The notes under the pieces are model-generated. The model saw nothing but the letters and a program-made list of their open reading frames with translations. It did not search any database and had not been told where the DNA came from. A stretch of DNA of 64,000 nucleotides from Halobellus clavatus (GTDB lineage Archaea; Halobacteriota; Halobacteria; Halobacteriales; Haloferacaceae). A program made the translations under genes and the position numbers. Below, piece after piece: positions 1-64,000 of the stretch (positions within the stretch are counted from its first letter, which is position 1; every line of letters starts with the position of its first letter). The DNA lies in the NCBI RefSeq assembly GCF_900107195.1, contig NZ_FNPB01000004.1, forward strand, positions 124,001 through 188,000, written 5' to 3'.

Positions 1-169
1 CCATATCCGAGAAGTCGACGCCCTCGTCGGTCTGCAGCGAGTCGGGCGGGACGACGTACAGCACCGTCACTTCGGCTTCCGCAGCCGATTCTGTGAGCGC
101 GACCGCGTGATCTGCTTGCGCGAGCGCCCGCTCTTCGTTGCCGTCGACTGGAATGAGTACTCGGTACAT
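1..169 (-). CDS. universal stress protein UspA family (N-terminal part, cut by window edge)
   Basis: The reverse strand opens with an ATG at 169 and runs off the left edge. The readable 56 residues begin MYRVLIPVDGNEERA and continue through an acidic helix to a VTVLYVVPP strand, the beta1-alpha1-beta2 start of the Usp fold with the V-D ATP-site position. The C-terminal G-x2-G-x9-G(S/T) nucleotide loop lies outside the window, so ATP binding cannot be judged. Haloarchaea carry many such paralogues and the specific stress is unknown. An AT-rich stretch with TTAAAAC lies just upstream and could be its promoter. The family call is fairly safe; the function is not. Confidence 0.8.
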   Translation of the reverse strand, partial: MYRVLIPVDGNEERALAQADHAVALTESAAEAEVTVLYVVPPDSLQTDEGVDFSDM

Positions 170-251
170 AGTCCAGTTAAAACGATGACATCAGAGGTGT
201 TAAAACGGCCGTTGAATCCCAGTTCCCCGTAATCGCGGGCGCTCGGGGCCG

Positions 252-1499
252 TTACTCGTAGAGGGTGTACTCGTCGGTCAGTTCGTCGACCCGCGTCGCG
301 ACCGCCGAGAGGGTCTCCTCGTCTTCGGGATCGTCCACGATGCGGGCGATGAGGTCTGCGACCTCACGGCACGTCGACTCGGTGAAGCCGCGCGTGGTCA
401 CGCCCGGCGTGCCGATTCGGATGCCGCTGGGGTCGAACGCCGACCGCGTCTCGCCGGGGACCGTGTTGGCGTTGAGCACGACGCCGACGGATTCGAGCGC
501 CGACTCGACGGTCTTGCCCGTCGTGTCCGGATGCGACGGTCGGAGGTCCACGAGCAGCAGGTGGTTGTCGGTGCCGCCAGAGACCAGCGTGAAGCCGTGT
601 TCCTGCAGGCGGTCTGCGAGCGCCTGGGCGTTCGCGATCGTCTGTTCGGCGTACGCCTGGAAGTCCTCGGAGAGCGCCTCGCCGAATCCGACGGCTTTGC
701 CGGCGATGTTGTGCATCGCGGGGCCGCCCTGTGCGCCGGGGAAGACCGCATTGTCGATGGCGTCGGCGTACTCGTCGTCGCACATCACGATCCCGCCGCG
801 CCCCGCGCGGATGGTCTTGTGCGTCGAGCCCGTGACGAAGTCGGCGACGCCGACGGGCGACGCGTGGACGTCGGCGGCGACGAGCCCGGTGATGTGGGCG
901 ATGTCCGCGAGGTGGTAGGCATCGGCCGAGTCGGCGGCCTTCTGAATCCGCTCCCACTCGACCTCCCGGGGGTACGCGGAGTAGCCCGAGACGATGATGT
1001 CGGGGTCGAACGACTCTGCCTTCGCGGCCAGTCCCTCGTAGTCGATGTACCCCGTCTCCTCGTCGACTTTGTACTGTTCGACCTCGTAGGTCTTGCCGGC
1101 GAAGTTCGCGGGGTGCCCGTGTGAGAGGTGCCCGCCGTGGGTCAGATCCAGCGAGAGGATCTTATCGCCCGGGTCGAGCATCGCCAGATAGACCGCCATA
1201 TTCGCCTGTGACCCCGAGTGGGGCTGGACGTTGACGTGGTCGGCTCCCCACAGTTCTTTCGCCCGGTCGATCGCTAGCTGCTCGACCTCGTCGGCGTACT
1301 CACAGCCCGCGTAGTAGCGCTCGCCCGGATAGCCCTCCGCGTAGTTGTTGGTCAGCTCCGAACTCTGCGCTTCCATCACGGCCTCCGAGACGTGGTTCTC
1401 GCTCGCGATCATCGACAGCGTCTCGTTCTGTCTCCGGCGCTCGCCTTCGAGCGCCTCGGCGACGGCCTGATCGACCGACGCGACAGTTTCATACGTCAT
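252..1499 (-). CDS. glyA: serine hydroxymethyltransferase
   Basis: PLP enzyme that interconverts glycine plus 5,10-methylene-THF and serine plus THF in the cytosol. The 415-residue length is normal. Visible family marks are the early SMIASENHVS motif, the tyrosine-rich EGYPGERYYAG segment, the HSGSQAN phosphate-binding motif and the PLP lysine in GSTHKTIRAGRGG. It lies 173 bp downstream of a MetF-like gene on the same strand, so the two may be co-expressed. With the sarcosine/dimethylglycine-type fusions and the serine/threonine ammonia-lyase nearby, it probably runs from glycine to serine during catabolism as well as supplying C1 units. The ATG at 1499 is the natural start, directly before the conserved N-terminal helix. 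Confidence 0.97.
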   Translation of the reverse strand: MTYETVASVDQAVAEALEGERRRQNETLSMIASENHVSEAVMEAQSSELTNNYAEGYPGERYYAGCEYADEVEQLAIDRAKELWGADHVNVQPHSGSQANMAVYLAMLDPGDKILSLDLTHGGHLSHGHPANFAGKTYEVEQYKVDEETGYIDYEGLAAKAESFDPDIIVSGYSAYPREVEWERIQKAADSADAYHLADIAHITGLVAADVHASPVGVADFVTGSTHKTIRAGRGGIVMCDDEYADAIDNAVFPGAQGGPAMHNIAGKAVGFGEALSEDFQAYAEQTIANAQALADRLQEHGFTLVSGGTDNHLLLVDLRPSHPDTTGKTVESALESVGVVLNANTVPGETRSAFDPSGIRIGTPGVTTRGFTESTCREVADLIARIVDDPEDEETLSAVATRVDELTDEYTLYE

Positions 1500-1672
1500 A
1501 TCTGTTCCTCAGAACCGGATCCGCATAACTCTCTGTTCGACACAACATTCCTGACTTTCGAGAGGCTGAGTGACTCGGCCTGTCGGTGGGGTGCATATTC
1601 ATTCGTGTGAGTGGTCCGCCGCTCGGACGCGCCGGGTCGGTGCTGCGTCCGCGCCGTCCGGTCGATCGTCGA

Positions 1673-2530
1673 TTAGTTCTGGAGCCGACTCTGTCGCCAG
1701 TTCTCGAGGTCCGGCGTCTGATTGAACGTGTAGATGTGGACGCCGCGGATCTTGTACTCGTCGTCGTTCACGTACGGTGCCAGCCCCTCGATCAGGTCGT
1801 CGGGCTTGTAGCGTCCGCGCGATCCGACCAGTTGCTTGACGAACCCGAAGATCCCGGTCGTCTTCCGCAGGAACTTCACCGAATCGCCGACGCCGACCTT
1901 CTGTGAGATGCTCAAGAGACGCTGGTAGTTCATCACGCCCGGGATGCCGACCTCCACCGGGAGGTCGACGCCGCGGGCACGAATGTCCTCGATCCACTCC
2001 AGGATCGCATCGGGATCGTAGCACAGTTGCGTGACGATGTACGTCGCGTACGGCGCCTTCTTCTCCATCGACTCCGCGAGTTCCTCCTCGCCGATGAAGT
2101 CGTGGCCCTCCGGATAGCCCGTGATGCCGACTTCCTCGAACTCGTACTCGAGGTCGTCGAGGGCGACCAGGAGGTCGTAGGCGGACTCGAACTCGCCGAC
2201 CGGCTCCTCCTTGTCGCCGCCCGGGACGAAGATGTCGGTGATACCGGCTTCGGTGAGGCGTCGACAGACCTCTTCGAGTTGCTCGGGCCCGTCGATGTAG
2301 CGGGCCGCGATGTGCGGAACGACCTCGTAGCCCGCCGCGGCGGCGTCTTCGGATCGCTCGACTGTCTTTTCGATGCCGAGTTTCGGTGAGGTGGTGATCG
2401 CGATGCTCGATCCCTCGGGCAGCTCTTGGATCTCGTCGTCGAAGCTGTCGAACGGCATCAACTCGAACCGCGCCTCGCGCAGCAGGAACTCCACGCCGGC
2501 CTCGGCGTCTCGTTGGGTACCCAGTGCCAT
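1673..2530 (-). CDS. metF: methylenetetrahydrofolate reductase family protein (MetF-like)
   Basis: A 285-residue TIM-barrel protein of the MetF family, which links 5,10-methylene-THF and 5-methyl-THF using FAD. Marks are the N-terminal FELMPFDSFDDEI strand, VVPHIAARYIDGPEQ (the second barrel strand with its conserved H and R), DIFVPGGDKEEP and a YIVTQLCYD strand matching the usual F-x-Q-x-x-(F/Y)-D. The ATG at 2530 fits the family start. It precedes glyA on the same strand. Methyl-THF made by the LigM-type demethylase near 57 kb would need this step in the oxidative direction to reach the common methylene-THF pool; that direction is inferred. The electron donor or acceptor cannot be read from the sequence. 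Confidence 0.88.
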   Translation of the reverse strand: MALGTQRDAEAGVEFLLREARFELMPFDSFDDEIQELPEGSSIAITTSPKLGIEKTVERSEDAAAAGYEVVPHIAARYIDGPEQLEEVCRRLTEAGITDIFVPGGDKEEPVGEFESAYDLLVALDDLEYEFEEVGITGYPEGHDFIGEEELAESMEKKAPYATYIVTQLCYDPDAILEWIEDIRARGVDLPVEVGIPGVMNYQRLLSISQKVGVGDSVKFLRKTTGIFGFVKQLVGSRGRYKPDDLIEGLAPYVNDDEYKIRGVHIYTFNQTPDLENWRQSRLQN

Positions 2531-2658
2531 ACAAATACTGGAGGGGCCGAACCCACTTTTGTCTATGGGCAGCGACCCCGGGTCCGACGGCGCGAAGCGG
2601 CGTCCGATCGATGCAGCATCCGCTGATCAGTCGCACCCGGTCGACGTGATCCCGAGTG

Positions 2659-4089
2659 TTACGCGCTCTCGATCGTACACTGCCTGATCCGCCCGGCGAC
2701 GGTCTCGACGCTACAGCGTCCACCCGAGGCGTTCGAGACGCGGCACAGGACGAGATCGAGGACGTTGAGTTGCCGGAGGAGCCGGCGGGTCCGATCGTGC
2801 TCCAGCCCGAGTTCTCGTCCGACCTCGTGGACGGTCCGGGCGTCGATGACAGCGTCGACGACGTCGGGCAGGGTCAGCGTCTCCGGCAGTCCGATCCCGT
2901 CGGCGATCAACTGTTCGTCCGGGAGCGAGTCCGGTGCCAGCAGTTCCTCGGCGTCCTCCGCCGTCGCCTGGGAGCCGTCGCCGTCCCCCCGTCGTTCCGA
3001 CGAGCCGTCGGGCGCCGGGGGAGCCGTCTCGTCCGCCCGTTGCTCCCCCTCTGACGCCTTGCTTGGGGCCGCTTCCGGTGTCGCGTCGCTCGCGTCCCGC
3101 TGTCCCGTCGCGTCCGCCACATCGGGGGTTCTCCCGTCGTCTGTCGTCGATCCCGAGTCGGCGGCGTGCTCGACAGCGTGTGTCGCCGCTCCGTTCTGTG
3201 TCGCCGCCTCACTCCGTGTCGCCGCTTCACTCTGGGTCTCGTCGTCGTCGGTTGTGGACACCTCGGCGTCGCCGAGCGTGTACGACCTGGGCGAGTGGAC
3301 GTCCGCGTCGATCATATACCGTCGCACCGTCTCCGCAGAGACGTCCATCTCGATCCGTTCGCTCATCTCGTCGAACGTGTCACAGACCTCGTACAGCCGC
3401 CGCAAATACGGCGTGTCCTCGTAGGGCGGAACCGACTCGTCGCGAACCGCTGTGGGGGCCTCTCCCCCGACGTCCGACGCGTCCGGCGCTCCGAGCACCC
3501 GGTCCGGCTCCGTCCCCGACTCCTCCCGTCCGCTGAGGGGGCTCCGCTGCGACTCGTCTGTGGTCGCTGCCGCCTCGTTCTCCTCCGGTCGGGCGTCGTC
3601 ATCGACTGAGGCCGTTCGCTCGACGGCCGGCTCCGAGTCCGGGGACGCCGCTGGTGTGGACTCCTGCGGGGTCGACGCCGGCGTGGTCGACAGTGCGCCG
3701 GAGTCGGCGGGGCTTCGGGCTTCGTCCGAACGACTGCCCTCGGGGGCGACGATCACGACCTCGAGGGTCGTCCGCACCGCCGCTCCTGCGACGGTCGCCT
3801 CGCGAGAGCGGACGGTGACGTCCGCGTCGGTGTCGCCGATCTCGGGATTCCGTCGAAGTCCGGGGAGAGACAGCTCGAACCGGAGTCCGTCGGCTGCGGT
3901 GTCCGACGGTTCGATCCTGACCCCGTCATCGCCTTCCTCCAGCGGCACGTCGACCTCGACTGTCGCACGGAGCTCGCCGTCCTCCCCATCTGCGGCCGCC
4001 TCGACCCGATCGACCGACCGACCGTCGGCACCGAGTTGTTCGATGACGGACGCGAGCGCGTCGAACGAGGAGTACGGCTGCTTCGCCAT
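2659..4089 (-). CDS. hypothetical protein with N-terminal domain, disordered linker and two C-terminal HTH-like segments
   Basis: I do not recognise this 476-residue protein. Residues 1-115 look folded (alternating strands with paired acidic residues and a RNPEIGDTDADVTVR stretch). Residues 120-210 and 255-360 are low-complexity, rich in S/T/A/E/D, as in disordered haloarchaeal linkers. Between them a segment ending SAETVRRYMIDADVH resembles a helix-turn-helix recognition helix, and the last 90 residues (TLPDVVDAVIDARTVHEVG, then DRTRRLLRQLNVLDLV) resemble another winged HTH. A DNA-binding role is plausible but inferred. ATGs at 4098 and 4089 are both possible; a GTTAAC box near 4122 would put transcription start at about 4096-4098, so a leaderless start at 4098 is an alternative. 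Confidence 0.7.
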   Translation of the reverse strand: MAKQPYSSFDALASVIEQLGADGRSVDRVEAAADGEDGELRATVEVDVPLEEGDDGVRIEPSDTAADGLRFELSLPGLRRNPEIGDTDADVTVRSREATVAGAAVRTTLEVVIVAPEGSRSDEARSPADSGALSTTPASTPQESTPAASPDSEPAVERTASVDDDARPEENEAAATTDESQRSPLSGREESGTEPDRVLGAPDASDVGGEAPTAVRDESVPPYEDTPYLRRLYEVCDTFDEMSERIEMDVSAETVRRYMIDADVHSPRSYTLGDAEVSTTDDDETQSEAATRSEAATQNGAATHAVEHAADSGSTTDDGRTPDVADATGQRDASDATPEAAPSKASEGEQRADETAPPAPDGSSERRGDGDGSQATAEDAEELLAPDSLPDEQLIADGIGLPETLTLPDVVDAVIDARTVHEVGRELGLEHDRTRRLLRQLNVLDLVLCRVSNASGGRCSVETVAGRIRQCTIESA

Positions 4090-4231
4090 ATTTGTCATAG
4101 CACGACACACTGTGACTGGTTAACGATCAGTGTGGAATGATGAGGGGATTCAAATAGCCGGCCGGTCCGCGGCGCAGTCCAGGTGTTTCTGCGCGGAAAC
4201 GAGCCACGCTCGCAGGCCGTTCGCGACCCCG

Positions 4232-5203
4232 CTACGCGACGCTGGCGATGCTCGCGAGACGCTCGCCGGTGACCACGACGCGACCGCGAGCCACGGAGAA
4301 GATGACCCCGTCGCCGGTCGCTTCGATCGTCTCGAGTTGCTCGAACGAGGAGGGGTCGTACACCGCACCGATATCCTCACCGTCCGTGACCTCCGCGCCG
4401 ATCACGAGGTCGTCACGGAGTTCGAAGAGCCCGGAGGTCTGGGCGACGACGCGCGGGACGTCGTCGCGGAGCAGGCGCTGCTCGGGGGTCGACTCGGGTG
4501 GATCTCCGAGGACGTCGCACTCCCGAAGCACGTTCCACACGCCGTCGGCACCAGACTGGGCCGCCTCGCGGCTCACCGTCCGGCTGTTCGACAACTCGGC
4601 AGTGATCGCTGGAACGCCCGCCCGCGCTGCGGCTTCCCGAAACTTCCCGGCAAACTCGTCGGCGTCGCCGTCGCTCTCGGGATCGATCGGGTCCTCGTTG
4701 ACGAGCACGTCGGCAGTCCCGAATGCCGCGGCGAGCGCGCGGGCCTCTGGATCCGACTCCCTGAAGCGGACGTGTTCCAGCATCTCGGGCATTCCCGTGT
4801 GCAGGTCGACCGCGGCGTCGGCCCGCTCGACGAGCGGCCAGACGTTCGCGACCAGCCGTTCCTGGAGGCTGCCGTCGGCGTCACCCGGCCAGATGCGGTT
4901 GAAGTTCGCGTTGAAGGCGTCGTAGGCCTCCGGCGTCAGATACGAACGGTGATCGAAGGCGATCGGGTTCACGACCGGCACGACGACGACGGTTCCGGCG
5001 ATGTCGGCGTCGACGAGCCGGCGGTGGAGGCGTCGCAGCGCCGCCGGACCGTTGAGTTCGATCCCGTGCTGGGCCGCTTGGACGAAGACCGTCGGCCCGA
5101 CGCCGCCCTCGTAGCGGTGGACGGTCACGGAGACGTCGCGACCGGAGGGGAAGCGCCCGAGGCGTCGGCTGACCGTCGTGTGACTCGCGGGGGCGTACTC
5201 CAT
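4232..5203 (-). CDS. succinylglutamate desuccinylase/aspartoacylase family zinc deacylase
   Basis: M14-like zinc hydrolase of the AstE/AspA family (323 residues), which removes acyl groups from N-acylated amino acids. The zinc site is visible: QHGIE gives the H-x-x-E pair and VDLHTG the third ligand; AITAELS carries the usual catalytic glutamate. The C-terminal part (SGLFELRDDLVIGAEV onward) is the beta-barrel seen in this family. I chose the ATG at 5203 (MEYAPASH) over an open frame reaching 5386 because the upstream residues are proline/glycine-rich and unlike a domain start. It faces the creatininase-family gene across 300 bp. The substrate is unknown; DoeB, the ectoine-pathway deacetylase, is in the same family and would fit an osmolyte island, but that is only a suggestion. 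Confidence 0.85.
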   Translation of the reverse strand: MEYAPASHTTVSRRLGRFPSGRDVSVTVHRYEGGVGPTVFVQAAQHGIELNGPAALRRLHRRLVDADIAGTVVVVPVVNPIAFDHRSYLTPEAYDAFNANFNRIWPGDADGSLQERLVANVWPLVERADAAVDLHTGMPEMLEHVRFRESDPEARALAAAFGTADVLVNEDPIDPESDGDADEFAGKFREAAARAGVPAITAELSNSRTVSREAAQSGADGVWNVLRECDVLGDPPESTPEQRLLRDDVPRVVAQTSGLFELRDDLVIGAEVTDGEDIGAVYDPSSFEQLETIEATGDGVIFSVARGRVVVTGERLASIASVA

Positions 5204-5503
5204 ATGCAGGAGCGGTGTCGGCGAGGCAAAAATCCCGGGCATCGGGTCGTCGTCGGGACCGCTGGCTCCCGACCCGCCGGCACCGAGGGCAGCGACGCGT
5301 CGACCCGGCAGAGTCATCGATGGGGCGAACAGTCGGCACCGGCTGTCGGCGTCGCCGCCGACTACCCGCATCGGCGTGCCGAGCAATCGCGGCCCGACGC
5401 GGGATGGCTCTCACCGCACGGCGACCCTGGCCCCGCCTTCGGAGATAAACCCTCGCTGCAGTCGGTCCGTACGTTTATCGGTCCCCTGAGCCACGGATCG
5501 GGT
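5204..5503. other. divergent intergenic region
   Basis: This 300-bp stretch separates two divergent hydrolase genes. It is GC-rich and keeps open frames on both strands, but none has a convincing domain. The only AT-rich element is GTTTAT near 5473-5478, about 28 bp before the ATG at 5504, a good spacing for a leaderless promoter of the creatininase-family gene. I see no repeat or hairpin of note. Confidence 0.5.
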
Positions 5504-6241
5504 ATGCACCTCGAAGAGACCACCTGGACCGACGCCGAGGCTGCGGAGACGAATCTCGCACTCCTGCCGGTCGGCAGCACCGAACAGCACGGCCCGCACG
5601 CGCCGCTGGGGACCGACACCCTCGACGCCGAGGCCGTGGCCGACGCGGCCGCCGAGCGGTACGCGGATCCGGTCGTCGTCGCGCCGGCGATTCCGGTCGG
5701 GATCGCGGAGGAACACCGCCAGTTCGCGGGAACGCTCTGGACGAGCGAGGACACGTTCCGTTCGTACGTCCGCGACGTGGTCGACAGCCTCGCCTCCCAC
5801 GGCTGGGACCGTGTGGCCGTCGTCAACGGCCACGGTGGGAACATCGCCGCGCTCAGAGAGGTGACGGCGCGGATCGTCCGCCACGACGACGCCTTCGCCG
5901 TCCCGTTCACGTGGTTCGACGAAGTCGGCGACCACAGCGCCGAGATGGGCCACGCGGGCCCGCTGGAGACGTCGATGCTCCGTCACGCCGACCCAGAGAC
6001 GGTCCACGAGGATCGCCTCGAAGCGGCCGCCGCGAACGGCAGCGACGGCTGGGGCGACTGGCAGGGGCGAGTCAACCTCGCGGTCGACTCCCACGAGTTC
6101 ACCGACAACGGCGTCGTCGGCGACCCCACCGAGTCCAGTGCGGCGCTGGGCGAGGAACTGCTGGACCGTTCGGCGACCGCGCTGTGTGACCTTCTCGATG
6201 CGATCCGCGACCGTGACCCGGAACCTCGCACGACGGAGTGA
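5504..6241 (+). CDS. creatininase family amidohydrolase
   Basis: A 245-residue member of the creatininase/MftE family of metal-dependent amidases. The N-terminal STEQHGPHAPLGTD motif supplies the E-x-H and D ligands, VVNGHGGN the next histidine and HAGPLETS the downstream glutamate. A TTTAT box 28 bp upstream fixes the start at 5504; the open frame reaching back to 4130 is antisense to the deacylase and is not part of this gene. It is followed after 150 bp by a dimethylglycine/sarcosine dehydrogenase-type fusion on the same strand. Creatininase feeds sarcosine production in bacteria through creatine, but no creatinase is present here, so the substrate stays open; the family also includes formamide hydrolases and mycofactocin peptidases. 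Confidence 0.88.
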   Translation: MHLEETTWTDAEAAETNLALLPVGSTEQHGPHAPLGTDTLDAEAVADAAAERYADPVVVAPAIPVGIAEEHRQFAGTLWTSEDTFRSYVRDVVDSLASHGWDRVAVVNGHGGNIAALREVTARIVRHDDAFAVPFTWFDEVGDHSAEMGHAGPLETSMLRHADPETVHEDRLEAAAANGSDGWGDWQGRVNLAVDSHEFTDNGVVGDPTESSAALGEELLDRSATALCDLLDAIRDRDPEPRTTE

Positions 6242-6391
6242 GCCGATGGAATGAGCCGGCGGACGCAATCCACAGACTGTCCGTCGCGTGATCATTCGAG
6301 GCCGCACCCGCCTCCCCGCTCTCCCGTTCGGCTCTCTAACGGCAGGTCGCGACACGTATTTTGCCGTCCACACCAAGGGCGGGTACGATCT

Positions 6392-8980
6392 ATGGATCCC
6401 ACCGAGCACGTCCCGGAGCAGGCTGGAACCGTCATCGTCGGCGCTGGCATCGTCGGCTGTAATCTCGCGTATCAGTTGACCCAACTGGGGCGCGAGGACG
6501 TCGTCGTCGTGGACCAGGGACCGATGCCCACGACGGGCGGTTCCTCGACGCACGCCCCCGGGATTATGTTCCAGACTGCAGAACCGAAGGAACTCTCGCA
6601 GTTCGCCGACTACAGCCGCCGACTCTACTCGGACCTTGAGGGTGCCGACGGTCAGCAGGCCTACAACGAGGTCGGCGGCATCGAAGTCGCCCGGACCGAA
6701 GAGCGAATGGACTTCCTCCAGCGGCGCGTGGAACACGCGAAAGCGTGGGGCATCGACGATCCTCAGCTGCTCTCGCCCGAGGAGGTCACCGAGCACCTGC
6801 CGCTGGTAGACGACGAACAGATCCTCGGCGGCTACTACTCGCCGACCGACGGCCAGGTCTCCGGCGTCGTCGCCTGCGACGCTCTCGCCCGGGAGGCCAT
6901 CGACCGCGGCGCGACATTCGTGCCGCACACGCGCACTGAAGACGTCGAGACCGCCGATGGCGAGGTTCAGAGCGTGATCACAGAGCGCGGAGCGATCGAG
7001 TGCGACGACGTCGTGATCGCGACCAACATCTGGGCACGGCAGTTGGGCGAGAAACTCGGTGTCCACCTCCCGGTTGCCCCGGTCGAACACCAGTACACGA
7101 TGACCGAGTCGCTCCCGGAACTCGAAGAGAGCGCGGTCGACATCACCGACCACCCCCTCTTCGAGAACTACGAAAACGTCTCCGGCGAGAAGGCAAAACG
7201 GCTGCTGGTCGGCCCCGATCGGCCGATCCTCCGGGACCAGGACAACGCGATGTACTTCCGGACCCACGGCGACGCCTACGGTATCGGTTCGTACAACCAC
7301 GAACCGATCGTCCCCGACCCGCAGGACCTCGGCGGCAACGACCCCGATGGCGAGCAGGGATCCGTTCACGAGTTCACCGAGCAGCACATGAACACCGCGA
7401 CGCACCCGGACCGGCCGGACAAGGCGCCGCGGCAGGCCAGCGACGAACTCCTGCCCGCCACCGACGGCGCGAATCTGGACTTCAAGTACAACGGGATGTT
7501 CTCGGAGTCGCCGAACGGGCTGCCGATCCTCGGTCCCGTCGAGCAGTACGACGGCCTCTGGACCGCGACGGCGATCTGGGTCACGCACGCCGGCGGGGCC
7601 GCGCGAGCACTCGCCCAGTGGATGGAGACCGGCGTCCCCAAACTCGACGGCGAACCGATGGACCTGGCGCACTGCGACGTCAACCGCTTCGACGACCACG
7701 AGGGCAGTTGGGACTTCACCCGCGACATCGGCGCGGAGGAGTACCGCATCGTCTACAACGTGATGCACCCCAAGTGGGTCTGGACGGAGAACCAGCGGGA
7801 CGTCCGCCGGACGCCGATGTATCACTCCCACAAGGAACTCGATGCCGAACTGTGGGCCGAAGCGGGTTGGGAAGAACCGCAGTGGTTCGAGTCCAACGCA
7901 GACCTCGTCGAGACGTACGAGGATCAGATCCCCGACCGCGACGAGTGGACGGGCACGTACTGGTCACCGATCGAGGGCGCGGAGGCGCTGAACGTCCGCG
8001 AGAACGTCGGCCTCCACGACATGACCTCGTTCAACAAGATCGAGGTCGTCGGGAGCGACGCCGGCGCGTTCGTCCAGCGGCTCTGTACGAACGATATGGA
8101 CCTCGCGGTCGGCGACGTGAAGTACACGCTGATGTGCAACGAGGCCGGCGGCGTCCGCGCCGACATCACGGTCACCCGGACCGACGAGGACCGCTACCTC
8201 CTCTTGACGACGGGTCGGGAGGTCGGAAACAACCACGTCGCCTGGGTCCGAGCGCACTCGCCCGACGACGTCGTCGTCAACGACGTGACCTCCAGTCTCG
8301 CCGCGATGGTGTGTACGGGCCCGAACGCTCGGAAGGTGCTCTCGGAGGTCACCGACGTCGACCTCTCCGACGAGGCCTTCCCGTTCTTCAGCAGCCAGGA
8401 ATTCTTCGTGAAGAACGTCCCCGTCCGGGCGCTTCGCGTGTCCTACGCCGGCGAACTCGGCTGGGAACTGTACACGCCCTCGGAGTACGGCGAGCGGCTC
8501 TGGGAGTACCTCCTCGACGCCGGCGAAGCGTACGGGCTGCGCCCGTACGGGAACGGCGCGCTCAACGCGCTCCGCATCGAGAAGGGCTTCCGCCTGTGGG
8601 GGCAAGACCTCCACACCGAGCACGACCCCTACGAGGCGGGCCTCGGCTGGGCCGTCGACCTCGACACCGACTTCATCGGCAAGGACGCCCTGTCGGACTC
8701 GGTGGCCGCAGTCGCCGACGGCGGTGCGCCGAGCCAGCAGGTGGCCTGCCTGACGCTCGACGACGAGAGCGAGACGATCCTGCCGCACCGTCCGGTGTTC
8801 GCGCCGGACGGCGATGAGGCACTCGGATACGTCCACAGCGCGGAGTACGGCTACTCGGTCGGTGCCTGCGTCGCCTACACCTACCTCCCGCCCGCCTACG
8901 CCGAGCCGGGGACCGAAGTCGAGATCCTCTACGAGGGCGACCGGTACGACGCGACAGTGCGCGAGGAACCGCTCGCGTAA
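6392..8980 (+). CDS. FAD-dependent oxidoreductase-GcvT fusion, dimethylglycine/sarcosine dehydrogenase type (paralogue 1)
   Basis: An 862-residue two-domain enzyme. Residues 1-430 form an FAD amine oxidoreductase: VIVGAGIVG dinucleotide motif at 14-22 and GGSSTHAPGIMFQ at 49-61, where H54 lines up with the histidine that binds FAD covalently in dimethylglycine oxidase/dehydrogenase. A FAO-like connector follows. The last ~350 residues are a GcvT-type folate domain with GGVRADITVTR carrying the aspartate known to be critical in Arthrobacter dimethylglycine oxidase. Such fusions oxidise an N-methyl amine and pass the methylene group to THF. ETF genes nearby suggest ETF, not oxygen, as acceptor. 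ATG at 6392 sits about 32 bp after a GTATTTTG box. Which N-methyl substrate it prefers cannot be told. Confidence 0.9.
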   Translation: MDPTEHVPEQAGTVIVGAGIVGCNLAYQLTQLGREDVVVVDQGPMPTTGGSSTHAPGIMFQTAEPKELSQFADYSRRLYSDLEGADGQQAYNEVGGIEVARTEERMDFLQRRVEHAKAWGIDDPQLLSPEEVTEHLPLVDDEQILGGYYSPTDGQVSGVVACDALAREAIDRGATFVPHTRTEDVETADGEVQSVITERGAIECDDVVIATNIWARQLGEKLGVHLPVAPVEHQYTMTESLPELEESAVDITDHPLFENYENVSGEKAKRLLVGPDRPILRDQDNAMYFRTHGDAYGIGSYNHEPIVPDPQDLGGNDPDGEQGSVHEFTEQHMNTATHPDRPDKAPRQASDELLPATDGANLDFKYNGMFSESPNGLPILGPVEQYDGLWTATAIWVTHAGGAARALAQWMETGVPKLDGEPMDLAHCDVNRFDDHEGSWDFTRDIGAEEYRIVYNVMHPKWVWTENQRDVRRTPMYHSHKELDAELWAEAGWEEPQWFESNADLVETYEDQIPDRDEWTGTYWSPIEGAEALNVRENVGLHDMTSFNKIEVVGSDAGAFVQRLCTNDMDLAVGDVKYTLMCNEAGGVRADITVTRTDEDRYLLLTTGREVGNNHVAWVRAHSPDDVVVNDVTSSLAAMVCTGPNARKVLSEVTDVDLSDEAFPFFSSQEFFVKNVPVRALRVSYAGELGWELYTPSEYGERLWEYLLDAGEAYGLRPYGNGALNALRIEKGFRLWGQDLHTEHDPYEAGLGWAVDLDTDFIGKDALSDSVAAVADGGAPSQQVACLTLDDESETILPHRPVFAPDGDEALGYVHSAEYGYSVGACVAYTYLPPAYAEPGTEVEILYEGDRYDATVREEPLA

Positions 8981-9197
8981 CGGCCGGGCGCGCGCTCCCC
9001 GACCGCGGCGGCCCCGTCATATCGCCGGACTGTCAGACTGTGGTTCGCGCACGCGTCGCGAGGTGACCAATTCGTAGGGCGGCGGAGAATCGGCACAAAA
9101 CGCCCCTCTGTAGCTTCACACGCGCGTTTCCTGGGCCGGCCAGCGGGCCTCACCGTTGTCTTTATGCCCGTGACAGAATCACCGAGAGACAGGAACA

Positions 9198-11747
9198 ATG
9201 AGTGCAGACTTCCCATCGCAGGCGGACACCGTCGTCATCGGAGCCGGCGCGGTCGGCTGTAGCGTCGCATATCACCTCAGCGAACTCGGCGCCGAAGACG
9301 TCGTGGTCGTGGACCAGGGCCCACTCCCCGTCACCGGCGGCTCGTCGGTCCACGCCCCGGGCATTATGTTTCAGACGTCGCCCTCGAAGATCCAGACCAA
9401 AGCGGCGTACTACACCAGTCGCCTGCTCTCGGACGCGGGAGTCTACGACGAGGTCGGCGGGATCGAACTCGCCCGTAGCGAAGAGCGGATGGACTTCCTC
9501 CGCCGCCGCGTCGAGTGGGCGGAGTCCTACGGCCTTCCGGACCCGCAGTTACTCTCGCCCGAGGAGGTCACTGAGCACTTCCCGCTCGTCGACGAGGACG
9601 AGATCCTCGGCGGGTACTACTCCCCGACCGACGGTCGCGTGGACGGCATCTCGGCCCTGCAGTGGTACATCGCCAAGAGCGACGGTGCCGACTTCTACGG
9701 CAACGTCGAGGTGACGGATCTCGACGTCGCCGGCGATTCGATCGGCGCGGTCGAGACCGACCGCGGCACGATCGACTGCGACCGCTGCGTCATCGCGACC
9801 AACAACTGGGGGTATCAGACGGCCCAGATGGCCGATCTCGACCTCCCGATCGCCCCGGTCGAACACCAGTACGTCGTCACCGAAGCCCTCGAGGAACTCT
9901 CGGGCGTAGACTCGAACGTCGGCAGCAACACCGAGGGGCTGCAGGTTCCCGGAAACGGCGATATTCAGGAGTACATGAGCGAGGGGCCCCACCGACCGGT
10001 CGGTCGCGACCAGGACAACTCGCTGTACTTCCGAACCCACGGCGACTCGCTGGGACTGGGATCGTACAACCACGAGGCGCTCTCGGTCGACCCAGACGTG
10101 ATGGGCAAGAACTCAGAAGAGAGCCAGGCGTCCGTCCACAGTTTCACCAGCGAGCACTGGGAGAAGGCCACTCACCCGGACCGCGAGAAGTCCCCCAAAC
10201 AGGCCTTCGACGAGCTGCTGCCGGCCACGAAAGACGTGGAGTACGAGGCCACCGAGAACGGCATCTTCGTGTTCACTCCCGACGGGATGCCCGCGATTGG
10301 CCCGACGCACGTCGACGGCCTCTGGAGCGCGCTCGCCATCTGGTGGACGCACTCCGGTGGCTACGGGAAGATCATCGCCGAGTGGATGGAGAACGGCGTG
10401 CCGCGACTCCCGTCGGGCCCCGTCGACACCGGCGGCGTCCACGTCCGTCGGTTCAGCCCGCACGCGGGCGAGAAGAACTACTTCGTCGACAAGGGCGCGA
10501 CGCGCTACCGCCAGGTCTACAGCATCGTCGAGCCGCGCTGGCAGCCGGACAAGCACCGCGGACTCCGGCGGAGCCCCTTCTACGACCGACAGCAGGACCT
10601 CGGGGCGGAGTTCTATCAGTCCGGCGGCTGGGAGTCCGCACAGTGGTACGATTCGAACGCCGACCTCGTCGAGGAGTACGAGGCCCAGATCCCCGACCAG
10701 GACGGCTGGCAGTCGATCAACCGCTCGAAGATCGAGGCCGCCGAGCATCTCCACACGCGCGATGCGGTCTCGATGTTCGATATGACCTCGTTCAGTTCGA
10801 TTATGGTCGAGGGCGCAGACGCCGGCGACTTCCTCCAGCGGGTGTGCAGCAACGACGTCGACATCGACGTCGGCGACGTGCGCTACTCCCTCCTGCTGAA
10901 CGAGGGTGGCGGCATTCTCGCAGACGTGACCGTCGTCCGCCTCGGTGCCGAGGAGTATATGGTCACCACCGGCGGCGGCAACTCGCCCGGCATCCACGGC
11001 GGCTGGCTCGAAGACCACGCCCCCGAGACCGTCTCCGTGACCGTCGAAGAGGGCGCAAAGAGCACGATCGGCCTGTGGGGGCCGAAGTCACGGCTCCTGC
11101 TCCAGCGCTGTACCGACGCCGACGTCTCCAACGACGACTTCCCGTACTTCAGCGCCAAGCAGATCTACGTCGGGGAGGTGCCCGTGATCGCCCTGCGCGT
11201 GTCCTACGTGGGCGAACTCGGCTGGGAACTGTGGGCGCCGACCGAGTACGGAAACCGGCTCTGGGAAACGCTTTATGAGGCCGGGCAGGATCTGGACGTC
11301 CGACCCATGGGCGGCGGCGCGCTGGAATCGATGCGCTTAGAGAAGGGCTACCGCCTCTGGGGCACCGACATCGACACCGACTCCAACCCCTACGAGGCGG
11401 GCCTCGGCTTCGCGGTCGATCTCGACACCGACTTCATCGGCAAGGAAGCACTCGAAGCGGCGAAGGCCGAGGGCGTCGACGCCGAGATCACGCCGATCAC
11501 GCTGGACGACTCCACGGACATCCTGCTGTCGGGCCGTCCGGTCCTCGTCGACGGCGAGGCGCAGGGATACGTCCAGGCCGCCGACTTCGGCTACACGATC
11601 GGCGAATCGATCGCCTATACGTACCTGCCCACGGAGTACACCGAGGCCGGGACGGACGTCCAGGTCCGGTGTGAGGGCGAACTGTACGACGCGACCGTCC
11701 GGAACGAACCGCTGTTCGATCCCGGCCGCGAGAAGATCATCCGATAA
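9198..11747 (+). CDS. FAD-dependent oxidoreductase-GcvT fusion, dimethylglycine/sarcosine dehydrogenase type (paralogue 2)
   Basis: An 849-residue tandem paralogue of the upstream gene with the same order: FAD domain (VVIGAGAVG, then GGSSVHAPGIMFQ with candidate flavin histidine H52), connector, and GcvT-like folate domain with GGILADVTVVR holding the conserved aspartate. Differences from paralogue 1 are spread throughout, with an extra segment near residue 240 (VDSNVGSNTEGLQ), so this is an old duplication. A TCTTTATG box lies about 35 bp before the ATG and a purine-rich GAGAGACAGGA precedes it. The ammonia-lyase gene starts 61 bp downstream and may share the transcript. Dimethylglycine and sarcosine are natural candidates for the pair, but which enzyme does which is unknown. 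Confidence 0.9.
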   Translation: MSADFPSQADTVVIGAGAVGCSVAYHLSELGAEDVVVVDQGPLPVTGGSSVHAPGIMFQTSPSKIQTKAAYYTSRLLSDAGVYDEVGGIELARSEERMDFLRRRVEWAESYGLPDPQLLSPEEVTEHFPLVDEDEILGGYYSPTDGRVDGISALQWYIAKSDGADFYGNVEVTDLDVAGDSIGAVETDRGTIDCDRCVIATNNWGYQTAQMADLDLPIAPVEHQYVVTEALEELSGVDSNVGSNTEGLQVPGNGDIQEYMSEGPHRPVGRDQDNSLYFRTHGDSLGLGSYNHEALSVDPDVMGKNSEESQASVHSFTSEHWEKATHPDREKSPKQAFDELLPATKDVEYEATENGIFVFTPDGMPAIGPTHVDGLWSALAIWWTHSGGYGKIIAEWMENGVPRLPSGPVDTGGVHVRRFSPHAGEKNYFVDKGATRYRQVYSIVEPRWQPDKHRGLRRSPFYDRQQDLGAEFYQSGGWESAQWYDSNADLVEEYEAQIPDQDGWQSINRSKIEAAEHLHTRDAVSMFDMTSFSSIMVEGADAGDFLQRVCSNDVDIDVGDVRYSLLLNEGGGILADVTVVRLGAEEYMVTTGGGNSPGIHGGWLEDHAPETVSVTVEEGAKSTIGLWGPKSRLLLQRCTDADVSNDDFPYFSAKQIYVGEVPVIALRVSYVGELGWELWAPTEYGNRLWETLYEAGQDLDVRPMGGGALESMRLEKGYRLWGTDIDTDSNPYEAGLGFAVDLDTDFIGKEALEAAKAEGVDAEITPITLDDSTDILLSGRPVLVDGEAQGYVQAADFGYTIGESIAYTYLPTEYTEAGTDVQVRCEGELYDATVRNEPLFDPGREKIIR

Positions 11748-11808
11748 CGGGACGAACTCATCCCACTCCCTGGTCGGTCACTGACCGACCGATCCACTCA
11801 CCACGACG

Positions 11809-13074
11809 ATGACAGAATCAGAATCCACCGACCCCGACGCGGACGAACTGCCCGTGCAGTACGTTGACATCGAACGTGCACGCGAACGACTCGACGACGA
11901 GACCGTCGTCAAACAGACGCCAGTCGAGGAGAGCACGTCGCTCGGCGCCCTCGTCGACGCCGACGTCCACTTGAAGATGGAACATCTTCAGTGGACGGGC
12001 TCGTTCAAGACCCGTGGCGCGTACAACAAGATCAGCCAGGACGTCGCCGACGGCGTCACCGACTTCGTCGCCGCCAGCGCCGGCAACCACGCCCAGGGCG
12101 TCGCACTCGCGGCCACGAAGTGCGGCGCGGACTCGACGATCTATATGCCGACCGACGCCCCGCAGGCGAAGGTAGACGCCACGCGGAGTTACGGTGCGAC
12201 CGTCGAACTGGTGGGGAAAGACTTCCAGGAGACGATGTCCCACGCGCAGGCCGCCGTCGAGGAGACCAACGCCGAGTTCGTCCACGCGTACGACGACACC
12301 GACATCATCGCCGGCCAGGGCACCCTGGGCACGGAGATGTACCACGACCTCCCGGACGCCGACACGGTGATCGTCCCCATCGGCGGCGGTGGTCTGATCA
12401 GCGGGATCTCGACGGCGATGAAGCACCTCTCGCCGGAGACGCGCGTCGTCGGCGTCCAGGCGACCGGCGCGGAGACGGTCCACGAGAGCCTCGACAAGGG
12501 GATGCCGGTCACCCTCGACGAGGTCGATACCATCGCCGACGGCATCGCGACCGGCGGGATTTCCGAGACCACGTTCCGGTGCATCCGGGCGAACGTCGAC
12601 GAGGTCGTCACCGTCACCGACACCGAGATCGCCCGCGCGATTCTCCTGTTGATGAAGCGCGCGAAGCAGGTCGTCGAGGGCGCGGGTGCGGCCTCGGTGG
12701 CGGCGATGTTGAGCGACGACCTCGACGTGAGCGGCGAGACCGTGATGCCGCTGCTCTGCGGCGGCAACCTCGATATGACGCAGTTGCAGACGGTGCTCGT
12801 CCACGCGCTGACCCAGCGGAAACAGCGGATCCGGCTTCGCGTCCGGATCGACGACCGGCCGGGCAAGATGGAGGACATCTCCGGCATCATCGCCGATCAG
12901 GGAGCGAACATTCACAACGTCCGGCACGACCGCTCGGTCGCAGACTTAGAAGTCGGCGAGGCGTATCTGGTGTTCACCGTGATGACGAGCGGCGCGGAGC
13001 ACGCCGCGAGCATCGTCGACGCGATCGAGGCCGCGGACTACCGCGTCGAGGACGTCACCCGATCGCAGAACTGA
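11809..13074 (+). CDS. threonine/serine ammonia-lyase (PLP fold type II) with C-terminal ACT domain
   Basis: A 421-residue PLP enzyme that deaminates threonine to 2-oxobutanoate and commonly serine to pyruvate. The PLP lysine is in TGSFKTRGA, the phosphate loop is PIGGGGLISG, and ASAGNHAQGVA is the substrate motif. Residues 335-421 (RLRVRIDDRPGKMEDISGI) form one ACT domain, as in the TdcB/short IlvA class. It lies 61 bp after paralogue 2 of the methylamine dehydrogenase fusions. In that setting serine made from sarcosine-derived glycine would be the likely flux substrate, giving pyruvate plus ammonia. RidA near 37 kb would clear the reactive enamine product. A role in isoleucine synthesis cannot be excluded. 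Confidence 0.93.
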   Translation: MTESESTDPDADELPVQYVDIERARERLDDETVVKQTPVEESTSLGALVDADVHLKMEHLQWTGSFKTRGAYNKISQDVADGVTDFVAASAGNHAQGVALAATKCGADSTIYMPTDAPQAKVDATRSYGATVELVGKDFQETMSHAQAAVEETNAEFVHAYDDTDIIAGQGTLGTEMYHDLPDADTVIVPIGGGGLISGISTAMKHLSPETRVVGVQATGAETVHESLDKGMPVTLDEVDTIADGIATGGISETTFRCIRANVDEVVTVTDTEIARAILLLMKRAKQVVEGAGAASVAAMLSDDLDVSGETVMPLLCGGNLDMTQLQTVLVHALTQRKQRIRLRVRIDDRPGKMEDISGIIADQGANIHNVRHDRSVADLEVGEAYLVFTVMTSGAEHAASIVDAIEAADYRVEDVTRSQN

Positions 13075-13096
13075 GGGGGACCGCGGCCCCGGCGGT

Positions 13097-13924
13097 TCAG
13101 TCGCCGCCGAGGGCCGAACTCATTCCACCCGCCGCGGAAACCACTCGCTCGTTGGCTGCCACCCACCGCAGGAGCAGGAACGAGAACACGTACTTCGCGA
13201 GGACGTCGAGCGCCGAGTACCCCCACGAGGTGAGCCCCACAGACTGGACGATGGCGAATCCTTCGACGCCGACGGCCCAGATGATCGGATAGCCGAGCCA
13301 CAGCACGACCGTCAGGACGCGCAGCGTCCCGAAGATCTCGCCGGTGCCGGCGCCATCTGCGGACTCTGGCCACTCGACCAGCAGTGCGTAGAGGACCACG
13401 AGGAAGAACGCGCAGCTGACGATGTAGAACAGCCAGCGGAACATGTACGAGGAGGTGATCAGCGCGGCCGCGAGGCCGGTCACACACATCCCGATGTCGG
13501 CCGCGATGACGGTGAAGATGCTCCCGGCATCGACGTCAGCCAACAGGCCGAGCGCGAGGAGGATCATCGGCGTCGAGAGCGCCCACGTGAGGTAGCGACC
13601 CCACTGGCTCATCACTTCCTCACCCGCCAGGGCGTGCCCCGCGGGCATCTCGATGAAGCCGACGGTCAGCCCGGAGGCGAGTCCCAGATAGCTGGATATC
13701 GATACCAGTGGGATCAGGAGCGTCGCGCCCCAGATCAGACGCGCCCGGCCCGCCTCGACGTTCCGTCCCATATACACGAAGAGGAGGATCGAGAGCCCGG
13801 CGAGCGCGATGTTGATCCACAGTGACGAACTCAACAGGGCGTCGTTCTGGATCTGCGTGAACGCGTCGCTCTGTGTCGCCTGCAGGAGTACGGTACTTAC
13901 GTCGATCGTTCCAGGTAATGGCAT
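13097..13924 (-). CDS. hop: halorhodopsin, light-driven chloride pump
   Basis: A 275-residue seven-helix retinal protein. In helix C the sequence WGRYLTWALSTPMILLALG has R110, T113, S117 and A124 at the positions of R82, D85, T89 and D96 of bacteriorhodopsin, the TSA motif of halorhodopsins. The retinal lysine is K244 in SALDVLAKY. The stretch TSSYMFRWLFYIVSCAFFLVVLY and the GYPIIWAVGVEG helix also match halorhodopsin. It pumps chloride inward in light. The gene is convergent with the ammonia-lyase (22 bp between stops). A CTTATTAG box about 33 bp before the ATG and a 12-bp palindrome over the start codon mark its promoter. Confidence 0.97.
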   Translation of the reverse strand: MPLPGTIDVSTVLLQATQSDAFTQIQNDALLSSSLWINIALAGLSILLFVYMGRNVEAGRARLIWGATLLIPLVSISSYLGLASGLTVGFIEMPAGHALAGEEVMSQWGRYLTWALSTPMILLALGLLADVDAGSIFTVIAADIGMCVTGLAAALITSSYMFRWLFYIVSCAFFLVVLYALLVEWPESADGAGTGEIFGTLRVLTVVLWLGYPIIWAVGVEGFAIVQSVGLTSWGYSALDVLAKYVFSFLLLRWVAANERVVSAAGGMSSALGGD

Positions 13925-13934
13925 AGTGCACTAT
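13923..13934. promoter_or_regulatory. 12-bp palindrome over the halorhodopsin start
   Basis: ATAGTGCACTAT is a perfect palindrome overlapping the ATG of hop, at or just after the expected transcription start (TATA-like CTTATTAG at about 13954-13961 on the reverse strand). Such a position would suit a repressor, but no regulator can be named. Confidence 0.35.
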
Positions 13935-14052
13935 CCCGTACGCGTTCGAGGTACTAATAAGTGGGATGACGATCCGTCGATTATCGGCTCACTCGACACC
14001 AATGTGGCCAAAAATTACTTTATATCCGGCGACAAATGGGAACGGAAACTCG

Positions 14053-14070
14053 AACGGGGATCGCCCCGTT
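14053..14070 (-). terminator. hairpin at the end of etfA
   Basis: AACGGGG, a four-base ATCG loop and CCCCGTT form a 7-bp GC-rich stem that begins in the etfA stop codon. No strong T run follows on the reverse strand, so it may be an mRNA end-stabilising or termination structure. Confidence 0.45.
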
Positions 14071-15037
14071 AACTGTGGCCGCGGCGCTCCAGTTCGTCGC
14101 TGACAGCCGGCAGGACCTCGTGGAGGTCGCCCGTGACGGCCCAGTCGGCCTTCTGGATGATCGCCGCCTCGGGATCGGTGTTCACCGCGAGGATGTTTTC
14201 GGCACCCTTACAGCCGACCATGTGCTGGACGGCACCGCTGATGCCACAGGCGATGTAGATCTCGGGGGCGATCTTGTTCCCGGTCTGGCCGATCTGGTCG
14301 TCGTGCGGCCGCCAGCCCTCGTTGACCGCGGCGCGGGAGGACCCGACAGCCGTGTTGGGGAGGTGATCGGCCAGGTCCTCGATCTCCGAGAAGTCGCCGT
14401 CGGTCCCGCGACCGCCGGAGACGACGACTCGCGCTTCCGCCAGGGGAACGCCTTCGACGTCGGACTCTTCGACCTCGGTCAGTCGAACCCGGAGGTCGCT
14501 GTCTTCGAGGTCGGGCGTGAACGCGCTGACGTCGGCGGGACCGTCGCCGGTCCCGCTCGTCGAGATCTCGTTGGGCGCGACCGTCAGCAGATTGGTGTCT
14601 GCGTCGAGTTCCGCGTGCTCGATGAGCGTGCCGCCCCAGCGCTGGCGCGTCAGTTCGTAGGTGTCACCGACCTCGACGTCAGTGACCTCGGCGGCCATCG
14701 TCTCGTCGAGTTTCGCCGCCACGTGGGCGAGGATTTCCGACCCGCGGTCCGTCCCGGGCGCGACGACCGCTTCCGTGCCGGTCTCCTCGGCGCACTGGAT
14801 CACGGCTCGGGCGTACGCCTCGGGCGTGTAGTCGTCGAGATCGCTGTGATCGACCACGTTGAGGACCTCCACGCCGTGTGCGCCGACGTCGTCCGCGACG
14901 CCCTCCGCTTCGGGGCCGAAGGCGATGGCTTCCAGCGCCTCGCCGGCGTCATCGGCGACCGAACGGGCGAGGGTGAGCGCTTCGAGCGAGTTGTCGTCGA
15001 CTGCACCGCTGTCGTGTTCGACTAACGAGAGTACCAA
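14069..15037 (-). CDS. etfA: electron transfer flavoprotein alpha subunit
   Basis: A 322-residue ETF alpha subunit. The C-terminal FAD domain carries VVVSGGRGTDGDF, VGSSRAAVNEGWRP, QIGQTGNKIAPEIYIACGISGAVQH and AVNTDPEAAI, the standard FAD-binding series. With EtfB it takes electrons from flavin dehydrogenases and passes them to the membrane. It starts two bases after the etfB stop with TTG, an unusual codon; no ATG or GTG fits the conserved MVLSLVEHD start, so translation is probably coupled to etfB. The three methylamine-type dehydrogenase fusions in this window are the obvious electron donors, and the EtfD-like protein at 19 kb the obvious acceptor. Confidence 0.96.
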   Translation of the reverse strand: MVLSLVEHDSGAVDDNSLEALTLARSVADDAGEALEAIAFGPEAEGVADDVGAHGVEVLNVVDHSDLDDYTPEAYARAVIQCAEETGTEAVVAPGTDRGSEILAHVAAKLDETMAAEVTDVEVGDTYELTRQRWGGTLIEHAELDADTNLLTVAPNEISTSGTGDGPADVSAFTPDLEDSDLRVRLTEVEESDVEGVPLAEARVVVSGGRGTDGDFSEIEDLADHLPNTAVGSSRAAVNEGWRPHDDQIGQTGNKIAPEIYIACGISGAVQHMVGCKGAENILAVNTDPEAAIIQKADWAVTGDLHEVLPAVSDELERRGHS

Positions 15038-15039
15038 TG

Positions 15040-15795
15040 TTATAGCACCTCCAGTTCCTCGAGCACGTCGACGACTTCGTCCGCCGCCTCGGGGCTTTCA
15101 CCGAGGATATCGGCGGGGCTGTCGTCGGTCTCGGGGACTTCGAGTTCGAGCAGTTCGAGGCCATCGTCGGTGGGCTCCGGTTCGACCTGGTCGACGGAGG
15201 CCTTCCGGGCCTGCATCTTCGCCCGCATCGAGGGGTACCGCGGTTCGTTGAGGCCCTCTTTGACCGTGATGACGGCCGGAAGATCGACCTCGTAGACCTC
15301 GGCACCGCCGGGGATCTCCCGCTTCGCGACGGCGGTGTCGCCGTCGACGTCGAGGTCTTTGACCCCGGTGACGCACGGCACGTCCAGGTGCTCGGCGACG
15401 CGGACGCCGACCTGGTGGTTGGCCGTGTCGGCCGACTCGTTCCCGAAGAGGAACAGGTCGAAGTCCGTCTTCTCCGCCTCGACGGCGCTCGCGATGGCGC
15501 TGGCGGTCGCTTTCGGACCCCACTCCCCGCCGTCGGTGGGGAGCAACAGTCCGTCGTCGGCTCCCATCGCGATGGCCGAACGGAGTTGCTCGGTCGCGTC
15601 CTCCTCGCCGAGTGTGAGTGCCGTCATATTGCCGCCGTTCGCTTCGACTAACTGCACGCCCTCTTCGACGGCACACTCCTCGTGCGGGCTGAACGTGAAG
15701 CCCAGCGAGCTGGTGTCGATGTCTCGCTTGTCCTCGGTCAATACGATCTTCGCGCCCGTCTCGGGCACGCGCTTGATGGCTGTGAGTACTTCCAT
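15040..15795 (-). CDS. etfB: electron transfer flavoprotein beta subunit
   Basis: A 251-residue ETF beta subunit with the usual start (MEVLTAIKRVPETGAKI), a nucleotide-site strand near DFDLFLFGNESADTANHQVG and the C-terminal signature region VITVKEGLNEPRYPS followed by MRAKMQARK. It forms the AMP-binding half of the ETF heterodimer. It is transcribed in the order paralogue-3 dehydrogenase, etfB, etfA. Two strong hairpins fill the 93-bp gap before it, so its level may be set separately from the dehydrogenase. The ATG at 15795 is clear. Confidence 0.96.
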   Translation of the reverse strand: MEVLTAIKRVPETGAKIVLTEDKRDIDTSSLGFTFSPHEECAVEEGVQLVEANGGNMTALTLGEEDATEQLRSAIAMGADDGLLLPTDGGEWGPKATASAIASAVEAEKTDFDLFLFGNESADTANHQVGVRVAEHLDVPCVTGVKDLDVDGDTAVAKREIPGGAEVYEVDLPAVITVKEGLNEPRYPSMRAKMQARKASVDQVEPEPTDDGLELLELEVPETDDSPADILGESPEAADEVVDVLEELEVL

Positions 15796-15828
15796 ACGTG
15801 TGTGAATCCTGCGTCGCGTGGTGGTTCG

Positions 15829-15883
15829 GACGGGCGATCGATCGCGTCGTTCGCCCGTCGCGTGTCCGGACCGATGTCCGGAC
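15829..15883 (-). promoter_or_regulatory. tandem hairpins between dehydrogenase paralogue 3 and etfB
   Basis: Two inverted repeats follow each other. GTCCGGAC-CGAT-GTCCGGAC (15864-15883) has an 8-bp stem whose arms are themselves palindromic, and begins six bases after the dehydrogenase stop. GACGGGCGA/TCGCCCGTC (15829-15859) has a 9-bp stem and 13-base loop. They could end or process the dehydrogenase transcript or stabilise the etfBA part. No T run follows, so simple intrinsic termination is uncertain. Confidence 0.5.
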
Positions 15884-15888
15884 GCCGT

Positions 15889-18423
15889 TCAGTAGTCGTT
15901 CCGGAACAGGCGGTCACCCTCGGGGTCGAAGACGCCGCCGTGTCCGACGACCTCGACCTCGACGGGGTAGTGCTGGCCGAAGTATTCGACCTGCAGTTCC
16001 TCGCCTTCGTTCGCGTACTCCTGCGGCAGGTACGAGAGCAGGAGGTGCTTGCCGACCGACGGGCCCGTCCCGGCGGAGGTGACGTACGAGCGCCGACCCT
16101 CGTCGTCGATCAGGACGTCGCCATCCTGGTCGAGGATCGGTTCCCCACCCGTCATGAACCGCGGCTCGCCGCCGTCCGGCGCGTGGTCAGTGACCGAGAG
16201 GGTACACAGCGTGGCTGCGTTCTCCGCTTCGATGGCCTCGACGTACGCCTCCTTGCCGACGAAGTCGGCGTCCTTGACGCCGTGGAACGTCAGCCCGGCC
16301 TCGGCGGGGTTGTAATCGATCTCGAGTTCCGCACCCATCAGCCGGTAGCTCTTCTCCATCCGGCCGGTCTCGCCGTAGACGCCGGTCCCGACCGGGCGGA
16401 TGTCGTACTCCTGTCCGGCCTCGTAGATGGTGTCCCAGAGCTTCTGGCCCTGGTCCATCGGGACGTACAGCTCCCAGCCGTACTCGCCGACGTAGGAGAT
16501 CCGGAAGGCCTGGACTCGCACCGGGCCGATGGTGACCTCCTTCATCTCCGCGAAGTCGAAGGTGTCCGTCGACATCTCCTCCTCGGCGAGTTCGTTCAGC
16601 AGTTCCTGGGCGTTCGGTCCCCAGACGCCGAGCGTGGCCAGTTCGGAGGAGCGGCCGATGAGTTCGACGTCGCCTTCGAGGTGGTTCTGGAACCACGTCT
16701 TGTCCTGTCCGGCGTGTGCGCCGCCGGTGATGACGCGGTAGTGGTTCTCACCGATCCGGGCGACCGTGAGGTCCGACACGAAGCCGGCGTTCGGTGCCAG
16801 CACCGGCGTGTAGGCGGACTCGCCGACGTCGACGTCCATCTCCGCGACGCAGAGCTGCTGCATGTTCTCCATCGCGTCGTCGCCGACGATGTCGAAGATC
16901 CCGAAGCCGGTGTCGCCGATCATCCCGACGTTGTCGCGCATGTGGAGGTGCTCGCCGAGGATGATGTCGGACCACCAGCGGCTGTCCCACTCGTTGGGAC
17001 GCTGGAGGCCTTCGATCTCGTCGCTGTACTTCTCGACGAGGTCCGCGTTCGATTCGTACCACCGCGGGCGCTCCCAGCCGCCGGCCTCGAAGAACTCCGC
17101 GTCGAGGTCTTCCTGGCGGTTGTAGAACGCGCTCGTCCGCAGGGGTCGCGTGGACTGCCACTGCTCGCGCGGGTGGACGATGCCGTAGGTCTTCTGGAAG
17201 CCTTCGGCCCCTCGGCTCTTGACGAACTCTCTGGTCTCGCCGTACTCGTCGAAGCGGGCGACGTGGTCGTGGGCGACGATGTCGATGTCGGGGTGGCCCT
17301 TCGTCATCCACTTCGAGACCTCGCGGGCGATCGCGGGCGCTTCCTTGATCCAGATGGCGGCACACGACCACAGGCCGTCGACTTCCGGGATCGGGCCCAG
17401 CAGCGGGTGGCCGTCCGGCGTGACCGAGAGGAGTCCGTCGATGGAGTGACGGATCCCGGCGTCGGGGTCGTCGAGCACGTCGGGGATGATTTCGAGCGCG
17501 TGCTCCATCGACTGCTCGAAGGCGTCCTCCGTCAGCGGCGGCTGGGTCGGCGAGAGGGGCGCCTCCTCGATGGAGGGCACGTCGTCGACGTCCCAGAGGA
17601 TCGGCCGGTGCTCATACGAGCCGACCTCGATGTCGTTGCCGTGCTGTCGCTCGTACATCTGGGTGTCCATGTCGCGGACGACCGGGTAGTTGATCTCACC
17701 CTCGCCGTCCTCGAACCGCTCGATGGGGCCCACAGAGACCATCTGGTGGACCGCCGGCGACAGCGGGATGTCGACGCCGGCCATCTCTGCGATCTTTGGA
17801 CTCCACAGTCCGGCGGCGATGATCACCTCGTCGGCCGCGACGGTGCCCGCGTCGGTCTCGACGGCCTGAATGTCGCCGTCCTCGACGTGGAGGTCGGTTA
17901 CTTCGGTGTTGGCGGCCGTGCTGAGTGCGCCCTTGTCCTTCGCCTGCTGGCGGTAGAGTTCGCCGGCGCGGAGCGGGTCACACGTGCCCGCGCCCGGACT
18001 GTAGAAGCCGCCCTTGATGATGTCGGTGTTGAGATAGGGGACGAGTTCCTCGACTTCCTCGGGCGTGAGGAGTTCGGCCTCCTCGCCGAAGGACTTCGCG
18101 GAGACGACCCGTCGCTTCAGCTCCTCCATTCGCTCTTCGGTCCGGGCGACCTCGATCCCGCCGGAGTTGGTGAACGTATCGAAGTCGCGGTAGATGTCCC
18201 GGCTGACCGAGGTCAGCTTCGTCATGTCCTTGCTGTGGTCGACCGGGAAGATGAAGTTCGACGCGTGACCGGTCGAGCCGCCGGGGTCCGACAGCGGCCC
18301 CTTGTCGATCAGCAGAATATCGTCTCGGCCGCGTTCGGCCAGCTCGCCCGCCAGCGAACTGCCGACGATTCCGGCCCCGATGATGACTGTGCCTGCGCTC
18401 TGTGGTAGATCGTTTGTGCTCAT
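15889..18423 (-). CDS. FAD-dependent oxidoreductase-GcvT fusion, dimethylglycine/sarcosine dehydrogenase type (paralogue 3)
   Basis: An 844-residue fusion, more divergent than the other two. The FAD motif is VIIGAGIVGSS, and the flavin-attachment region reads PGGSTGHASNFIF, keeping the histidine (H53) but replacing the following PG with SN. The C-terminal folate domain keeps the key aspartate in GFVSDLTVAR. It heads an operon with etfB and etfA, so electrons very likely go to ETF. The ATG at 18423 starts MSTNDLPQSAGTV, right before the FAD fold; upstream open frame (to 18552) lacks domain character. A reverse-strand CTTATCG box near 18520 would give a leader of roughly 70 nt. The exact N-methyl substrate is unknown. 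Confidence 0.9.
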   Translation of the reverse strand: MSTNDLPQSAGTVIIGAGIVGSSLAGELAERGRDDILLIDKGPLSDPGGSTGHASNFIFPVDHSKDMTKLTSVSRDIYRDFDTFTNSGGIEVARTEERMEELKRRVVSAKSFGEEAELLTPEEVEELVPYLNTDIIKGGFYSPGAGTCDPLRAGELYRQQAKDKGALSTAANTEVTDLHVEDGDIQAVETDAGTVAADEVIIAAGLWSPKIAEMAGVDIPLSPAVHQMVSVGPIERFEDGEGEINYPVVRDMDTQMYERQHGNDIEVGSYEHRPILWDVDDVPSIEEAPLSPTQPPLTEDAFEQSMEHALEIIPDVLDDPDAGIRHSIDGLLSVTPDGHPLLGPIPEVDGLWSCAAIWIKEAPAIAREVSKWMTKGHPDIDIVAHDHVARFDEYGETREFVKSRGAEGFQKTYGIVHPREQWQSTRPLRTSAFYNRQEDLDAEFFEAGGWERPRWYESNADLVEKYSDEIEGLQRPNEWDSRWWSDIILGEHLHMRDNVGMIGDTGFGIFDIVGDDAMENMQQLCVAEMDVDVGESAYTPVLAPNAGFVSDLTVARIGENHYRVITGGAHAGQDKTWFQNHLEGDVELIGRSSELATLGVWGPNAQELLNELAEEEMSTDTFDFAEMKEVTIGPVRVQAFRISYVGEYGWELYVPMDQGQKLWDTIYEAGQEYDIRPVGTGVYGETGRMEKSYRLMGAELEIDYNPAEAGLTFHGVKDADFVGKEAYVEAIEAENAATLCTLSVTDHAPDGGEPRFMTGGEPILDQDGDVLIDDEGRRSYVTSAGTGPSVGKHLLLSYLPQEYANEGEELQVEYFGQHYPVEVEVVGHGGVFDPEGDRLFRNDY

Positions 18424-18619
18424 ATGTGTCGTCTCTCTCTGTTGAGCGGTTGGTCTGTTGCCGTTCGCACCGATGCGTCCGCCGAAGTCACGTTGTGGTC
18501 CACATAGGTGTGTTCTTGGCGCTCGATAAGAACCAACTATACCAATCGTCAATTAGATACCCCCGGATTATTGAACCTCGTTTTATGTGATCTCCTGTGA
18601 CCGACCGCTCGCCGCTGAC

Positions 18620-18754
18620 TTACAGCAGTAAAAAGAGCAGGAACGGGAGGACGAACAACAGGACGAACAACCCCAGGAGTCCGAGGCCGTAACTGACGAG
18701 ACTCGCGGTGAGTGCAGTCCACGCTGGGTGATCGAATCGGGCGGGTACGTTCAT
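18620..18754 (-). CDS. small single-helix membrane protein (44 residues)
   Basis: ATG at 18754 opens MNVPARFDHPAWTALTASL and then a hydrophobic run of leucine, valine and phenylalanine reaching the stop codon at 18620. A reverse-strand TATTTTG box near 18785 is placed for a near-leaderless start, and AT-rich DNA lies behind it. It stands alone between the paralogue-3 dehydrogenase and the EtfD-like gene. Nothing says what it does; a short membrane helper is the simplest guess. No conserved family is recognised. Confidence 0.45.
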   Translation of the reverse strand: MNVPARFDHPAWTALTASLVSYGLGLLGLFVLLFVLPFLLFLLL

Positions 18755-18806
18755 ACGATGGGTTTAGCGACACCACGACAAAATACTGGGGTCCCGACGC
18801 AGTATC

Positions 18807-18836
18807 CACAAAATATATGAATTCCTTCATTTTGTG
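18807..18836. promoter_or_regulatory. imperfect inverted repeat CACAAAAT...ATTTTGTG
   Basis: CACAAAAT and ATTTTGTG flank ATATGAATTCCTTC; allowing a four-base bulge the arms extend to 11 bp. It lies in AT-rich DNA upstream of the small membrane protein and on the far side of the EtfD-like gene, and could be an operator or overlapping promoter elements. Confidence 0.35.
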
Positions 18837-19019
18837 TTTCGGGCGTCGTGCGATCCGCCCCAGCGGGCCGCCGGCGCGATCAGACAGTCGCGGTCCCCCC
18901 AACTCGACTGCCGAGTGGCGGTTCGACTGCCGAACAGACGGGTCGGGGCCTCCCACGCGGACGCTCGCACGCCCGAGTGCAGCAACTTTTAAGCCGGAAT
19001 TAGAGAATTATCGACCGTT

Positions 19020-21221
19020 ATGGTTGCAGAAGGAGCGACGACCAGACCGACGTTCTGGCAGATCGGGCACGTCGGCGAGATCATCTTCTACCTCCTCGCC
19101 GCGGTCGCGATCGTGATCTTCGCGTACGGACTGTACAGAAAGATCGACCGATACACCTCGGGGCAGGAAGACTGGTTCGACAGACTCGACGACTTGCCGA
19201 CGCGGATCGTCGAGGCGACGCGGATCGTCCTCTCGAATCGGAAGCTGTTCGACCGCGACACCACCGGCGGCGTGATGCACGCCCTGATTATGTGGGGCTT
19301 TCTCACCCTCCTGATCGGGACGACGATCCTCGCGATCGATATGGACATCTATCAGCCGCTGACGGGGCTCACCGGCGCCGAGCAGTCGTTCTTCATCGGC
19401 GATTTCTACCTCTCGTACTCGTTCGTGATGGACGCGATGGGCCTGCTCTTCGTCGTCGGCGTCGGCGTCGCGCTGTACCGCCGGTACGCCGCCCGCGAGG
19501 AGCGGCTGTGGGGGAAACACACGAGTATCGAAGACGACCTCTTCATCTGGGCGCTGTTCCTCCTGGGCGTCGGCGGCTACGTCACTGAGGGCATCCGGAT
19601 CCTCGGGACGGGCTTCCCCGACTTCGAGACGGTCAGTTTCGTCGGGTGGTTCCTCGCGGAGGCGTTCGCTGTCGCCGGGATGAACGAGTCCCTCGCAGCG
19701 ACGGTCTACCCGGCCGTCTGGTGGTCGCACTCGCTGCTCGCGCTGGCGTTCGTGGCCGCCATCCCGTACGCGAAACCGTTCCATATGCTCTCGTCGTACA
19801 TCAACATCGTCGCGCGCGACGAGAAGGCGGGCGCGCGCCTCCCGGGCATCCCCGCCGACCTCGACGCCGACACCGGCGCGGAATCCATCGACGACTTCTC
19901 CTGGAAGGAGATGCTCGATCAGGACGCCTGTACGAAGTGCGGCCGCTGTTCGTCGGCCTGCCCGGCGAAAGCGTCCGGTCGCCCGCTCGACCCGCGGGAC
20001 GTGATCCTCGATCTCAAACAGTACCGCGAGGACCTCGACGCCGGCGAGACCGAGGAGATCGACATCGTGACCGACGGCGGCGAGAGCGTGATCGCCGCCG
20101 AGACGATGGAGTCCTGTATGTCGTGTATGGCGTGTATGGACGCCTGTCCGGTCGACATCGAGCATCTCAAGTCCTTCACCCGGCTGAACCGACAGCTCAC
20201 CGACACGGGGCAGGTCGATTCCAACGTTCAGGATACCTTCGACAACATCATGGGGATGGGCAACACCTTCGGCGACCCGCCGGACGCCCGGGCCGACTGG
20301 GCCGACGAACTGGGGTTCGACGTCACCGACGCACGTGAGGAGGACGTCGAGTACCTCTGGTACGTCGGCGACTACCCGAGTTACGACGAGCGGAACAAGA
20401 AGGTCGCCCGCTCGCTGGCGAAGATTCTCGAACACGCCGACATCGAGTACGGCATCCTCTTCGAGGACGAGAAGTACGACGGCAACGACATCCGCCGTCT
20501 GGGAGAGGAGTTCCTCTACGTGGACCTCGCGGGCCACCACGTCGAGCAGTTCGAGGCCGTCGACCCCGAGAAGATCATCTGCACCGATCCGCACTCGTAC
20601 AACACGTTCAAGAACGAATATCCGGACGTCAACTACGATGACTTCGCCGACGAACCGCTGATGCAGTTCGACTTCGACGGCGAGTGGAACGCCGACGGGG
20701 AGATCGACGTGCTCCACTGGACGCAGGCGATCGAGGAACTCGTCGAGGAGGACCGCTTGGACCTTCGCGGCGACGAACTCGATTACACCGTCACCTACCA
20801 CGACCCCTGTCACCTCGGCCGGTACAACGACGAGTACGAGGCGCCCCGAGCACTCATCCGCGCGACCGGCGCAACGCTCTCTGAGATGCCGCGCAACCGC
20901 GCGAACTCGTTCTGTTGCGGCGGCGGTGGCGGCGGCCTCTGGATGGACATCGACGAGGAGACGAAACCCAGCGAGGAGCGGATGCGCGAGGCGCTCGAAG
21001 ACACGCCTGCCGGCAGCGACGTCGAGAAGTTCGTCGTGGCCTGCCCGATGTGTATGACGATGTACGAAGACGGGATGAAGACCGGCGGCTACGAGGACGA
21101 CATCGAGATCGTCGACGTCGCTGAACTGCTCGTCGAGGCGCTCGAGAGCGGCCCAGGCATCGAAGCCGGCGTCACCACGGACGCCGACGCCGACGGTCGG
21201 GCCAGCGGACAGGCAGACTGA
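19020..21221 (+). CDS. EtfD-like membrane Fe-S protein (probable ETF:quinone oxidoreductase)
   Basis: A 733-residue protein. Residues 1-260 form a multi-helix membrane domain of the respiratory nitrate reductase gamma/DgcB kind. Two [4Fe-4S] motifs follow: CTKCGRCSSACP (304-315) and CMSCMACMDACP (366-377). The last 290 residues resemble two CCG (heterodisulfide-reductase type) modules. The second is intact: DPCHLG at 595-600, FCCGGGGGG at 631-639 and a late CPMC. The first has lost its cysteines (see findings). EtfD proteins link reduced ETF to menaquinone and DgcB-like proteins serve dimethylglycine demethylase. A CTTTTAA box at 18986-18992 fits a leaderless ATG at 19020. Confidence 0.9.
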   Translation: MVAEGATTRPTFWQIGHVGEIIFYLLAAVAIVIFAYGLYRKIDRYTSGQEDWFDRLDDLPTRIVEATRIVLSNRKLFDRDTTGGVMHALIMWGFLTLLIGTTILAIDMDIYQPLTGLTGAEQSFFIGDFYLSYSFVMDAMGLLFVVGVGVALYRRYAAREERLWGKHTSIEDDLFIWALFLLGVGGYVTEGIRILGTGFPDFETVSFVGWFLAEAFAVAGMNESLAATVYPAVWWSHSLLALAFVAAIPYAKPFHMLSSYINIVARDEKAGARLPGIPADLDADTGAESIDDFSWKEMLDQDACTKCGRCSSACPAKASGRPLDPRDVILDLKQYREDLDAGETEEIDIVTDGGESVIAAETMESCMSCMACMDACPVDIEHLKSFTRLNRQLTDTGQVDSNVQDTFDNIMGMGNTFGDPPDARADWADELGFDVTDAREEDVEYLWYVGDYPSYDERNKKVARSLAKILEHADIEYGILFEDEKYDGNDIRRLGEEFLYVDLAGHHVEQFEAVDPEKIICTDPHSYNTFKNEYPDVNYDDFADEPLMQFDFDGEWNADGEIDVLHWTQAIEELVEEDRLDLRGDELDYTVTYHDPCHLGRYNDEYEAPRALIRATGATLSEMPRNRANSFCCGGGGGGLWMDIDEETKPSEERMREALEDTPAGSDVEKFVVACPMCMTMYEDGMKTGGYEDDIEIVDVAELLVEALESGPGIEAGVTTDADADGRASGQAD

Positions 21222-21366
21222 GCACCGACCGGTCACCTGCGCTTGGCGCGTCGGGTTGCGCTCCTCGGTTGCTGTGCGGGGTCGGATCATCCCCGCTGTG
21301 TGTCCGAACACGGCCGTTCTCGCGGAAAGTTATTTACTAACGCGTCGTGACGGTAGGCCCGGAGCG

Positions 21367-21810
21367 ATGTACGACCAGATACTAATACCGTACGACGGGA
21401 GTGACGAAGCGCGCAAAGGGGCAGAGCACGGGGTAGAACTGGCGGCGGCCATCGGGGCGAGTGTGACCGCCCTCTACGTCATCGATCTTCCCGGGGCACC
21501 GCGGGCGCTCGCGCTGCGCGACGACGAAGAGGAGATGCGAGAGCAGTACCGCGAGTACGGCGAGGACGTTCTCGACGAGATCTGCGACGTCGCTAGCGAA
21601 CTTGACGTCGACTGCTCGACCGCCTTCAGGACCGGCTCGCCCGCCGAGGAGATCACCGACTACGCCGACGAGGAGGACATGGACGCGATCGTAATGGGCT
21701 CGGCCTACCGGGGCACGATCGGGACGATCCTCGGCGGCACGGCCGACAGGGTCGTTAGAACGTCCCGGGTGCCGGTGATCACCCAGCGGATGAAGATGGA
21801 AGACATCTGA
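21367..21810 (+). CDS. universal stress protein UspA family
   Basis: A 147-residue complete Usp protein. It starts MYDQILIPYDGSDEA and ends with the ATP-binding loop region MGSAYRGTIGTILGGTADRVVRTSRVPV, which keeps the G-x2-G-x9-G(S/T) spacing approximately. A GTTATTTACT box lies about 33 bp upstream of the ATG at 21367. It sits between the EtfD-like gene and the betaine transporter region; Usp domains often accompany haloarchaeal transporters, but no direct link is shown here. Confidence 0.92.
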   Translation: MYDQILIPYDGSDEARKGAEHGVELAAAIGASVTALYVIDLPGAPRALALRDDEEEMREQYREYGEDVLDEICDVASELDVDCSTAFRTGSPAEEITDYADEEDMDAIVMGSAYRGTIGTILGGTADRVVRTSRVPVITQRMKMEDI

Positions 21811-21858
21811 AGGTGGGGACCGTGCGAGCGGACGCTCGGGCCCCTGAGTGCCCCAGCG

Positions 21859-22020
21859 TCAGTCCGCCACCAGGCGATTTTCTCGGTAGTAGATGACGAT
21901 ACTGGCGCTGAGAAACAGGACTCCGGCCAGCGCGTAATCCTGCAGCGACATCGCATAGAGCGCCGCGCCGAAGAGCGCGAGGACGACGACGATCGCCGCG
22001 TTCGCGAGCAGCCTTCCCAT
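21859..22020 (-). CDS. small two-helix membrane protein
   Basis: From the ATG at 22020 this gives 53 residues, with two hydrophobic stretches (about residues 5-25 and 28-46) and a charged C-terminus YRENRLVAD. Another in-frame ATG at 22047 would add nine residues. It is convergent with the Usp gene (48 bp apart). The composition is typical of short haloarchaeal membrane proteins of unknown role. Confidence 0.6.
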   Translation of the reverse strand: MGRLLANAAIVVVLALFGAALYAMSLQDYALAGVLFLSASIVIYYRENRLVAD

Positions 22021-22511
22021 ACTGGAAGCAGTATAGCCAGACAGCATAAACGTAGTGCTGACTGCCCAGCAGTCCGTCTACTGACAGCACTGCGGGGACC
22101 GATCGCAAACACAAGTCATAATGAACCTTTCAGGAAAACGCGCCACCGACGCCGTTGCTATCGATTTCCCGGGGCATACGTCCCCACAATCGCCAGTCGC
22201 TGCTGGCTCGGCGGGCGGCTGAATGCGCTGCTCACCCCTTCCAGTCGCTCTTCATACATCGGTTTGCGGGCTGATTGTGCCTAACCTTTAATACAATAGA
22301 ACAATTCCGGGCCTATGAGGTTGTGTAGCACTCCGCCAACGGAGAGAATGACAACCACACTGGTAGTGGGCATCCATCAAAGTTGCACCGTTCGGTAACC
22401 GAGACGCACGCGGAAGGAAGCGGGTCTATGACGATCGGCCCGAGGCTCGATTCCAGGACCGCAGTATGATAACGAACCAGAAACAGCGATCCAACACAGT
22501 GGGGGTATCGT
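22021..22511. other. long intergenic region and probable transporter leader
   Basis: This 491-bp gap has no convincing gene. A CCTTTAATACAATA box at about 22286-22299 could drive the BCCT transporter with a leader of nearly 190 nt; a second AT-rich spot, TATGATAACG at 22466, would give a much shorter one. GGGGGT lies 5 bases before the ATG at 22512 as a possible ribosome site. The leader contains several GGT/ACC-rich stretches able to pair, but I could not define a known riboswitch. Confidence 0.4.
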
Positions 22512-24272
22512 ATGTCAGACAGTGATCAAACCGGCGAGATGTCCGATGGACTTCAGGTCGAACTCTTCCACCCGGAGTCCGACCGCGAGCCCGGAGACAC
22601 GAACATTCAGAAGTTCGGATTCGACATCCATCCGGTCGTCTTCCCGGTCGCGCTCGCGATCGTCGCGCTCTTCATCGCGGTGACGGTCATCCTCGGTGAC
22701 AGCGCCGCGAGTGCGTACACGTGGCTCTTCAACTTCATCGGGGAGAACTTCGGCTGGTTCTACCTGCTGGCGGTGAACATCTTCATCGTCGTGTTGCTGT
22801 ACTTCGCGTTCGGGAAGTTCGGCAACATCAAGATCGGTGGCGTCGAAGCCGAGAAGGAGTTCAGCGACTTCTCGTGGATGGCGATGCTGTTCAGTGCCGG
22901 GATGGGTATCGGCCTGATGTTCTTCAGCGTCCTCGAGCCCGTGTTCTACTTCAACAGCGTTCCGGGCTTCTGGGGCGCTGAGGCCGGCACCGGTGCCGCC
23001 GCCTCGGCCGCGATGGCACAGACGTTCTTCCACTGGGGCTTCCACCCGTGGGCCGTCTACGGCCTCGTCGGTCTCGGACTGGCGTTCTTCTCGTTCAACC
23101 GCGGACTGCCGCTCACCTTCCGGTCGATCTTCTGGCCGCTGCTCGGTGACCGGATCTACGGGTGGCCGGGACACCTGATCGACCTCGTGACGGTGTTCGC
23201 GACGTTGTTCGGGCTGGCGACCTCGCTAGGCCTCGGCGTCGCCCAGGTGAACACGGGACTCCAGTACGTCACGACCGACATTCTGGGAATCCTGGGAAGC
23301 TTCCCGAACAACACGCTCACACAGATCGCACTCATCGGGGGCATCACCGCCATCGCGACCCTCTCGGTCGCCGCCGGCCTCGACGGCGGCGTCAAGCGCC
23401 TGAGCACGATCAACCTCTACTTGATGTTCGTGCTGCTGGGCTTCCTCCTCATCGTCGGCCCGACGGTCTTCATCCTCGGGACGTGGGTGGAGGGTCTCGG
23501 TGCGTATCTCGGGAACATCGTCAGCCTCGGCTTCTTCCGCGGGACGATGGGTGCCGGCGGCGGCACCGTCACCGCGTGGACCGTGTTCTACTGGGGCTGG
23601 TGGATCGCGTGGTCGCCCTTCGTCGGGATGTTCATCGCGCGTATCTCGAAGGGCCGGACCGTCCGCGAGTTCGTCCTCGGGGTCCTGTTCCTGCCGTCGA
23701 TGTTCTCGACCATCTGGCTGTCGACGTTCGGTGGGAGCGCTCTGAACGGCGCCATCGGTGAGGGCACCAACGGTGTCGTGGGCGCGTACAACGAACTCGG
23801 CTACGCCACCTTCGAGACGCTGGGGATGTTCGTGATGCTCAATCAGTACCCGCTCGGCGCCATCTCGGCGTCGCTGGCGACGCTGCTCGTCATCACGTTC
23901 TTCGTGACGTCGTCGGACTCGGGCTCGCTGGTCATCGACCACCTGACCTCGGGCGGCAAGCACGACGTCCCGAAGACCCAGCGGATCTTCTGGGCGGTCA
24001 CCGAGGGCGCGGTCGCCGCGCTCCTCCTGTACGGCGGTGGCCTCAGCGCCCTGCAGACGGCGGCCATCACGACCGGGCTCCCCTTCGCGGTGATCCTGTG
24101 TCTGATGTGTTACACCGTCTATCTCGGCCTCGATAACGAGTACCAGATCCTCGAGTCCGAGGAGTTCGCAGAGCGCATCCAGGACATGACCGAAGAGGGC
24201 GACGTCGACGTCGTCACCACTGGGGACGAAGTCGTCACAAACGTCGAAGACGACACCGTCAGCGGGGACTGA
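22512..24272 (+). CDS. BCCT family transporter (betaine/choline/carnitine type)
   Basis: A 586-residue BCCT carrier with about 12 membrane helices and acidic tails. The sodium/substrate region has SAGMGIGLMFFSVLEP (G130-M-G-I-G134), equal to the GMGIG motif of sodium-coupled BetP, and the aromatic substrate box is WTVFYWGWWIAWSPFVGMF. Such carriers import glycine betaine or related trimethylammonium solutes with Na+. It lies downstream of the methylamine dehydrogenase/ETF island and plausibly supplies its substrates; a purely osmoprotective role is equally allowed. The C-terminal tail (VDVVTTGDEVVTNVEDD) is short and acidic. Confidence 0.95.
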   Translation: MSDSDQTGEMSDGLQVELFHPESDREPGDTNIQKFGFDIHPVVFPVALAIVALFIAVTVILGDSAASAYTWLFNFIGENFGWFYLLAVNIFIVVLLYFAFGKFGNIKIGGVEAEKEFSDFSWMAMLFSAGMGIGLMFFSVLEPVFYFNSVPGFWGAEAGTGAAASAAMAQTFFHWGFHPWAVYGLVGLGLAFFSFNRGLPLTFRSIFWPLLGDRIYGWPGHLIDLVTVFATLFGLATSLGLGVAQVNTGLQYVTTDILGILGSFPNNTLTQIALIGGITAIATLSVAAGLDGGVKRLSTINLYLMFVLLGFLLIVGPTVFILGTWVEGLGAYLGNIVSLGFFRGTMGAGGGTVTAWTVFYWGWWIAWSPFVGMFIARISKGRTVREFVLGVLFLPSMFSTIWLSTFGGSALNGAIGEGTNGVVGAYNELGYATFETLGMFVMLNQYPLGAISASLATLLVITFFVTSSDSGSLVIDHLTSGGKHDVPKTQRIFWAVTEGAVAALLLYGGGLSALQTAAITTGLPFAVILCLMCYTVYLGLDNEYQILESEEFAERIQDMTEEGDVDVVTTGDEVVTNVEDDTVSGD

Positions 24273-24449
24273 ACGCCTCGCGGCACGTTCCCGCTTCGAC
24301 CTGACGGTCGATAGCACTCGATGGCTGTGTCGATTCAGTCGAATACCCGACGCCGATCGGCTCCGGTTCTTTTTCTCCGCCGCGAAGGATACGACACGCT
24401 CCTCAGCGGCTGCGACGGGTAGTGATCCGCGGGGGGAGGGCGGACAGCG

Positions 24450-24668
24450 TCAGTAGTAATCCCACTCGTCGTCAGTGTTGCCGGGGCTGACGCCGTCGTC
24501 GTCGTTCTTGTCGTCCGGCCACTCGACGCCGTCACCGCGGAGCTGTTTGTAGGCGAGCGTGCCGAGGGCGACAATCATCAGCGCCAACACCAGCGTCCCG
24601 GCGATACCGGCGATCTGCGCGACGGATTCGAGCGGGCCACCGAGTATCTGGAGTGTAACGGGCGCCAT
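24450..24668 (-). CDS. small membrane protein with acidic tail
   Basis: A 72-residue protein with one clear membrane helix (about residues 18-40) followed by a very acidic C-terminus ending DDEWDYY. The acidic tail matches haloarchaeal coding bias, unlike the overlapping frames. It is followed by the BCCT gene in convergent orientation and preceded by another membrane protein gene. Its role is unknown; it could belong with the transporter or with the upstream gene. Confidence 0.6.
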   Translation of the reverse strand: MAPVTLQILGGPLESVAQIAGIAGTLVLALMIVALGTLAYKQLRGDGVEWPDDKNDDDGVSPGNTDDEWDYY

Positions 24669-24726
24669 AGCGCTACTAGTGCCGCAAGAAGAAAGAGTCT
24701 TACTCCCGTTCGGACGCCCGTCTCAC

Positions 24727-25296
24727 TCACCCACGAGCTTCCGTCTCGACGGTCCGTTCCCCGTGGACCCACCGCCGCGTCGACGCTCCGAGTCCCGCGG
24801 CGGCGCCCAGAAACCAGAGCAACAGCGCTGGCAGCGCCGGAACGACGAGCCACGGGAGCGCGCTGAGAACGGCACCCACCACCGCTCCGTGCCACGGCCG
24901 GCGCTCGCCCTCGATTTCGGTGAGATACGTGCCGACCACGAGGAACCCGAGCCCCCCGAATCCGACCCCGACCAGCACCGTGATCAGCGACCAGCCCCGT
25001 GACAGCAGGGGACTGACCACACCGGCCCGAGCGAGTTGGTTCAGCGCGTAGCCGCCGGCGAACGCCACGAAGACGAACGGGAGGATCCCGTAGAAGACCG
25101 CCAGCGGCGAGCCCTCGATCGCGCTATCGACCGCCTGCCTGACGAACCCGCCGCGACTGACGAGCAGGAGGACGCCCGTCAGTAACACGGCAAGGAACGA
25201 GAGCCCTGCGTAGGCCCGCCCGGACAGTCCGAAGATCAGCGATGGATCGCCGATCTGCGCGGTGACGCTGAGGGTCGCGGCTGTGTGGTGAGCCAT
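24727..25296 (-). CDS. hypothetical multi-helix membrane protein
   Basis: A 189-residue protein with about five hydrophobic helices (around residues 30-48, 65-85, 100-122, 133-150 and 150-168) and a basic/acidic C-terminal tail. No catalytic motif is visible. It lies 58 bp upstream of the small acidic-tailed membrane protein on the same strand, so they may be co-transcribed. I do not recognise a family. Confidence 0.65.
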   Translation of the reverse strand: MAHHTAATLSVTAQIGDPSLIFGLSGRAYAGLSFLAVLLTGVLLLVSRGGFVRQAVDSAIEGSPLAVFYGILPFVFVAFAGGYALNQLARAGVVSPLLSRGWSLITVLVGVGFGGLGFLVVGTYLTEIEGERRPWHGAVVGAVLSALPWLVVPALPALLLWFLGAAAGLGASTRRWVHGERTVETEARG

Positions 25297-25390
25297 ACCC
25301 TATCCTCGGGGGAATCAGGGGAAAATGTGTCGACAAGACCGCAGAGCCATCTGCCGGTTCATTTTTACCTGACAGAACCTTTGTGAGGGT

Positions 25391-25810
25391 ATGGCAGGGC
25401 GGATACAGGCGTTGATCCGGGTGACGAAGCACATCGGCGAACAGGTCGCCAAACCGCTCCGTCGGGGGGATGGACCGAACAAATTTCGTCTGTCGGCGAT
25501 GGACACGGCGACGACGACGTACGAGGGGGACGACGGGTGGGCCAAACGACCGCCGGCGATACTGGAATGCCCGCGGTGCGGCGGCGAGATCCCGCAGCAC
25601 AACTCACGCGACGACATCGACTGTCCGCATTGCGTCGCCGAGTTCGGGTACCGCGAGTTTCCCGACCTCGAACTGAAGCACCTCACCTGCCCGGTGTGTC
25701 GAAGCGAGATGACCCACGGTCAGCGACACCCCGAATCGTTCGACATCGTCGAGTGGGCGACGTGTAACGCCTGTCGGTACCACTGGGAGTTCAAGCACTC
25801 CTACTCGTAG
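25391..25810 (+). CDS. zinc-ribbon protein with three CxxC pairs
   Basis: A 139-residue protein. The pairs CPRCGG, CPHC and CPVC, together with a last CNAC, give four CxxC knuckles, enough for two zinc ribbons. The first 36 residues (MAGRIQALIRVTKH onward) are basic and unlike the rest; an internal ATG at 25499 begins an acidic segment leading straight to the first knuckle and may be the true start. GAGGGT just before the ATG at 25391 could be a ribosome site. The stop is only two bases from the stop of the convergent folate gene. Function is unknown; nucleic-acid binding is common for such ribbons. Confidence 0.6.
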   Translation: MAGRIQALIRVTKHIGEQVAKPLRRGDGPNKFRLSAMDTATTTYEGDDGWAKRPPAILECPRCGGEIPQHNSRDDIDCPHCVAEFGYREFPDLELKHLTCPVCRSEMTHGQRHPESFDIVEWATCNACRYHWEFKHSYS

Positions 25811-25812
25811 CG

Positions 25813-28269
25813 CTACTCCGGATCCAGTTTCCCTGTCGCGGCATCGATCGCGGCCACGTTCTCGGCCACGTCGTGAACGCGGACGACGTCTGCACCCCTG
25901 TCAGCCGCGAGTGCCGTCCCGGCGATCGTCGGCGCGAGACGGTCGTCGTCCGCGTGATCGGCCGCTTTGTACATCGACTTGCGGGAGTGGCCGATCAGCA
26001 CCGGACACCCCAGACCGCGGAGTTCCGTGAGGCGGTCGATCAACGCGTGCGACTCCGTTGGCGACTTGCCGAAGCCACACCCGGGGTCGATGACGATCTG
26101 GCCGCCGTCGATCCCGGCCCGCTCAGCCCGGAGCACCTGTTCGCGGAGTTCGCCGATGACGTCGTTGACGACGTCGTCGTAGATCGGATCCTGCTCGGGA
26201 TCGACCGGAACCGCGAGGCTGTGCATCAGCACGAGCGACGCGTCGTGTTCGGCCACCACGTACGGCATCGCGGGATCGCCGAGCCCCGAGACATCGTTGA
26301 TGATGTCGGCACCGGCCTCGAGTGCTGCGTCGGCCACGGCAGCCTTCCGCGTGTCGACGGAGATCGGGACGTCCAACTCGGTGACTGCCTCCACGACCGG
26401 GACCACCCGGTCGATCTCTTGGTCGATCGGGACTGGCTCGGCCCCCGGTCGGGTGCTCTCGCCGCCGATGTCGAGGATGTCGGCCCCCGCATCGACGAGC
26501 CTTTCCGCCTGTTCGACGGCCGCCTCGAACGCCTCGTACTCGCCGCCGTCGTGGAAGCTGTCGGGCGTCACGTTGAGGATACCCATCACCGCGGTGCCGT
26601 CCGCGGCGACCGCCTCCAGCCCCGACTCGGCCGGCGCGTCGACGGGCGTCAGCCGATCGCGGAGCTGAGCCGCCACGCGTCGGAGCCCGTGCCCCTCCTC
26701 GTCGAGCGTCGATGCCAACTCGCGAAACTGTGCCGTCGTGCCGGCAAGCACCGTTGCGACCAGCTTCTCGGGGCTTCCCGCGCGCGAGCGGTGACACTCG
26801 CCACCGATCGCGGCGAGGCGCTCGGCGACCACCGACGCCTGCGTCGGGCGAAGGAGGGTCCGGAAGAGCCGTCGATCGGCGTGCTCGCGTGACGTCGCCG
26901 ACGCGTCCCGGACCGTGCCCGCGACCTCGGCGTCGGCCTGGAAGTCGGCGTCAACGAAGGCCGCGTCGGCGTGGGTCGCTGGCGTCTGCGAGACCGGAAC
27001 GACCGTCCGCGCCCAGCGATCGCGCGCCTCCGCGACGGTGTACAGCGAGCCGGTGACGAGGACGAGGTCTCCCGGGTCGGCGGCGTCGATCGCTTCCTCG
27101 GTCGCCTCCGGTACCGACGGGACGACCTCGACCGAATCCGCGTATCCGTCGAGCGTCTCGGCGAGTGCTGCGGCGTCCTCCGCGCGATCGATCTCGGGTT
27201 GCGCGGCGTAGGCGGCGTCGACGTCGGGGAGGGAGTCCGCCATCGCGTCGTAGTCCTTGTCGGCCATCGCCCCGAACACCAGGTGGAGATCGTCGTAGTC
27301 GTAGCGACCCAAGAGCCCCGACAGCGTCGCGGCCGCGCCGGGATTGTGCGACCCGTCGAGGACGGTCATCGGCTCGGTCGACATGATCTCGAAGCGACCG
27401 GGCCACGTCACCGAGCGCAACCCCTCGGCGATCGTCTCGGCGTCGACGTCGGTCAGTTGGCGCGCGAGGGTCGCTGCGACGCCGGCGTTCGTGGCCTGGT
27501 GAGCGCCCAGAAGCGGGAGCTTCGACTCGACCGACCACCCCGGCCCCTCGATGGTCACCGTGCTCTCGACGTTCGAGTGCATCCCTGTCTCGGTGGCCAC
27601 GACGTCCGGATCCGATTCGCTCGGACCCACGGAGACCGCGTCCGAGACTTCACGAATCGCAGCGAGCGCGTCGCCGTCTGCTCCGGTCACGATGGGACGG
27701 TCCGCGGGGGCGACCTGCGCCTTGTCGGTCGCGATCTCCTCGACGGTCTCACCCAGCAACTCGGTGTGTTCGAGACTGACGCTCGTGACGGCGCTGGCGA
27801 CGGGGTCGACTGCGCTGGTCGCGTCGTAGCGTCCGCCGATTCCGACTTCGAGGACCGCCACGTCGACGTCCATCTCACTGAAGTGCCGGAGCGCGACCGC
27901 GGTCAGTACCTCGAAGTGGGTCGGTTCGTCGTCGTCCTCGCGGAGGCGATCGATACAGGGACCGATCTCGTCGGTGTACGCTGCGACCTTCGACTTCGGG
28001 ATCTGGCGTCCGTCGACGCGAACCTGCTCGCGGAAGTCGTTCAGCCCCGGCGAGGTGAATAATCCGACGCTCACCCCGGCGCGTCGGAGGACGCTCTCGA
28101 GCATCCGGGCGGTGCTCCCCTTGCCGTTCGACCCGGCGATCTGCACGCAGTCCACGTCGTGGTGCGGATCGCCGAAATGTGCGAGCATCCGAGCCGTGGT
28201 GTCGATGCCCAGCTTCGGCCGACGCTGCTGAAACGAGGTGAGGTAGTCGGCGGCCTCGCGATACTTCAT
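25813..28269 (-). CDS. folCP: FolC-FolP fusion: folylpolyglutamate/dihydrofolate synthase with dihydropteroate synthase
   Basis: An 818-residue fusion typical of haloarchaea. Residues 1-420 are a Mur-ligase-like FolC: IAGSNGKGSTARML P-loop, FTSPGLNDFREQ and VGIGGRYDATSAVDP. Residues 555-818 are a dihydropteroate synthase: MGILNVTPDSFHDGG, DILDIGGESTRPGAE, DTRKAAVADAALEAGADIINDVSG and VLIGHSRKSM. The ~130-residue middle segment has been proposed, for haloarchaeal relatives, to take part in dihydropteroate reduction (Levin et al.); I cannot test that here. It makes the folate carrier used by the C1 enzymes around it. ATG at 28269 (MKYREAADYL) sits about 30 bp after a CCTTAATC box, favouring it over the ATG at 28284. 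Confidence 0.93.
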   Translation of the reverse strand: MKYREAADYLTSFQQRRPKLGIDTTARMLAHFGDPHHDVDCVQIAGSNGKGSTARMLESVLRRAGVSVGLFTSPGLNDFREQVRVDGRQIPKSKVAAYTDEIGPCIDRLREDDDEPTHFEVLTAVALRHFSEMDVDVAVLEVGIGGRYDATSAVDPVASAVTSVSLEHTELLGETVEEIATDKAQVAPADRPIVTGADGDALAAIREVSDAVSVGPSESDPDVVATETGMHSNVESTVTIEGPGWSVESKLPLLGAHQATNAGVAATLARQLTDVDAETIAEGLRSVTWPGRFEIMSTEPMTVLDGSHNPGAAATLSGLLGRYDYDDLHLVFGAMADKDYDAMADSLPDVDAAYAAQPEIDRAEDAAALAETLDGYADSVEVVPSVPEATEEAIDAADPGDLVLVTGSLYTVAEARDRWARTVVPVSQTPATHADAAFVDADFQADAEVAGTVRDASATSREHADRRLFRTLLRPTQASVVAERLAAIGGECHRSRAGSPEKLVATVLAGTTAQFRELASTLDEEGHGLRRVAAQLRDRLTPVDAPAESGLEAVAADGTAVMGILNVTPDSFHDGGEYEAFEAAVEQAERLVDAGADILDIGGESTRPGAEPVPIDQEIDRVVPVVEAVTELDVPISVDTRKAAVADAALEAGADIINDVSGLGDPAMPYVVAEHDASLVLMHSLAVPVDPEQDPIYDDVVNDVIGELREQVLRAERAGIDGGQIVIDPGCGFGKSPTESHALIDRLTELRGLGCPVLIGHSRKSMYKAADHADDDRLAPTIAGTALAADRGADVVRVHDVAENVAAIDAATGKLDPE

Positions 28270-28369
28270 ACCACGTATCGGCACCGGTTGCCTGATTAAG
28301 GTATCGCAGCGAGGACGCGCGCCCGCCCGTGTCGTGTCATATACCGTATTATTCGAGAGGGACTATATA

Positions 28370-28384
28370 TCCGATCATACCGGA
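28370..28384. promoter_or_regulatory. 15-bp palindromic element, copy 1
   Basis: TCCGATCATACCGGA. It matches TCCGRTA-N-TACCGGA with one mismatch in the left arm, and is followed by CAGAAA. It overlaps the AT-rich promoter DNA (ACTATATAT) on the folCP side of the gap. Confidence 0.5.
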
Positions 28385-28443
28385 CAGAAACGCCACTCAA
28401 CGTATCGGTCAGCGAACAACTGCCACAGACGAGAGCGTCGGTG

Positions 28444-28492
28444 AAATCGGTGATTTGAGGCACAAATCGGTGTCGTTCGTGGATATTGGTGA
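28444..28492 (+). repeat. three direct repeats AAATCGGTG at ~20-bp spacing
   Basis: AAATCGGTGAT starts at 28444, AAATCGGTGTC at 28464 and ATATTGGTGAT at 28483/28484. The 20-bp period would place all three on the same DNA face. A related TATCGGTC lies 41 bp before the first, and an inverted copy (CACCGATT) at 28512. This looks like a regulator array upstream of fhs. Confidence 0.45.
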
Positions 28493-28522
28493 TTCTGACC
28501 GCCCGCGTCTGCACCGATTAGA

Positions 28523-28537
28523 TCCGATACTACCGGA
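28523..28537. promoter_or_regulatory. 15-bp palindromic element, copy 2
   Basis: TCCGATACTACCGGA, followed by CGAAAC. It lies 102 bp before the fhs start and shares the right arm TACCGGAC and the following (A/G)AA with copy 1 and with the copy at 60202. Confidence 0.5.
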
Positions 28538-28638
28538 CGAAACCCAAATCCGCTATCGGCTCACCGAAACACGACATATCGGCTATCGGTTAGGTTTTTT
28601 CGGTACGCTTACGTGGCCTGCCCGGGTCATCCACACCT

Positions 28639-30360
28639 ATGGCGTCAGACGAAGACAGCGGCTTCCCGACAGACTACGAAATCGCACAGGACGCAGAGAA
28701 AGAACCGATCACGGACGTCCTCGAATCCTGGGACGTCGCGGCAGACGATCTCGAACTCTACGGCGACTATAAGGCGAAACTCTCCCACGACGCGGTCAAT
28801 CGGTTCCGCGACCAGTCCGACGAGAAGGAAGGCAACCTCGTCCTCGTGACGGGGATGACGCCGACGCCGATGGGCGAGGGCAAGACCGTGACGACGGTCG
28901 GCCTCGGCCAGACGCTCAACCACGTCGGTGAGGACGCGATGATCGCGATCCGTGAACCGTCGCTCGGGCCGGTCTTCGGTGTAAAGGGCGGCGCGGCCGG
29001 TGGCGGCTACTCCCAGGTCCTTCCGATGGAGGACATCAATCTCCACTTCACGGGCGACCTCCACGCGCTCACCTCCGCGCACAACCTCATCGCGGCGATG
29101 CTCGACGCGAAGATCTCCCAGAGCGACGAGTTCGACATCGACGTCAACGAGGTCTCGTGGCCGCGGGCGATGGATATGAACGAGCGAGCCCTCCGCGACA
29201 TCGTGGTCGGCCTCGGTGGCTCGTCGGGCGGCACGCCGCGCGAGAGCCGGTTCCTCCTCACGGCGGCCTCCGAGCTGATGGCCGTCCTCTGTCTCGCCGA
29301 GGACCTCGCCGATCTGAAAGAGCGCATCGGGCGCATCATCCTCGCCTACACCGAAGACGGCGACCCGGTCACCGTCGACGACATCGACGCGACCGGCCCG
29401 GCCGCGATGCTCCTGAAGGACGCGATCCGACCGAACCTCGTCCAGACGATCGAGGGCACGCCCGCGTTCGTCCACGGCGGTCCCTTCGCGAACATCGCCC
29501 ACGGGACGAACTCCCTGATCGCGGACAAGGCGGCGTTCGGGATGGGCGATTACCTCGTCACCGAGGCCGGCTTCGGCTCTGATCTCGGTGCGGAGAAGTT
29601 CATGAACATCGTCTGCCGTCTCGGCGATATGACGCCGAACGCCGTCGTCCTCGTCTCGACGGTGCGCGCGCTGAAGTACCACGGGATGGGTATGTGGCCC
29701 GCCGACCTCGACGAGGTCAAAGAGGCCGGCGTCGAGGAACTGAAAGCCGGCTTCGCGAACCTCGACAAGCACGTTCGCAACCTCCAGAAGTTCGGCGTCC
29801 CGGTCGTCGTCGCGCTCAACCGCTTCCCCGACGATACCGACGAGGAGATCGAGGCCGTCGTCGAGCACTGCCGCGAGGATCTCGGCGTCGAGATCGCCGA
29901 GTCGAACGTCTTCGCCGAGGGCAGCGAAGGCGGCGTCGACCTCGCGAACCACGTCACCGACGCGGTCGAGGAGAACGACCCCGAGGACTTCGAGCACCTC
30001 TACCCCGACGACGCGCCGATCAAAGAGAAGATCGAGACGGTCGCTACCGAGATCTACGGTGCCGACGGCGTCAACTTCACCGGCGACGCCGAAGACGACA
30101 TCGAGCGCCTCGAGGACCTCGGCTTCGACGACGTGCCGGTCTGTCTCTCGAAGACGTTCCACTCGCTCAGCGACGACCCCTCGAAGAAGGGCGCGCCCGA
30201 GGGCTGGGAACTGGAAGTCCGCGAACTCTACCCCTCGGCGGGCGCAGGCTTCATCGTCGCGCTGACGGGTGACGTGCTCGACATGCCCGGTCTGCCGGCC
30301 GAACCCGCGGCCGCCGGGATGGACATCGACGCCGACGGCAACATCAGCGGCCTGTTCTAA
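28639..30360 (+). CDS. fhs: formate--tetrahydrofolate ligase
   Basis: A 573-residue monofunctional ligase joining formate and THF with ATP to give 10-formyl-THF; the reaction is reversible. The P-loop TPTPMGEGKT, the REPSLGPVFGVKGGAAGGGY segment and EAGFGSDLGAEKF are diagnostic. In a catabolic setting it can run backwards, making ATP from formyl-THF and releasing formate for the dehydrogenase encoded at 32.5 kb. It is divergent from folCP across a repeat-rich control region. The ATG at 28639 is preceded by a pyrimidine-rich stretch without a Shine-Dalgarno site, so a leaderless or short-leader transcript is likely. Confidence 0.97.
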   Translation: MASDEDSGFPTDYEIAQDAEKEPITDVLESWDVAADDLELYGDYKAKLSHDAVNRFRDQSDEKEGNLVLVTGMTPTPMGEGKTVTTVGLGQTLNHVGEDAMIAIREPSLGPVFGVKGGAAGGGYSQVLPMEDINLHFTGDLHALTSAHNLIAAMLDAKISQSDEFDIDVNEVSWPRAMDMNERALRDIVVGLGGSSGGTPRESRFLLTAASELMAVLCLAEDLADLKERIGRIILAYTEDGDPVTVDDIDATGPAAMLLKDAIRPNLVQTIEGTPAFVHGGPFANIAHGTNSLIADKAAFGMGDYLVTEAGFGSDLGAEKFMNIVCRLGDMTPNAVVLVSTVRALKYHGMGMWPADLDEVKEAGVEELKAGFANLDKHVRNLQKFGVPVVVALNRFPDDTDEEIEAVVEHCREDLGVEIAESNVFAEGSEGGVDLANHVTDAVEENDPEDFEHLYPDDAPIKEKIETVATEIYGADGVNFTGDAEDDIERLEDLGFDDVPVCLSKTFHSLSDDPSKKGAPEGWELEVRELYPSAGAGFIVALTGDVLDMPGLPAEPAAAGMDIDADGNISGLF

Positions 30361-30374
30361 GCCGAGCCTCGGCT
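30360..30374 (+). terminator. hairpin after fhs
   Basis: AGCCGAG and CTCGGCT form a tight inverted repeat starting in the fhs stop codon, followed by a pyrimidine-rich tract (GGTTCTCTCT). It lies between convergent genes and may serve both. Confidence 0.4.
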
Positions 30375-30390
30375 CGGTCTGCGGTTCTCT

Positions 30391-30954
30391 CTACGCGTCT
30401 CTTTCGACGGTGACCCACAGCGCACGGTACAGCTCCCACAGCGAGCACTCACAGCGCTCGGCGAGCGCCCGGTACGCCGAAAGATACGTCTCGTAGTCGT
30501 CGACGCTCGGGGGGTCCGGGTAGTCGCCGTCGAGTTCGCCGAGGTCCCGCAGGACGCCCCACTGGCGACTGTCGATCACGACGTACCGGTCGGGGTCGAT
30601 GAACTGACAGAAGGCCGATCCGATCGCGACGTCGACGCCCGCGAGTTCGGTCAGCGACGAGAGCATCCCGTCGGCGTCTTCGGCCTCGACAGCCGCGCCG
30701 ATGGCGTCGTGGACCGCTTCGTACTCGTTCTCGTCGTATGCGGCCTCCAGTTCACGCCGATCGGCGTTCGGCATCCCGCTGAGGAACCGCCGGCCGTACC
30801 ACTGGACGACCCACTCGGCGTCGCGCCAGCCGTAGTCGCCGCTCGCGAACGTCTCGGGCAGGAGGTCGACGTGTTCGTCTTCGACCGTCGAGAACGGCTG
30901 GTACTCGGGGTACTCCGCGACGAGTTCCTCGATCGTATCGGCGGTGAGTTCCAT
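30391..30954 (-). CDS. hypothetical protein, possibly DNA-glycosylase-like helical fold
   Basis: A 187-residue acidic protein, mostly helical. The segment GVDVAIGSAFCQFIDPDRYVV leading to IDSRQWGVLRDLGEL recalls the helix-loop-helix and downstream acidic region of OGG-fold proteins (a small-residue turn, then F-x-P-D-R-Y-x-V-I-D). The catalytic lysine of true OGG enzymes is not evident. This likeness is weak and made by eye. It is convergent with fhs and followed upstream by a 266-bp gap before the dioxygenase gene. Confidence 0.65.
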   Translation of the reverse strand: MELTADTIEELVAEYPEYQPFSTVEDEHVDLLPETFASGDYGWRDAEWVVQWYGRRFLSGMPNADRRELEAAYDENEYEAVHDAIGAAVEAEDADGMLSSLTELAGVDVAIGSAFCQFIDPDRYVVIDSRQWGVLRDLGELDGDYPDPPSVDDYETYLSAYRALAERCECSLWELYRALWVTVERDA

Positions 30955-31220
30955 ACCGATCGTTCGGCGGCCAGGGTCTTAGGGTGTTGGCTCGGCGTCC
31001 GAGACGGCCGGTGTCGTCGCCCACCCTCGACATCGAGTCGAGCGTCTTTCTTCGCCTGTGAGTGCGGGTGTAACGCCCTCGCCGGCTGGGAATCCCGCAG
31101 AAAAGCCGCGAATCGAGCTCTCGAAAATGGCGTATTTCACCGCTCTCAGCCGTCAGCGCACACAATCCCAGTATCTGAACATCTGCGGGTCGTTTATTAT
31201 CAATTCTGCCATACCGACTG

Positions 31221-32165
31221 ATGATGTCGCCAGAAGTTGCCCGACTCGGACACGTCGCACTGGAGACGCCGGACCTGGACGAGTCGCTGTCGTTCTACGT
31301 CGACACGTCAGGGATGGAGATCGTCGAGCGGACAGACGAGACGGCGTATCTTCGGAGCGTCGAGGAGTACGATCATCACTCGCTCAGCCTGACCGAGGCC
31401 GACGAGCCAGGCATCGACCATATCGGATGGCAGACCGAAGCGCCCGAACACGTGGCCGCGTTCGCAGAGCGGTTCGAAGACCAGGGGCTGGACGTCACCT
31501 GGGTCGCGGAGGGTACCGAGGCGGGCCAGGGAGAGGCGATCCGCTTCGAGGTCCCGAACGGCCACCGCTTCGAACTCTACGGAGAGATGGCGAAGCCCGA
31601 ACCGCCGAAGGAACGACGCTCGCAGTTGCGAAACCGGCAGTACGACCCCACCGACAACCATCCGATCGCACCGAACCGAATCGACCACCTCCAGATCTGG
31701 GACCAGGACGCGTTCGAGTGCGCCGAGTGGATCCGGGAGGAACTCGGCTTCCAGGTCCAGGAGTACTACGACCTCCAGGACGGCTCTCGGTGGGGGACGT
31801 TCCTCAGCGCCTGCGGCGTCAAGATCGATCTGGCTATCGTTCAGTCCGAGAACGACGACGACGACGCGGCCGTCCACCACATCGCCTTCGAGGTCGACTC
31901 CGCGAACGACCTCTTCGAGGCGCACAACGTGATGAACGAGAACGACGTCCCGGTCGACGGGATCGGGCAACACGGCATCTCGCGCGGTGAGTTTATGTAC
32001 GCCCGGGATCCGACGAGCGGCCACCGCATCGAGTTCAACACCGGGAGTTACCTCACGCTCGATCCGCACTGGGACCCCGTCGCCTGGGAAGAAAACGACA
32101 TCAGCGACGGCGACGATCACCAGTGGATCGGTGGGATCGACTCCCTGAAGCGAGTCACCTACTGA
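31221..32165 (+). CDS. type I extradiol ring-cleavage dioxygenase (VOC superfamily)
   Basis: A 314-residue two-module VOC protein. The active-site set of extradiol dioxygenases is present with correct spacing: H155 (IDHLQI), H220 (VHHIAF) and E271 (HRIEF) for Fe(II), H251 (GQHG) and Y260 (FMYARDP) as second-sphere catalytic residues. Compared with BphC, where H146, H210 and E260 bind iron, the intervals (65 and 51 residues) agree closely. It should open catechol-type rings next to the hydroxyls. The true substrate is unknown; catechols made by O-demethylation are a possibility. A TTTATTATC box at 31191 fits a leaderless start at 31221 or 31224. Confidence 0.88.
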   Translation: MMSPEVARLGHVALETPDLDESLSFYVDTSGMEIVERTDETAYLRSVEEYDHHSLSLTEADEPGIDHIGWQTEAPEHVAAFAERFEDQGLDVTWVAEGTEAGQGEAIRFEVPNGHRFELYGEMAKPEPPKERRSQLRNRQYDPTDNHPIAPNRIDHLQIWDQDAFECAEWIREELGFQVQEYYDLQDGSRWGTFLSACGVKIDLAIVQSENDDDDAAVHHIAFEVDSANDLFEAHNVMNENDVPVDGIGQHGISRGEFMYARDPTSGHRIEFNTGSYLTLDPHWDPVAWEENDISDGDDHQWIGGIDSLKRVTY

Positions 32166-32534
32166 GACCACACCCGTCCCCGCTGTTCATCGTCGCTCGC
32201 GTCACACCGAGTCGCCGAGGGCGGGAGACCATCGCGAGGCCCAGATTCGGTACCTGCGGGGTTCGACTCGTCGTCCGCCGCGCAGTTCTCGGGCCGACTT
32301 GTCGATGCGCTGTCCGATTGGCCAGACGGTTCGTCCGCCGTCACGTGTAAACCGTCTATACTAACGGATCAGGGGTTCCGAAACTATCGCCGGACACGAG
32401 CGCGGTCCGAGTATTTCGATCGAAATCAGTTGTGTTTCCCACGATACGGAGATACAGACCGTGTGAGAAAGATTCATACTCGTGGCACGGAACCTTTACG
32501 AACGAGATGAACGCTCATCCGGAGGGACCACAGT
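32166..32534. other. intergenic region upstream of formate dehydrogenase
   Basis: 369 bp with no convincing gene. The right half becomes AT-rich and carries a perfect 14-bp palindrome (32412-32425). GGAGGG at 32521-32526, eight bases before the ATG, is a clear Shine-Dalgarno site, so the transcript probably has a leader. Confidence 0.5.
32412..32425. promoter_or_regulatory. perfect palindrome ATTTCGATCGAAAT upstream of formate dehydrogenase
   Basis: A 14-bp perfect inverted repeat about 110 bp before the formate dehydrogenase start, in an otherwise unstructured gap. A dimeric regulator site is the simplest reading. Confidence 0.45.
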
Positions 32535-34688
32535 ATGTCGAGTGAACAACAAGATCAGCAACCGGTGAAGACGATCTGCCCGTACTGCGGCGTGGGTTGC
32601 GGGATCCAGATCGCACAGGACGACGAGGGCGAAGTCTCGTTCCGTCCGTGGGGTGATGCGCCGGTCAACGACGGTAGCATCTGCATCAAGGGCGGCGCGG
32701 CGACGCAATCGGTCAACCACGAGGATCGCTTGACCGACCCCCTGATCCGCGATGACGACGGTGAACTCCGCGAGGCGTCGTGGGACGAGGCCTACGATAT
32801 GATCGTCGAGAACATGGAGCGCATCCGCGAGGACCACTCCGCACAGGGAGTGGGCTTCTACGGGTGTTCGAAGGCGATGAACGAGGAGAATTACCTCATC
32901 CAGAAACTGGCCCGACGCTACGGCACCAACAGCGTCGATACCTGTACCCGGATGTGCCACTCCTCGACGGTGTACGCCCTCAAGAACAGTCTCGGCGAGG
33001 GTGCGATGACAAACAGTATGGCCGACCTCGAAGAGGCGGCGGACGTGTTCTGGATCCAGGGCGCAAACCCCGGCGAGCAGCACCCCATCGCCAACAGTCA
33101 GTACTTCCGGCAGGCGGTACTCGAAGGGGCGACCGTCATCCAAGTCGACCCCCACGCCAACAAGACCACGCGGTCGTTCAAGATCGACGAGACCGACCGC
33201 CACATGCACCTCCAGCTCGAACCGGGGACCGACATTCCCCTGCTGAATATCGTCATCAAGACCATCCTCGAAAAGCACGAAGAGAACCCCGACGAGGGCT
33301 GGATCGACGAGGAGTTCATCGAGGAGCGCACCGAGGGGTTCGAGCACCTCAAGGAGACCCTCGAGGACTTCGACAAGGAAGCGGCGGCCGAGGAAGCCGG
33401 CGTCCCGCTCGAGGACATCGAACTCGCCGCCGAGAAGTACGCGATGGCGAACAACGCGGCCATCTTCACCGGGATGGGGATGAGCCAGCACACCTGTGGC
33501 GTCGACAACGTCCAGAACGAGATCAACCTCGCCCTGATCACGGGCAACCTGGGCCGACCGGGGACGGGTGTCAACCCCCTGCGCGGCCAGAACAACGTCC
33601 AGGGCGCGTCGGACGTCGGTGCGATGCCGAACGTCCTCCCGGGGTACCGTGACGTCTCCGATCCCGAGGTTCGTGCTGATGTCGAGGAGGTCTGGGACTT
33701 CGAGATCCCCTCGGAACCCGGCCTGACGAACGTCGAGGTCTCCCACGAGATCGGCGACACGATCCACGGGCTCTACATTATGGGTGAAAACCCCGTGATG
33801 AGCGAACCCGACACCAACCGGGTCGAGGAGCGCCTCGAAGAACTCGACTTCATGGTGGTACAGGACATCTACAAGACCGAGACCGCCGAGTACGCCGACG
33901 TGATCCTTCCCGCAACGTCGTGGGCGGAACGCGACGGGACGGTGGTCAACACGGACCGCCGGACCCAGCGGATGCGCGGCGTCGACAAGGTCCACCCGAA
34001 CACCAAAGACGACCTCGAGATCCTCTGTGACGTTGGCAATCGCCTGTTCGGTGACGGCTCCTTCGACTTCGACGGGCCCGAGGAAGTCTTCGAGGAACTC
34101 CGGCAGGTGGCTCCCATCTTCCACGGGATGACCTACGATCGCCTCGGCGAGGAGGGGATCCACTGGCCCTGCTACGAACCCGGCGACGAGGGCGACGACT
34201 ACCTCTACGGCGACGGCTTCACTACCGAGAGCGGTCTCGGCCAGATCGAAGGCGTTAGACACCAGCCGCCCAAGGAGACCCCCGACGAGGAGTACCCGCT
34301 CATCCTCACGACGGGCCGCATCATCGAACACTACAACACGGGGACGATGAGCCGACGCTCCGAGACGCTCAACCGCGTCGAACCGGAGAACTTCGTCGAT
34401 GTCCACCCGAACGACGCAGACCGCTACGGCATCGAGGACGGCGACTACGTGACGCTCAAATCCCGGCGCGGCGAGATCGAGGTCGAGGCGCGGGTCACCG
34501 AGGACACGAAGGAGGGTACCGTCTGGACGACGCCGCACTTCGCCGACGCTGCGGGCAACCGCCTCACCAACGACGTCCTCGACGAACGCGCGAAGATCCC
34601 CGAGTACAAGGCTGCAGCCGTGGAAATCGAGGTCAGCGTCACGACCGACGACACCGACGACGCCGCCGACGCGCCCGCGGACGACTGA
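32535..34688 (+). CDS. fdhF: formate dehydrogenase catalytic (alpha) subunit, Mo/W-bis-MGD
   Basis: A 717-residue molybdopterin oxidoreductase. C15, C18, C22 and C50 (CPYCGVGC ... SICIKGG) hold the [4Fe-4S] cluster. The metal ligand is C141 in CTRMCHSST, where E. coli FdhF has selenocysteine, with the conserved H142 next. NPLRGQNNVQGASDVGAMPN and ATSWAERDGTVVNTDRR are also formate-dehydrogenase hallmarks. It oxidises formate to CO2. No beta or NuoF-like partner is adjacent, so the electron acceptor (ferredoxin is a guess) is unknown. A strong Shine-Dalgarno site precedes the ATG. The acidic tail (TDDTDDAADAPADD) is dispensable-looking. It fits as the last step of C1 oxidation after Fhs. Confidence 0.93.
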   Translation: MSSEQQDQQPVKTICPYCGVGCGIQIAQDDEGEVSFRPWGDAPVNDGSICIKGGAATQSVNHEDRLTDPLIRDDDGELREASWDEAYDMIVENMERIREDHSAQGVGFYGCSKAMNEENYLIQKLARRYGTNSVDTCTRMCHSSTVYALKNSLGEGAMTNSMADLEEAADVFWIQGANPGEQHPIANSQYFRQAVLEGATVIQVDPHANKTTRSFKIDETDRHMHLQLEPGTDIPLLNIVIKTILEKHEENPDEGWIDEEFIEERTEGFEHLKETLEDFDKEAAAEEAGVPLEDIELAAEKYAMANNAAIFTGMGMSQHTCGVDNVQNEINLALITGNLGRPGTGVNPLRGQNNVQGASDVGAMPNVLPGYRDVSDPEVRADVEEVWDFEIPSEPGLTNVEVSHEIGDTIHGLYIMGENPVMSEPDTNRVEERLEELDFMVVQDIYKTETAEYADVILPATSWAERDGTVVNTDRRTQRMRGVDKVHPNTKDDLEILCDVGNRLFGDGSFDFDGPEEVFEELRQVAPIFHGMTYDRLGEEGIHWPCYEPGDEGDDYLYGDGFTTESGLGQIEGVRHQPPKETPDEEYPLILTTGRIIEHYNTGTMSRRSETLNRVEPENFVDVHPNDADRYGIEDGDYVTLKSRRGEIEVEARVTEDTKEGTVWTTPHFADAAGNRLTNDVLDERAKIPEYKAAAVEIEVSVTTDDTDDAADAPADD

Positions 34689-34691
34689 TCA

Positions 34692-34724
34692 CCTCGCCTT
34701 CCGAGGCACGCTCCGATTTTTTTT
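34692..34724 (+). terminator. terminator after formate dehydrogenase
   Basis: CCTCG-CCTTC-CGAGG hairpin followed ten bases later by eight T residues. A run of T is the usual archaeal termination signal. Confidence 0.7.
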
Positions 34725-34832
34725 GCGCCCGCGCACCAGCACCGACTCCAGCCTCAGGCCTCCCACCAGTTACCGGGTCGCTGTCGCTCCCCAGACACTT
34801 TCCACAGCGCGTTCGGTGGCTCGGTCCGTCGG

Positions 34833-36656
34833 CTACGGCGAATCGCGGTCGGTCACTGCGCTCCGGGCGACGGGCGTCTCCTCGTCGACCACGTCGGCGA
34901 GGTCGAGTCGGTCCAGCAGCGACGTCGTCGGGACGCCTTCGGGACTCCACCCACGGGCCGCGTAGTACCGGCGGCGTAACCCGTCGAACCACTCCGTATC
35001 GAGCGCGGATCCCGCCGCCGGTCCATCGGAGAGCGGCCGCTCGAACGCGTCGGGGAGCGCTTCGTCGGCCGCGTCGAACCCCTCGCGAACGTTGAACAGT
35101 CGCGTCATCGTCCACGTGCGTTCGCCGACCCGGAGCAGTTCTGCGGGATCGGCCGGTGCGCGTGTGTCGATCGCCGCCAACCACTCCGCGCCGAGGTCCG
35201 ATTCGAGCGCCGCGCCGGCGAAGTCGTCGGCGATGAGACACCACAGCGCCGAAGTGATCGTCTGCTCGCGGATCACGAGTTCGACGCGGTCCGTGTCGTC
35301 CCAGCCCTCGCCCTCGAACACCTCCGTCTCGGCGGGCAGCGAGCGCCGGTGGCAGGCCCCCCGGTCGCTGGTCGCGTACGCCAGTGCCGTCGTCGGCGAG
35401 CCCCGGGGGTCGTAGGCGGGCACCTCCATCGATTTGACCGTCGGGACGAGGTCCGCCCCGCCCAGTCGCTCCGCAGCGGCCTCGACGCCGTCGGCGAGCG
35501 CGTCGCCGACCTCGCCGCGCCGGTGGGCGATCGCCTCGATAAGCGTCCTGGCGGCGTCGTCGTCGCCGAACGAGAGGGACCCGTCCAGATCGAGTGCGGC
35601 GTCGACGGCGTCGGTCTCGTCCGCGCGGATCGCCCACGCGACGGCGTTGCCAGCGCTGATCACGTCGAGTCCGAGGCGGTCGCAGGCCTGACCGAGCGAC
35701 GCGACGGCGTCGAAGTCGTCGATGCCCAGTCCCGCCCCCAGCGACATCGGGGCCGCGCCGCGCGGGACCGACTCGCCATCGTCGGTCTCGACGCGGAAGC
35801 CGCCCGGGATCTCGTCGTCGCCGCGCTCGCGGTCGATGGCAGCGTCCCGGACCGCTTCGATGCCGATCTCCGCCGCGCCGTCGAACCGTCCCGCCTGCCA
35901 GCCGTGCGTCGAGAGCACGCCGACCTCGTCGGCGAAATCCACTGTTTCGAGCGTCGCACTCGCCGCGTGCCAGCGGCCGACGTCGTCCTCGCGGTAGCGC
36001 TCCTCGTACTCGTCTCTGAGCGCTTCGATCTCCGGCGGGCGTTCGGGCGGTTCTCCGCGGGCGACGATCGCTTTCAGCCCCTTCGACCCCATCACGGCCC
36101 CCGCGCCGCCGCGGCCGGCGTGGTGCTCGCCGCCGTCGGAGGCGACGGTGGCGAAGCGGACCCGATGCTCTCCGGCGGGCCCGATGCAGGCCACCGGGTC
36201 ATCGAACGCCGCACAGGTCGCGACGGCGTCCTCGCCCCACAGGGCCCCCGCGGGAGTGAGCGTCGCTTCGCCGTCCCGGAGTTCGAGGACCTGTGGCTCG
36301 TCGGTGCGTCCGGTGATCGCCACGCCAAGTGCGCCGTCGAGCGCGCCGACAAGCGCGGCCGCGAACTCGCCGCCGCTGTAGGAGTCCAGGAACGTCCCGG
36401 TGAGCGGCGACCGGGTGATAGCCGCAAACTGCGGTTCGCCCGGTAAGAGCCCGCTCAACGGACCGATCGTGAAGAGGAGGTGGTTCTCGGGGCCGAGCGG
36501 ATCCGTCCCCGGCGCGAGCCGATCGTACAGGTAGCGCGCACCGAGGCCCTTACCGCCCACGTACTGCGTCAGCCACCGATCCGGAAGCCGTTCGCGCTCG
36601 ACCGTGCCGGCGGTCAGGTCGACGCGAAGGAGATCGGTTGGCGCCCCGTCAGTCAT
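34833..36656 (-). CDS. aldehyde:ferredoxin oxidoreductase family protein lacking most [4Fe-4S] ligands
   Basis: A 607-residue AOR homologue. The tungstopterin domain is well kept: LTQYVGGKGLGARYLYDRL, ITRSPLTGTFLDSYSGGEFA and HHAGRGGAGAVMGSKGLKAI. Downstream LGAGLGIDDFDAVASLGQACDRLGLD and VISAGNAVAWA align with the cofactor-binding repeat. However, the stretch 278-290 (RGDDEIPGGFRVE), where AORs have C-x2-C-x3-C, has no cysteine; only the late cysteine (SALWCLIADDF) remains. The protein therefore probably lacks the cluster and may not pass electrons to ferredoxin normally. The gene is convergent with formate dehydrogenase. A GCTTAATG box lies upstream of the ATG. Confidence 0.85.
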   Translation of the reverse strand: MTDGAPTDLLRVDLTAGTVERERLPDRWLTQYVGGKGLGARYLYDRLAPGTDPLGPENHLLFTIGPLSGLLPGEPQFAAITRSPLTGTFLDSYSGGEFAAALVGALDGALGVAITGRTDEPQVLELRDGEATLTPAGALWGEDAVATCAAFDDPVACIGPAGEHRVRFATVASDGGEHHAGRGGAGAVMGSKGLKAIVARGEPPERPPEIEALRDEYEERYREDDVGRWHAASATLETVDFADEVGVLSTHGWQAGRFDGAAEIGIEAVRDAAIDRERGDDEIPGGFRVETDDGESVPRGAAPMSLGAGLGIDDFDAVASLGQACDRLGLDVISAGNAVAWAIRADETDAVDAALDLDGSLSFGDDDAARTLIEAIAHRRGEVGDALADGVEAAAERLGGADLVPTVKSMEVPAYDPRGSPTTALAYATSDRGACHRRSLPAETEVFEGEGWDDTDRVELVIREQTITSALWCLIADDFAGAALESDLGAEWLAAIDTRAPADPAELLRVGERTWTMTRLFNVREGFDAADEALPDAFERPLSDGPAAGSALDTEWFDGLRRRYYAARGWSPEGVPTTSLLDRLDLADVVDEETPVARSAVTDRDSP

Positions 36657-36742
36657 ACAGACGCTCGTAGCGGGGCGAGATTCATTAAGCGTTTGTTACG
36701 GGACTGTCCGACCGGTTCGGACCCACTCGCGATCCGTCCGGC

Positions 36743-37123
36743 TTACTCGGTCGTCGCGATCGCTTCGATCTCGACGGCAGCGCCTTTCGGCACGGCACCG
36801 GCACCGACAGCGCTCCGGGCGGGCGGTTCCGCCTCGAAGAACTCGCTGTAGGCCTCGTTGAATGCGTCGAAGTCGTCGATGTCGTCGAGGAAGACGGTCG
36901 TCTTCAGGACGTCCGAGAGCGAGAGCCCCTCGGATTCGAGGATCGCTTCGACGTTCCGGAGACACTGTCTGGTCTGTTCGCCGACCGGTTCGTCGTCGAG
37001 CAGTTCGCCGTCGGTCGTCAGCGGGAGCTGCCCGGCCGTGATGAGCAGATCGCCGTTCGTAGTCGCCTGGCTGTACGCGCCGACCGCCGCAGGTGCGTCG
37101 TCGGTGCTGATGGTTCGCTTCAT
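36743..37123 (-). CDS. ridA: RidA family enamine/imine deaminase
   Basis: A 126-residue RidA protein: GAYSQATTNGDLLITAGQ at the start, the arginine in PPARSAVGAG and the glutamate in VEIEAIA, the residues that act on the imine substrate. It hydrolyses 2-aminoacrylate and 2-iminobutanoate made by serine/threonine ammonia-lyases, such as the one at 11.8 kb. A TATA-like CTTTTAAGG box about 30 bp upstream supports the ATG at 37123. It is 86 bp upstream of the AOR-like gene on the same strand. Confidence 0.94.
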   Translation of the reverse strand: MKRTISTDDAPAAVGAYSQATTNGDLLITAGQLPLTTDGELLDDEPVGEQTRQCLRNVEAILESEGLSLSDVLKTTVFLDDIDDFDAFNEAYSEFFEAEPPARSAVGAGAVPKGAAVEIEAIATTE

Positions 37124-37229
37124 ACGGACTATCGTACCCCGTGGGGTTCCTTAAAAGTCGGTAGCGCGGCGGAGCGAGCACAGTGTGACAACACTCGAAG
37201 ACGTTGTGTCGAACGGGGTCACTCCCCGC

Positions 37230-37640
37230 TCACTGATTGATGACGATGATCGCGACGAGCGCGAGGCCGATCCCCGCTGCCTTCTGTAGCGATAGCGGCT
37301 CGCCGAGCGCGGCGATACTGATCACTGCGGCCGTCACGAAGTACATCCCGCCGATCGTCGAGACGATGGCTGTCGACCCCACGGTGACGCCGATGAACGT
37401 CGAGACGACACCGACCGCCGCGGCGACGCCGGCGACCGCAGAAAACGCCAGCCCCCGGTTCGTGAACGCCAGCGAGGCGTCCGAGACGACGACGAAGAGA
37501 CCGGTGACGACCGTCGCGGTGAGATATGAGAGAAACGCGGCCATCTCCGGATCGATCGTGTTCGAGGCGATGTCGCCGAAGATGATCCAAAAGCCCCACG
37601 CGATCATCGTCCCGGCGCCGAAGAGGATGGCGGGGTTCAC
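37230..37640 (-). CDS. EamA/DMT-type membrane protein, single-repeat
   Basis: A 136-residue protein with five hydrophobic helices. The first helix has the AWGFWIIFGD motif and the end has AALGEPLSLQKAAGIGLALVAIIVIN, both typical of one EamA repeat (full DMT transporters have two). It would need to dimerise to form a carrier. The start codon is GTG at 37640. The substrate is unknown. Confidence 0.75.
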   Translation of the reverse strand: MNPAILFGAGTMIAWGFWIIFGDIASNTIDPEMAAFLSYLTATVVTGLFVVVSDASLAFTNRGLAFSAVAGVAAAVGVVSTFIGVTVGSTAIVSTIGGMYFVTAAVISIAALGEPLSLQKAAGIGLALVAIIVINQ

Positions 37641-37823
37641 GCGGTGGTCCCCCCCGTGGGACCGGGCTCACGAGTCTGGCCGTTTCGACTCCGACACCGC
37701 GCTGCGGTCTCGTCTCTGGGGTGCATACGTCCCGATACGCTCAGGGTCGGTTTGAGAGTGCTGCCGAAACACAGCATCTCCGAAATCCTACAGTACTGTT
37801 TTTTAGGGGTGGTCCGACAGTAT

Positions 37824-39170
37824 GTGATAGTGGTTGACTCACAGGACGAGCACGGGACGCGGCCGTTCGAGGAGGTCTTTTACCCCGCGGAGCGGGTGCC
37901 CTTCGTCGAATGGCGCGAGTTCTCCGGGGCGAAGCCGACGGTCGCCCTGGTGGCGGCGGTTGCAGTCCTCGCGTTCGTGACGGGGCTCTCGAATCTGAGT
38001 CGGGCGCAACCCGTCGTCGAGGGGCCGTTAGCGACACTCATCCCGGCCGCACCGATCCTCGTCCGCTTCGTGGGCGTGCTCTTGGCCTTCCCGTTAGGCA
38101 TCGCCACCGTGGGGCTCGGTCGCCGCAAGCGCCTCGCGTGGCTGGGCGCGATGGTGCTCGTCCCCGCACTCGCGATTCTCCCGCTCACCACCGGGCGGAC
38201 GACCGAGATCCCGCTGTTGGTGCTCGTCCTCCTGACGGTGCCCCTGCTGGTGGCGAACCGCGAGGAGTTCGACCAGCCGCTCGGGCTCTCCTCGCTGCAA
38301 ATCGCCTCGCTGGCGTCGATCCTCGGGGTCGGACTCTACGGGACCGTCGGCGCATATGGCCTCCGGAGACAGTTCCTCGAACTCGAGGGGTGGGGCGACG
38401 CGATATACTACGTGATCGTGACGATCGCGACCGTCGGCTACGGCGATATCACGCCGACGACGCTGGAAGCCAAACTGTTCTCGCTGTCGGTGATCCTGCT
38501 CGGGACCGGCGCGTTCACTGTCGCGGTCGGCGCGCTCATTGGACCGGCGATCGAATCCCGGATGGCGGCTGCCTTCGGAACGATGACTGCATCAGAACTC
38601 TCACTCCTCGAGGACCACGTGGTGGTCCTCGGATACGGCGACGTAGCCGAATCGTTTCTCGACCGCGTCGGCGACGGGACTGACCTCGTCGTCGTGACCG
38701 ACGACGCAGAGGCCGCCTCGCGGCTGACCGACGCCGGGTTCGAGGTCCTGACTGACGATCCGACCGACGAGGCGGTGCTCGCGGACGCGCGTGTAGATGC
38801 GGCCCGCGGTGTCGCCGTCGCCGGCGACGACGACGCCGAGAACGTCCTCGCGGTCCTCGCCGCCCGCGACGTGAGCCCCGACATCCGGATCGTGGCCGTT
38901 GCGAACAAAGAGACGCACGCGAAGAAACTCGACGCCGTCGGTGCCGACGAGGTCATCGACCTCCGGTCGATCGGGGGGCGACTCCTCGGGGCGTCCATCC
39001 TCGACGGCGACGCGCCCGACGTCGACCCGGCCGCAGTGCTCGGATTCGCCGAGCAGGAGGCGGACCCCACCGCGGAGGACCAGCGGACGACGGATTCGGA
39101 GACAGGCGAGGACAGCGACGCTGACACGGACGACCCGGAGAGTCAACAGTCTAATACCGACGCCCGGTAA
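37824..39170 (+). CDS. K+ channel with C-terminal TrkA-N (RCK) domain
   Basis: About 448 residues from GTG at 37824 (GTG at 37830 also possible). An N-terminal part with several helices precedes a pore loop TIATVGYGDITP with the TVGYGD filter. Then HVVVLGYGDVAESFLDRV starts a Rossmann TrkA-N domain that would gate the channel by nucleotide or ion binding. A T-rich TGTTTTTTAG box ends about 20 bp before the GTG, favouring a leaderless start here over the open frame that reaches back to 37644. The tail is acidic and disordered. A BCCT transporter follows after only 11 bp, so the two are probably one transcript linking K+ flux and osmolyte uptake. Confidence 0.88.
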   Translation: MIVVDSQDEHGTRPFEEVFYPAERVPFVEWREFSGAKPTVALVAAVAVLAFVTGLSNLSRAQPVVEGPLATLIPAAPILVRFVGVLLAFPLGIATVGLGRRKRLAWLGAMVLVPALAILPLTTGRTTEIPLLVLVLLTVPLLVANREEFDQPLGLSSLQIASLASILGVGLYGTVGAYGLRRQFLELEGWGDAIYYVIVTIATVGYGDITPTTLEAKLFSLSVILLGTGAFTVAVGALIGPAIESRMAAAFGTMTASELSLLEDHVVVLGYGDVAESFLDRVGDGTDLVVVTDDAEAASRLTDAGFEVLTDDPTDEAVLADARVDAARGVAVAGDDDAENVLAVLAARDVSPDIRIVAVANKETHAKKLDAVGADEVIDLRSIGGRLLGASILDGDAPDVDPAAVLGFAEQEADPTAEDQRTTDSETGEDSDADTDDPESQQSNTDAR

Positions 39171-39181
39171 CACTTGACACA

Positions 39182-41047
39182 ATGAGCACAGCAGACGCCA
39201 CGGGCGCGCAGCAGTTCTTGGCCAGCGCGCTGCTCGCGACCTTCGTCGGTTCGGGAGCGATCGTGCTGGTCGGATTCTTCTTCCCCTCGGCCGTGGGGCA
39301 GGCGCTCGGCGGACAGGCGCTGCTCGGGATGTCGTTGCTCTTCTTCGGCTCCGGACTGGGATACCTCGCTGTGCTGCCTTACGAGCGGATTCGAACGGAC
39401 GACGCCGGCGTCTCCTCGCTCGTCAGGATCCGTCGGACGTCCGTTCGGTCAGTCATCTCGAATCTGATCTCCGTGCACGATCCCGTGACACTCGGGCTTC
39501 CGGTCGCCGTCTTCGCCCTGTATTTCCTCATCCGGATCGTCCGCCCGGCCGCGACGACGGCGGCGGTTGACACGCTGACCACGGCCGTCTTGCAGGGGAT
39601 GGGGCCGTTCCTCCTGGGCGCGATGCTGGTCGCGGTCGCCTTCTGCGTCTTCGTGTTCTTCAGCGCCTGGGGCGGCGTGAAACTCGGCGGCGAGGACACC
39701 GAACCCACCTACACCTATCCGACGTACTTCTCGCTCGTGTTCACCGCCGGGATCGCCGCCGGGATCGTGTTCTGGGGGCCGGCCGAAGCGCTCTTTCATT
39801 ACCAGACGCCCCCGCCGTTCTTCGACGCCGCACCGCAATCGGCCGCGGCGATCGACGCTGCACTCGTCTACGCACTCTTCCACTGGGGGCTGTCCGCGTG
39901 GAGCGCGTACGCGGTCATCGGGATCCCGATCGCGTACTTCGTCTTCGAGCGCGGCGCGCCGCTCCGCGTCTCGTCGATTCTGACACCGTTCCTCGGCGTC
40001 GACGGTCTCGATTCGCCGTGGAGTCGGCTGGTGGATACACTCGCCGTCTTCGCGACGATCGGCGGCATTGCGACGTCGATCGGCCTCGTGTCCCAGCAGT
40101 TCCTCGCCGGCGTCGGCTTCCAGTGGGGGGTCGCTCCGGGCGAACTCGGGCCGGTACTCTTCGTGGGCGGCCTCGCTGCGGTGTATATCCTCTCTGCGGT
40201 CTCGGGGCTGCACCGGGGGATCCGCCGGATCGCCGGGGTCACCGTCGTCCTGTTCGGCGTCTTCGCGCTGTTGATCTTCCTGGTCGGTCCCCGAGGGCCC
40301 GTCGTTGCACAGGGGACGGACGCGCTCGGCGCTTACGCCGTTAACTTCGTCCCGATGAGCCTCTACACCGGCGGCGCGTGGGTCACCGAGTGGACGGTCT
40401 GGAACTGGGCGTGGTGGTTCTCGTGGGCCCCCTTCGCGGGGACGTTCCTCGCGGCGCTCTCACGGGGTCGTCGCCTCCGGACAGTCGTCCTCACGAGCGT
40501 CGGCGCGACCTCGCTGGCGACCGGGGTGTGGTTCCTCGTCGTCGGGGGGACGTCGCTATCGCTGCAGCACTCCGGTCGAGCCGACATCCTCTCGGCGATC
40601 ACCGCCCGCGGCGGGTCGGAAGCCGTCGCGGGCTTTCCGCTGCTGTCTGCGCTCCCGCTCGGAGACCTGTTGCTCTTTCTCTTCTTGGCGCTCATCGTGG
40701 TGTTCATCGTGACGTCGGCCGACACCGCGACGCTGATCGCGGCCATCCTGGCCTCTCGGCGGGGCGTCGCGCCCTCCCGCGGGACGATCGCGCTCTGGGG
40801 CGCGTTCCAGGCCGTCGTCGCGCTCGCGGTGCTTCTGATCGGCGGCGGCGAGACGCTTCAGGCACTGGCGGTGCTGACGGGCGCTCCCTTCGCGATCCTG
40901 TCGATGCTCGCGATCGTGGGACTGGCCCTGGGAGTCTCTCGGGAGGATCGAGGCAGTGACCACACGTCGCTCGTCAGGATCGCAGTTGATCGGTTGCCGA
41001 CGATCCAGACGCATCACGACGTCGAGCCGCCGGACCGCGAGGACTGA
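39182..41047 (+). CDS. BCCT family transporter, divergent, with N-terminal extension
   Basis: A 621-residue BCCT carrier. Two extra hydrophobic segments (about residues 10-62) and a charged linker precede the usual core. The aromatic box WTVWNWAWWFSWAPFAGTF is kept, but the glycine motif reads FTAGIAAGIVFWGPAEA (190-194) instead of GMGIG, so sodium coupling or substrate may differ from the first BCCT at 22.5 kb. It starts 11 bp after the K+ channel gene and is probably co-transcribed. Substrate is likely a trimethylammonium solute; this is family inference only. Confidence 0.9.
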   Translation: MSTADATGAQQFLASALLATFVGSGAIVLVGFFFPSAVGQALGGQALLGMSLLFFGSGLGYLAVLPYERIRTDDAGVSSLVRIRRTSVRSVISNLISVHDPVTLGLPVAVFALYFLIRIVRPAATTAAVDTLTTAVLQGMGPFLLGAMLVAVAFCVFVFFSAWGGVKLGGEDTEPTYTYPTYFSLVFTAGIAAGIVFWGPAEALFHYQTPPPFFDAAPQSAAAIDAALVYALFHWGLSAWSAYAVIGIPIAYFVFERGAPLRVSSILTPFLGVDGLDSPWSRLVDTLAVFATIGGIATSIGLVSQQFLAGVGFQWGVAPGELGPVLFVGGLAAVYILSAVSGLHRGIRRIAGVTVVLFGVFALLIFLVGPRGPVVAQGTDALGAYAVNFVPMSLYTGGAWVTEWTVWNWAWWFSWAPFAGTFLAALSRGRRLRTVVLTSVGATSLATGVWFLVVGGTSLSLQHSGRADILSAITARGGSEAVAGFPLLSALPLGDLLLFLFLALIVVFIVTSADTATLIAAILASRRGVAPSRGTIALWGAFQAVVALAVLLIGGGETLQALAVLTGAPFAILSMLAIVGLALGVSREDRGSDHTSLVRIAVDRLPTIQTHHDVEPPDRED

Positions 41048-41062
41048 CCCGGGTCCGGGTCC

Positions 41063-41629
41063 TCAGTCGGCGATCGACGTGCAGAAGTTCTCGACGATCT
41101 GCTTGCCGGCGTCGGTCAGGATGCTCTCGGGGTGGAACTGCACGCCGTACTGCGGCTTCGACGCGTGTTCGACGCCCATCACGACGCCCTCGTCGTCGGT
41201 CGCAGCGGTCTCGACGAGCACGTCCGGGAGGTCGCCGCGCTCGACGGCCAGCGAGTGATACCGGCCGACCTCGAACGGATCGTCGACGCCCGCATAGAGC
41301 GCACTCCCGTTGTGCCGGACCGACGAGGGCTTGCCGTGGACGACCTCCGGAGCGTGTCCGACATTCGAGCCGTAGGCCGCACACAGCGCCTGGTGACCGA
41401 GACAGACCCCGAGGGCGGGATAGCCGGTCTCCGCGAAGACGTCGATCGAGACGCCGGCCTCCTGTGGCGTCCCCGGGCCGGGCGAGACGACGATCCCATC
41501 GGGATCGAGCGATCGGATGTCGTCGGCGTCGACCGCGTCGTTCCGGCGGACTTCGACGTCTTCGAACTCGCCGACGTACTGGACGAGGTTGTACGCGAAG
41601 GAGTCGTAGTTGTCGATGATGAGGATCAC
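41063..41629 (-). CDS. glutamine amidotransferase component of anthranilate/aminodeoxychorismate synthase
   Basis: A 188-residue class I amidotransferase. [10 protein letters not shown] holds the nucleophile cysteine, and the late [10 protein letters not shown] the His-Glu pair. The start [18 protein letters not shown] is typical of TrpG/PabA. It begins with GTG overlapping the TGA of the upstream partner (GTGA), so the two subunits are translationally coupled. It delivers ammonia for aminating chorismate. Whether the product is anthranilate (tryptophan) or aminodeoxychorismate (folate) depends on the partner and is not settled. Confidence 0.92.
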
Positions 41630-43326
41630 TGGCCGGACCCCTCCCCGTCGCTCTCGGTCCTGTCGGTGGCTGTTTCTTCGTCCGCTTCAGCGACTCCGAC
41701 CGTGCGCCCGGTGGCAGTGCCGCCGTCGGCCTCGACGTCGGGGCCGCCCTCGACGTCGGAATCGTCCTCGCCGACGGCGAACGACGCGGTCTCACCGAGC
41801 GCCTCATCGACGGCGTTGAGCAGGGCGCGGGCCTTATCGAGCGTCTCCTGATACTCCGCCTCGGGGACCGAGTCGTGGACGATGCCCGCGCCGACGCGGA
41901 GGCGGTACTCCTCGCCCCGACGCACGAGGGTCCGGATCGTGATGTTGAGCGTCGCCCGCTCGTCGAAGCCGAAGATGCCGACGCTTCCGGTGTAGGGCCC
42001 CCGGCGCGTGGTCTCCACCTCGTCGATGATCTCCATCGTCCGCGGCTTCGGCGCGCCGGTGATCGTCCCTCCCGGGAAGACCGCTGCGACGGCGTCGGCG
42101 ATGCTCTTGTCCTCGTGCCGTCGCCCCTCGACGAGCGACACCAGGTGCATCACCTCGGAGTAGCGATCCACGCGTCGGTACTCGGACACCTCGACGGTGC
42201 CGTAGTCGCTCACCTTCCCGAGGTCGTTCCGTTCGAGGTCGACGAGCATCGCGTGTTCGGCCCGCTCCTTCTCGTCACTGAGCAGATCCGTTTCGAGTTC
42301 GGCGTCTTCACTCGGCGTATCGCCGCGCGGCCGCGTGCCGGCGATCGGTTCGGTGAGGAGCCGGTCGCCCTCGACTTCGAGCAGGAGTTCCGGACTCGCG
42401 CTGACGAGGTCGACGCCGGGAAATTCTAGCAGCCCCGAATACGGGGCCGGATTGACACGGCGCACCGCGTCGAACGCCTCGACGGGGTGGACCGCGGCGG
42501 GTGCGGTCAGTCGATGCGAGACGTTCGTCTGGAACGTGTCGCCGTCGCGGACGTACTGCTTGATCGTCCGGACGCGGTCCGCGAACGCGCGCTCGCCGCA
42601 CTCGCTCTCGAAGACCGCGCTGTCCGATGCCACCGGCGGCGACACGTCGACCGGTGTCCCGGTCAGTGCGGTCTCAGCCAGCGCTCTGGCCCGCGAACGT
42701 CCCGTCTCGTACGCATCGGCGGCGTCTTCGGATGACTCGCCGACAGACGGGCACGCGGTCACGCGTAGGTCGACCGCGTCGCCGTCGCGCGGCTCTTCCC
42801 AGGCGACCACGCGATCGAACACGCCGAGTTGGAGGCGCGGCAGCCCGTCGGACTCGGTCGTGTCCGGGAGGTCTTCGAGTTCGCGCGCGACGTCGTAAGA
42901 GAGCCATCCGAACGCCCCACAGGGGTACGGGACGTCGCAGTTCCCGCGAACCAACTGTTCGCGATCGAGCAGGTCGTCGATGGCCGCGACTGTCGGACTG
43001 TCGCCGCCGAGGCCGCTTCGCGCCGTTCGCGCTCCGTCGCTCGCCTCGCTCTCGGCGCTCCCCGCGCGATCGGATCCCTCGTATCTCCCGGGCTCGTCGA
43101 CCTGGATCTGGTCGATCGGATCCACGGCGAAGTACCCCCACCCCGACTGTCCGCCGGTGGTCTCGAGGTACACCCCATCGATGTCCGGCGCGCGGACCCG
43201 TCGGTACGCCTCGAAGGGGTCCGACACGGTGACTCGCACTTCGACCGGGACGCGGGCCCCTGCCGGGGCTGTCGACGCCGTCTCGACGAACTCTGCTCGC
43301 TCAGTGACGACCGTTATCTCACTCAT
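41626..43326 (-). CDS. chorismate-aminating synthase component I (TrpE/PabB family)
   Basis: A 566-residue chorismate-binding protein. The C-terminal catalytic half carries [30 protein letters not shown] and [20 protein letters not shown]. The PIAGT box has alanine, as in anthranilate synthase, where many PabB proteins have lysine; this leans to TrpE. Against that, no other trp gene is near, while folD faces it and folate genes abound, which leans to PabB. Residues 95-140 are an acidic serine-rich insert. ATG at 43326 (MSEITVV) is preferred over the frame reaching 43401. Its TGA overlaps the GTG of the amidotransferase. Confidence 0.9.
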
Positions 43327-43602
43327 CTGGAACGATTTCCTCCACCGGCGGCACGGAGTCCCCCAGTGTTGTCGTTCCATCAGTAGCAGTGAGACCGGCA
43401 AAAGGCTTGCGTGAGCGGCCCTTTCTACGAGTCAGTCGATCGGCTCGATGAGCGACGCTCGAACGCGAGCGCGAGCTCCGCCTCGTCGCGGCGAACTTCA
43501 AGACGTTGCGTATTCCCGCCAATCAAATATCAGGAACTGTCCACAACTACTGAGAGAGTCGCCCTTGGCAGGAATGCGACGGTCCGAGGCCCGACACGAA
43601 CG

Positions 43603-44511
43603 ATGAAACAGGAACCACAGACGACCCTGATCGACGGCAACGAGGTCAGCGGCCGGATTCGCGACACGCTCCGAGAGGCCGTCGTGCGGCTGCGAACCGA
43701 CGGCGTCACGCCGCGACTGGCAACGGTCCGGATGGGAGACGACGGAACGAGCAAGACCTACGTGTCGATGAAACAGCGGGCGTGTTCGGATCTCGGAATC
43801 CAGAGCGAACATCACGAGGTCGACACCGACGAACCGTCCGCGACGCTCCTCGACCGAATCGAGGAACTGAACGCCGATCCCGACGTCGACGGGATCGTGG
43901 TACAGCGACCGCTGCCGGTCCACATCAACGAGCGCGACGCGTTCCGCCGGATCGACCCCGAGAAGGACGTCGACGGTTTCCACCCCGAGAACGTCGGCCG
44001 ACTGGTCACCGGTGATCCGCGGTTCAAGCCGTGTACGCCGCACGGGATTCAGCGGTTACTCTCCGCCTACGACATCGAGACCGACGGCCGAGACGCGGTC
44101 GTCGTCGGCCGTTCGAACGTCGTGGGTCGGCCGACAGCGAACCTGCTCTTACAGCGTGCACCTGGCAGTAACGCGACCGTGACCGTCTGTCACTCCCGAA
44201 CGACGGATCTCGCCCAGAAGACACGCGGAGCGGACATCGTCGTCGCGGCGACGGGCGTCCCCGAACTGATCGACGCGGAGATGCTCTCCGCGGGCGCGGT
44301 CGTCGTCGACGTCGGGATCAACCGCGTCGACACGGCCGCCCGCGACGAACCCCAGTTCGTCGGCGACGTGGACTTCGAGAGCGCGTCGCAGAAAGCACGC
44401 GCCATCACGCCCGTCCCCGGCGGTGTGGGGCCGATGACGATCGCGATGCTCCTCTACAACACGGTCAAGGCGGCGGGTCTCCGCGCCGACGTCTCGGTCG
44501 ACCTCCCGTGA
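43603..44511 (+). CDS. folD: bifunctional methylene-THF dehydrogenase/methenyl-THF cyclohydrolase
   Basis: A 302-residue FolD that converts 5,10-methylene-THF to methenyl-THF (NAD(P)+) and on to 10-formyl-THF. Visible marks are the catalytic lysine region SKTYVSMKQRAC (Y-x3-K), VDGIVVQRPLP, the dinucleotide motif VVVGRSNVVGRP and the terminal PVPGGVGPMTIAML. The ATG at 43603 gives the normal length; the longer open frame from 43411 does not add FolD sequence. It links the methylene-THF made by the methylamine-type dehydrogenases with Fhs. The 276-bp gap to the divergent chorismate-enzyme gene contains only modest AT-rich spots (CAATCAAATATC near 43525). Confidence 0.97.
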   Translation: MKQEPQTTLIDGNEVSGRIRDTLREAVVRLRTDGVTPRLATVRMGDDGTSKTYVSMKQRACSDLGIQSEHHEVDTDEPSATLLDRIEELNADPDVDGIVVQRPLPVHINERDAFRRIDPEKDVDGFHPENVGRLVTGDPRFKPCTPHGIQRLLSAYDIETDGRDAVVVGRSNVVGRPTANLLLQRAPGSNATVTVCHSRTTDLAQKTRGADIVVAATGVPELIDAEMLSAGAVVVDVGINRVDTAARDEPQFVGDVDFESASQKARAITPVPGGVGPMTIAMLLYNTVKAAGLRADVSVDLP

Positions 44512-44586
44512 CTGCGGGTGCGATAGCGAATCGAAGCCGGCGAGTGGTGTCGATGCCTCTTTGATCGCGCTCCCACGAGCGCCTGT

Positions 44587-45006
44587 ATGGACTCGTTAAC
44601 TGCCCACCACGTCGGTATCACTGTCTCGGATCTCGACCAGGCCGTCGAATTCTACAGAGATGCCCTCGGACTCGACGTCGTCGCAGAGTTCTCGGTCGGG
44701 GGTGAGGCCTTCGCGACCGGTGTCGGCGTCCCGGACGCCCGCGCGTCGTTCGTTCACCTCGACGCCGGCGACGTCCGGCTCGAACTCGTCTCGTATGACG
44801 CCACCGGCGACAGCCAGGCCGGCCCGCAGATCGATACCGCCGGTGTGACCCACGTCGGCCTCGCGGTCGACGACGTGGCGGCGTGTTACGGTGGCCTCCC
44901 GGACTCCGTCGAGACGGTGAGCGAACCGCAGACCACCGAGAGCGGTACGACCATCTTTTTCGTCCGCGACCCGGAGGGTAATCTCGTCGAGGTCCTCTCA
45001 CCGTGA
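44587..45006 (+). CDS. VOC family protein, possible methylmalonyl-CoA epimerase-like
   Basis: A 139-residue single VOC protein of two beta-alpha-beta3 modules. H8 (HHVGITV), E near residue 72 (LELVSYD), H97 (THVGLAV) and the late glutamate in NLVEVLSP can form the metal site typical of epimerases and glyoxalases in this superfamily. Length and the LTAHHVGITVSDLDQAVEFYRD opening would suit methylmalonyl-CoA epimerase or glyoxalase I; they cannot be separated here. It lies 75 bp after folD on the same strand. Confidence 0.85.
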   Translation: MDSLTAHHVGITVSDLDQAVEFYRDALGLDVVAEFSVGGEAFATGVGVPDARASFVHLDAGDVRLELVSYDATGDSQAGPQIDTAGVTHVGLAVDDVAACYGGLPDSVETVSEPQTTESGTTIFFVRDPEGNLVEVLSP

Positions 45007-45168
45007 GATCGAGTGTCGTTCACGATCGTTAGGCAACGTTTTTTCGAGTATACGCCAAAATATGGAACGTTTCTGCAAGAGACGACACCGTATACGAACG
45101 AAGAATAAAAATACCCGAACTAGTCCTAACAAACCCTCATAGGGGTCAGGTGCCTACGAGTAAATACA

Positions 45169-45330
45169 ATGGCAACAGCAAGCAACTTCGAGAACAACCA
45201 GACGAGCGAAACCGAATTCTATCTCCCCGGCACGTCGATCTCGACGGTCTACGACCGCGTGGGCGACAAGATCAGCGCGATCTTCGGCCGTCACGGTCGC
45301 GTCCTGATCCCCTCGTCGTACAACAAGTAA
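45169..45330 (+). CDS. small soluble protein (53 residues) with a strong promoter
   Basis: Reading from the ATG at 45169 gives MATASNFENNQTSETEFYL, then a compact segment with VYDRVGDKISAIFGRHG and ends PSSYNK. It has mixed charge and third-position GC typical of real genes. An AGAATAAAAATACCC box at 45102-45116 with AT-rich DNA behind it is among the best promoters in the window, giving a leader of about 33 nt; a hairpin follows the stop. I do not recognise the family. Single-gene setting, strong promoter and short length suggest an abundant small protein. Confidence 0.7.
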   Translation: MATASNFENNQTSETEFYLPGTSISTVYDRVGDKISAIFGRHGRVLIPSSYNK

Positions 45331-45359
45331 GCCGCCGAGTCCTTCGATCGTTCGCGGCT
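45330..45359 (+). terminator. hairpin after the 53-residue protein
   Basis: AGCCGC (45330-45335) pairs with GCGGCT (45354-45359), with further partial pairing inside. A short pyrimidine tract follows (CTTACACTGTC), with TTTT a little later. Confidence 0.45.
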
Positions 45360-45476
45360 CTTACACTGTCTCGCCGTTTTCGACCGCGCTCTTGCGGATA
45401 TTCGCTGCCTCTCGCTTTTTCTATCGATCGTTCCGAGGTCCGATTCCGTTCAGGGCGGCAAGCCGAGGGTCGCCCG

Positions 45477-46523
45477 TCAGTCGGCCGACTGTGGCGCGGC
45501 AGTCGGCGGTTGCGAGCGCAGTTCTCGGATCGAGTTCACCACGACTGCCCCGCTCACGAGCATCGCCGCGCCGACGATGATCGCCAGCGACACCGTGTTG
45601 AGGACGGGCATCTCGATCGCCCCACCGATCTCGCGAACGGCGACGGCCACCGATCCCAGGAGCAGCATCACGCCGAAGTAGACCTTGATGTCGTCCTCCT
45701 CGACGAGGCTCGTGGCGGCGGCACCGAGGCGGGCCCCGAGTGCGCTCCCCGCGAGCAGCGGGACGACGATAGCGAGGTCGACAGCGCCGTCCATCGCGTA
45801 GAGGAAGCTCCCGATCCCACCCGAGAAGACGATCTCGAAGAGGTCGGTACCGACCGCGACGGGGACGGGAACACCGATCAGGTAGAACAGCGCGGGCATC
45901 CGGATGAAGCCCCCGCCGACCCCGAGGAAGCCCGAGAGGAGTCCCGTCGCGAACGCGACGCCTAAGATCATCCACAGCGAGACCGTGAGTCCCCCCTTGA
46001 TTGACATCATCGGCGGAATCCGGTAGGACTGGATCTTCTTGGCGATGTCGGGGATATCTTCGGCCGCCTCCTCGGCGTCCATCCCTTCGGCGTCGTGGTC
46101 GACGCCGCCGCTGTCGCCGCTCTTCAGTGCATTGTACGTGATGAAGACCCCGATTCCGCCGAGGAGCGCGACGTACGCGACGCTGACGACGGTGTTAGCC
46201 AGTCCGATGTCCTGCAGCCAGTGCAACCCGAACTTGCCGACCTCGATGCCGGCGGTCGTTCCGGCGATCATCAACACGCCGAGTTTGTAGTCGACCTGTC
46301 CCAGGTCGCGGTGCTTCAGCGTCGCGATGACCGACGTCCCGAAAACGAACGCTAGCCCCGATGCGACGGCCACGTCAGTCTTGTATCCCATCACGAGAAG
46401 CGCCGGCGTGACGAGGAAGGACCCACCCATCCCGAAGAATCCGAACAGGAGCCCGATCAGGACGCCGAACCCGGCGAACATCCCGAGCAAACTCACGGCG
46501 ACGCCGAGGATCTCCACGATCAC
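45477..46523 (-). CDS. TauE/SafE family sulfite/anion exporter
   Basis: A 348-residue permease with eight or nine membrane helices in two halves. LIGLLFGFFGMGGSFLVTPALLV opens the first repeat and GLLSGFLGVGGGFIRMPAL the second, the glycine-rich re-entrant motifs of TauE/SafE. A cytoplasmic loop of about 35 acidic residues (DHDAEGMDAEEAAEDI) separates them. The start is GTG at 46523, overlapping the TGA of the preceding 49-residue membrane protein (GTGA), so translation is coupled. Members export or import sulfite, sulfonates or thiosulfate; the substrate is unknown here. The TrmB-like regulator across the gap probably controls it. Confidence 0.93.
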   Translation of the reverse strand: MIVEILGVAVSLLGMFAGFGVLIGLLFGFFGMGGSFLVTPALLVMGYKTDVAVASGLAFVFGTSVIATLKHRDLGQVDYKLGVLMIAGTTAGIEVGKFGLHWLQDIGLANTVVSVAYVALLGGIGVFITYNALKSGDSGGVDHDAEGMDAEEAAEDIPDIAKKIQSYRIPPMMSIKGGLTVSLWMILGVAFATGLLSGFLGVGGGFIRMPALFYLIGVPVPVAVGTDLFEIVFSGGIGSFLYAMDGAVDLAIVVPLLAGSALGARLGAAATSLVEEDDIKVYFGVMLLLGSVAVAVREIGGAIEMPVLNTVSLAIIVGAAMLVSGAVVVNSIRELRSQPPTAAPQSAD

Positions 46524-46669
46524 TCACCCCGCAGCATGCGGGCGATCTTCGGCCCGAGCGCACTCTCTAACAGTCCATATCCGACGTACAGGACCAGCGC
46601 TTCGACGAGTACTGCGCCGATCAGTATCGCCGCGCCCGTCGGCCCGGCGGCAGCTTCAAGCCCGAACAT
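46520..46669 (-). CDS. 49-residue single-helix membrane protein coupled to the TauE/SafE permease
   Basis: ATG at 46669 gives MFGLEAAAGPTGAAILIG, one membrane helix and a basic end KIARMLRGE. The stop overlaps the GTG of the permease, strong evidence for a real coupled gene. I recall short haloarchaeal proteins of this type (possibly the DUF7512 family) next to TauE permeases, but the family name is from memory. It may act as a small permease subunit or insertase target. Confidence 0.75.
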   Translation of the reverse strand: MFGLEAAAGPTGAAILIGAVLVEALVLYVGYGLLESALGPKIARMLRGE

Positions 46670-46754
46670 CGGTTCTCCCCTCGATGAATATTGCGTACAT
46701 CATGGATTTCTGCGCAACCGACCCTAACCGACGCGTTCACTTAACGGTATTGGG

Positions 46755-46772
46755 ATTGTTGTACAATACAAT
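46755..46772. promoter_or_regulatory. inverted repeat upstream of the TauE operon
   Basis: ATTGTTGTACAATACAAT: outer arms ATTGT and ACAAT, with TTGTACAA in the core. It sits just upstream of a reverse-strand GTTAAG box (about 46738-46746) that would serve the 49-residue protein and permease. Confidence 0.5.
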
Positions 46773-47078
46773 ATCCGCGTATCCAACGCATGGTTGCTGA
46801 TAGGTTATGAGTGAGTTTCCACCCCAAACGTCGACGTTCAGCGGGTGCGCGCGCAAAAACGGTGATCAGAGCCGGACTGGTCGGTAACTGTCGGCGCTCG
46901 ACGACTCACCAATAATACGGGGAGATCACATAATCGAACACGACTCTTTCGCCGTGTGACCCCGTTAACGCGCCGCTGTTCGCCGTCGAGTGGTCGGATC
47001 CAACTCCTGCTTCGATCGAACCGCCGCCACCACCTCCCAGTCCCGCATCATTGCCGGACGCGGCACCGCAGAATTGTG

Positions 47079-47095
47079 GATTGTCTGAACAAATC
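47079..47095. promoter_or_regulatory. inverted repeat upstream of the TrmB-like gene
   Basis: GATTGTCTGAACAAATC, arms (G)ATTGT and ACAA(A)T(C). It abuts the CTTATAAG TATA box (47095-47102), which stands about 30 bp before the ATG at 47131, so a bound regulator would block assembly at the promoter. Confidence 0.5.
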
Positions 47096-47130
47096 TTATA
47101 AGCACACGGTGCGTACTCGTATCCAGTACG

Positions 47131-47532
47131 ATGCCCGATTCGATGTCCGAACAGCTGCGACGAGATATGGAGTGCGAAGGGCTCTTAGAGTGCTTCCACG
47201 GTCTCAAGCAGCTCGACAAGCAGTGTTTCCAGGTACTTGTCCGAGCGGAAGAGCCGCTCACTGTCGACGAAATCGCCGACATTGTCGGCCGCGAGCGCTC
47301 GACGGCGTACCGATCGATCCAGCGACTGCTCAAGGCGGGATTCATCCAGAAAGAGCAGGTCAACTACGAACAAGGCGGCTACTACCACGTCTACTCCCCG
47401 ACCGACGCCGAGCGGATCTCCGACAATATGCAACGGATGCTCAACGACTGGTACGCAAAGATGGGGCAACTCATCCAGGAATTCGAGGACAAGTACGAAC
47501 AGGAAGGCAGCGAAGTCGCCGTCGAGGGCTGA
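47131..47532 (+). CDS. TrmB-type winged HTH transcriptional regulator
   Basis: A 133-residue regulator. Residues 20-85 form a winged helix: CFQVLVRAEEPLTVDEIADIV, then RERSTAYRSIQRLLKAGFI as recognition helix and a GGYYHVYSP wing. The last 40 residues form a long amphipathic helix suited to dimerisation. This is a TrmB/sugar-regulator-type HTH without effector domain. It faces the TauE operon and carries a similar inverted repeat in its own promoter, so autoregulation and control of the permease are likely. The leaderless ATG at 47131 fits the TATA box; an ATG four codons later is possible. Confidence 0.88.
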   Translation: MPDSMSEQLRRDMECEGLLECFHGLKQLDKQCFQVLVRAEEPLTVDEIADIVGRERSTAYRSIQRLLKAGFIQKEQVNYEQGGYYHVYSPTDAERISDNMQRMLNDWYAKMGQLIQEFEDKYEQEGSEVAVEG

Positions 47533-47575
47533 TCTCGGTCGTCGAATCGGTACTGTCTCGAACGCGGTGGAGCAG

Positions 47576-49495
47576 TCAGTCGAACCGGAACGTCTCCAGG
47601 TTTCGGGGCGCGTACGTTCGCACGTCGTACTTCTGATACAGCCCCGAAGAGAGCTGATCGGTCGACGCCTCGTCGCCGTGCACACAGAGGATCTCCTCCG
47701 GCCGCGGATTCATCGTGCCGACGAAATTCTCCAGCCCGTTGCGGTCGGCGTGACCGGAGAAGCCGCTCACCGACTCGACGCCGAGTCGTAGCGTCAACTG
47801 CTCGGTCCGGCCGCCGCGGTCGCTGAACGGGATCTCCCGCCGACCACTCTGGATACGCCGACCGAGCGTTCCCTGTGCCTGGTAGCCGACGAAGATCAGC
47901 CGGTTTTCGGGGTCGCCACCCAGGAGTTCGAGCCACGACATAATCGGCCCGCCGGTGACCATCCCTGACGTCGAGAGCACGATGCAGGGGTCGTCGCCGG
48001 CGATATCTTCGCGCATCTCCTGGCCGCCGTCGACCTGCTGGAACTGGTCGGCAAGGAAGGGGTTCTCGTCCTCGTGGAGAATCCGATCCCGGAGCCCGTC
48101 ACGCAAGAACTCGGGGTAGGCGGTGTGGATGGCCGTCGCCTCGCGAATCATTCCGTCGAGGTAGATCGGCATCGTCGGCAGGTCGCCCTCCCGCATCGCT
48201 TCCTCCAAGACGAGCATCAGTTCCTGCGAACGCCCGACGGCGAACGCGGGGATCACGACCTTGCCGTCGTTCTCGTACGTCTCTTCGATGAGTTCGATCA
48301 GGGTCTGCTCTGAGTCCGCCTGGTCGGTCTGGTAGTCGTTCCGCTGGCCGTACGTCGACTCCATCACGAGCGTCTCAACGCGCGGGAAGTCGTTGGAAGC
48401 GCCGTTGAACAGGCGCGTGTCCGTGTAGTGGATGTCGCCGGAGAAGACGACGTTGTGGAAGCCGTCGCCGATGTGGAAGTGTGAGACTGCCGATCCCAGG
48501 ATGTGTCCGGCGTTGTGGAAGGTGAGTTTGATGTCGGGCGCGATATCGGTCACGTCCCCGTAGTCCAGTGTGATGGTGTGTTTCAGTTCCTCGCGAACCA
48601 TCTCGGACTCGTACGGCGGCGTCCGCCCCTCTTTGGCGGCCACGTCGAGGTAGTCCAGTTGGAGCAGCCCCATCAGGTCTCGCGTCGGCTCGGTGGTGTA
48701 CACCGGACCGTCGTACCCGTACTTGAACAGGAGGGGCAGCAGCGCGCTGTGGTCGAGGTGCGCGTGCGTGAGGACGACGGCGTCGAGGTCGGCGATCGGA
48801 TTCGCTTCGGGGACCTGGAGGTACGGCACCTCGCCTTCCGCGCCGGGCTTGTCACCGCAGTCGATCAAGACGCGGCTGTTGGGTGTGCTGAGCACGAAGC
48901 TCGCACGACCGACCTCACGGCAGCAGCCCAGTGTCGTCACGCGGACCCAGTCGGTCTCGGTCTCGGGGTCGCGGTGGATCTGCTGGCCCACCCGCTCTAA
49001 GAAGTCGCGACGGTCGTCGCGTTCCTGCATCAGGAAGTTCCGGACGTTGTCGACCGTCGAGGACTCCATCGGTGGGGTCCGGAGTACCTCGGGCGTCCAG
49101 CCGACTTCCTGGGTGATCTCTCGGAGCGTGCTCGCGCGCCGGCCGATCGCGAGGCCGGGCTTCTCGGCTTCGATCAGCACCTCGCCGGTCGCGGGGTAGA
49201 ACTGGAGGTTCGTGATCCCCGCCTCGTCGGGGATGAGTTCGAGAATCCGGGGCTTCGCTTCCGCCGGGTCCATCTGGGTGCCCGCGGCCGGCCGAACTGT
49301 GATCCGTTTTCGGAGCGTGCTGGCCAGTCGGCGGATCAGGCCGTCGCGCTCGGCGAACTTCCGCGGGGTCTCGGTGTAGACCACCAGTTCCGGTCCTTCG
49401 TAGGCGACGCGAGAGACGACGAGGTCGTCGGGGATCTCGTCTTCGAGTCGTGATTTGACCGCTTCGAGCGGGTCCGTGGTGTCGTTAGTGCTCAT
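47576..49495 (-). CDS. KH-domain beta-CASP ribonuclease aCPSF1 (transcription termination factor FttA)
   Basis: A 639-residue archaeal CPSF homologue. Residues 1-145 contain the two KH-like RNA-binding domains (AKPRILELIPDEAGITNLQF, PGLAIGRRASTLREI). The metallo-beta-lactamase part has VVLTHAHLDHSALLPLLF, the HxHxDH metal motif, and GHILGSAVSHF; the beta-CASP part has STYGQRNDY, PAFAVGRSQELMLVLEE and the terminal GFSGHADRNGLENFV. It cuts RNA 3' ends and drives transcription termination in archaea. The ATG at 49495 is the usual start. It is convergent with the TrmB-like gene. Confidence 0.96.
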   Translation of the reverse strand: MSTNDTTDPLEAVKSRLEDEIPDDLVVSRVAYEGPELVVYTETPRKFAERDGLIRRLASTLRKRITVRPAAGTQMDPAEAKPRILELIPDEAGITNLQFYPATGEVLIEAEKPGLAIGRRASTLREITQEVGWTPEVLRTPPMESSTVDNVRNFLMQERDDRRDFLERVGQQIHRDPETETDWVRVTTLGCCREVGRASFVLSTPNSRVLIDCGDKPGAEGEVPYLQVPEANPIADLDAVVLTHAHLDHSALLPLLFKYGYDGPVYTTEPTRDLMGLLQLDYLDVAAKEGRTPPYESEMVREELKHTITLDYGDVTDIAPDIKLTFHNAGHILGSAVSHFHIGDGFHNVVFSGDIHYTDTRLFNGASNDFPRVETLVMESTYGQRNDYQTDQADSEQTLIELIEETYENDGKVVIPAFAVGRSQELMLVLEEAMREGDLPTMPIYLDGMIREATAIHTAYPEFLRDGLRDRILHEDENPFLADQFQQVDGGQEMREDIAGDDPCIVLSTSGMVTGGPIMSWLELLGGDPENRLIFVGYQAQGTLGRRIQSGRREIPFSDRGGRTEQLTLRLGVESVSGFSGHADRNGLENFVGTMNPRPEEILCVHGDEASTDQLSSGLYQKYDVRTYAPRNLETFRFD

Positions 49496-49741
49496 ACATA
49501 TCTGGAACGCCGTGGAGAGGTACCACCAAAACCAGTGGTCCGTCTCTCGGGATCGTGTTGATGGGTCACGTCGACCGCGCCGACGAGACCGAACGGACGA
49601 AATCGTTCGTTCGTACCTATCCGACAGTGTATATAAACGTTTTTCGCTGTGGGAGGAGCGCTCGGGCCCCGCTCCGGTCCGAATGCGTCGCTCGCGGTGC
49701 CGGCGCGAGGAAAAAACGTGGACGGTGAACCGAGTGCCGCC

Positions 49742-51979
<2,238 letters not shown>

Positions 51980-52106
51980 TTATTTCCCGTTACAGGGGAG
52001 GACTCCGTCCCGCGCGGGAGCGGTTGGCGCTCTCAGATCAGCAGGTATCGAGACGGATACGTGCAATCTGTTCGGGTCGGGCCTGCTCCAGACTCGGCTG
52101 TCGCGA

Positions 52107-52841
52107 TCACTCCCGCTCTCGCAGGTCTTCGGTGCGGAGTTCTCCCTTCGCACGCCAGGTCCGCGGCCGAAACGCCACGACCGCGGCCGCCACGTAGCAC
52201 GCGACGACCCCGCCGACGACGACCGTGCCGGAGATCATCCCGATCGACGCCGTCTCCACCCACCCCATCGGCGAGAATGCGGTGATCCGGACGAACCAGG
52301 CGGCCAGCAGGATGCAGGAGAGAGGCAGGTACACCCGCCGCAAGCGGTGAGCGATTGCCTCCTCAGCGCTGATCTTCAGCGTCGGGACGCGGTAATCGTC
52401 GCCGAGGTCGGCCCGCCACGTTTCGGTCCCGATCCCGCCCTCTGGGTCTAGCCCGTACGCCCAGACGTTCTCCTGGAGGGTCCGCACACGGGTCCGCCAG
52501 ATGTCGTAGCCGCGATACCGTCGCGCTTCGATCACCAGAAAGACGCTGAGCGTCGCCATCCCGATCAGGATGATGTAGTGGGGGTTGTCGGGACTGGAAA
52601 ACGCCCAGGTGAGGATGGCCGCGATCACCACGACAGCCCAGTTGGTCGTCTGATCGAGGCGTTCTCGCCAGAGTTTCATCCGGTGGAGTTCCCCGCGGTA
52701 CAGGTGCGCCAGCGCGGAACTCGGTCCCATCTCCGCGTCGAGCAGTCCGGCGCCGACGTACGGCGACGCGTCCCGCTCGGCGTCTGTCGACGCCCCGTCG
52801 CCGGTCTCCTCCTCGGAGCCGCCGTCGGGCTCCCCCGTCAT
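52107..52841 (-). CDS. DUF2270-type predicted membrane protein
   Basis: A 244-residue protein. An acidic, disordered first 30 residues lead to SSALAHLYRGELHRMKLWRERLDQTTNWAVVV, typical of DUF2270 proteins, followed by two membrane helices, a cytoplasmic IEARRYRGYDIWRTRVRTLQEN stretch and two more helices near the end. Function is unknown. The ATG at 52841 gives the natural acidic N-terminus; other in-frame starts at 52898 and 52985 would add basic, unlikely sequence. Confidence 0.85.
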   Translation of the reverse strand: MTGEPDGGSEEETGDGASTDAERDASPYVGAGLLDAEMGPSSALAHLYRGELHRMKLWRERLDQTTNWAVVVIAAILTWAFSSPDNPHYIILIGMATLSVFLVIEARRYRGYDIWRTRVRTLQENVWAYGLDPEGGIGTETWRADLGDDYRVPTLKISAEEAIAHRLRRVYLPLSCILLAAWFVRITAFSPMGWVETASIGMISGTVVVGGVVACYVAAAVVAFRPRTWRAKGELRTEDLRERE

Positions 52842-52968
52842 CGGTCGCAGCGACCGCGCTCGGGTGGTGAATGTGTGCTGTACAATCGAGTCATACATCC
52901 GAATTACTGCAAGCAGGTTTAGTCGTTGTGCCGCGGGAGTGTCAGTCACGTGAGCCGCGTTAGGTAGA

Positions 52969-53118
52969 TAAATACACGAATACAATTATACCTTAGATAA
53001 ATATATAAATAAAATATCATTCCGTACAGTAGCTTGAGAAACCTTTTGTGACACTGAATTCCGACTGTTCAGATATTCTTAGTATAATAGATAAACAGTG
53101 AATTTGTTAATTCTGACT
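52969..53118. other. AT-rich island, left edge of the 53-60 kb module
   Basis: About 150 bp of AT-rich DNA with ATAAATATATAAATAAAA and many short A/T runs, in contrast to the GC-rich surroundings. No reading frame of haloarchaeal type. It shares TAAATAAAATAT with the AT-rich stretch near 60640, though such a short AT match means little by itself. Possible promoter cluster or junction of inserted DNA. Confidence 0.5.
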
Positions 53119-53119
53119 G

Positions 53120-54670
53120 TTATTCAGACTCCTGATATTCGAAGTGCTCTTCTCGAATGTCCGCGCGCAGCAGGGTGCCGGTGTCGGATCGCGGGAGTGA
53201 CTCGTCGATGACCACGTACGACCGGGGGCGCTTGAAATCCGCCAACTCGTCGTGATCGCGACAGTGCTCGTCGAGGAGGTCCGGGCTCACGTCGCCGCTG
53301 ACGACGGCGGCGACCCGTTCCCCCCACTCGTCGTCGGGGACGCCGACGACCGCGGCCTCCCGGACGCTCGGGTGGTCCTCGAGGGCGAGCTCGACTTCCT
53401 GGGGATAGATGTTCTCGCCACCGCTCACGAGCATATTGTCCACGCGGTCGACGATGTGGAGTCGGCCGTGGTCGTCGACGTACGCGACATCCAGCGTTCG
53501 GAGCCACTCGCCGTCGACGAACAGCCGCGCCTCTGCCTCGGGACTGTCGAGATAGCCGCTGGCGGCGGGCCCTCGACCGATGAGCTCCCCAGTTTCACCA
53601 CGATCGACGATCGCAGTCGGATCGGGATCCTCGTCGGGTCGCGCGGCCTCGACGACGCGTAGATCCCAGGTGAACGTTGCGTTTCCCACGGTGCCCGGAC
53701 TCTCGAGTTGCTCGTCGGGGTACGCGTGCGTCAGATTCGTGATTCCCTCGGTCAGTCCGTAGGTGTTGTGGACGCCCTCGGTCATCCGTTCGCGGACGCG
53801 CTCGACCAGCGATGGGGGGACGACCGCCCCACCGGTTCGGACGTACGACAACGCCGAGAGGTCGTGCGATCCCTCCTCGTAAACGTCGAGAAGCGCCTCG
53901 AGCTGTGCCGGGACCGCGAGCAGTCCTGTCACGTCGTGTTCGTCCATCAGTGCTAGTGACTTCGGGGGGACGAACTCCGGCTGGAGAACGAGCGTCGCCC
54001 CCACCTGGAGGTGCGGGTAAATCCACGCGACTGTCGTGACGTCGTGATACCACGGAGTCGTCACCAGCGCGACGTCGGAGGGGTCGAGGCTCATCTCCAT
54101 CACGGCCTGTGTACTCCCCATCCAGACGCGTCGCTGGTCTTCGAGGATCGCCTTTGGCTCGCTGGTCGACCCGCTGGTGTAGAGGACACCGGTCTCCGCG
54201 TCGCCGTCTTCGACCGCGTCGTAGCCGGTCCCGCCGGAGTCGATCGCCCGCTCGTAGGGCTCGACGTCTGGACGATCGGGCACGTCGTCGCCGACGTACA
54301 ACGCGACGTCGAACGTCACCTCCTCGAGGACGGCTTCGGCCATCTCGGCGTTCGCCGCGTCGTAGACCAGCATCTCTGCTTCGGCGGTCTCGACCATCCG
54401 CCTGAGTTCGCCCGCAGCGCCCCGAAAGCTCAGTTGCGCGTTCGCCCGCCCGCGCTTTTGCGCGGCCACCATCATCTCGATCGCTGCGGGGCTGTTCCTG
54501 AGCAGTGATGCCGTCCGGGCGTCGCCGACGCGAGTATCGAGTGCGTTCGCCAGGGCGTCCGTCCGGCGGCCCAGTTCGCCGTAGGTGGTTTCGGCTCCGT
54601 GCGCTGTCACGAGCGCCGTCCGTTCGCTGTATCGATCGACCGTCCGCCGGAATGCGCGTAGGTCTCTCAT
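53120..54670 (-). CDS. AMP-binding acyl-CoA synthetase family protein without the catalytic A10 lysine
   Basis: A 516-residue ANL-superfamily protein. The P-loop TGVLYTSGSTSEPKA, the VHNTYGLTEG motif and the hinge RVDNMLVSGGENIYP are all present. At the C-terminal A10 motif it reads LPRSDTGTLLRADI: the lysine of the usual P-x-x-x-x-G-K, needed for adenylation, is replaced by threonine. Family members activate carboxylic acids as acyl-AMP and then acyl-CoA; with this change the first half-reaction should be impaired. It lies 88 bp downstream of the binding-protein gene on the same strand. Aromatic acids are plausible substrates because of the LigM-type neighbour. A second synthetase at 58.6 kb keeps the lysine. 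Confidence 0.9.
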   Translation of the reverse strand: MRDLRAFRRTVDRYSERTALVTAHGAETTYGELGRRTDALANALDTRVGDARTASLLRNSPAAIEMMVAAQKRGRANAQLSFRGAAGELRRMVETAEAEMLVYDAANAEMAEAVLEEVTFDVALYVGDDVPDRPDVEPYERAIDSGGTGYDAVEDGDAETGVLYTSGSTSEPKAILEDQRRVWMGSTQAVMEMSLDPSDVALVTTPWYHDVTTVAWIYPHLQVGATLVLQPEFVPPKSLALMDEHDVTGLLAVPAQLEALLDVYEEGSHDLSALSYVRTGGAVVPPSLVERVRERMTEGVHNTYGLTEGITNLTHAYPDEQLESPGTVGNATFTWDLRVVEAARPDEDPDPTAIVDRGETGELIGRGPAASGYLDSPEAEARLFVDGEWLRTLDVAYVDDHGRLHIVDRVDNMLVSGGENIYPQEVELALEDHPSVREAAVVGVPDDEWGERVAAVVSGDVSPDLLDEHCRDHDELADFKRPRSYVVIDESLPRSDTGTLLRADIREEHFEYQESE

Positions 54671-54758
54671 CGTGTGGTGGCTGATACTCGCACGGTGTCG
54701 GTTGCGTGGTCGTTCGCGTCACAGGGCAACCGGCGTGGCTGTGTGGCCATCACAGGTG

Positions 54759-56081
54759 CTACATCGACCGCTGGTCGTACGCCGGTGCCGGGTACTCGAT
54801 ATCCGTCGAGGCCTCGCTGTCGACGTCCGACGGGATAACCAGACGAAGCTGCCCGTCCTGCCACTGACCCATCGGCGGTGCCAGATCGCCCTCGACCGGC
54901 ATCCCGTTCTCGTCGAACCGGAACGATCCGAGGACCGTCTGGAACTCCGAGTTGAGGAGCGCGTCGCGGACTGCGTCGGGCTCAACCGACCCCGCGGTCT
55001 CGAACGCCTGCTTCGCGGTCTGGGTGACGTTGTACGAGCCGCCGACAGTCGGGGCCGGGTAGGCGTCGGATGCGACGTCGTCCTGGGCACGGAAGGCCTC
55101 CAGCATCTGCTGGTTCCCGCCGCCGGTCAGTCCGGGAACCCAGCCGGGGGTGGAGTTGGTGTAGAGTCCCGAGACACCGGTGGCATCCAGCCAGGCCGTG
55201 ATCGTCGCAGCGCGCTCGATCGTGGCGAGCTTCGGGTTGAATTCGTTTTCCTGCATCTGGTTCACCATCGTGATCCCCCCGCCCGGCGAGGGGTTCGTGA
55301 GCAGGTACTCCACGTTTGCGCTCTTGGCCTGCGAGATGAGCGTCGAGAAGTCCGAGGAGCCGATCTGGAACTTCTCGTTGAGGACGACCTCGTGGCCGTT
55401 GGCTTCGAGCGCGTCGGACCACACGCGGCCGAGTTCCGCTCCCCAGCCCGTGTTCGTCTGCCAGATGCCGACGTTCACCGGTTTGTTGTCTTCGGGTGCC
55501 AGATTAGCCAACTTCACCGCGCCGTTGGCCATATCTCGGCTCTTGCCGAACGGCGCGAACGTCCACTCGTAGTTGTTGTTGAGGTGGGGCTCCATATACG
55601 CGAAGTTCGCGCTCAGCATCGGGAGCCCCTCGCGCTCGGCGACGGACGCTGCCGCCCCGACAAGCAGGCTCCCGAACGTGCCCCAGATCATATCGACGTC
55701 GTTGTTTTCAATGATCGTCTGGAGCGACTCGCGGACCTGCTGTGGGTCGCTCTCGTCGTCTCTGATGATGACGTTGACGTCCCGACCGAGGATCCCACCG
55801 TCGTCGTTGATCAGTTGTTCCCCGAGCCGGTAGGCGGTCTCGACGTCCTCGCCCGCACTCGAGAAGGATCCCGTGCGCGAGACCGTCGCGGCGACCGTGA
55901 TCGGCTCGTCGCTCCCGCTCGATCCCATCGTGGTCGTGGTTGCGTCGGTTCCGCTGTCGGACGTCGGGGTCGCTGTGCTGTCGCCGTCTCCGTCAGCACC
56001 GAGACACCCTGTGACGAGCGCTACTGCCCCTGTTCCTGCCGCGGTAATAAATCGCCGTCTGTTACTCGTAGGCACGACCAC
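54759..56081 (-). CDS. ABC transporter substrate-binding lipoprotein, branched-chain amino acid (LivK) type
   Basis: A 440-residue periplasmic-binding protein of type I. It starts with GTG at 56081. The N-terminus SNRRRFITAAGTGAVALVTGCLG has twin arginines and a lipobox cysteine, meaning Tat export and lipid anchoring, usual in haloarchaea. A serine/threonine/aspartate linker follows, then EPITVAATVSRTGSFSSAG and INDDGGILGRDVNVI, typical of LivK-like proteins, which bind amino acids or small aromatic acids. No permease or ATPase genes are in the window, so it is an orphan here. Its place between an acyl-CoA synthetase and the O-demethylase suggests an aromatic ligand, by context only. Confidence 0.92.
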   Translation of the reverse strand: MVVPTSNRRRFITAAGTGAVALVTGCLGADGDGDSTATPTSDSGTDATTTTMGSSGSDEPITVAATVSRTGSFSSAGEDVETAYRLGEQLINDDGGILGRDVNVIIRDDESDPQQVRESLQTIIENNDVDMIWGTFGSLLVGAAASVAEREGLPMLSANFAYMEPHLNNNYEWTFAPFGKSRDMANGAVKLANLAPEDNKPVNVGIWQTNTGWGAELGRVWSDALEANGHEVVLNEKFQIGSSDFSTLISQAKSANVEYLLTNPSPGGGITMVNQMQENEFNPKLATIERAATITAWLDATGVSGLYTNSTPGWVPGLTGGGNQQMLEAFRAQDDVASDAYPAPTVGGSYNVTQTAKQAFETAGSVEPDAVRDALLNSEFQTVLGSFRFDENGMPVEGDLAPPMGQWQDGQLRLVIPSDVDSEASTDIEYPAPAYDQRSM

Positions 56082-56210
56082 TCCTTAGCAAAAGAACGTT
56101 ATAAATTTTTCTATGGTCCCAATCTGATCCGCTTGGATACCACTCCGAAAAGAGCCCGGCGGGTGCTGCTCGCCGGCAGACTCGCGACCGCCTGTGGTGC
56201 GATGCGACGC

Positions 56211-57593
56211 TCAGTTCACGTTGTAGTTCGCGGTCTTCCGCTTGTCCTCGAAGTACGGCGCGGGGGCGACCTCTGCCGTGATCTCCGTCTGCTCGTGGTG
56301 CTCGACACGAGGGTTCTTCGAGTCTGGTTCTCCCCAGACGATCGTGACCTCGGTGCCCGGTTCGGCGAGCTCGGTGTCGATGCTACACAACGAGAACATC
56401 CGGTTCTCGAAGTAGAGGTAGCGGGTGTTACACGCGATCCCGACCTGCTCGCCGTCTTTCAGGACTTTGTCGTTCTGCGTCAGCGCCCAGTCTGCGACGG
56501 GCAGTTCGGTGTACCGGTACGTCTCGTCATCGTCGAACAGTGACCCATAGAGGTCCTCGGTGTCCTCGCCATCCCAGACGAGCGTGACCCGCGTCCGTTC
56601 GTTGTTCTCGACTTCCTCACGCAGGGCTTCTTTGCCGATGAAGTCGTGATCGAAGTCGATGAATCGCTCGTGACCGGCCTCGACGGGCGTCAGATAGTGG
56701 TCCGTGATGTCTTCGGAGTCGTGGCTTCCACCGATCGCAAGGGCACCCTCGAAGCTGTTGACGTCGAGCCACTCGCGGTACTCCCGAACCGTCTCGTTGT
56801 CGTGGTAGATCGCCGGCAGCGGGATCGACATCCACGCCGCAGTGATCACGTTCGTCGGATACGCTTTCGCACCGATTCGCCGGATGTCGTAGTCCTGTCC
56901 GGCCTGCATAATCGTGCTGCGGACGTCTTCGGCGTACTCCCAGGGACCGAAGAACTCGAATCCGGGTTCGTTCAGCATCCCGTGGCGCAGGGCGTTGATC
57001 TGGTGACCGGCGATCGAGACCTCACGGAAATTGAAGAACGGAACTTCCGGCAGGTCGCCGTCGACGACCTCTTTGATCAGCTCGAGCGCGTCGGGACCCT
57101 GGACTTGGTATCGGAACGTCTTCGGTGGGCTCTCGCGCATCCCGCCGTGTTCGTCGCGCTCGGTGTCGACGTCGTAGTCGCCGGTTTCGGCGTGATACTC
57201 AACCCAGTTGATCGGCCCGTAGCCGACGAGGTTGAATTCGTCGTCGTCGAGGTGGAAGAGGATCCCGTCGCCGATCAGGTACCCGTCGGGGCTGCAAGCG
57301 ACGAACTGCTTGGCCTGGCCGGGTTCGAACGAGGCGAAGTCGTTGATCCCCAGATTCGCGAACAGGTCGAGTGCGTCCGGTCCCTCGACGTGGAGGTCGG
57401 TCATATGGTGCGAGAGGTCCGCGAGTCCGACGCTGTCGGCCCAGGCGGCCTGTTCTTCGCGCCAGTTCGTCACTTCGTCGGGCAGGTCCTGAAACAGGCG
57501 GAGATGTCCGGAATCGGCCCCTCGTGCGGGCGATCGGACGAACTCGAGGGGACTGTCTGCTTGCTGGAGTGCGCTGTCGAGACTCTGTGTCAT
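56211..57593 (-). CDS. ligM: GcvT-fold THF-dependent O-demethylase, LigM (vanillate/3-O-methylgallate) type
   Basis: A 460-residue GcvT-fold protein, longer than GcvT or DmdA (about 370) and close to LigM (about 470). The opening MTQSLDSALQQADSPLEF, TNWREEQAAWADSVGL, LSHHMTDLHVEGPDAL, FNLVGYGPINWVEYHAETG, LRHGMLNEPGFEFFGPWEY and IGGSHDSEDITDHYLTP resemble the LigM/DesA family. H63 and Y245 fall where the LigM active-site histidine and tyrosine are expected, from memory of that family. LigM moves an aryl methoxyl methyl to THF, giving methyl-THF; MetF at 1.7 kb could oxidise it. ATG at 57593 is preferred over an upstream frame to 57611. The IclR gene is divergent. Confidence 0.82.
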   Translation of the reverse strand: MTQSLDSALQQADSPLEFVRSPARGADSGHLRLFQDLPDEVTNWREEQAAWADSVGLADLSHHMTDLHVEGPDALDLFANLGINDFASFEPGQAKQFVACSPDGYLIGDGILFHLDDDEFNLVGYGPINWVEYHAETGDYDVDTERDEHGGMRESPPKTFRYQVQGPDALELIKEVVDGDLPEVPFFNFREVSIAGHQINALRHGMLNEPGFEFFGPWEYAEDVRSTIMQAGQDYDIRRIGAKAYPTNVITAAWMSIPLPAIYHDNETVREYREWLDVNSFEGALAIGGSHDSEDITDHYLTPVEAGHERFIDFDHDFIGKEALREEVENNERTRVTLVWDGEDTEDLYGSLFDDDETYRYTELPVADWALTQNDKVLKDGEQVGIACNTRYLYFENRMFSLCSIDTELAEPGTEVTIVWGEPDSKNPRVEHHEQTEITAEVAPAPYFEDKRKTANYNVN

Positions 57594-57697
57594 AGTGCGG
57601 TCTATCACCAACTTCCATACTATATTATTTAAATTTTTCTTAGTCTCTGGTCAACCTCGCCGAGAAGCGGCCTGCACGCCCGCCTGTCACGACCCCG

Positions 57698-58495
57698 ATG
57701 AGCGACAGCATTTCATACCGAGGGCTCCGGAGTGAGGGTGTGAGCTCCGACATCCCACTGCAGACGGTCGCGCGGGCGTTCGAGGTCCTCGACCTCCTGG
57801 AGCGCGAACGGGAAGCCGGTCCGGCGGAGATTGCAGAGCTGATGGACGTGACGCGGAGTACCGCGCACGACTATCTCGTCTCGCTCGAGGCCACGGGCTT
57901 CGTTGTGCGGGAGGCCGGCACCTACCGGATCAGCTACCGCTTTCTCGAACGCGGGAGCCTCCTCAAGTACCGGAACCGGTACTTCCACTCCTCGGACGTC
58001 GTCCTTCGGAAGCTCTCAGAGCAGTCAGACGAACTCGCACAACTCGGACAGGAGGAGGCGGGCGACTGGGTGATGCTCCACGAGGAGGGAGACCTCACGT
58101 CGGTCCAGACGGGAACGTATCCGGGCTTCCGTACGCCACTGCATTCTCACGCCGCCGGCAAGGTTCTGCTCGCACATCTCCCCGACGAGCGCGTCGATGA
58201 GTTACTCGACGTTGACGAACTGGCGGCCGTGACGGAACACACCGTCACCGACCCAGCGGTCCTCCGGGAGGAACTCGAAACGATCACCGACCAGGGATAC
58301 GCCATCGATCGGGAAGAGCAGGTCATCGGGATCGGCTTCGTCTCCTGCCCGGTGATCGAAGACACCGAACTGCTTGGAAGTGTCTCCGTCGCGTGCCCCA
58401 CCGGACGCCTCGAGCAGGACGAGTACCGCGCGGAACTGATCCAGAACGTGCGCGCGGCCGCCGAGGAGATCGCCGTCAACTACCGATTCTACTGA
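57698..58495 (+). CDS. IclR family transcriptional regulator
   Basis: A 265-residue regulator. Residues 20-75 form the winged helix (TVARAFEVLDLLEREREAG, VTRSTAHDYLVSLEATGFV) and residues 90-265 the effector domain (PLHSHAAGKVLLAHLPDERV, GIGFVSCPVIED). IclR proteins often control aromatic-acid or glyoxylate catabolism and bind small acids. It is divergent from the LigM-type gene across 104 bp and starts 73 bp before the second acyl-CoA synthetase, so it is the probable regulator of the module. The AT-rich TATATTATTTAAATTT near 57621-57636 lies between the two start codons. Confidence 0.93.
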   Translation: MSDSISYRGLRSEGVSSDIPLQTVARAFEVLDLLEREREAGPAEIAELMDVTRSTAHDYLVSLEATGFVVREAGTYRISYRFLERGSLLKYRNRYFHSSDVVLRKLSEQSDELAQLGQEEAGDWVMLHEEGDLTSVQTGTYPGFRTPLHSHAAGKVLLAHLPDERVDELLDVDELAAVTEHTVTDPAVLREELETITDQGYAIDREEQVIGIGFVSCPVIEDTELLGSVSVACPTGRLEQDEYRAELIQNVRAAAEEIAVNYRFY

Positions 58496-58568
58496 GCGTC
58501 GACCGCGGTGCTTGGAGACCGATCAGAGAGGAAAAATTATTACGGTCTGTTCGAATACGTCGTACCGT

Positions 58569-60101
58569 ATGTTGTTCCCTCTCACGTTCGAGCAATCGGT
58601 GGCACGAACCCCGGATCGGCCCGCAGTCGTCCACCTGAACGACGGGACCGCGATGACGTACTCGGAACTCCAGACCCGGGCGTACCAGGTCGCCAACGCG
58701 CTCCGCGAGCGCGGCCTCGAACCCACTGACCGAGTGGCGATCTGTATGGCGAACCGTCCCGAACACGTCGTGACATTCCTCGCGACGCAACTGGCCGGCC
58801 TCGTGGCCGTCCCGTTCAATTTCCGACTGGCCCCGAGCGGCGTTCGCTACCACATCCGGGACGCAGACCCCGAGTTGTTCCTCTTCGACGACGTGTCCCG
58901 GGAGTCGGTCACCTCGGTGGCCGACGACATCGAGGTCCCGATGGTCCACGTCGGCGACGACACACCTTCGTTCGCGGAACCGTTCGAGGCCTTCAGCGAC
59001 GCGCCAGCGGACGATCTCGGGGTCGACGTCTCCTACGAGGATCCGAGCGTGATGCTGTACAGTTCGGGAACGACGGGGGATCCGAAGGGCATCCCGCTGG
59101 ATCACAACGCCACGTTCTCCCGGTGGATGATCAACTCGCTCGGCCAACACTACTACCTCAACGAGACGATGATCGGCGTGATGCCGCTGTATCACACCGT
59201 GGGCCTCCACGGGATCCTCTGTGGCCTCCTCTCGATGAGCGGTACATACCTGTGTATGTCGGAGTTCGACCCAGCAATCGCCGTTCGGGCTATCGAAGAA
59301 CACGAGGTTTCTGCGCTGCACGAGGCGCCCACCATCTTCGCGAATATGCTCGACACGGAGCTGATCGAGGAGGTCGACCTCTCGTCGGTACAGACAATCG
59401 GCTACTCCGGCGCGCCGATGAGCCAGTCGGTCTTCGAGCGGACGATCGAGACGTTCGACCCCGATCACATCGCGAACCTCTACGGGACTACCGAGGTCTA
59501 CGGCACCCTCGCGTACGACGACCTCCACGAGATCCGCGACCCGACCGTTACCGGGCCCGCGAACGTCGGTCTCGAGGTCCGCGTCGTTACTGTCGGGAGC
59601 GAGGACCCGGCAGACACGGTCGACCCGGGCACGCAAGGAGAACTCATCGTCAACACGGACTCACCCGTCGCTTTCGAGGGCTACTGGAACAAACCTGAAG
59701 CGACCGAGGAGGCGATCACCGACGGGTGGCTCTACACCGGTGACGCAGCACGCCGGACGGCGGAGAATCGGGTCATCATCACGGGCCGCGTCGACGATAT
59801 GATCATCAGCGGGGGTGAGAACATCCATCCCACGGAGGTGGAGGACGTCCTGCTCACCCATCCCGGTATCGACGACGTCGGCATCGTCGGCCACCCCGAC
59901 GAGGAGTGGGGCGAGGTCGTCGTCGCTTTCGTCGAGGAGAGCGGCGGAGTGACCGAGGCGGAACTGGACCAGTGGTGTCGCGACAGCGACGATCTGGCGG
60001 ACTACAAACGGCCGCGGGAGTACCGCTTCGTCGACGAACTCCCCCGGAATCCCAGTGGGAAAATCGAACGGTACAAACTCGAATCTCGCGGCGAGGAGTA
60101 A
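58569..60101 (+). CDS. acyl-CoA synthetase (AMP-forming), ANL superfamily
   Basis: A 510-residue ligase. The A3 loop is MLYSSGTTGDPKGIPL, the hinge RVDDMIISGGENIHPTEVE, and the C-terminal catalytic lysine is present in LPRNPSGKIERYKLE. It forms an acyl-AMP and then the CoA thioester of a carboxylic acid. It follows the IclR regulator by 73 bp. The substrate cannot be read from the sequence; a hydroxy- or methoxycinnamate or benzoate would fit the LigM-type context. ATG at 58569 is preferred to the frame reaching 58512 because residue 1 then matches the usual short N-terminus. Confidence 0.93.
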   Translation: MLFPLTFEQSVARTPDRPAVVHLNDGTAMTYSELQTRAYQVANALRERGLEPTDRVAICMANRPEHVVTFLATQLAGLVAVPFNFRLAPSGVRYHIRDADPELFLFDDVSRESVTSVADDIEVPMVHVGDDTPSFAEPFEAFSDAPADDLGVDVSYEDPSVMLYSSGTTGDPKGIPLDHNATFSRWMINSLGQHYYLNETMIGVMPLYHTVGLHGILCGLLSMSGTYLCMSEFDPAIAVRAIEEHEVSALHEAPTIFANMLDTELIEEVDLSSVQTIGYSGAPMSQSVFERTIETFDPDHIANLYGTTEVYGTLAYDDLHEIRDPTVTGPANVGLEVRVVTVGSEDPADTVDPGTQGELIVNTDSPVAFEGYWNKPEATEEAITDGWLYTGDAARRTAENRVIITGRVDDMIISGGENIHPTEVEDVLLTHPGIDDVGIVGHPDEEWGEVVVAFVEESGGVTEAELDQWCRDSDDLADYKRPREYRFVDELPRNPSGKIERYKLESRGEE

Positions 60102-60200
60102 CGGTCGACCGACCGGCTTGCTCGGCAAGAGGTGGACCCGCTCGGGCGGCTTTTCGGCTCGCTACTGTCGCCATCGCCCGCGATCGACGCTCCGACACTT

Positions 60201-60217
60201 GTCCGGTAATACCGGAC
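60201..60217. promoter_or_regulatory. 17-bp perfect palindrome, third copy of the 15-bp element
   Basis: GTCCGGTAATACCGGAC is a perfect inverted repeat with a single central base. Its core TCCGGTAATACCGGA differs from the two fhs/folCP copies at three or fewer positions and shares the following (A/G)AA. Confidence 0.55.
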
Positions 60218-60509
60218 GAATTAGCGTCGATGGAACCCGAGATCAAGTCCCGATTGAAATCGACACACAGCGACCAACGACCGGACTCGTACCGAAACTA
60301 CCGGGCCCACGGTGGAAACATCATAACACACGTACGGATGTTATCTAATTTGGGCCATCGCCGAGCCACTCATTGATGGGTGAACCCTTCGTTTTCGCCG
60401 CTTTGCGGCTTCTACACCCAAATTTCGAATTCTTGGTCGTTGCCGATTGGCCTCGGGAGGACCCAATCGAAAGCGCAGGCGGCGGCAGATCTGTCCGAAT
60501 TTACCGTAC

Positions 60510-60668
60510 AATGTCTCACCTCTTTATATCATTATACTGTTTTTTCTGCATAATATAATATTTCGGAATAGATCTACATTACAATAACTGATCTTAGAGG
60601 AGTCCTAAAGCAGCTTGACGTAATTATCAGTAAATTATCTAAATAAAATATACTAGTAAGTCAAATTA
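60510..60668. other. AT-rich island, right edge of the 53-60 kb module
   Basis: About 160 bp of AT-rich DNA, in contrast to the GC-rich genes on both sides. Together with the island at 52969-53118 it brackets the LigM-type gene set. No transposase, integrase or terminal repeat could be identified. Confidence 0.5.
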
Positions 60669-60775
60669 TGGTTATTCACCGGGCATTGTTCCGATCGCAG
60701 CGCGAAACACTCCGTACCGCACCGGCCGGTCACGTGGAACCGGGACTTTATCCCTCCTGCCGTCGTATCTAGATT

Positions 60776-61060
60776 GTGAGCGAAGAAAGAGGGCGTCGAA
60801 ACTTACGGATGCCCAACGATGACGAGGTGTTCGCGGTTGTCACCGAGCACAACGGCGGCAACCACGTTCGCGTGCGGTGTGCAGACGGCGAGAACCGGAT
60901 GGGGCGGATCCCCGGTCGGATGAAGTACCGGACGTGGATCAACGAGGGCGACGTCGTTCTCGTCGAGCCGTGGGACTGGCAAGACGAGAAGGCGAACATC
61001 GAGTGGCGCTACTCCGAGCAGGACGCCGAGCAGCTCCGCGAGGAAGGCCACATCGAATAA
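60776..61060 (+). CDS. eif1A: translation initiation factor aIF1A
   Basis: A 94-residue OB-fold initiation factor. [18 protein letters not shown] and [20 protein letters not shown] are the conserved strands. It binds the 30S A site region during initiation. It begins with GTG at 60776; a CTTTAT box at 60746-60751, about 27 bp upstream, shows a leaderless transcript. The stop is 8 bp from the stop of the convergent membrane protein gene. Confidence 0.97.
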
Positions 61061-61067
61061 TCCGCGG

Positions 61068-61445
61068 TCAGGACTGACGGTACAGCACGACTAAGACGAC
61101 GATAAGCAGTACCTGGACGATTTTGTCGGCGATTCCCGGCGGGGAAAAGTCAGGCGCATTGAGCGCCGCCCACGCGACGATCTGCCCCGCAGTGAATGGA
61201 ATGCCGAGCAGATACAGCAACTGGCGGCGGTAATCGACGAGGATCGCGACGATCGCGCCGAGGAAGCCGACGCCCGCAATGATGAACGCCCAGCCGAGCG
61301 AACTGGTCAGTGAACTGCTGAGCAGACTCGCCGCCAGCCCGAGATGCAGGAGTCCCGTGATCGCCGCCAGAACGATCCCGGCCCAGTGCAACCCCGTCAG
61401 TGATCCCGTACTAACTGCCCCGCTGTTGGACGTGTTTGTTGCCAT
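61068..61445 (-). CDS. hypothetical four-helix membrane protein
   Basis: A 125-residue protein with four hydrophobic helices (about residues 18-40, 46-66, 70-92 and 104-122). It starts with ATG at 61445, 27 bp after the glycosyltransferase stop on the same strand, so the two are probably an operon. Short haloarchaeal four-helix proteins of this kind are common and uncharacterised. Confidence 0.75.
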   Translation of the reverse strand: MATNTSNSGAVSTGSLTGLHWAGIVLAAITGLLHLGLAASLLSSSLTSSLGWAFIIAGVGFLGAIVAILVDYRRQLLYLLGIPFTAGQIVAWAALNAPDFSPPGIADKIVQVLLIVVLVVLYRQS

Positions 61446-61471
61446 ACGATAGCAATGTGCGCAGTTCGACT

Positions 61472-62599
61472 TCAATGTACCCGCCGTCGGACGGCCTGAC
61501 GGATCGCGTCCTCGAAGCGGTCCGAGGAGAACCGGTCGGGGTCCAGCGCCGGTCGGTCTCCATTCTCGACCGCGGTCGCGATGCAGTCGACGGCCGCGGG
61601 AACCGAATCGAACAGCCGATCGTCGCGGCCGGCGAGGATCTCGCGCTGTCCGCCGCTGTCGGGGGCGAACGCGATCATCCCCGCGGCGACGTACTCCGCG
61701 ACGGACATCCCGAAGTGTTCCTCGGGCTTGCAGTTCAGTCCGTATCGGTGCGTCCCGAGCAACTCCTCGATCCGCGCTCTCGGGACGTCGCGTTCGACAA
61801 ATACGTACGATCGGTCAGCGGCGGCCGATTCCACCCGCTCGACGTAGTCGCGGTACGCCCGGGGTGCGCCGCCGACGATGTGAAGGTGCAGATCGTGCCC
61901 GCGCGCGCAGACGCCGTCCACGATCTCGATCGCGTCCAGCAGCCGCTTGTCGGGCGCCAACCGGCCGACGACGACGACGCCGCGTTCGCGAGAGTCCCAC
62001 GGGATCCCTCCCTCGATCGGGTCCACGGGCGGGTGGACGACGGCCGGCTCGATGCCGTACACCGCGTCGACGACGCCCGCAGTCCACTCCGAGTTCGCGA
62101 GCACCGAGGTCGACCGCTCTAACTCTGTCCGGGTCGGCGCCGCGATCCCGCTCCAGATGCGATGGAGGAGCCCACCGGTCGCACCCTCGTCGTCCCGCAG
62201 CCGGTGGCGATTGTACTGCGGGTAGTGCACGTACTGCACAGATGGAAGCGACACCGACAGTTCGTTCGCCGTGCTCACCGCGAGGTCGTACCGGTCTGCG
62301 CGGCGCTCGAAGACCGCCCGGAGCAGCACGCTTCGGAAGGGAAGTTGCGGTCCGACGAAGGGCGCCACCGTCGAGAGCAACCGGCCGACCCGCTCGGACC
62401 CGAACGCGGGCCGGACGGTGAGGGCGTCAGCGTCGAGGTCGATGTCGAACCGTTCGGCCAAGACGCCCGGCTCCGTCTCGGAGAGCGTGAAGAGCGAGAC
62501 GTCGTACTCTCGCTGCAGCGCGGCGCAGACCGACAGACAGACCACGTCGGCACCGCCCTGGAAGTCGAGGGTGTTGTGCAGGACCGCCACACGGGTCAT
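61472..62599 (-). CDS. GT4 family glycosyltransferase
   Basis: A 375-residue GT-B glycosyltransferase. The N-terminal Rossmann start is VAVLHNTLDFQGGADVV, the C-terminal donor site has VVVVGRLAPDKRLLDAIEIV and the E-x7-E-type region KPEEHFGMSVAEYVAAG, typical of GT4. The QYVHYPQYNRHR stretch recalls ALG11-like transferases, which extend lipid-linked mannose. ATG at 62599 (MTRVAVLHN) is preferred over a frame reaching 62671. It may act in surface glycan or archaeal N-glycan synthesis; the sugar is unknown. Confidence 0.92.
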   Translation of the reverse strand: MTRVAVLHNTLDFQGGADVVCLSVCAALQREYDVSLFTLSETEPGVLAERFDIDLDADALTVRPAFGSERVGRLLSTVAPFVGPQLPFRSVLLRAVFERRADRYDLAVSTANELSVSLPSVQYVHYPQYNRHRLRDDEGATGGLLHRIWSGIAAPTRTELERSTSVLANSEWTAGVVDAVYGIEPAVVHPPVDPIEGGIPWDSRERGVVVVGRLAPDKRLLDAIEIVDGVCARGHDLHLHIVGGAPRAYRDYVERVESAAADRSYVFVERDVPRARIEELLGTHRYGLNCKPEEHFGMSVAEYVAAGMIAFAPDSGGQREILAGRDDRLFDSVPAAVDCIATAVENGDRPALDPDRFSSDRFEDAIRQAVRRRVH

Positions 62600-62690
62600 A
62601 CAGACCCATCGACGGGACGGTTCCTGTGTGTTCCGGCTCACCCCCACCGCCCGGCGGGCTTTTGGCCCCACCGTCCGAACGGCCGGCGTG

Positions 62691-64000
62691 ATGGAGTGCG
62701 CGTTCGTCGGCGCGGGGGCTGTCGCCGAGAAGTACGCCGCGGGACTGTCGGAGTCGTCGATCGAGCTGACGGCGGTCTGCGATCTCGCGATGGACCGGGC
62801 CGAGCGGCTGGCGGACGCACACGGTGCGACGCCCTACAGCGATCTGGAGTCGCTTCTCGACGCCGAGCGCGTCCCTCTCGTGGTCAACCTCACGAGCCAC
62901 GCCGCACACGCCGATGTGACCGAGACGGCCCTCGGCCGCGGCCGACACGTGTTCAGCGAGAAACCCCTGGCGCTCGACGCCGACCGGGCCGCCGCCCTGG
63001 TCGAAGCGGCGGACGAGCGGAACCTGGCCCTCGATTGCGCGCCGATCACTCACCGCTGTGATGCCCAGCGACACGCCCAGTCGTTCCTGCGAGACGGCCG
63101 GTTCGGTCCGGTTCGACTGGGCTACGCCCACGCCCACGTCGGTCGTGTGAACGAGTGGCACGACTCGCCGGGGTCGTTTCTCTCGGTCGGGCCGCTGTAC
63201 GACGGGGCGGTCTACCCCCTGACCCTGCTCGTCGAGTGGTTCGGCCCGGTCGAACGCATCCGGGTCGCGGACGCACTCGACATCTGGCCCGACCGGGCGG
63301 ACGACCGGCCGGAACGGCCGGCGCACGTCGAGTCCACCATCGAATTCGCGTCGGGCCCGGTCGTCCGGCTGACAGCGAGCCTCTATGCCCCACACCGGAG
63401 CCGCGAATTCTACGGACTCGAACTGCACGGCGACGACGGATCGCTGTCTCTCGACGACACCGGGGCACTCGCGGCCCGCCCCGACACGGTCTCCGTCGGT
63501 GGGCTGGGTCGGCCCTACGTGTCGGCTCCGCATCCGTCTCCGGAGCGCGAACGCTCACACCTCTCGGGCCCGGCGCAGTTGGCCGCGGCCATCCGCAACG
63601 GGCGGCGGCCGACCCGTGGGGCACGACGAGCCGCACACGTCGTCGCCGTCTGCAACGCGATCGAACGCGCCGCTCGGGACAGGACCGAGGTGGCGGTGTC
63701 GATCACTGAGCGGGACCGGTCGGCGTTGACAGTGACGACCCCCGAGACACTCGCCGTTCGACCGCCGACGCAGTCGGCCTCACTGATCGGTGCGGACACC
63801 GACGAGCGGATGCGGAACGGAGCGCTTCGCCTCCCCCCGGTCGGGTTCGGCTGTTCGCGCTACCGCGACGGCGCCTACGTCGACCGCATCGATTCGATCG
63901 CGACGGCACTCGACGCGGGCTATCGGCTCCTCGACTCGGCGGAACTCTACGGCAACGAGGCGCGTATCGGGGACCTCCTGGACGCGCCGGGGTCGCCCGA
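62691..64000 (+). CDS. Gfo/Idh/MocA oxidoreductase-aldo/keto reductase fusion (3' end outside window)
   Basis: An open frame of 436 residues runs to the window end without a stop. Residues 1-330 are a Gfo/Idh/MocA dehydrogenase: CAFVGAGAVAEKYA dinucleotide motif and HVFSEKPLALD with the catalytic E-K-P. From about residue 375 an aldo/keto reductase starts: LPPVGFGCSRYRDG, then DAGYRLLDSAELYGNEARIG, holding the Asp and Tyr of the AKR catalytic set. Such a head-to-tail fusion would use two NAD(P)-dependent activities on sugar-like substrates. The start ATG at 62691 (or GTG at 62688) is divergent from the glycosyltransferase across 91 bp. The lack of the C-terminus prevents further assignment. 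Confidence 0.85.
   Translation, partial: MECAFVGAGAVAEKYAAGLSESSIELTAVCDLAMDRAERLADAHGATPYSDLESLLDAERVPLVVNLTSHAAHADVTETALGRGRHVFSEKPLALDADRAAALVEAADERNLALDCAPITHRCDAQRHAQSFLRDGRFGPVRLGYAHAHVGRVNEWHDSPGSFLSVGPLYDGAVYPLTLLVEWFGPVERIRVADALDIWPDRADDRPERPAHVESTIEFASGPVVRLTASLYAPHRSREFYGLELHGDDGSLSLDDTGALAARPDTVSVGGLGRPYVSAPHPSPERERSHLSGPAQLAAAIRNGRRPTRGARRAAHVVAVCNAIERAARDRTEVAVSITERDRSALTVTTPETLAVRPPTQSASLIGADTDERMRNGALRLPPVGFGCSRYRDGAYVDRIDSIATALDAGYRLLDSAELYGNEARIGDLLDAPGSP

Follow-up and report, generated by a model that had tools for sequence, protein, structure and literature searches.

The window analysed here, a stretch of 64,000 nucleotides from Halobellus clavatus, encodes a 733-aa membrane iron-sulfur protein that has none of the four cysteines which bind cluster D1 in the related mycobacterial protein EtfD. 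We read it, with a probability of roughly 0.83, as a haloarchaeal ETF:menaquinone oxidoreductase of the EtfD/DgcB/FadF kind (ETF, electron-transfer flavoprotein) that lacks D1 and would receive its electrons at cluster D2. This reading builds on the absence of the D1 cysteines, the presence of the other cofactor ligands, the conservation of this state throughout the family and a genomic link to ETF. As judged from the alignments, the D1-less state is an old, family-wide trait and not a fresh loss in Halobellus clavatus.

The protein starts with a membrane heme domain, followed by a 2x[4Fe-4S] domain and two CCG modules (Table 1). Pfam recognized CCG, Fer4 (2x[4Fe-4S]) and Nitrate_red_gam domains. 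The match of the membrane domain (nitrate-reductase-gamma-like) was weak, and the CCG match (PF02754) spanned residues 591-681, i.e. the second module only, leaving the first module unmatched. The Fer4_ETF_QO domain (PF05187), the iron-sulfur domain of ETF-QO, was absent from the Pfam scan of the protein, which is thus not an ETF-QO of the mammalian/FixC type; the Halobellus clavatus genome had no match to PF05187 either. NCBIfam gave nothing above the cut-off among the matches listed (25 of 31). The best solved relative is EtfD of M. smegmatis (9ojn), found by phmmer (9ojn_A, E 9e-76) and by Foldseek (E 1.8e-29). A predicted model (mean pLDDT 81.1, pTM 0.80), built on a haloarchaea-only alignment and free of cofactors, could be superimposed on 9ojn by VIA-align with Z 29.0 over 638 residues (rmsd 3.1, identity 30%). 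Its weak parts in the D2 region are residues 599-605 and 626-638 (pLDDT <50). The fold evidence covers matches to EtfD and HdrB. HdrB/HdrD of heterodisulfide reductase share the two CCG modules and the fold (Z 17.9-18.9 for HdrB chains), but use two noncubane clusters to cleave the heterodisulfide, according to extracts of PMC13083937. Going by its full-length homology, the 733-aa protein belongs to the EtfD family in the wide sense, that is, to the ETF:menaquinone oxidoreductases with CCG modules.

Table 1. Positions of the genes, modules and ligand sites in the window (n, rows of the haloarchaeal alignment)
Feature	Positions	Strand	Basis
Bacteriorhodopsin-family gene	13097-13924	-	Pfam E 1.8e-48
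ETF alpha subunit, open frame	14069-15037	-	PF01012 match 14513-15034, 94.6 bits, E 1.3e-26
ETF beta subunit	15040-15795	-	Pfam ETF E 8.7e-38
Dimethylglycine/sarcosine dehydrogenase-like flavoprotein (DAO + GCV_T)	15889-18552	-	Pfam
EtfD-like membrane iron-sulfur protein, 733 aa	19020-21221	+	Open frame, Pfam, phmmer, Foldseek, VIA-align
Heme b ligand counterparts H87 (19278-19280) and H255 (19782-19784)	19278-19784	+	Alignment to EtfD
Cubane ligands: D4 C304, C307, C310, C376; D3 C314, C366, C369, C372	19929-20147	+	142/142 rows each
First CCG module, without D1 cysteines (about residues 443-560)	20346-20700	+	phmmer alignment, haloarchaeal alignment
D451 = EtfD C503 (D1 ligand)	20370-20372	+	Codon read; D in 142/142 rows
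Y486 = EtfD C538 (D1 ligand)	20475-20477	+	Codon read; Y107 F18 N15 H1 T1, n=142
D523 = EtfD C581 (D1 ligand), directly N-terminal of model helix 524-536	20586-20588	+	D in 142/142 rows
H525 = EtfD H583 (histidine ligand of D2)	20592-20594	+	H in 142/142 rows
S526 = EtfD C584 (D1 ligand)	20595-20597	+	Codon read; S139 A3, n=142
Second CCG module, D2 ligands C597, C632, C633, C675, C678 all present	20808-21053	+	Alignment to EtfD, haloarchaeal alignment
BCCT transporter, near the EtfD-like gene	22512-24272	+	
Formate-THF ligase	28639-30360		

In EtfD, D1 is a linear [3Fe-4S] cluster held by C503, C538, C581 and C584, and D2 a noncubane [4Fe-4S] cluster held by C637, C672, C673, C709 and C712 together with H583 (extracts of PMC13083937). 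A sequence-only reading of the window had placed D451, Y486, D523 and S526 at the cysteine positions of the first module, and both the codons and the phmmer alignment to 9ojn_A, on which we counted the equivalences listed in Table 1 by hand, agree with it. The sites lie in the local motifs VGDYPSYD (D451), EKYDGND (Y486) and TDPHSYNT (D523/S526), so the protein differs at all four positions from an EtfD with a linear D1. The alignment also bears out that the protein retains the remainder of the first module (including RRLGEEFLY and FKNEYPD), the second module and the two ferredoxin motifs (C304/307/310/376 and C314/366/369/372). The same reading overlooked that H525, within the altered CPHC motif, corresponds to a D2 ligand. 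By this homology the first module would still serve one cluster, D2, and is not a mere relic; a role of H525 as D2 ligand would also explain why the PH of the motif is unchanged.

The protein contains 14 cysteines. Eight correspond to cubane ligands and five to D2 ligands, and only C521 has no ligand counterpart. D1 therefore cannot form from cysteines. Other conserved cysteines that could act as ligands, a possibility under which the original claim would have failed, were not found: an alternative cysteine set for D1 is ruled out by the single spare residue. Off-site cysteines are frequent in haloarchaeal rows (C514 in 118 of 142, C521 in 138 of 142), and we considered the two as replacement ligands; the window protein has no C514, and two residues cannot make a four-ligand site. 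One of the four usual iron-sulfur clusters, D1, is thus probably missing, and, with EtfD as the reference, the evidence agrees well with the earlier statement that the protein carries one cluster less.

The rest of the electron path has counterparts for all its ligands, since those of D2, D3, D4 and heme b are present. H255 is found in all 142 haloarchaeal rows and H87 in 141 (one gap). F94 and F244, the counterparts of quinone-contact residues, lie between these histidines and are invariant in alignment A2.

The haloarchaeal alignment comprised 142 rows, including the query and its own copy in the searched genomes, and 135 distinct sequences. A cysteine occurs at none of the D1 sites in any row. 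This four-site absence exceeds what chance or sequencing errors would produce. D451, D523 and H525 never vary, while site 486 varies freely; the tyrosine singled out by the sequence-only reading is indeed a non-cysteine residue, but only one of several in use there (Y, F, N, H and T in the alignment, M and A in further loci). We also inspected 28 further loci from 21 hand-chosen genomes, second copies included, and saw no cysteine at any site that could be read. For 25 of these loci, some of which overlap within a single gene, the four positions could all be read. Seen alone, four ligand changes within one module resemble decay, and the gene might be taken for a pseudogene, an assembly error or a protein with a dying module. 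The identical state in all 142 rows refutes such a recent degeneration in this genome; the second copies are alike, and the surroundings of the D1 site rank among the most conserved stretches of the first module. We therefore regard the chance of degeneration as negligible. The protein was found in 356 of the 392 genomes of the order. The cysteine-free state is common to all haloarchaeal homologs examined and to their nearest bacterial relatives, so that the loss predates the Halobellus clavatus lineage; to say that this particular protein "has lost" the cysteines is misleading.

Outside the haloarchaea, we compared the D1 sites in bacterial rows, all from plasmid records, and in rows of other archaea. 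The labels DgcB, FadF and EtfD are our own assignments, based on sequence similarity, gene context and general knowledge of these families. The nearest relatives found are nine proteobacterial EtfD-like proteins (Azoarcus, Paracoccus and kin), the best four of which are 37-38% identical to the window protein over most of its length. All nine have D451 and D523, and eight have S526. The six DgcB rows carry D or E at 451, D at 486, D at 523 and a variable residue at 526, and the three FadF rows S at 451, N at 486, D or C at 523 and A or T at 526. The four actinobacterial EtfD rows have cysteine at all four sites. Archaeal rows outside the haloarchaea mostly show C at 451, C at 486, S or C at 523 and C at 526. 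Many of these (15 rows) read xSPHC and have the CC pair in the middle motif; the first cysteine of CPxC is a serine in them, which makes for a different first-module ligand set. A separate peculiarity of the proteobacterial relatives is found in the second CCG module, where eight of the nine have CPKD for the expected CPxC. With the last D2 cysteine replaced by Asp, D2 of these proteins may be altered too.

A maximum-likelihood tree of 70 rows was calculated with the ligand columns excluded; it is unrooted and has long branches. The haloarchaea form a clade of their own (100/100) beside the proteobacterial EtfD-like rows, with which they are joined (100/99), and outside DgcB, so the 733-aa protein does not fall inside the DgcB clade. 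FadF is placed near actinobacterial EtfD. A single clade of all D1-less rows was rejected (AU test, p 0.0025), whereas one clade of haloarchaea, proteobacteria and DgcB is compatible with the data (p 0.188). The presence of the D1 cysteines in Hdr-like relatives suggests that they are ancestral. If so, the wider family would have lost D1 on at least two occasions, since the single clade is rejected, and perhaps on three. The tree also bears on whether the change from Cys to Asp is a by-product of the acidic, salt-adapted haloarchaeal proteome. Haloarchaeal proteins are known to be acidic (extracts of PMC3102087), and Asp accounts for two of the four replacements. However, rows from Azoarcus, Paraburkholderia, Cupriavidus and Agrobacterium also carry Asp at sites 451 and 523 and group with the haloarchaea. 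Salt adaptation is largely refuted by this and appears very improbable.

Proteins without D1 are not new. According to extracts of Courbon et al. (EMBO J 2026, PMC13083937), FadF and DgcB have no D1 cysteines, and the authors inferred that electrons pass in these proteins from ETF directly to D2. The window protein shares with this group the absence of the D1 cysteines and the retained D2 ligands. The possibility that the family itself lacks the cysteines, which would have undercut the claim of a loss, thus holds for the haloarchaeal family and, in the same extracts, for DgcB and FadF, but not for EtfD proper. DgcB, represented in these extracts by the P. aeruginosa protein, resembles the haloarchaeal protein in having D/E at 451, D at 523 and the D2 histidine and cysteines, and is likewise connected to dimethylglycine catabolism, but its identity of about 32-34% is confined to the soluble part, and it occupies a separate tree branch. 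FadF of Bacilli also keeps the D2 ligands without D1, but sits beside actinobacterial EtfD in the tree. Mycobacterial EtfD has the full-length fold, D2, D3, D4, heme b and the quinone-contact residues in common with the haloarchaeal protein; it differs in its four D1 cysteines (D, Y, D and S in the haloarchaeal protein) and in a long disordered tail (extracts of PMC13083937), where the haloarchaeal tail is short. The operons of the Azoarcus and Paracoccus proteins resemble the window in encoding a FAD enzyme, an aminomethyltransferase and ETF; unlike the window protein, eight of the nine proteobacterial proteins have the Asp in D2 mentioned above. A literature search found no report of a haloarchaeal D1-less EtfD, and the haloarchaeal proteins add a large archaeal family to the D1-less kind already known from DgcB and FadF.

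Several observations connect the protein to ETF. The Halobellus clavatus genome contains one match for the EtfD-like protein, and its sole ETF pair adjoins that gene. The flavoprotein encoded next to the ETF genes is likely an electron donor to ETF, and the genome has three acyl-CoA dehydrogenase matches. ETF was found in 381 of the 392 genomes of the order, and all 11 genomes without it also lack the EtfD-like protein (Fisher 8e-13, kinship ignored; ten are named among the genomes without an EtfD-like match, and G363 is absent from the match list). Conversely, ETF is still present in 25 of the 36 genomes that lack the EtfD-like protein, which means that other acceptors are open to haloarchaeal ETF. 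ETF genes lie within about 8 kb of the EtfD-like gene in only four of the 66 haloarchaeal loci with full flanks, and gene neighbours are weak proof of a partnership across the order. The protein might then be some other CCG/Hdr-like reductase that stands beside ETF genes by chance. Against this stand the full-length match to EtfD with all ligands of the electron wire kept, the ETF genes adjoining those of four bacterial relatives (L118, L119, L120 and L196) and the co-occurrence at the genome level, and we consider it improbable that ETF is not the partner.

The surroundings of the gene showed some further features. In 43 of the 66 haloarchaeal loci, a divergent gene for a protein of about 196 aa, some 0.8 kb upstream, takes the place of ETF. 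Of the eight genomes sampled from the genus Halobellus, two have neither ETF nor the EtfD-like protein. In the window, a cluster at 6251-18552 encodes three DAO + GCV_T proteins, one threonine ammonia-lyase and the ETF pair, and is accompanied by a formate-THF ligase gene. A bacteriorhodopsin-family gene lies inside this demethylation/ETF cluster and is present in another Halobellus locus, too.

Under the D1-less oxidoreductase reading, the neighbouring ETF would be reduced by FAD enzymes such as the adjacent dimethylglycine/sarcosine dehydrogenase-like proteins and acyl-CoA dehydrogenases. It would then pass its electrons to the noncubane D2 in the second CCG module without a D1 step, and from D2 they would reach menaquinone by way of the cubanes D3 and D4 and heme b. 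Though it would hold no cluster of its own, the first CCG module would be retained as the source of H525 for D2 and as the wall of the site.

The conserved replacements may have roles of their own. In the model, helix 524-536, which carries H525, begins directly after D523, and D523 may cap it. Asp and Ser are favoured as caps at helix N-termini. Across the 70 family rows, site 523 is C in 15, D in 36 and S in 19, with nothing else, so that it holds either a cluster ligand (C) or a good helix cap (D/S). It is also possible that the invariance of D451 and D523 is more than an empty pocket needs and reflects a metal or another role. One such alternative is a D1 site that holds a single metal ion or another small cluster, with D451, D523 and perhaps S526 as ligands. 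Both aspartates are invariant in the 142 haloarchaeal rows and the nine proteobacterial relatives, and all six DgcB rows likewise have an acidic residue at 451 (D/E) and D at 523. Invariance alone is weak evidence for a role of these residues, though, because 39 of the 146 module-1 columns (~27%, hand count) are invariant in alignment A2 anyway, and the position of D523 at a helix N-terminus, at a site where the family uses only C, D and S, speaks for the cap. We consider such a metal site unlikely.

A related and similarly doubtful idea is that the emptied D1 pocket has been re-used as a D451/D523 carboxylate site beside D2, as a metal site or a proton relay. If true, this site would tune D2 or couple ETF docking to electron entry; it would be fixed in the haloarchaeal/proteobacterial group and regained or inherited in DgcB.

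For the family as a whole, the D1-less oxidoreductase reading bears on which cluster accepts the electrons of ETF, a point that the EtfD structure did not settle. The D1 ligands are missing from an order-wide archaeal family and from one or more independent bacterial lines, and these natural variants make D2 the likely point of entry and D1 probably dispensable. As genetically tractable aerobic hosts, the haloarchaea lend themselves to testing whether electrons enter at D1 or at D2.

Follow-up and report, generated by a model that had tools for sequence, protein, structure and literature searches.

A haloarchaeal subfamily of AOR-like proteins without [4Fe-4S] ligands, and its possible part in cofactor assembly for formate dehydrogenase

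The proteins described here form a conserved haloarchaeal subfamily of the aldehyde:ferredoxin oxidoreductase (AOR/WOR) family, of single origin, which lacks both the ligands of the [4Fe-4S] cluster and the catalytic Glu313 of Pyrococcus furiosus AOR (PfAOR). Their distribution lies wholly within the wider one of YqeC. We propose, with a probability of roughly 0.4 and from sequence comparison, that these paralogues bind a molybdenum- or tungsten-pterin and serve the assembly or insertion of this cofactor for formate-dehydrogenase-type enzymes.

The gene and its surroundings

The starting point was a stretch of 64,000 nucleotides from Halobellus clavatus, hereafter the window, with the following features:

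34833-36656, minus strand: cluster-free AOR-like protein, 607 residues (open reading frame, profile domains, family alignment, AF2 model)
35787-35825, minus strand: residues 278-290 (RGDDEIPGGFRVE), where the CxxCxxxC cluster motif has been lost (family alignment)
35226-35243, minus strand: residues 472-477 (WCLIAD), with W472 for PfAOR Asp489 and D477 for Cys494 (alignment)
35754-35756, minus strand: A301, at the position of the PfAOR catalytic Glu313 (A, G or S in 71/71 orthologues)
36120-36125, minus strand: H178-H179 in place of PfAOR R182-A183, common to the four-Cys haloarchaeal sister clade
32535-34688, plus strand: formate dehydrogenase alpha subunit, convergent neighbour of the AOR-like gene (TIGR01591)
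36743-37123, minus strand: RidA-family protein, 86 bp upstream of the AOR-like gene and co-directional, a neighbour within Halobellus
28639-30360, plus strand: formate-tetrahydrofolate (THF) ligase of the C1 neighbourhood (gene-order match to Halobellus limi DV707_RS15380)

The AOR-like gene is intact, with an ATG start and a stop-free reading frame, and the Pfam domains AFOR_N (1.2e-61) and AFOR_C (5e-86) span the full length of its product. The convergent placement with formate dehydrogenase, reported by an earlier sequence-only reading of this DNA, holds: the alpha subunit scores 739 bits against a TIGR01591 cut-off of 666, and 144 bp separate the two genes. The contig continues past the window, and 6 kb after the window end it carries the MobA and YqeC genes of H. 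clavatus as a tail-to-tail pair. The segment 28639-41047 has the character of a C1/betaine-type neighbourhood, with formate-THF ligase, formate dehydrogenase, the Rid protein and a BCCT transporter; the Haloterrigena turkmenica locus (L190) additionally carries a ring-hydroxylating dioxygenase, an FAD oxidoreductase and serine hydroxymethyltransferase (SHMT).

Loss of the cluster cysteines

Distinct orthologues (71 sequences) were aligned with PfAOR (1aor) and with the other AORs of H. clavatus. The cluster ligands of PfAOR, which we take to be residues 288, 291, 295 and 494, are each Cys in the 1aor sequence, and its CYACPIGC motif aligns with residues 278-290 of the AOR-like protein. Cys is absent at all four positions (0/4) in 71/71 orthologues, and the family alignment holds no Cys within residues 270-300 of any of them. 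The absence of the three clustered cysteines, first noticed in the H. clavatus sequence, is therefore borne out, and the evidence for loss of the [4Fe-4S] site is strong over the whole clade. The substitutes are mostly D, G or E at position 288, V or I at 291 and F or Y at 295. The former cluster loop carries insertions in some genera; those of L082 and L083 (genus g2) are acidic and of low complexity and lie within or just after the loop, as expected where it no longer binds metal.

The earlier claim that the late fourth cysteine remains did not survive the alignment. C473 is paired with the fourth ligand Cys by the pairwise phmmer alignment alone; in the family alignment it falls on PfAOR position 490, where 59 of the 71 orthologues have Ser, and the equivalent of Cys494 is D477, an invariant Asp. 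This assignment is fixed by cluster-bearing relatives, whose motifs read KWSLIICDF (Thermoproteota, L155-L159) and ALWSLTSCDF (L184) against LWSLIADDF in the cluster-free clade. Across that clade only C157, C325 and C435 are invariant or nearly so, and PfAOR has Cys at the last two as well; the search for the three missing cysteines elsewhere in the protein, whose success the sequence-only reading had named as refuting its claim, left that claim standing. A shifted fourth Cys, or a ligand Cys elsewhere, was ruled out by the family alignment together with the Thermoproteota and L184 motifs. A changed electron path or a non-redox role is a fair inference; the tungstopterin that the sequence-only reading envisaged in the protein is a conjecture.

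Fold, active site and constraint

The AF2 model (pLDDT 90.1, pTM 0.93) matches 1aor with a VIA-align 2 Z score of 46.5 (rmsd 2.1, 577 aligned residues; Foldseek TM 0.89) and, tied with it, the WorL enzyme 9mqx (Z 47.2, rmsd 2.0, 580 aligned). Across 9mqx, 1b25, 1aor and 9g7j the Z scores, some of them ties, range from 45.7 to 47.2, with rmsd 2.0-2.2 over 577-583 residues and Foldseek TM of 0.89-0.90. The AOR fold carries no information on function. The gene is under purifying selection, with dN/dS of 0.15-0.30 both between the window gene and its congeners and among the congeners.

Thr243, Glu313, Tyr427 and His448 are conserved second-shell residues of the family (PMC12096430). Three of these four are retained in the orthologues (Thr243, His448 and, in 70/71, Tyr427); Glu313 is replaced by A301 and its neighbour Tyr312 by G300, neither of which the sequence-only reading had noted. 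Further replacements relative to PfAOR are W472 for Asp489, Y93 for Asn93 and H178-H179 for R182-A183. In PfAOR the Mg that bridges both pterins is held by backbone groups of Asn93 and Ala183 (PMC12096430). The His pair and Y93 are common to the four-Cys sister clade and hence predate the loss of the cluster. Domain 1 of AOR is kept, as is the pterin motif DxxGLD at 338-343 (D338 in 66/71, D343 in 71/71), while DxxGLC at 489-494 is rewritten, with W and D at its ends. The pterin-facing loops 76-96 (0.88) and 176-200 (0.91) are the best-conserved segments, against 0.70 overall.

Distribution and origin

Of 292 haloarchaeal genomes searched at the protein level, 165 had matches. Six initial positives (G032, G162, G163, G263, G078 and G245) were excluded, their best match being another paralogue, which leaves the cluster-free protein in 159/292 genomes, more than half; these 159 were called by identity, and residues were inspected in the 71 distinct sequences. 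All 159 encode at least one further AOR. In the tree, the cluster-free clade is monophyletic (100/100), a four-Cys clade is its sister (100/100), and four-Cys proteins of Thermoproteota form the next branch (92/98). Since the sister clade has the four Cys and Glu313, both were lost once, after duplication. The Halobacteriales MAG L160 falls within the cluster-free clade; among 247 genomes sampled from the phylum, no further clear orthologue outside the haloarchaea was found, and L184, at 41% identity, has four Cys.

Comparison with cluster-bearing relatives

The haloarchaeal sister clade (Natrialba magadii NMAG_RS18645, Natrarchaeobius, Haloferax marinum, Halorubrum) is 40-45% identical to the cluster-free proteins and has in common with them Y93, the His pair at 182-183, R450 and the replacement of Asp489. 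Unlike them, it retains the complete set of four cluster Cys together with Tyr312 and Glu313. Where examined, its genes lie in plasmid clusters with amidase, agmatinase and ABC-transporter genes, and the formate dehydrogenase/YqeC/MobA neighbourhood was not found at the five sister-clade loci examined. On pNMAG01 of N. magadii (L191:8950-10809), the four-Cys AOR with the His pair stands beside amidase, agmatinase, deacylase and ABC-transporter genes; L143-L154 belong to the same clade and are uncharacterised. The AORs of Thermoproteota and other Halobacteriota with W at 489 (L155-L159, L184) likewise have Y93 and the motif WSL..CDF but differ from the cluster-free clade in keeping four Cys and PEYE; L155-L159 are about 40% identical to the sister-clade query. 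PfAOR and the WorL enzymes 9mqx, 1b25 and 9g7j are similar to the cluster-free protein in full-length fold, domain 1, Thr243, Tyr427, His448 and the first pterin motif, and differ from it in the cluster ligands, Glu313, Tyr312 and the second pterin motif. In the BamB/YdhV type, a Cys serves as metal ligand (Cys322 in BamB).

WOR Class I comprises stand-alone WorL proteins with one [4Fe-4S] cluster and both InterPro domains (PMC13328260). The cluster-free protein stands alone and has both domains, and it falls outside the class because the [4Fe-4S] ligands are absent. In a 2026 survey that sorts the WOR family into 92 clades, even the simplest class has a large subunit with a [4Fe-4S] cluster as its defining feature (PMC13328260); the cluster-free sequences may belong, without comment, to one of these clades.

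Association with YqeC, formate dehydrogenase and MobA

YqeC is present in all 159 genomes with the cluster-free protein and missing from none of them, an association whose Fisher p of 7e-44, like the other co-occurrence p values, overstates independence because the genomes are related. Before exclusion of the six paralogue genomes the co-presence was 161/165. The link holds among AOR-positive genomes (159/0 with the protein vs 37/28 without it, p 5e-18) and, in the 14 genera with members missing both genes, the protein is never present in a member that lacks YqeC. Reciprocally, 41 genomes have YqeC and lack the cluster-free protein, which is thus not generally required; formate dehydrogenase is present in 38 of these. 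Overall, formate dehydrogenase is strongly linked to the protein, being present in 152 of the 159 positives, with seven having no clear TIGR01591 match, but this link is not independent of YqeC (p 0.43 among YqeC-positive genomes).

Haft and Self (PMC2276186) proposed that YqeC acts in the selenium system. The function of YqeC is uncertain: a C. difficile deletion mutant showed no clear phenotype (PMC11448449). SelD was detected in only 10 of 116 haloarchaeal genomes, eight of them in one genus, where it mostly lies beside a second YqeC copy. A selenium link through YqeC was set aside given this rarity: the YqeC associated with the cluster-free protein appears selenium-independent, being mostly outside any selenium system. 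In genus g27 (e.g. G055:C2:236240-238042), a second YqeC lies directly next to SelD, distinct from the copy close to the cluster-free AOR, an arrangement like that of the selenium-dependent hydroxylase locus known from Haloarcula marismortui.

Neighbourhoods were compared at 56 loci, about one per genus, over an open-reading-frame range of about 5.5 kb. The alpha subunit of formate dehydrogenase lies near the AOR-like gene at 27/56 loci (median gap 970 bp), YqeC (TIGR03172, PF19842) at 24/56 (717 bp) and a MobA-like NTP transferase at 19/56 (167 bp). At least one of the three occurs at 40/56 loci, and none within that range at the other 16. Their orientation varies among loci, which would not be expected if one block had merely been inherited. 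Groups of YqeC, MobA and formate dehydrogenase occur also without the AOR-like gene, which is thus an optional addition to them. TorD-like chaperones (18/56 loci) and an HdrA-like FeS protein (17/56) also recur. Several loci carry C1 genes, namely formate-THF ligase, glutathione-independent formaldehyde dehydrogenase, SHMT and BCCT transporters. Often adjoining the AOR-like gene are a DUF7124 protein (L049:9802-10629; 22/56 loci) and an unnamed haloarchaeal protein of 130 residues (L060:6486-6875; 16/56).

Possible function

The constant co-occurrence with molybdenum/tungsten-cofactor genes makes it more likely that the protein helps to build formate dehydrogenase than that it oxidises aldehydes. 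The strongest pointer to function is the strict co-occurrence with YqeC, together with the clustering with MobA and formate dehydrogenase. An AOR-type enzyme gene would have been duplicated in haloarchaea, and one copy would have lost its electron-transfer path and ceased to be an aldehyde:ferredoxin oxidoreductase. Its retained pterin-binding domain may hold a Mo/W-pyranopterin, or some intermediate on the way to one. Together with MobA and YqeC, the protein could work as a scaffold or carrier in assembling the cofactor of formate-dehydrogenase-type enzymes, modifying it or passing it on to them. Such a role is suggested by the complete loss of ligands and Glu313 in 71/71 orthologues with an intact fold and the pterin loops as best-conserved segments, by the co-occurrence and clustering with cofactor genes, as expected of a cofactor-assembly factor, by the purifying selection and by the absence of such a neighbourhood at the five sister-clade loci. 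Against it stand the 41 YqeC-positive genomes without the protein, the seven positives without a clear TIGR01591 match, the 16 partnerless loci and the uncertain function of YqeC; the retention of Thr243, Tyr427 and His448 near the metal also fits a working active site.

NifEN relates to NifDK as an enzyme paralogue turned cofactor-assembly platform. We tentatively suggest that, in a comparable manner, a duplicated tungsten enzyme could have lost its cluster and become a platform on which the Mo/W-pterin of formate dehydrogenase is assembled or carried, alongside MobA and a selenium-independent YqeC. NifEN belongs to a family unrelated to AOR; the likeness is one of analogy alone, and the scaffold role is a proposal here.

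The main rival, itself rather unlikely, is a Mo/W-pterin enzyme without a one-electron relay, catalysing hydration, isomerisation or a direct two-electron transfer to a bound acceptor. It owes its rank to the three remaining second-shell residues and to the C1 genes at several loci; the substrate would then probably be a C1 compound, and the gene would lie beside formate dehydrogenase for pathway reasons. Domain 1 is also retained, and the invariant or nearly invariant H178-H179, W472 and D477 could make a new site. However, Glu313, the general base in proposed mechanisms, is gone, and the strict dependence on YqeC better fits cofactor biology, although an enzyme could need a YqeC-made cofactor.

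It is improbable that the protein is a regulatory or structural subunit without complete cofactor, either paired with a cluster-bearing AOR as a heterodimer or acting as a partner of formate dehydrogenase. The further AOR in every positive genome and the rewritten second pterin motif would suit this third-ranked explanation, but no consistent operon with a cluster-bearing AOR was seen and the pterin loops are the segments under strongest conservation. An ordinary AOR whose cluster is bound through other ligands is very unlikely: its candidates, C157, C325 and C435, are only three and widely separated along the chain, the latter two are Cys but not ligands in PfAOR, and none of the four known ligand positions is Cys any longer, an invariant Asp standing at the fourth. 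A decaying gene or a sequence artefact, which the lost cluster and catalytic residues might suggest, is refuted by conservation, the gene being intact across a broad range of genera under the purifying selection given above and with clade-specific invariant residues, and deserves next to no credence.

Significance

In the reviews of the AOR/WOR family consulted here, the large subunit carries a [4Fe-4S] cluster and most aldehyde-oxidising members keep Glu313. No earlier description of a cluster-free AOR clade was found in the open-access literature, to which the search was confined. The existence of a widespread clade with neither cluster nor Glu313 means that the AOR fold can be freed from the redox chain. 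Its strict link to YqeC provides this protein of uncertain role with a partner outside the selenium-dependent hydroxylases. Finally, as these proteins are currently annotated 'aldehyde ferredoxin oxidoreductase domain protein', reconstructions of metabolism may miscount tungsten-dependent aldehyde oxidation in haloarchaea.
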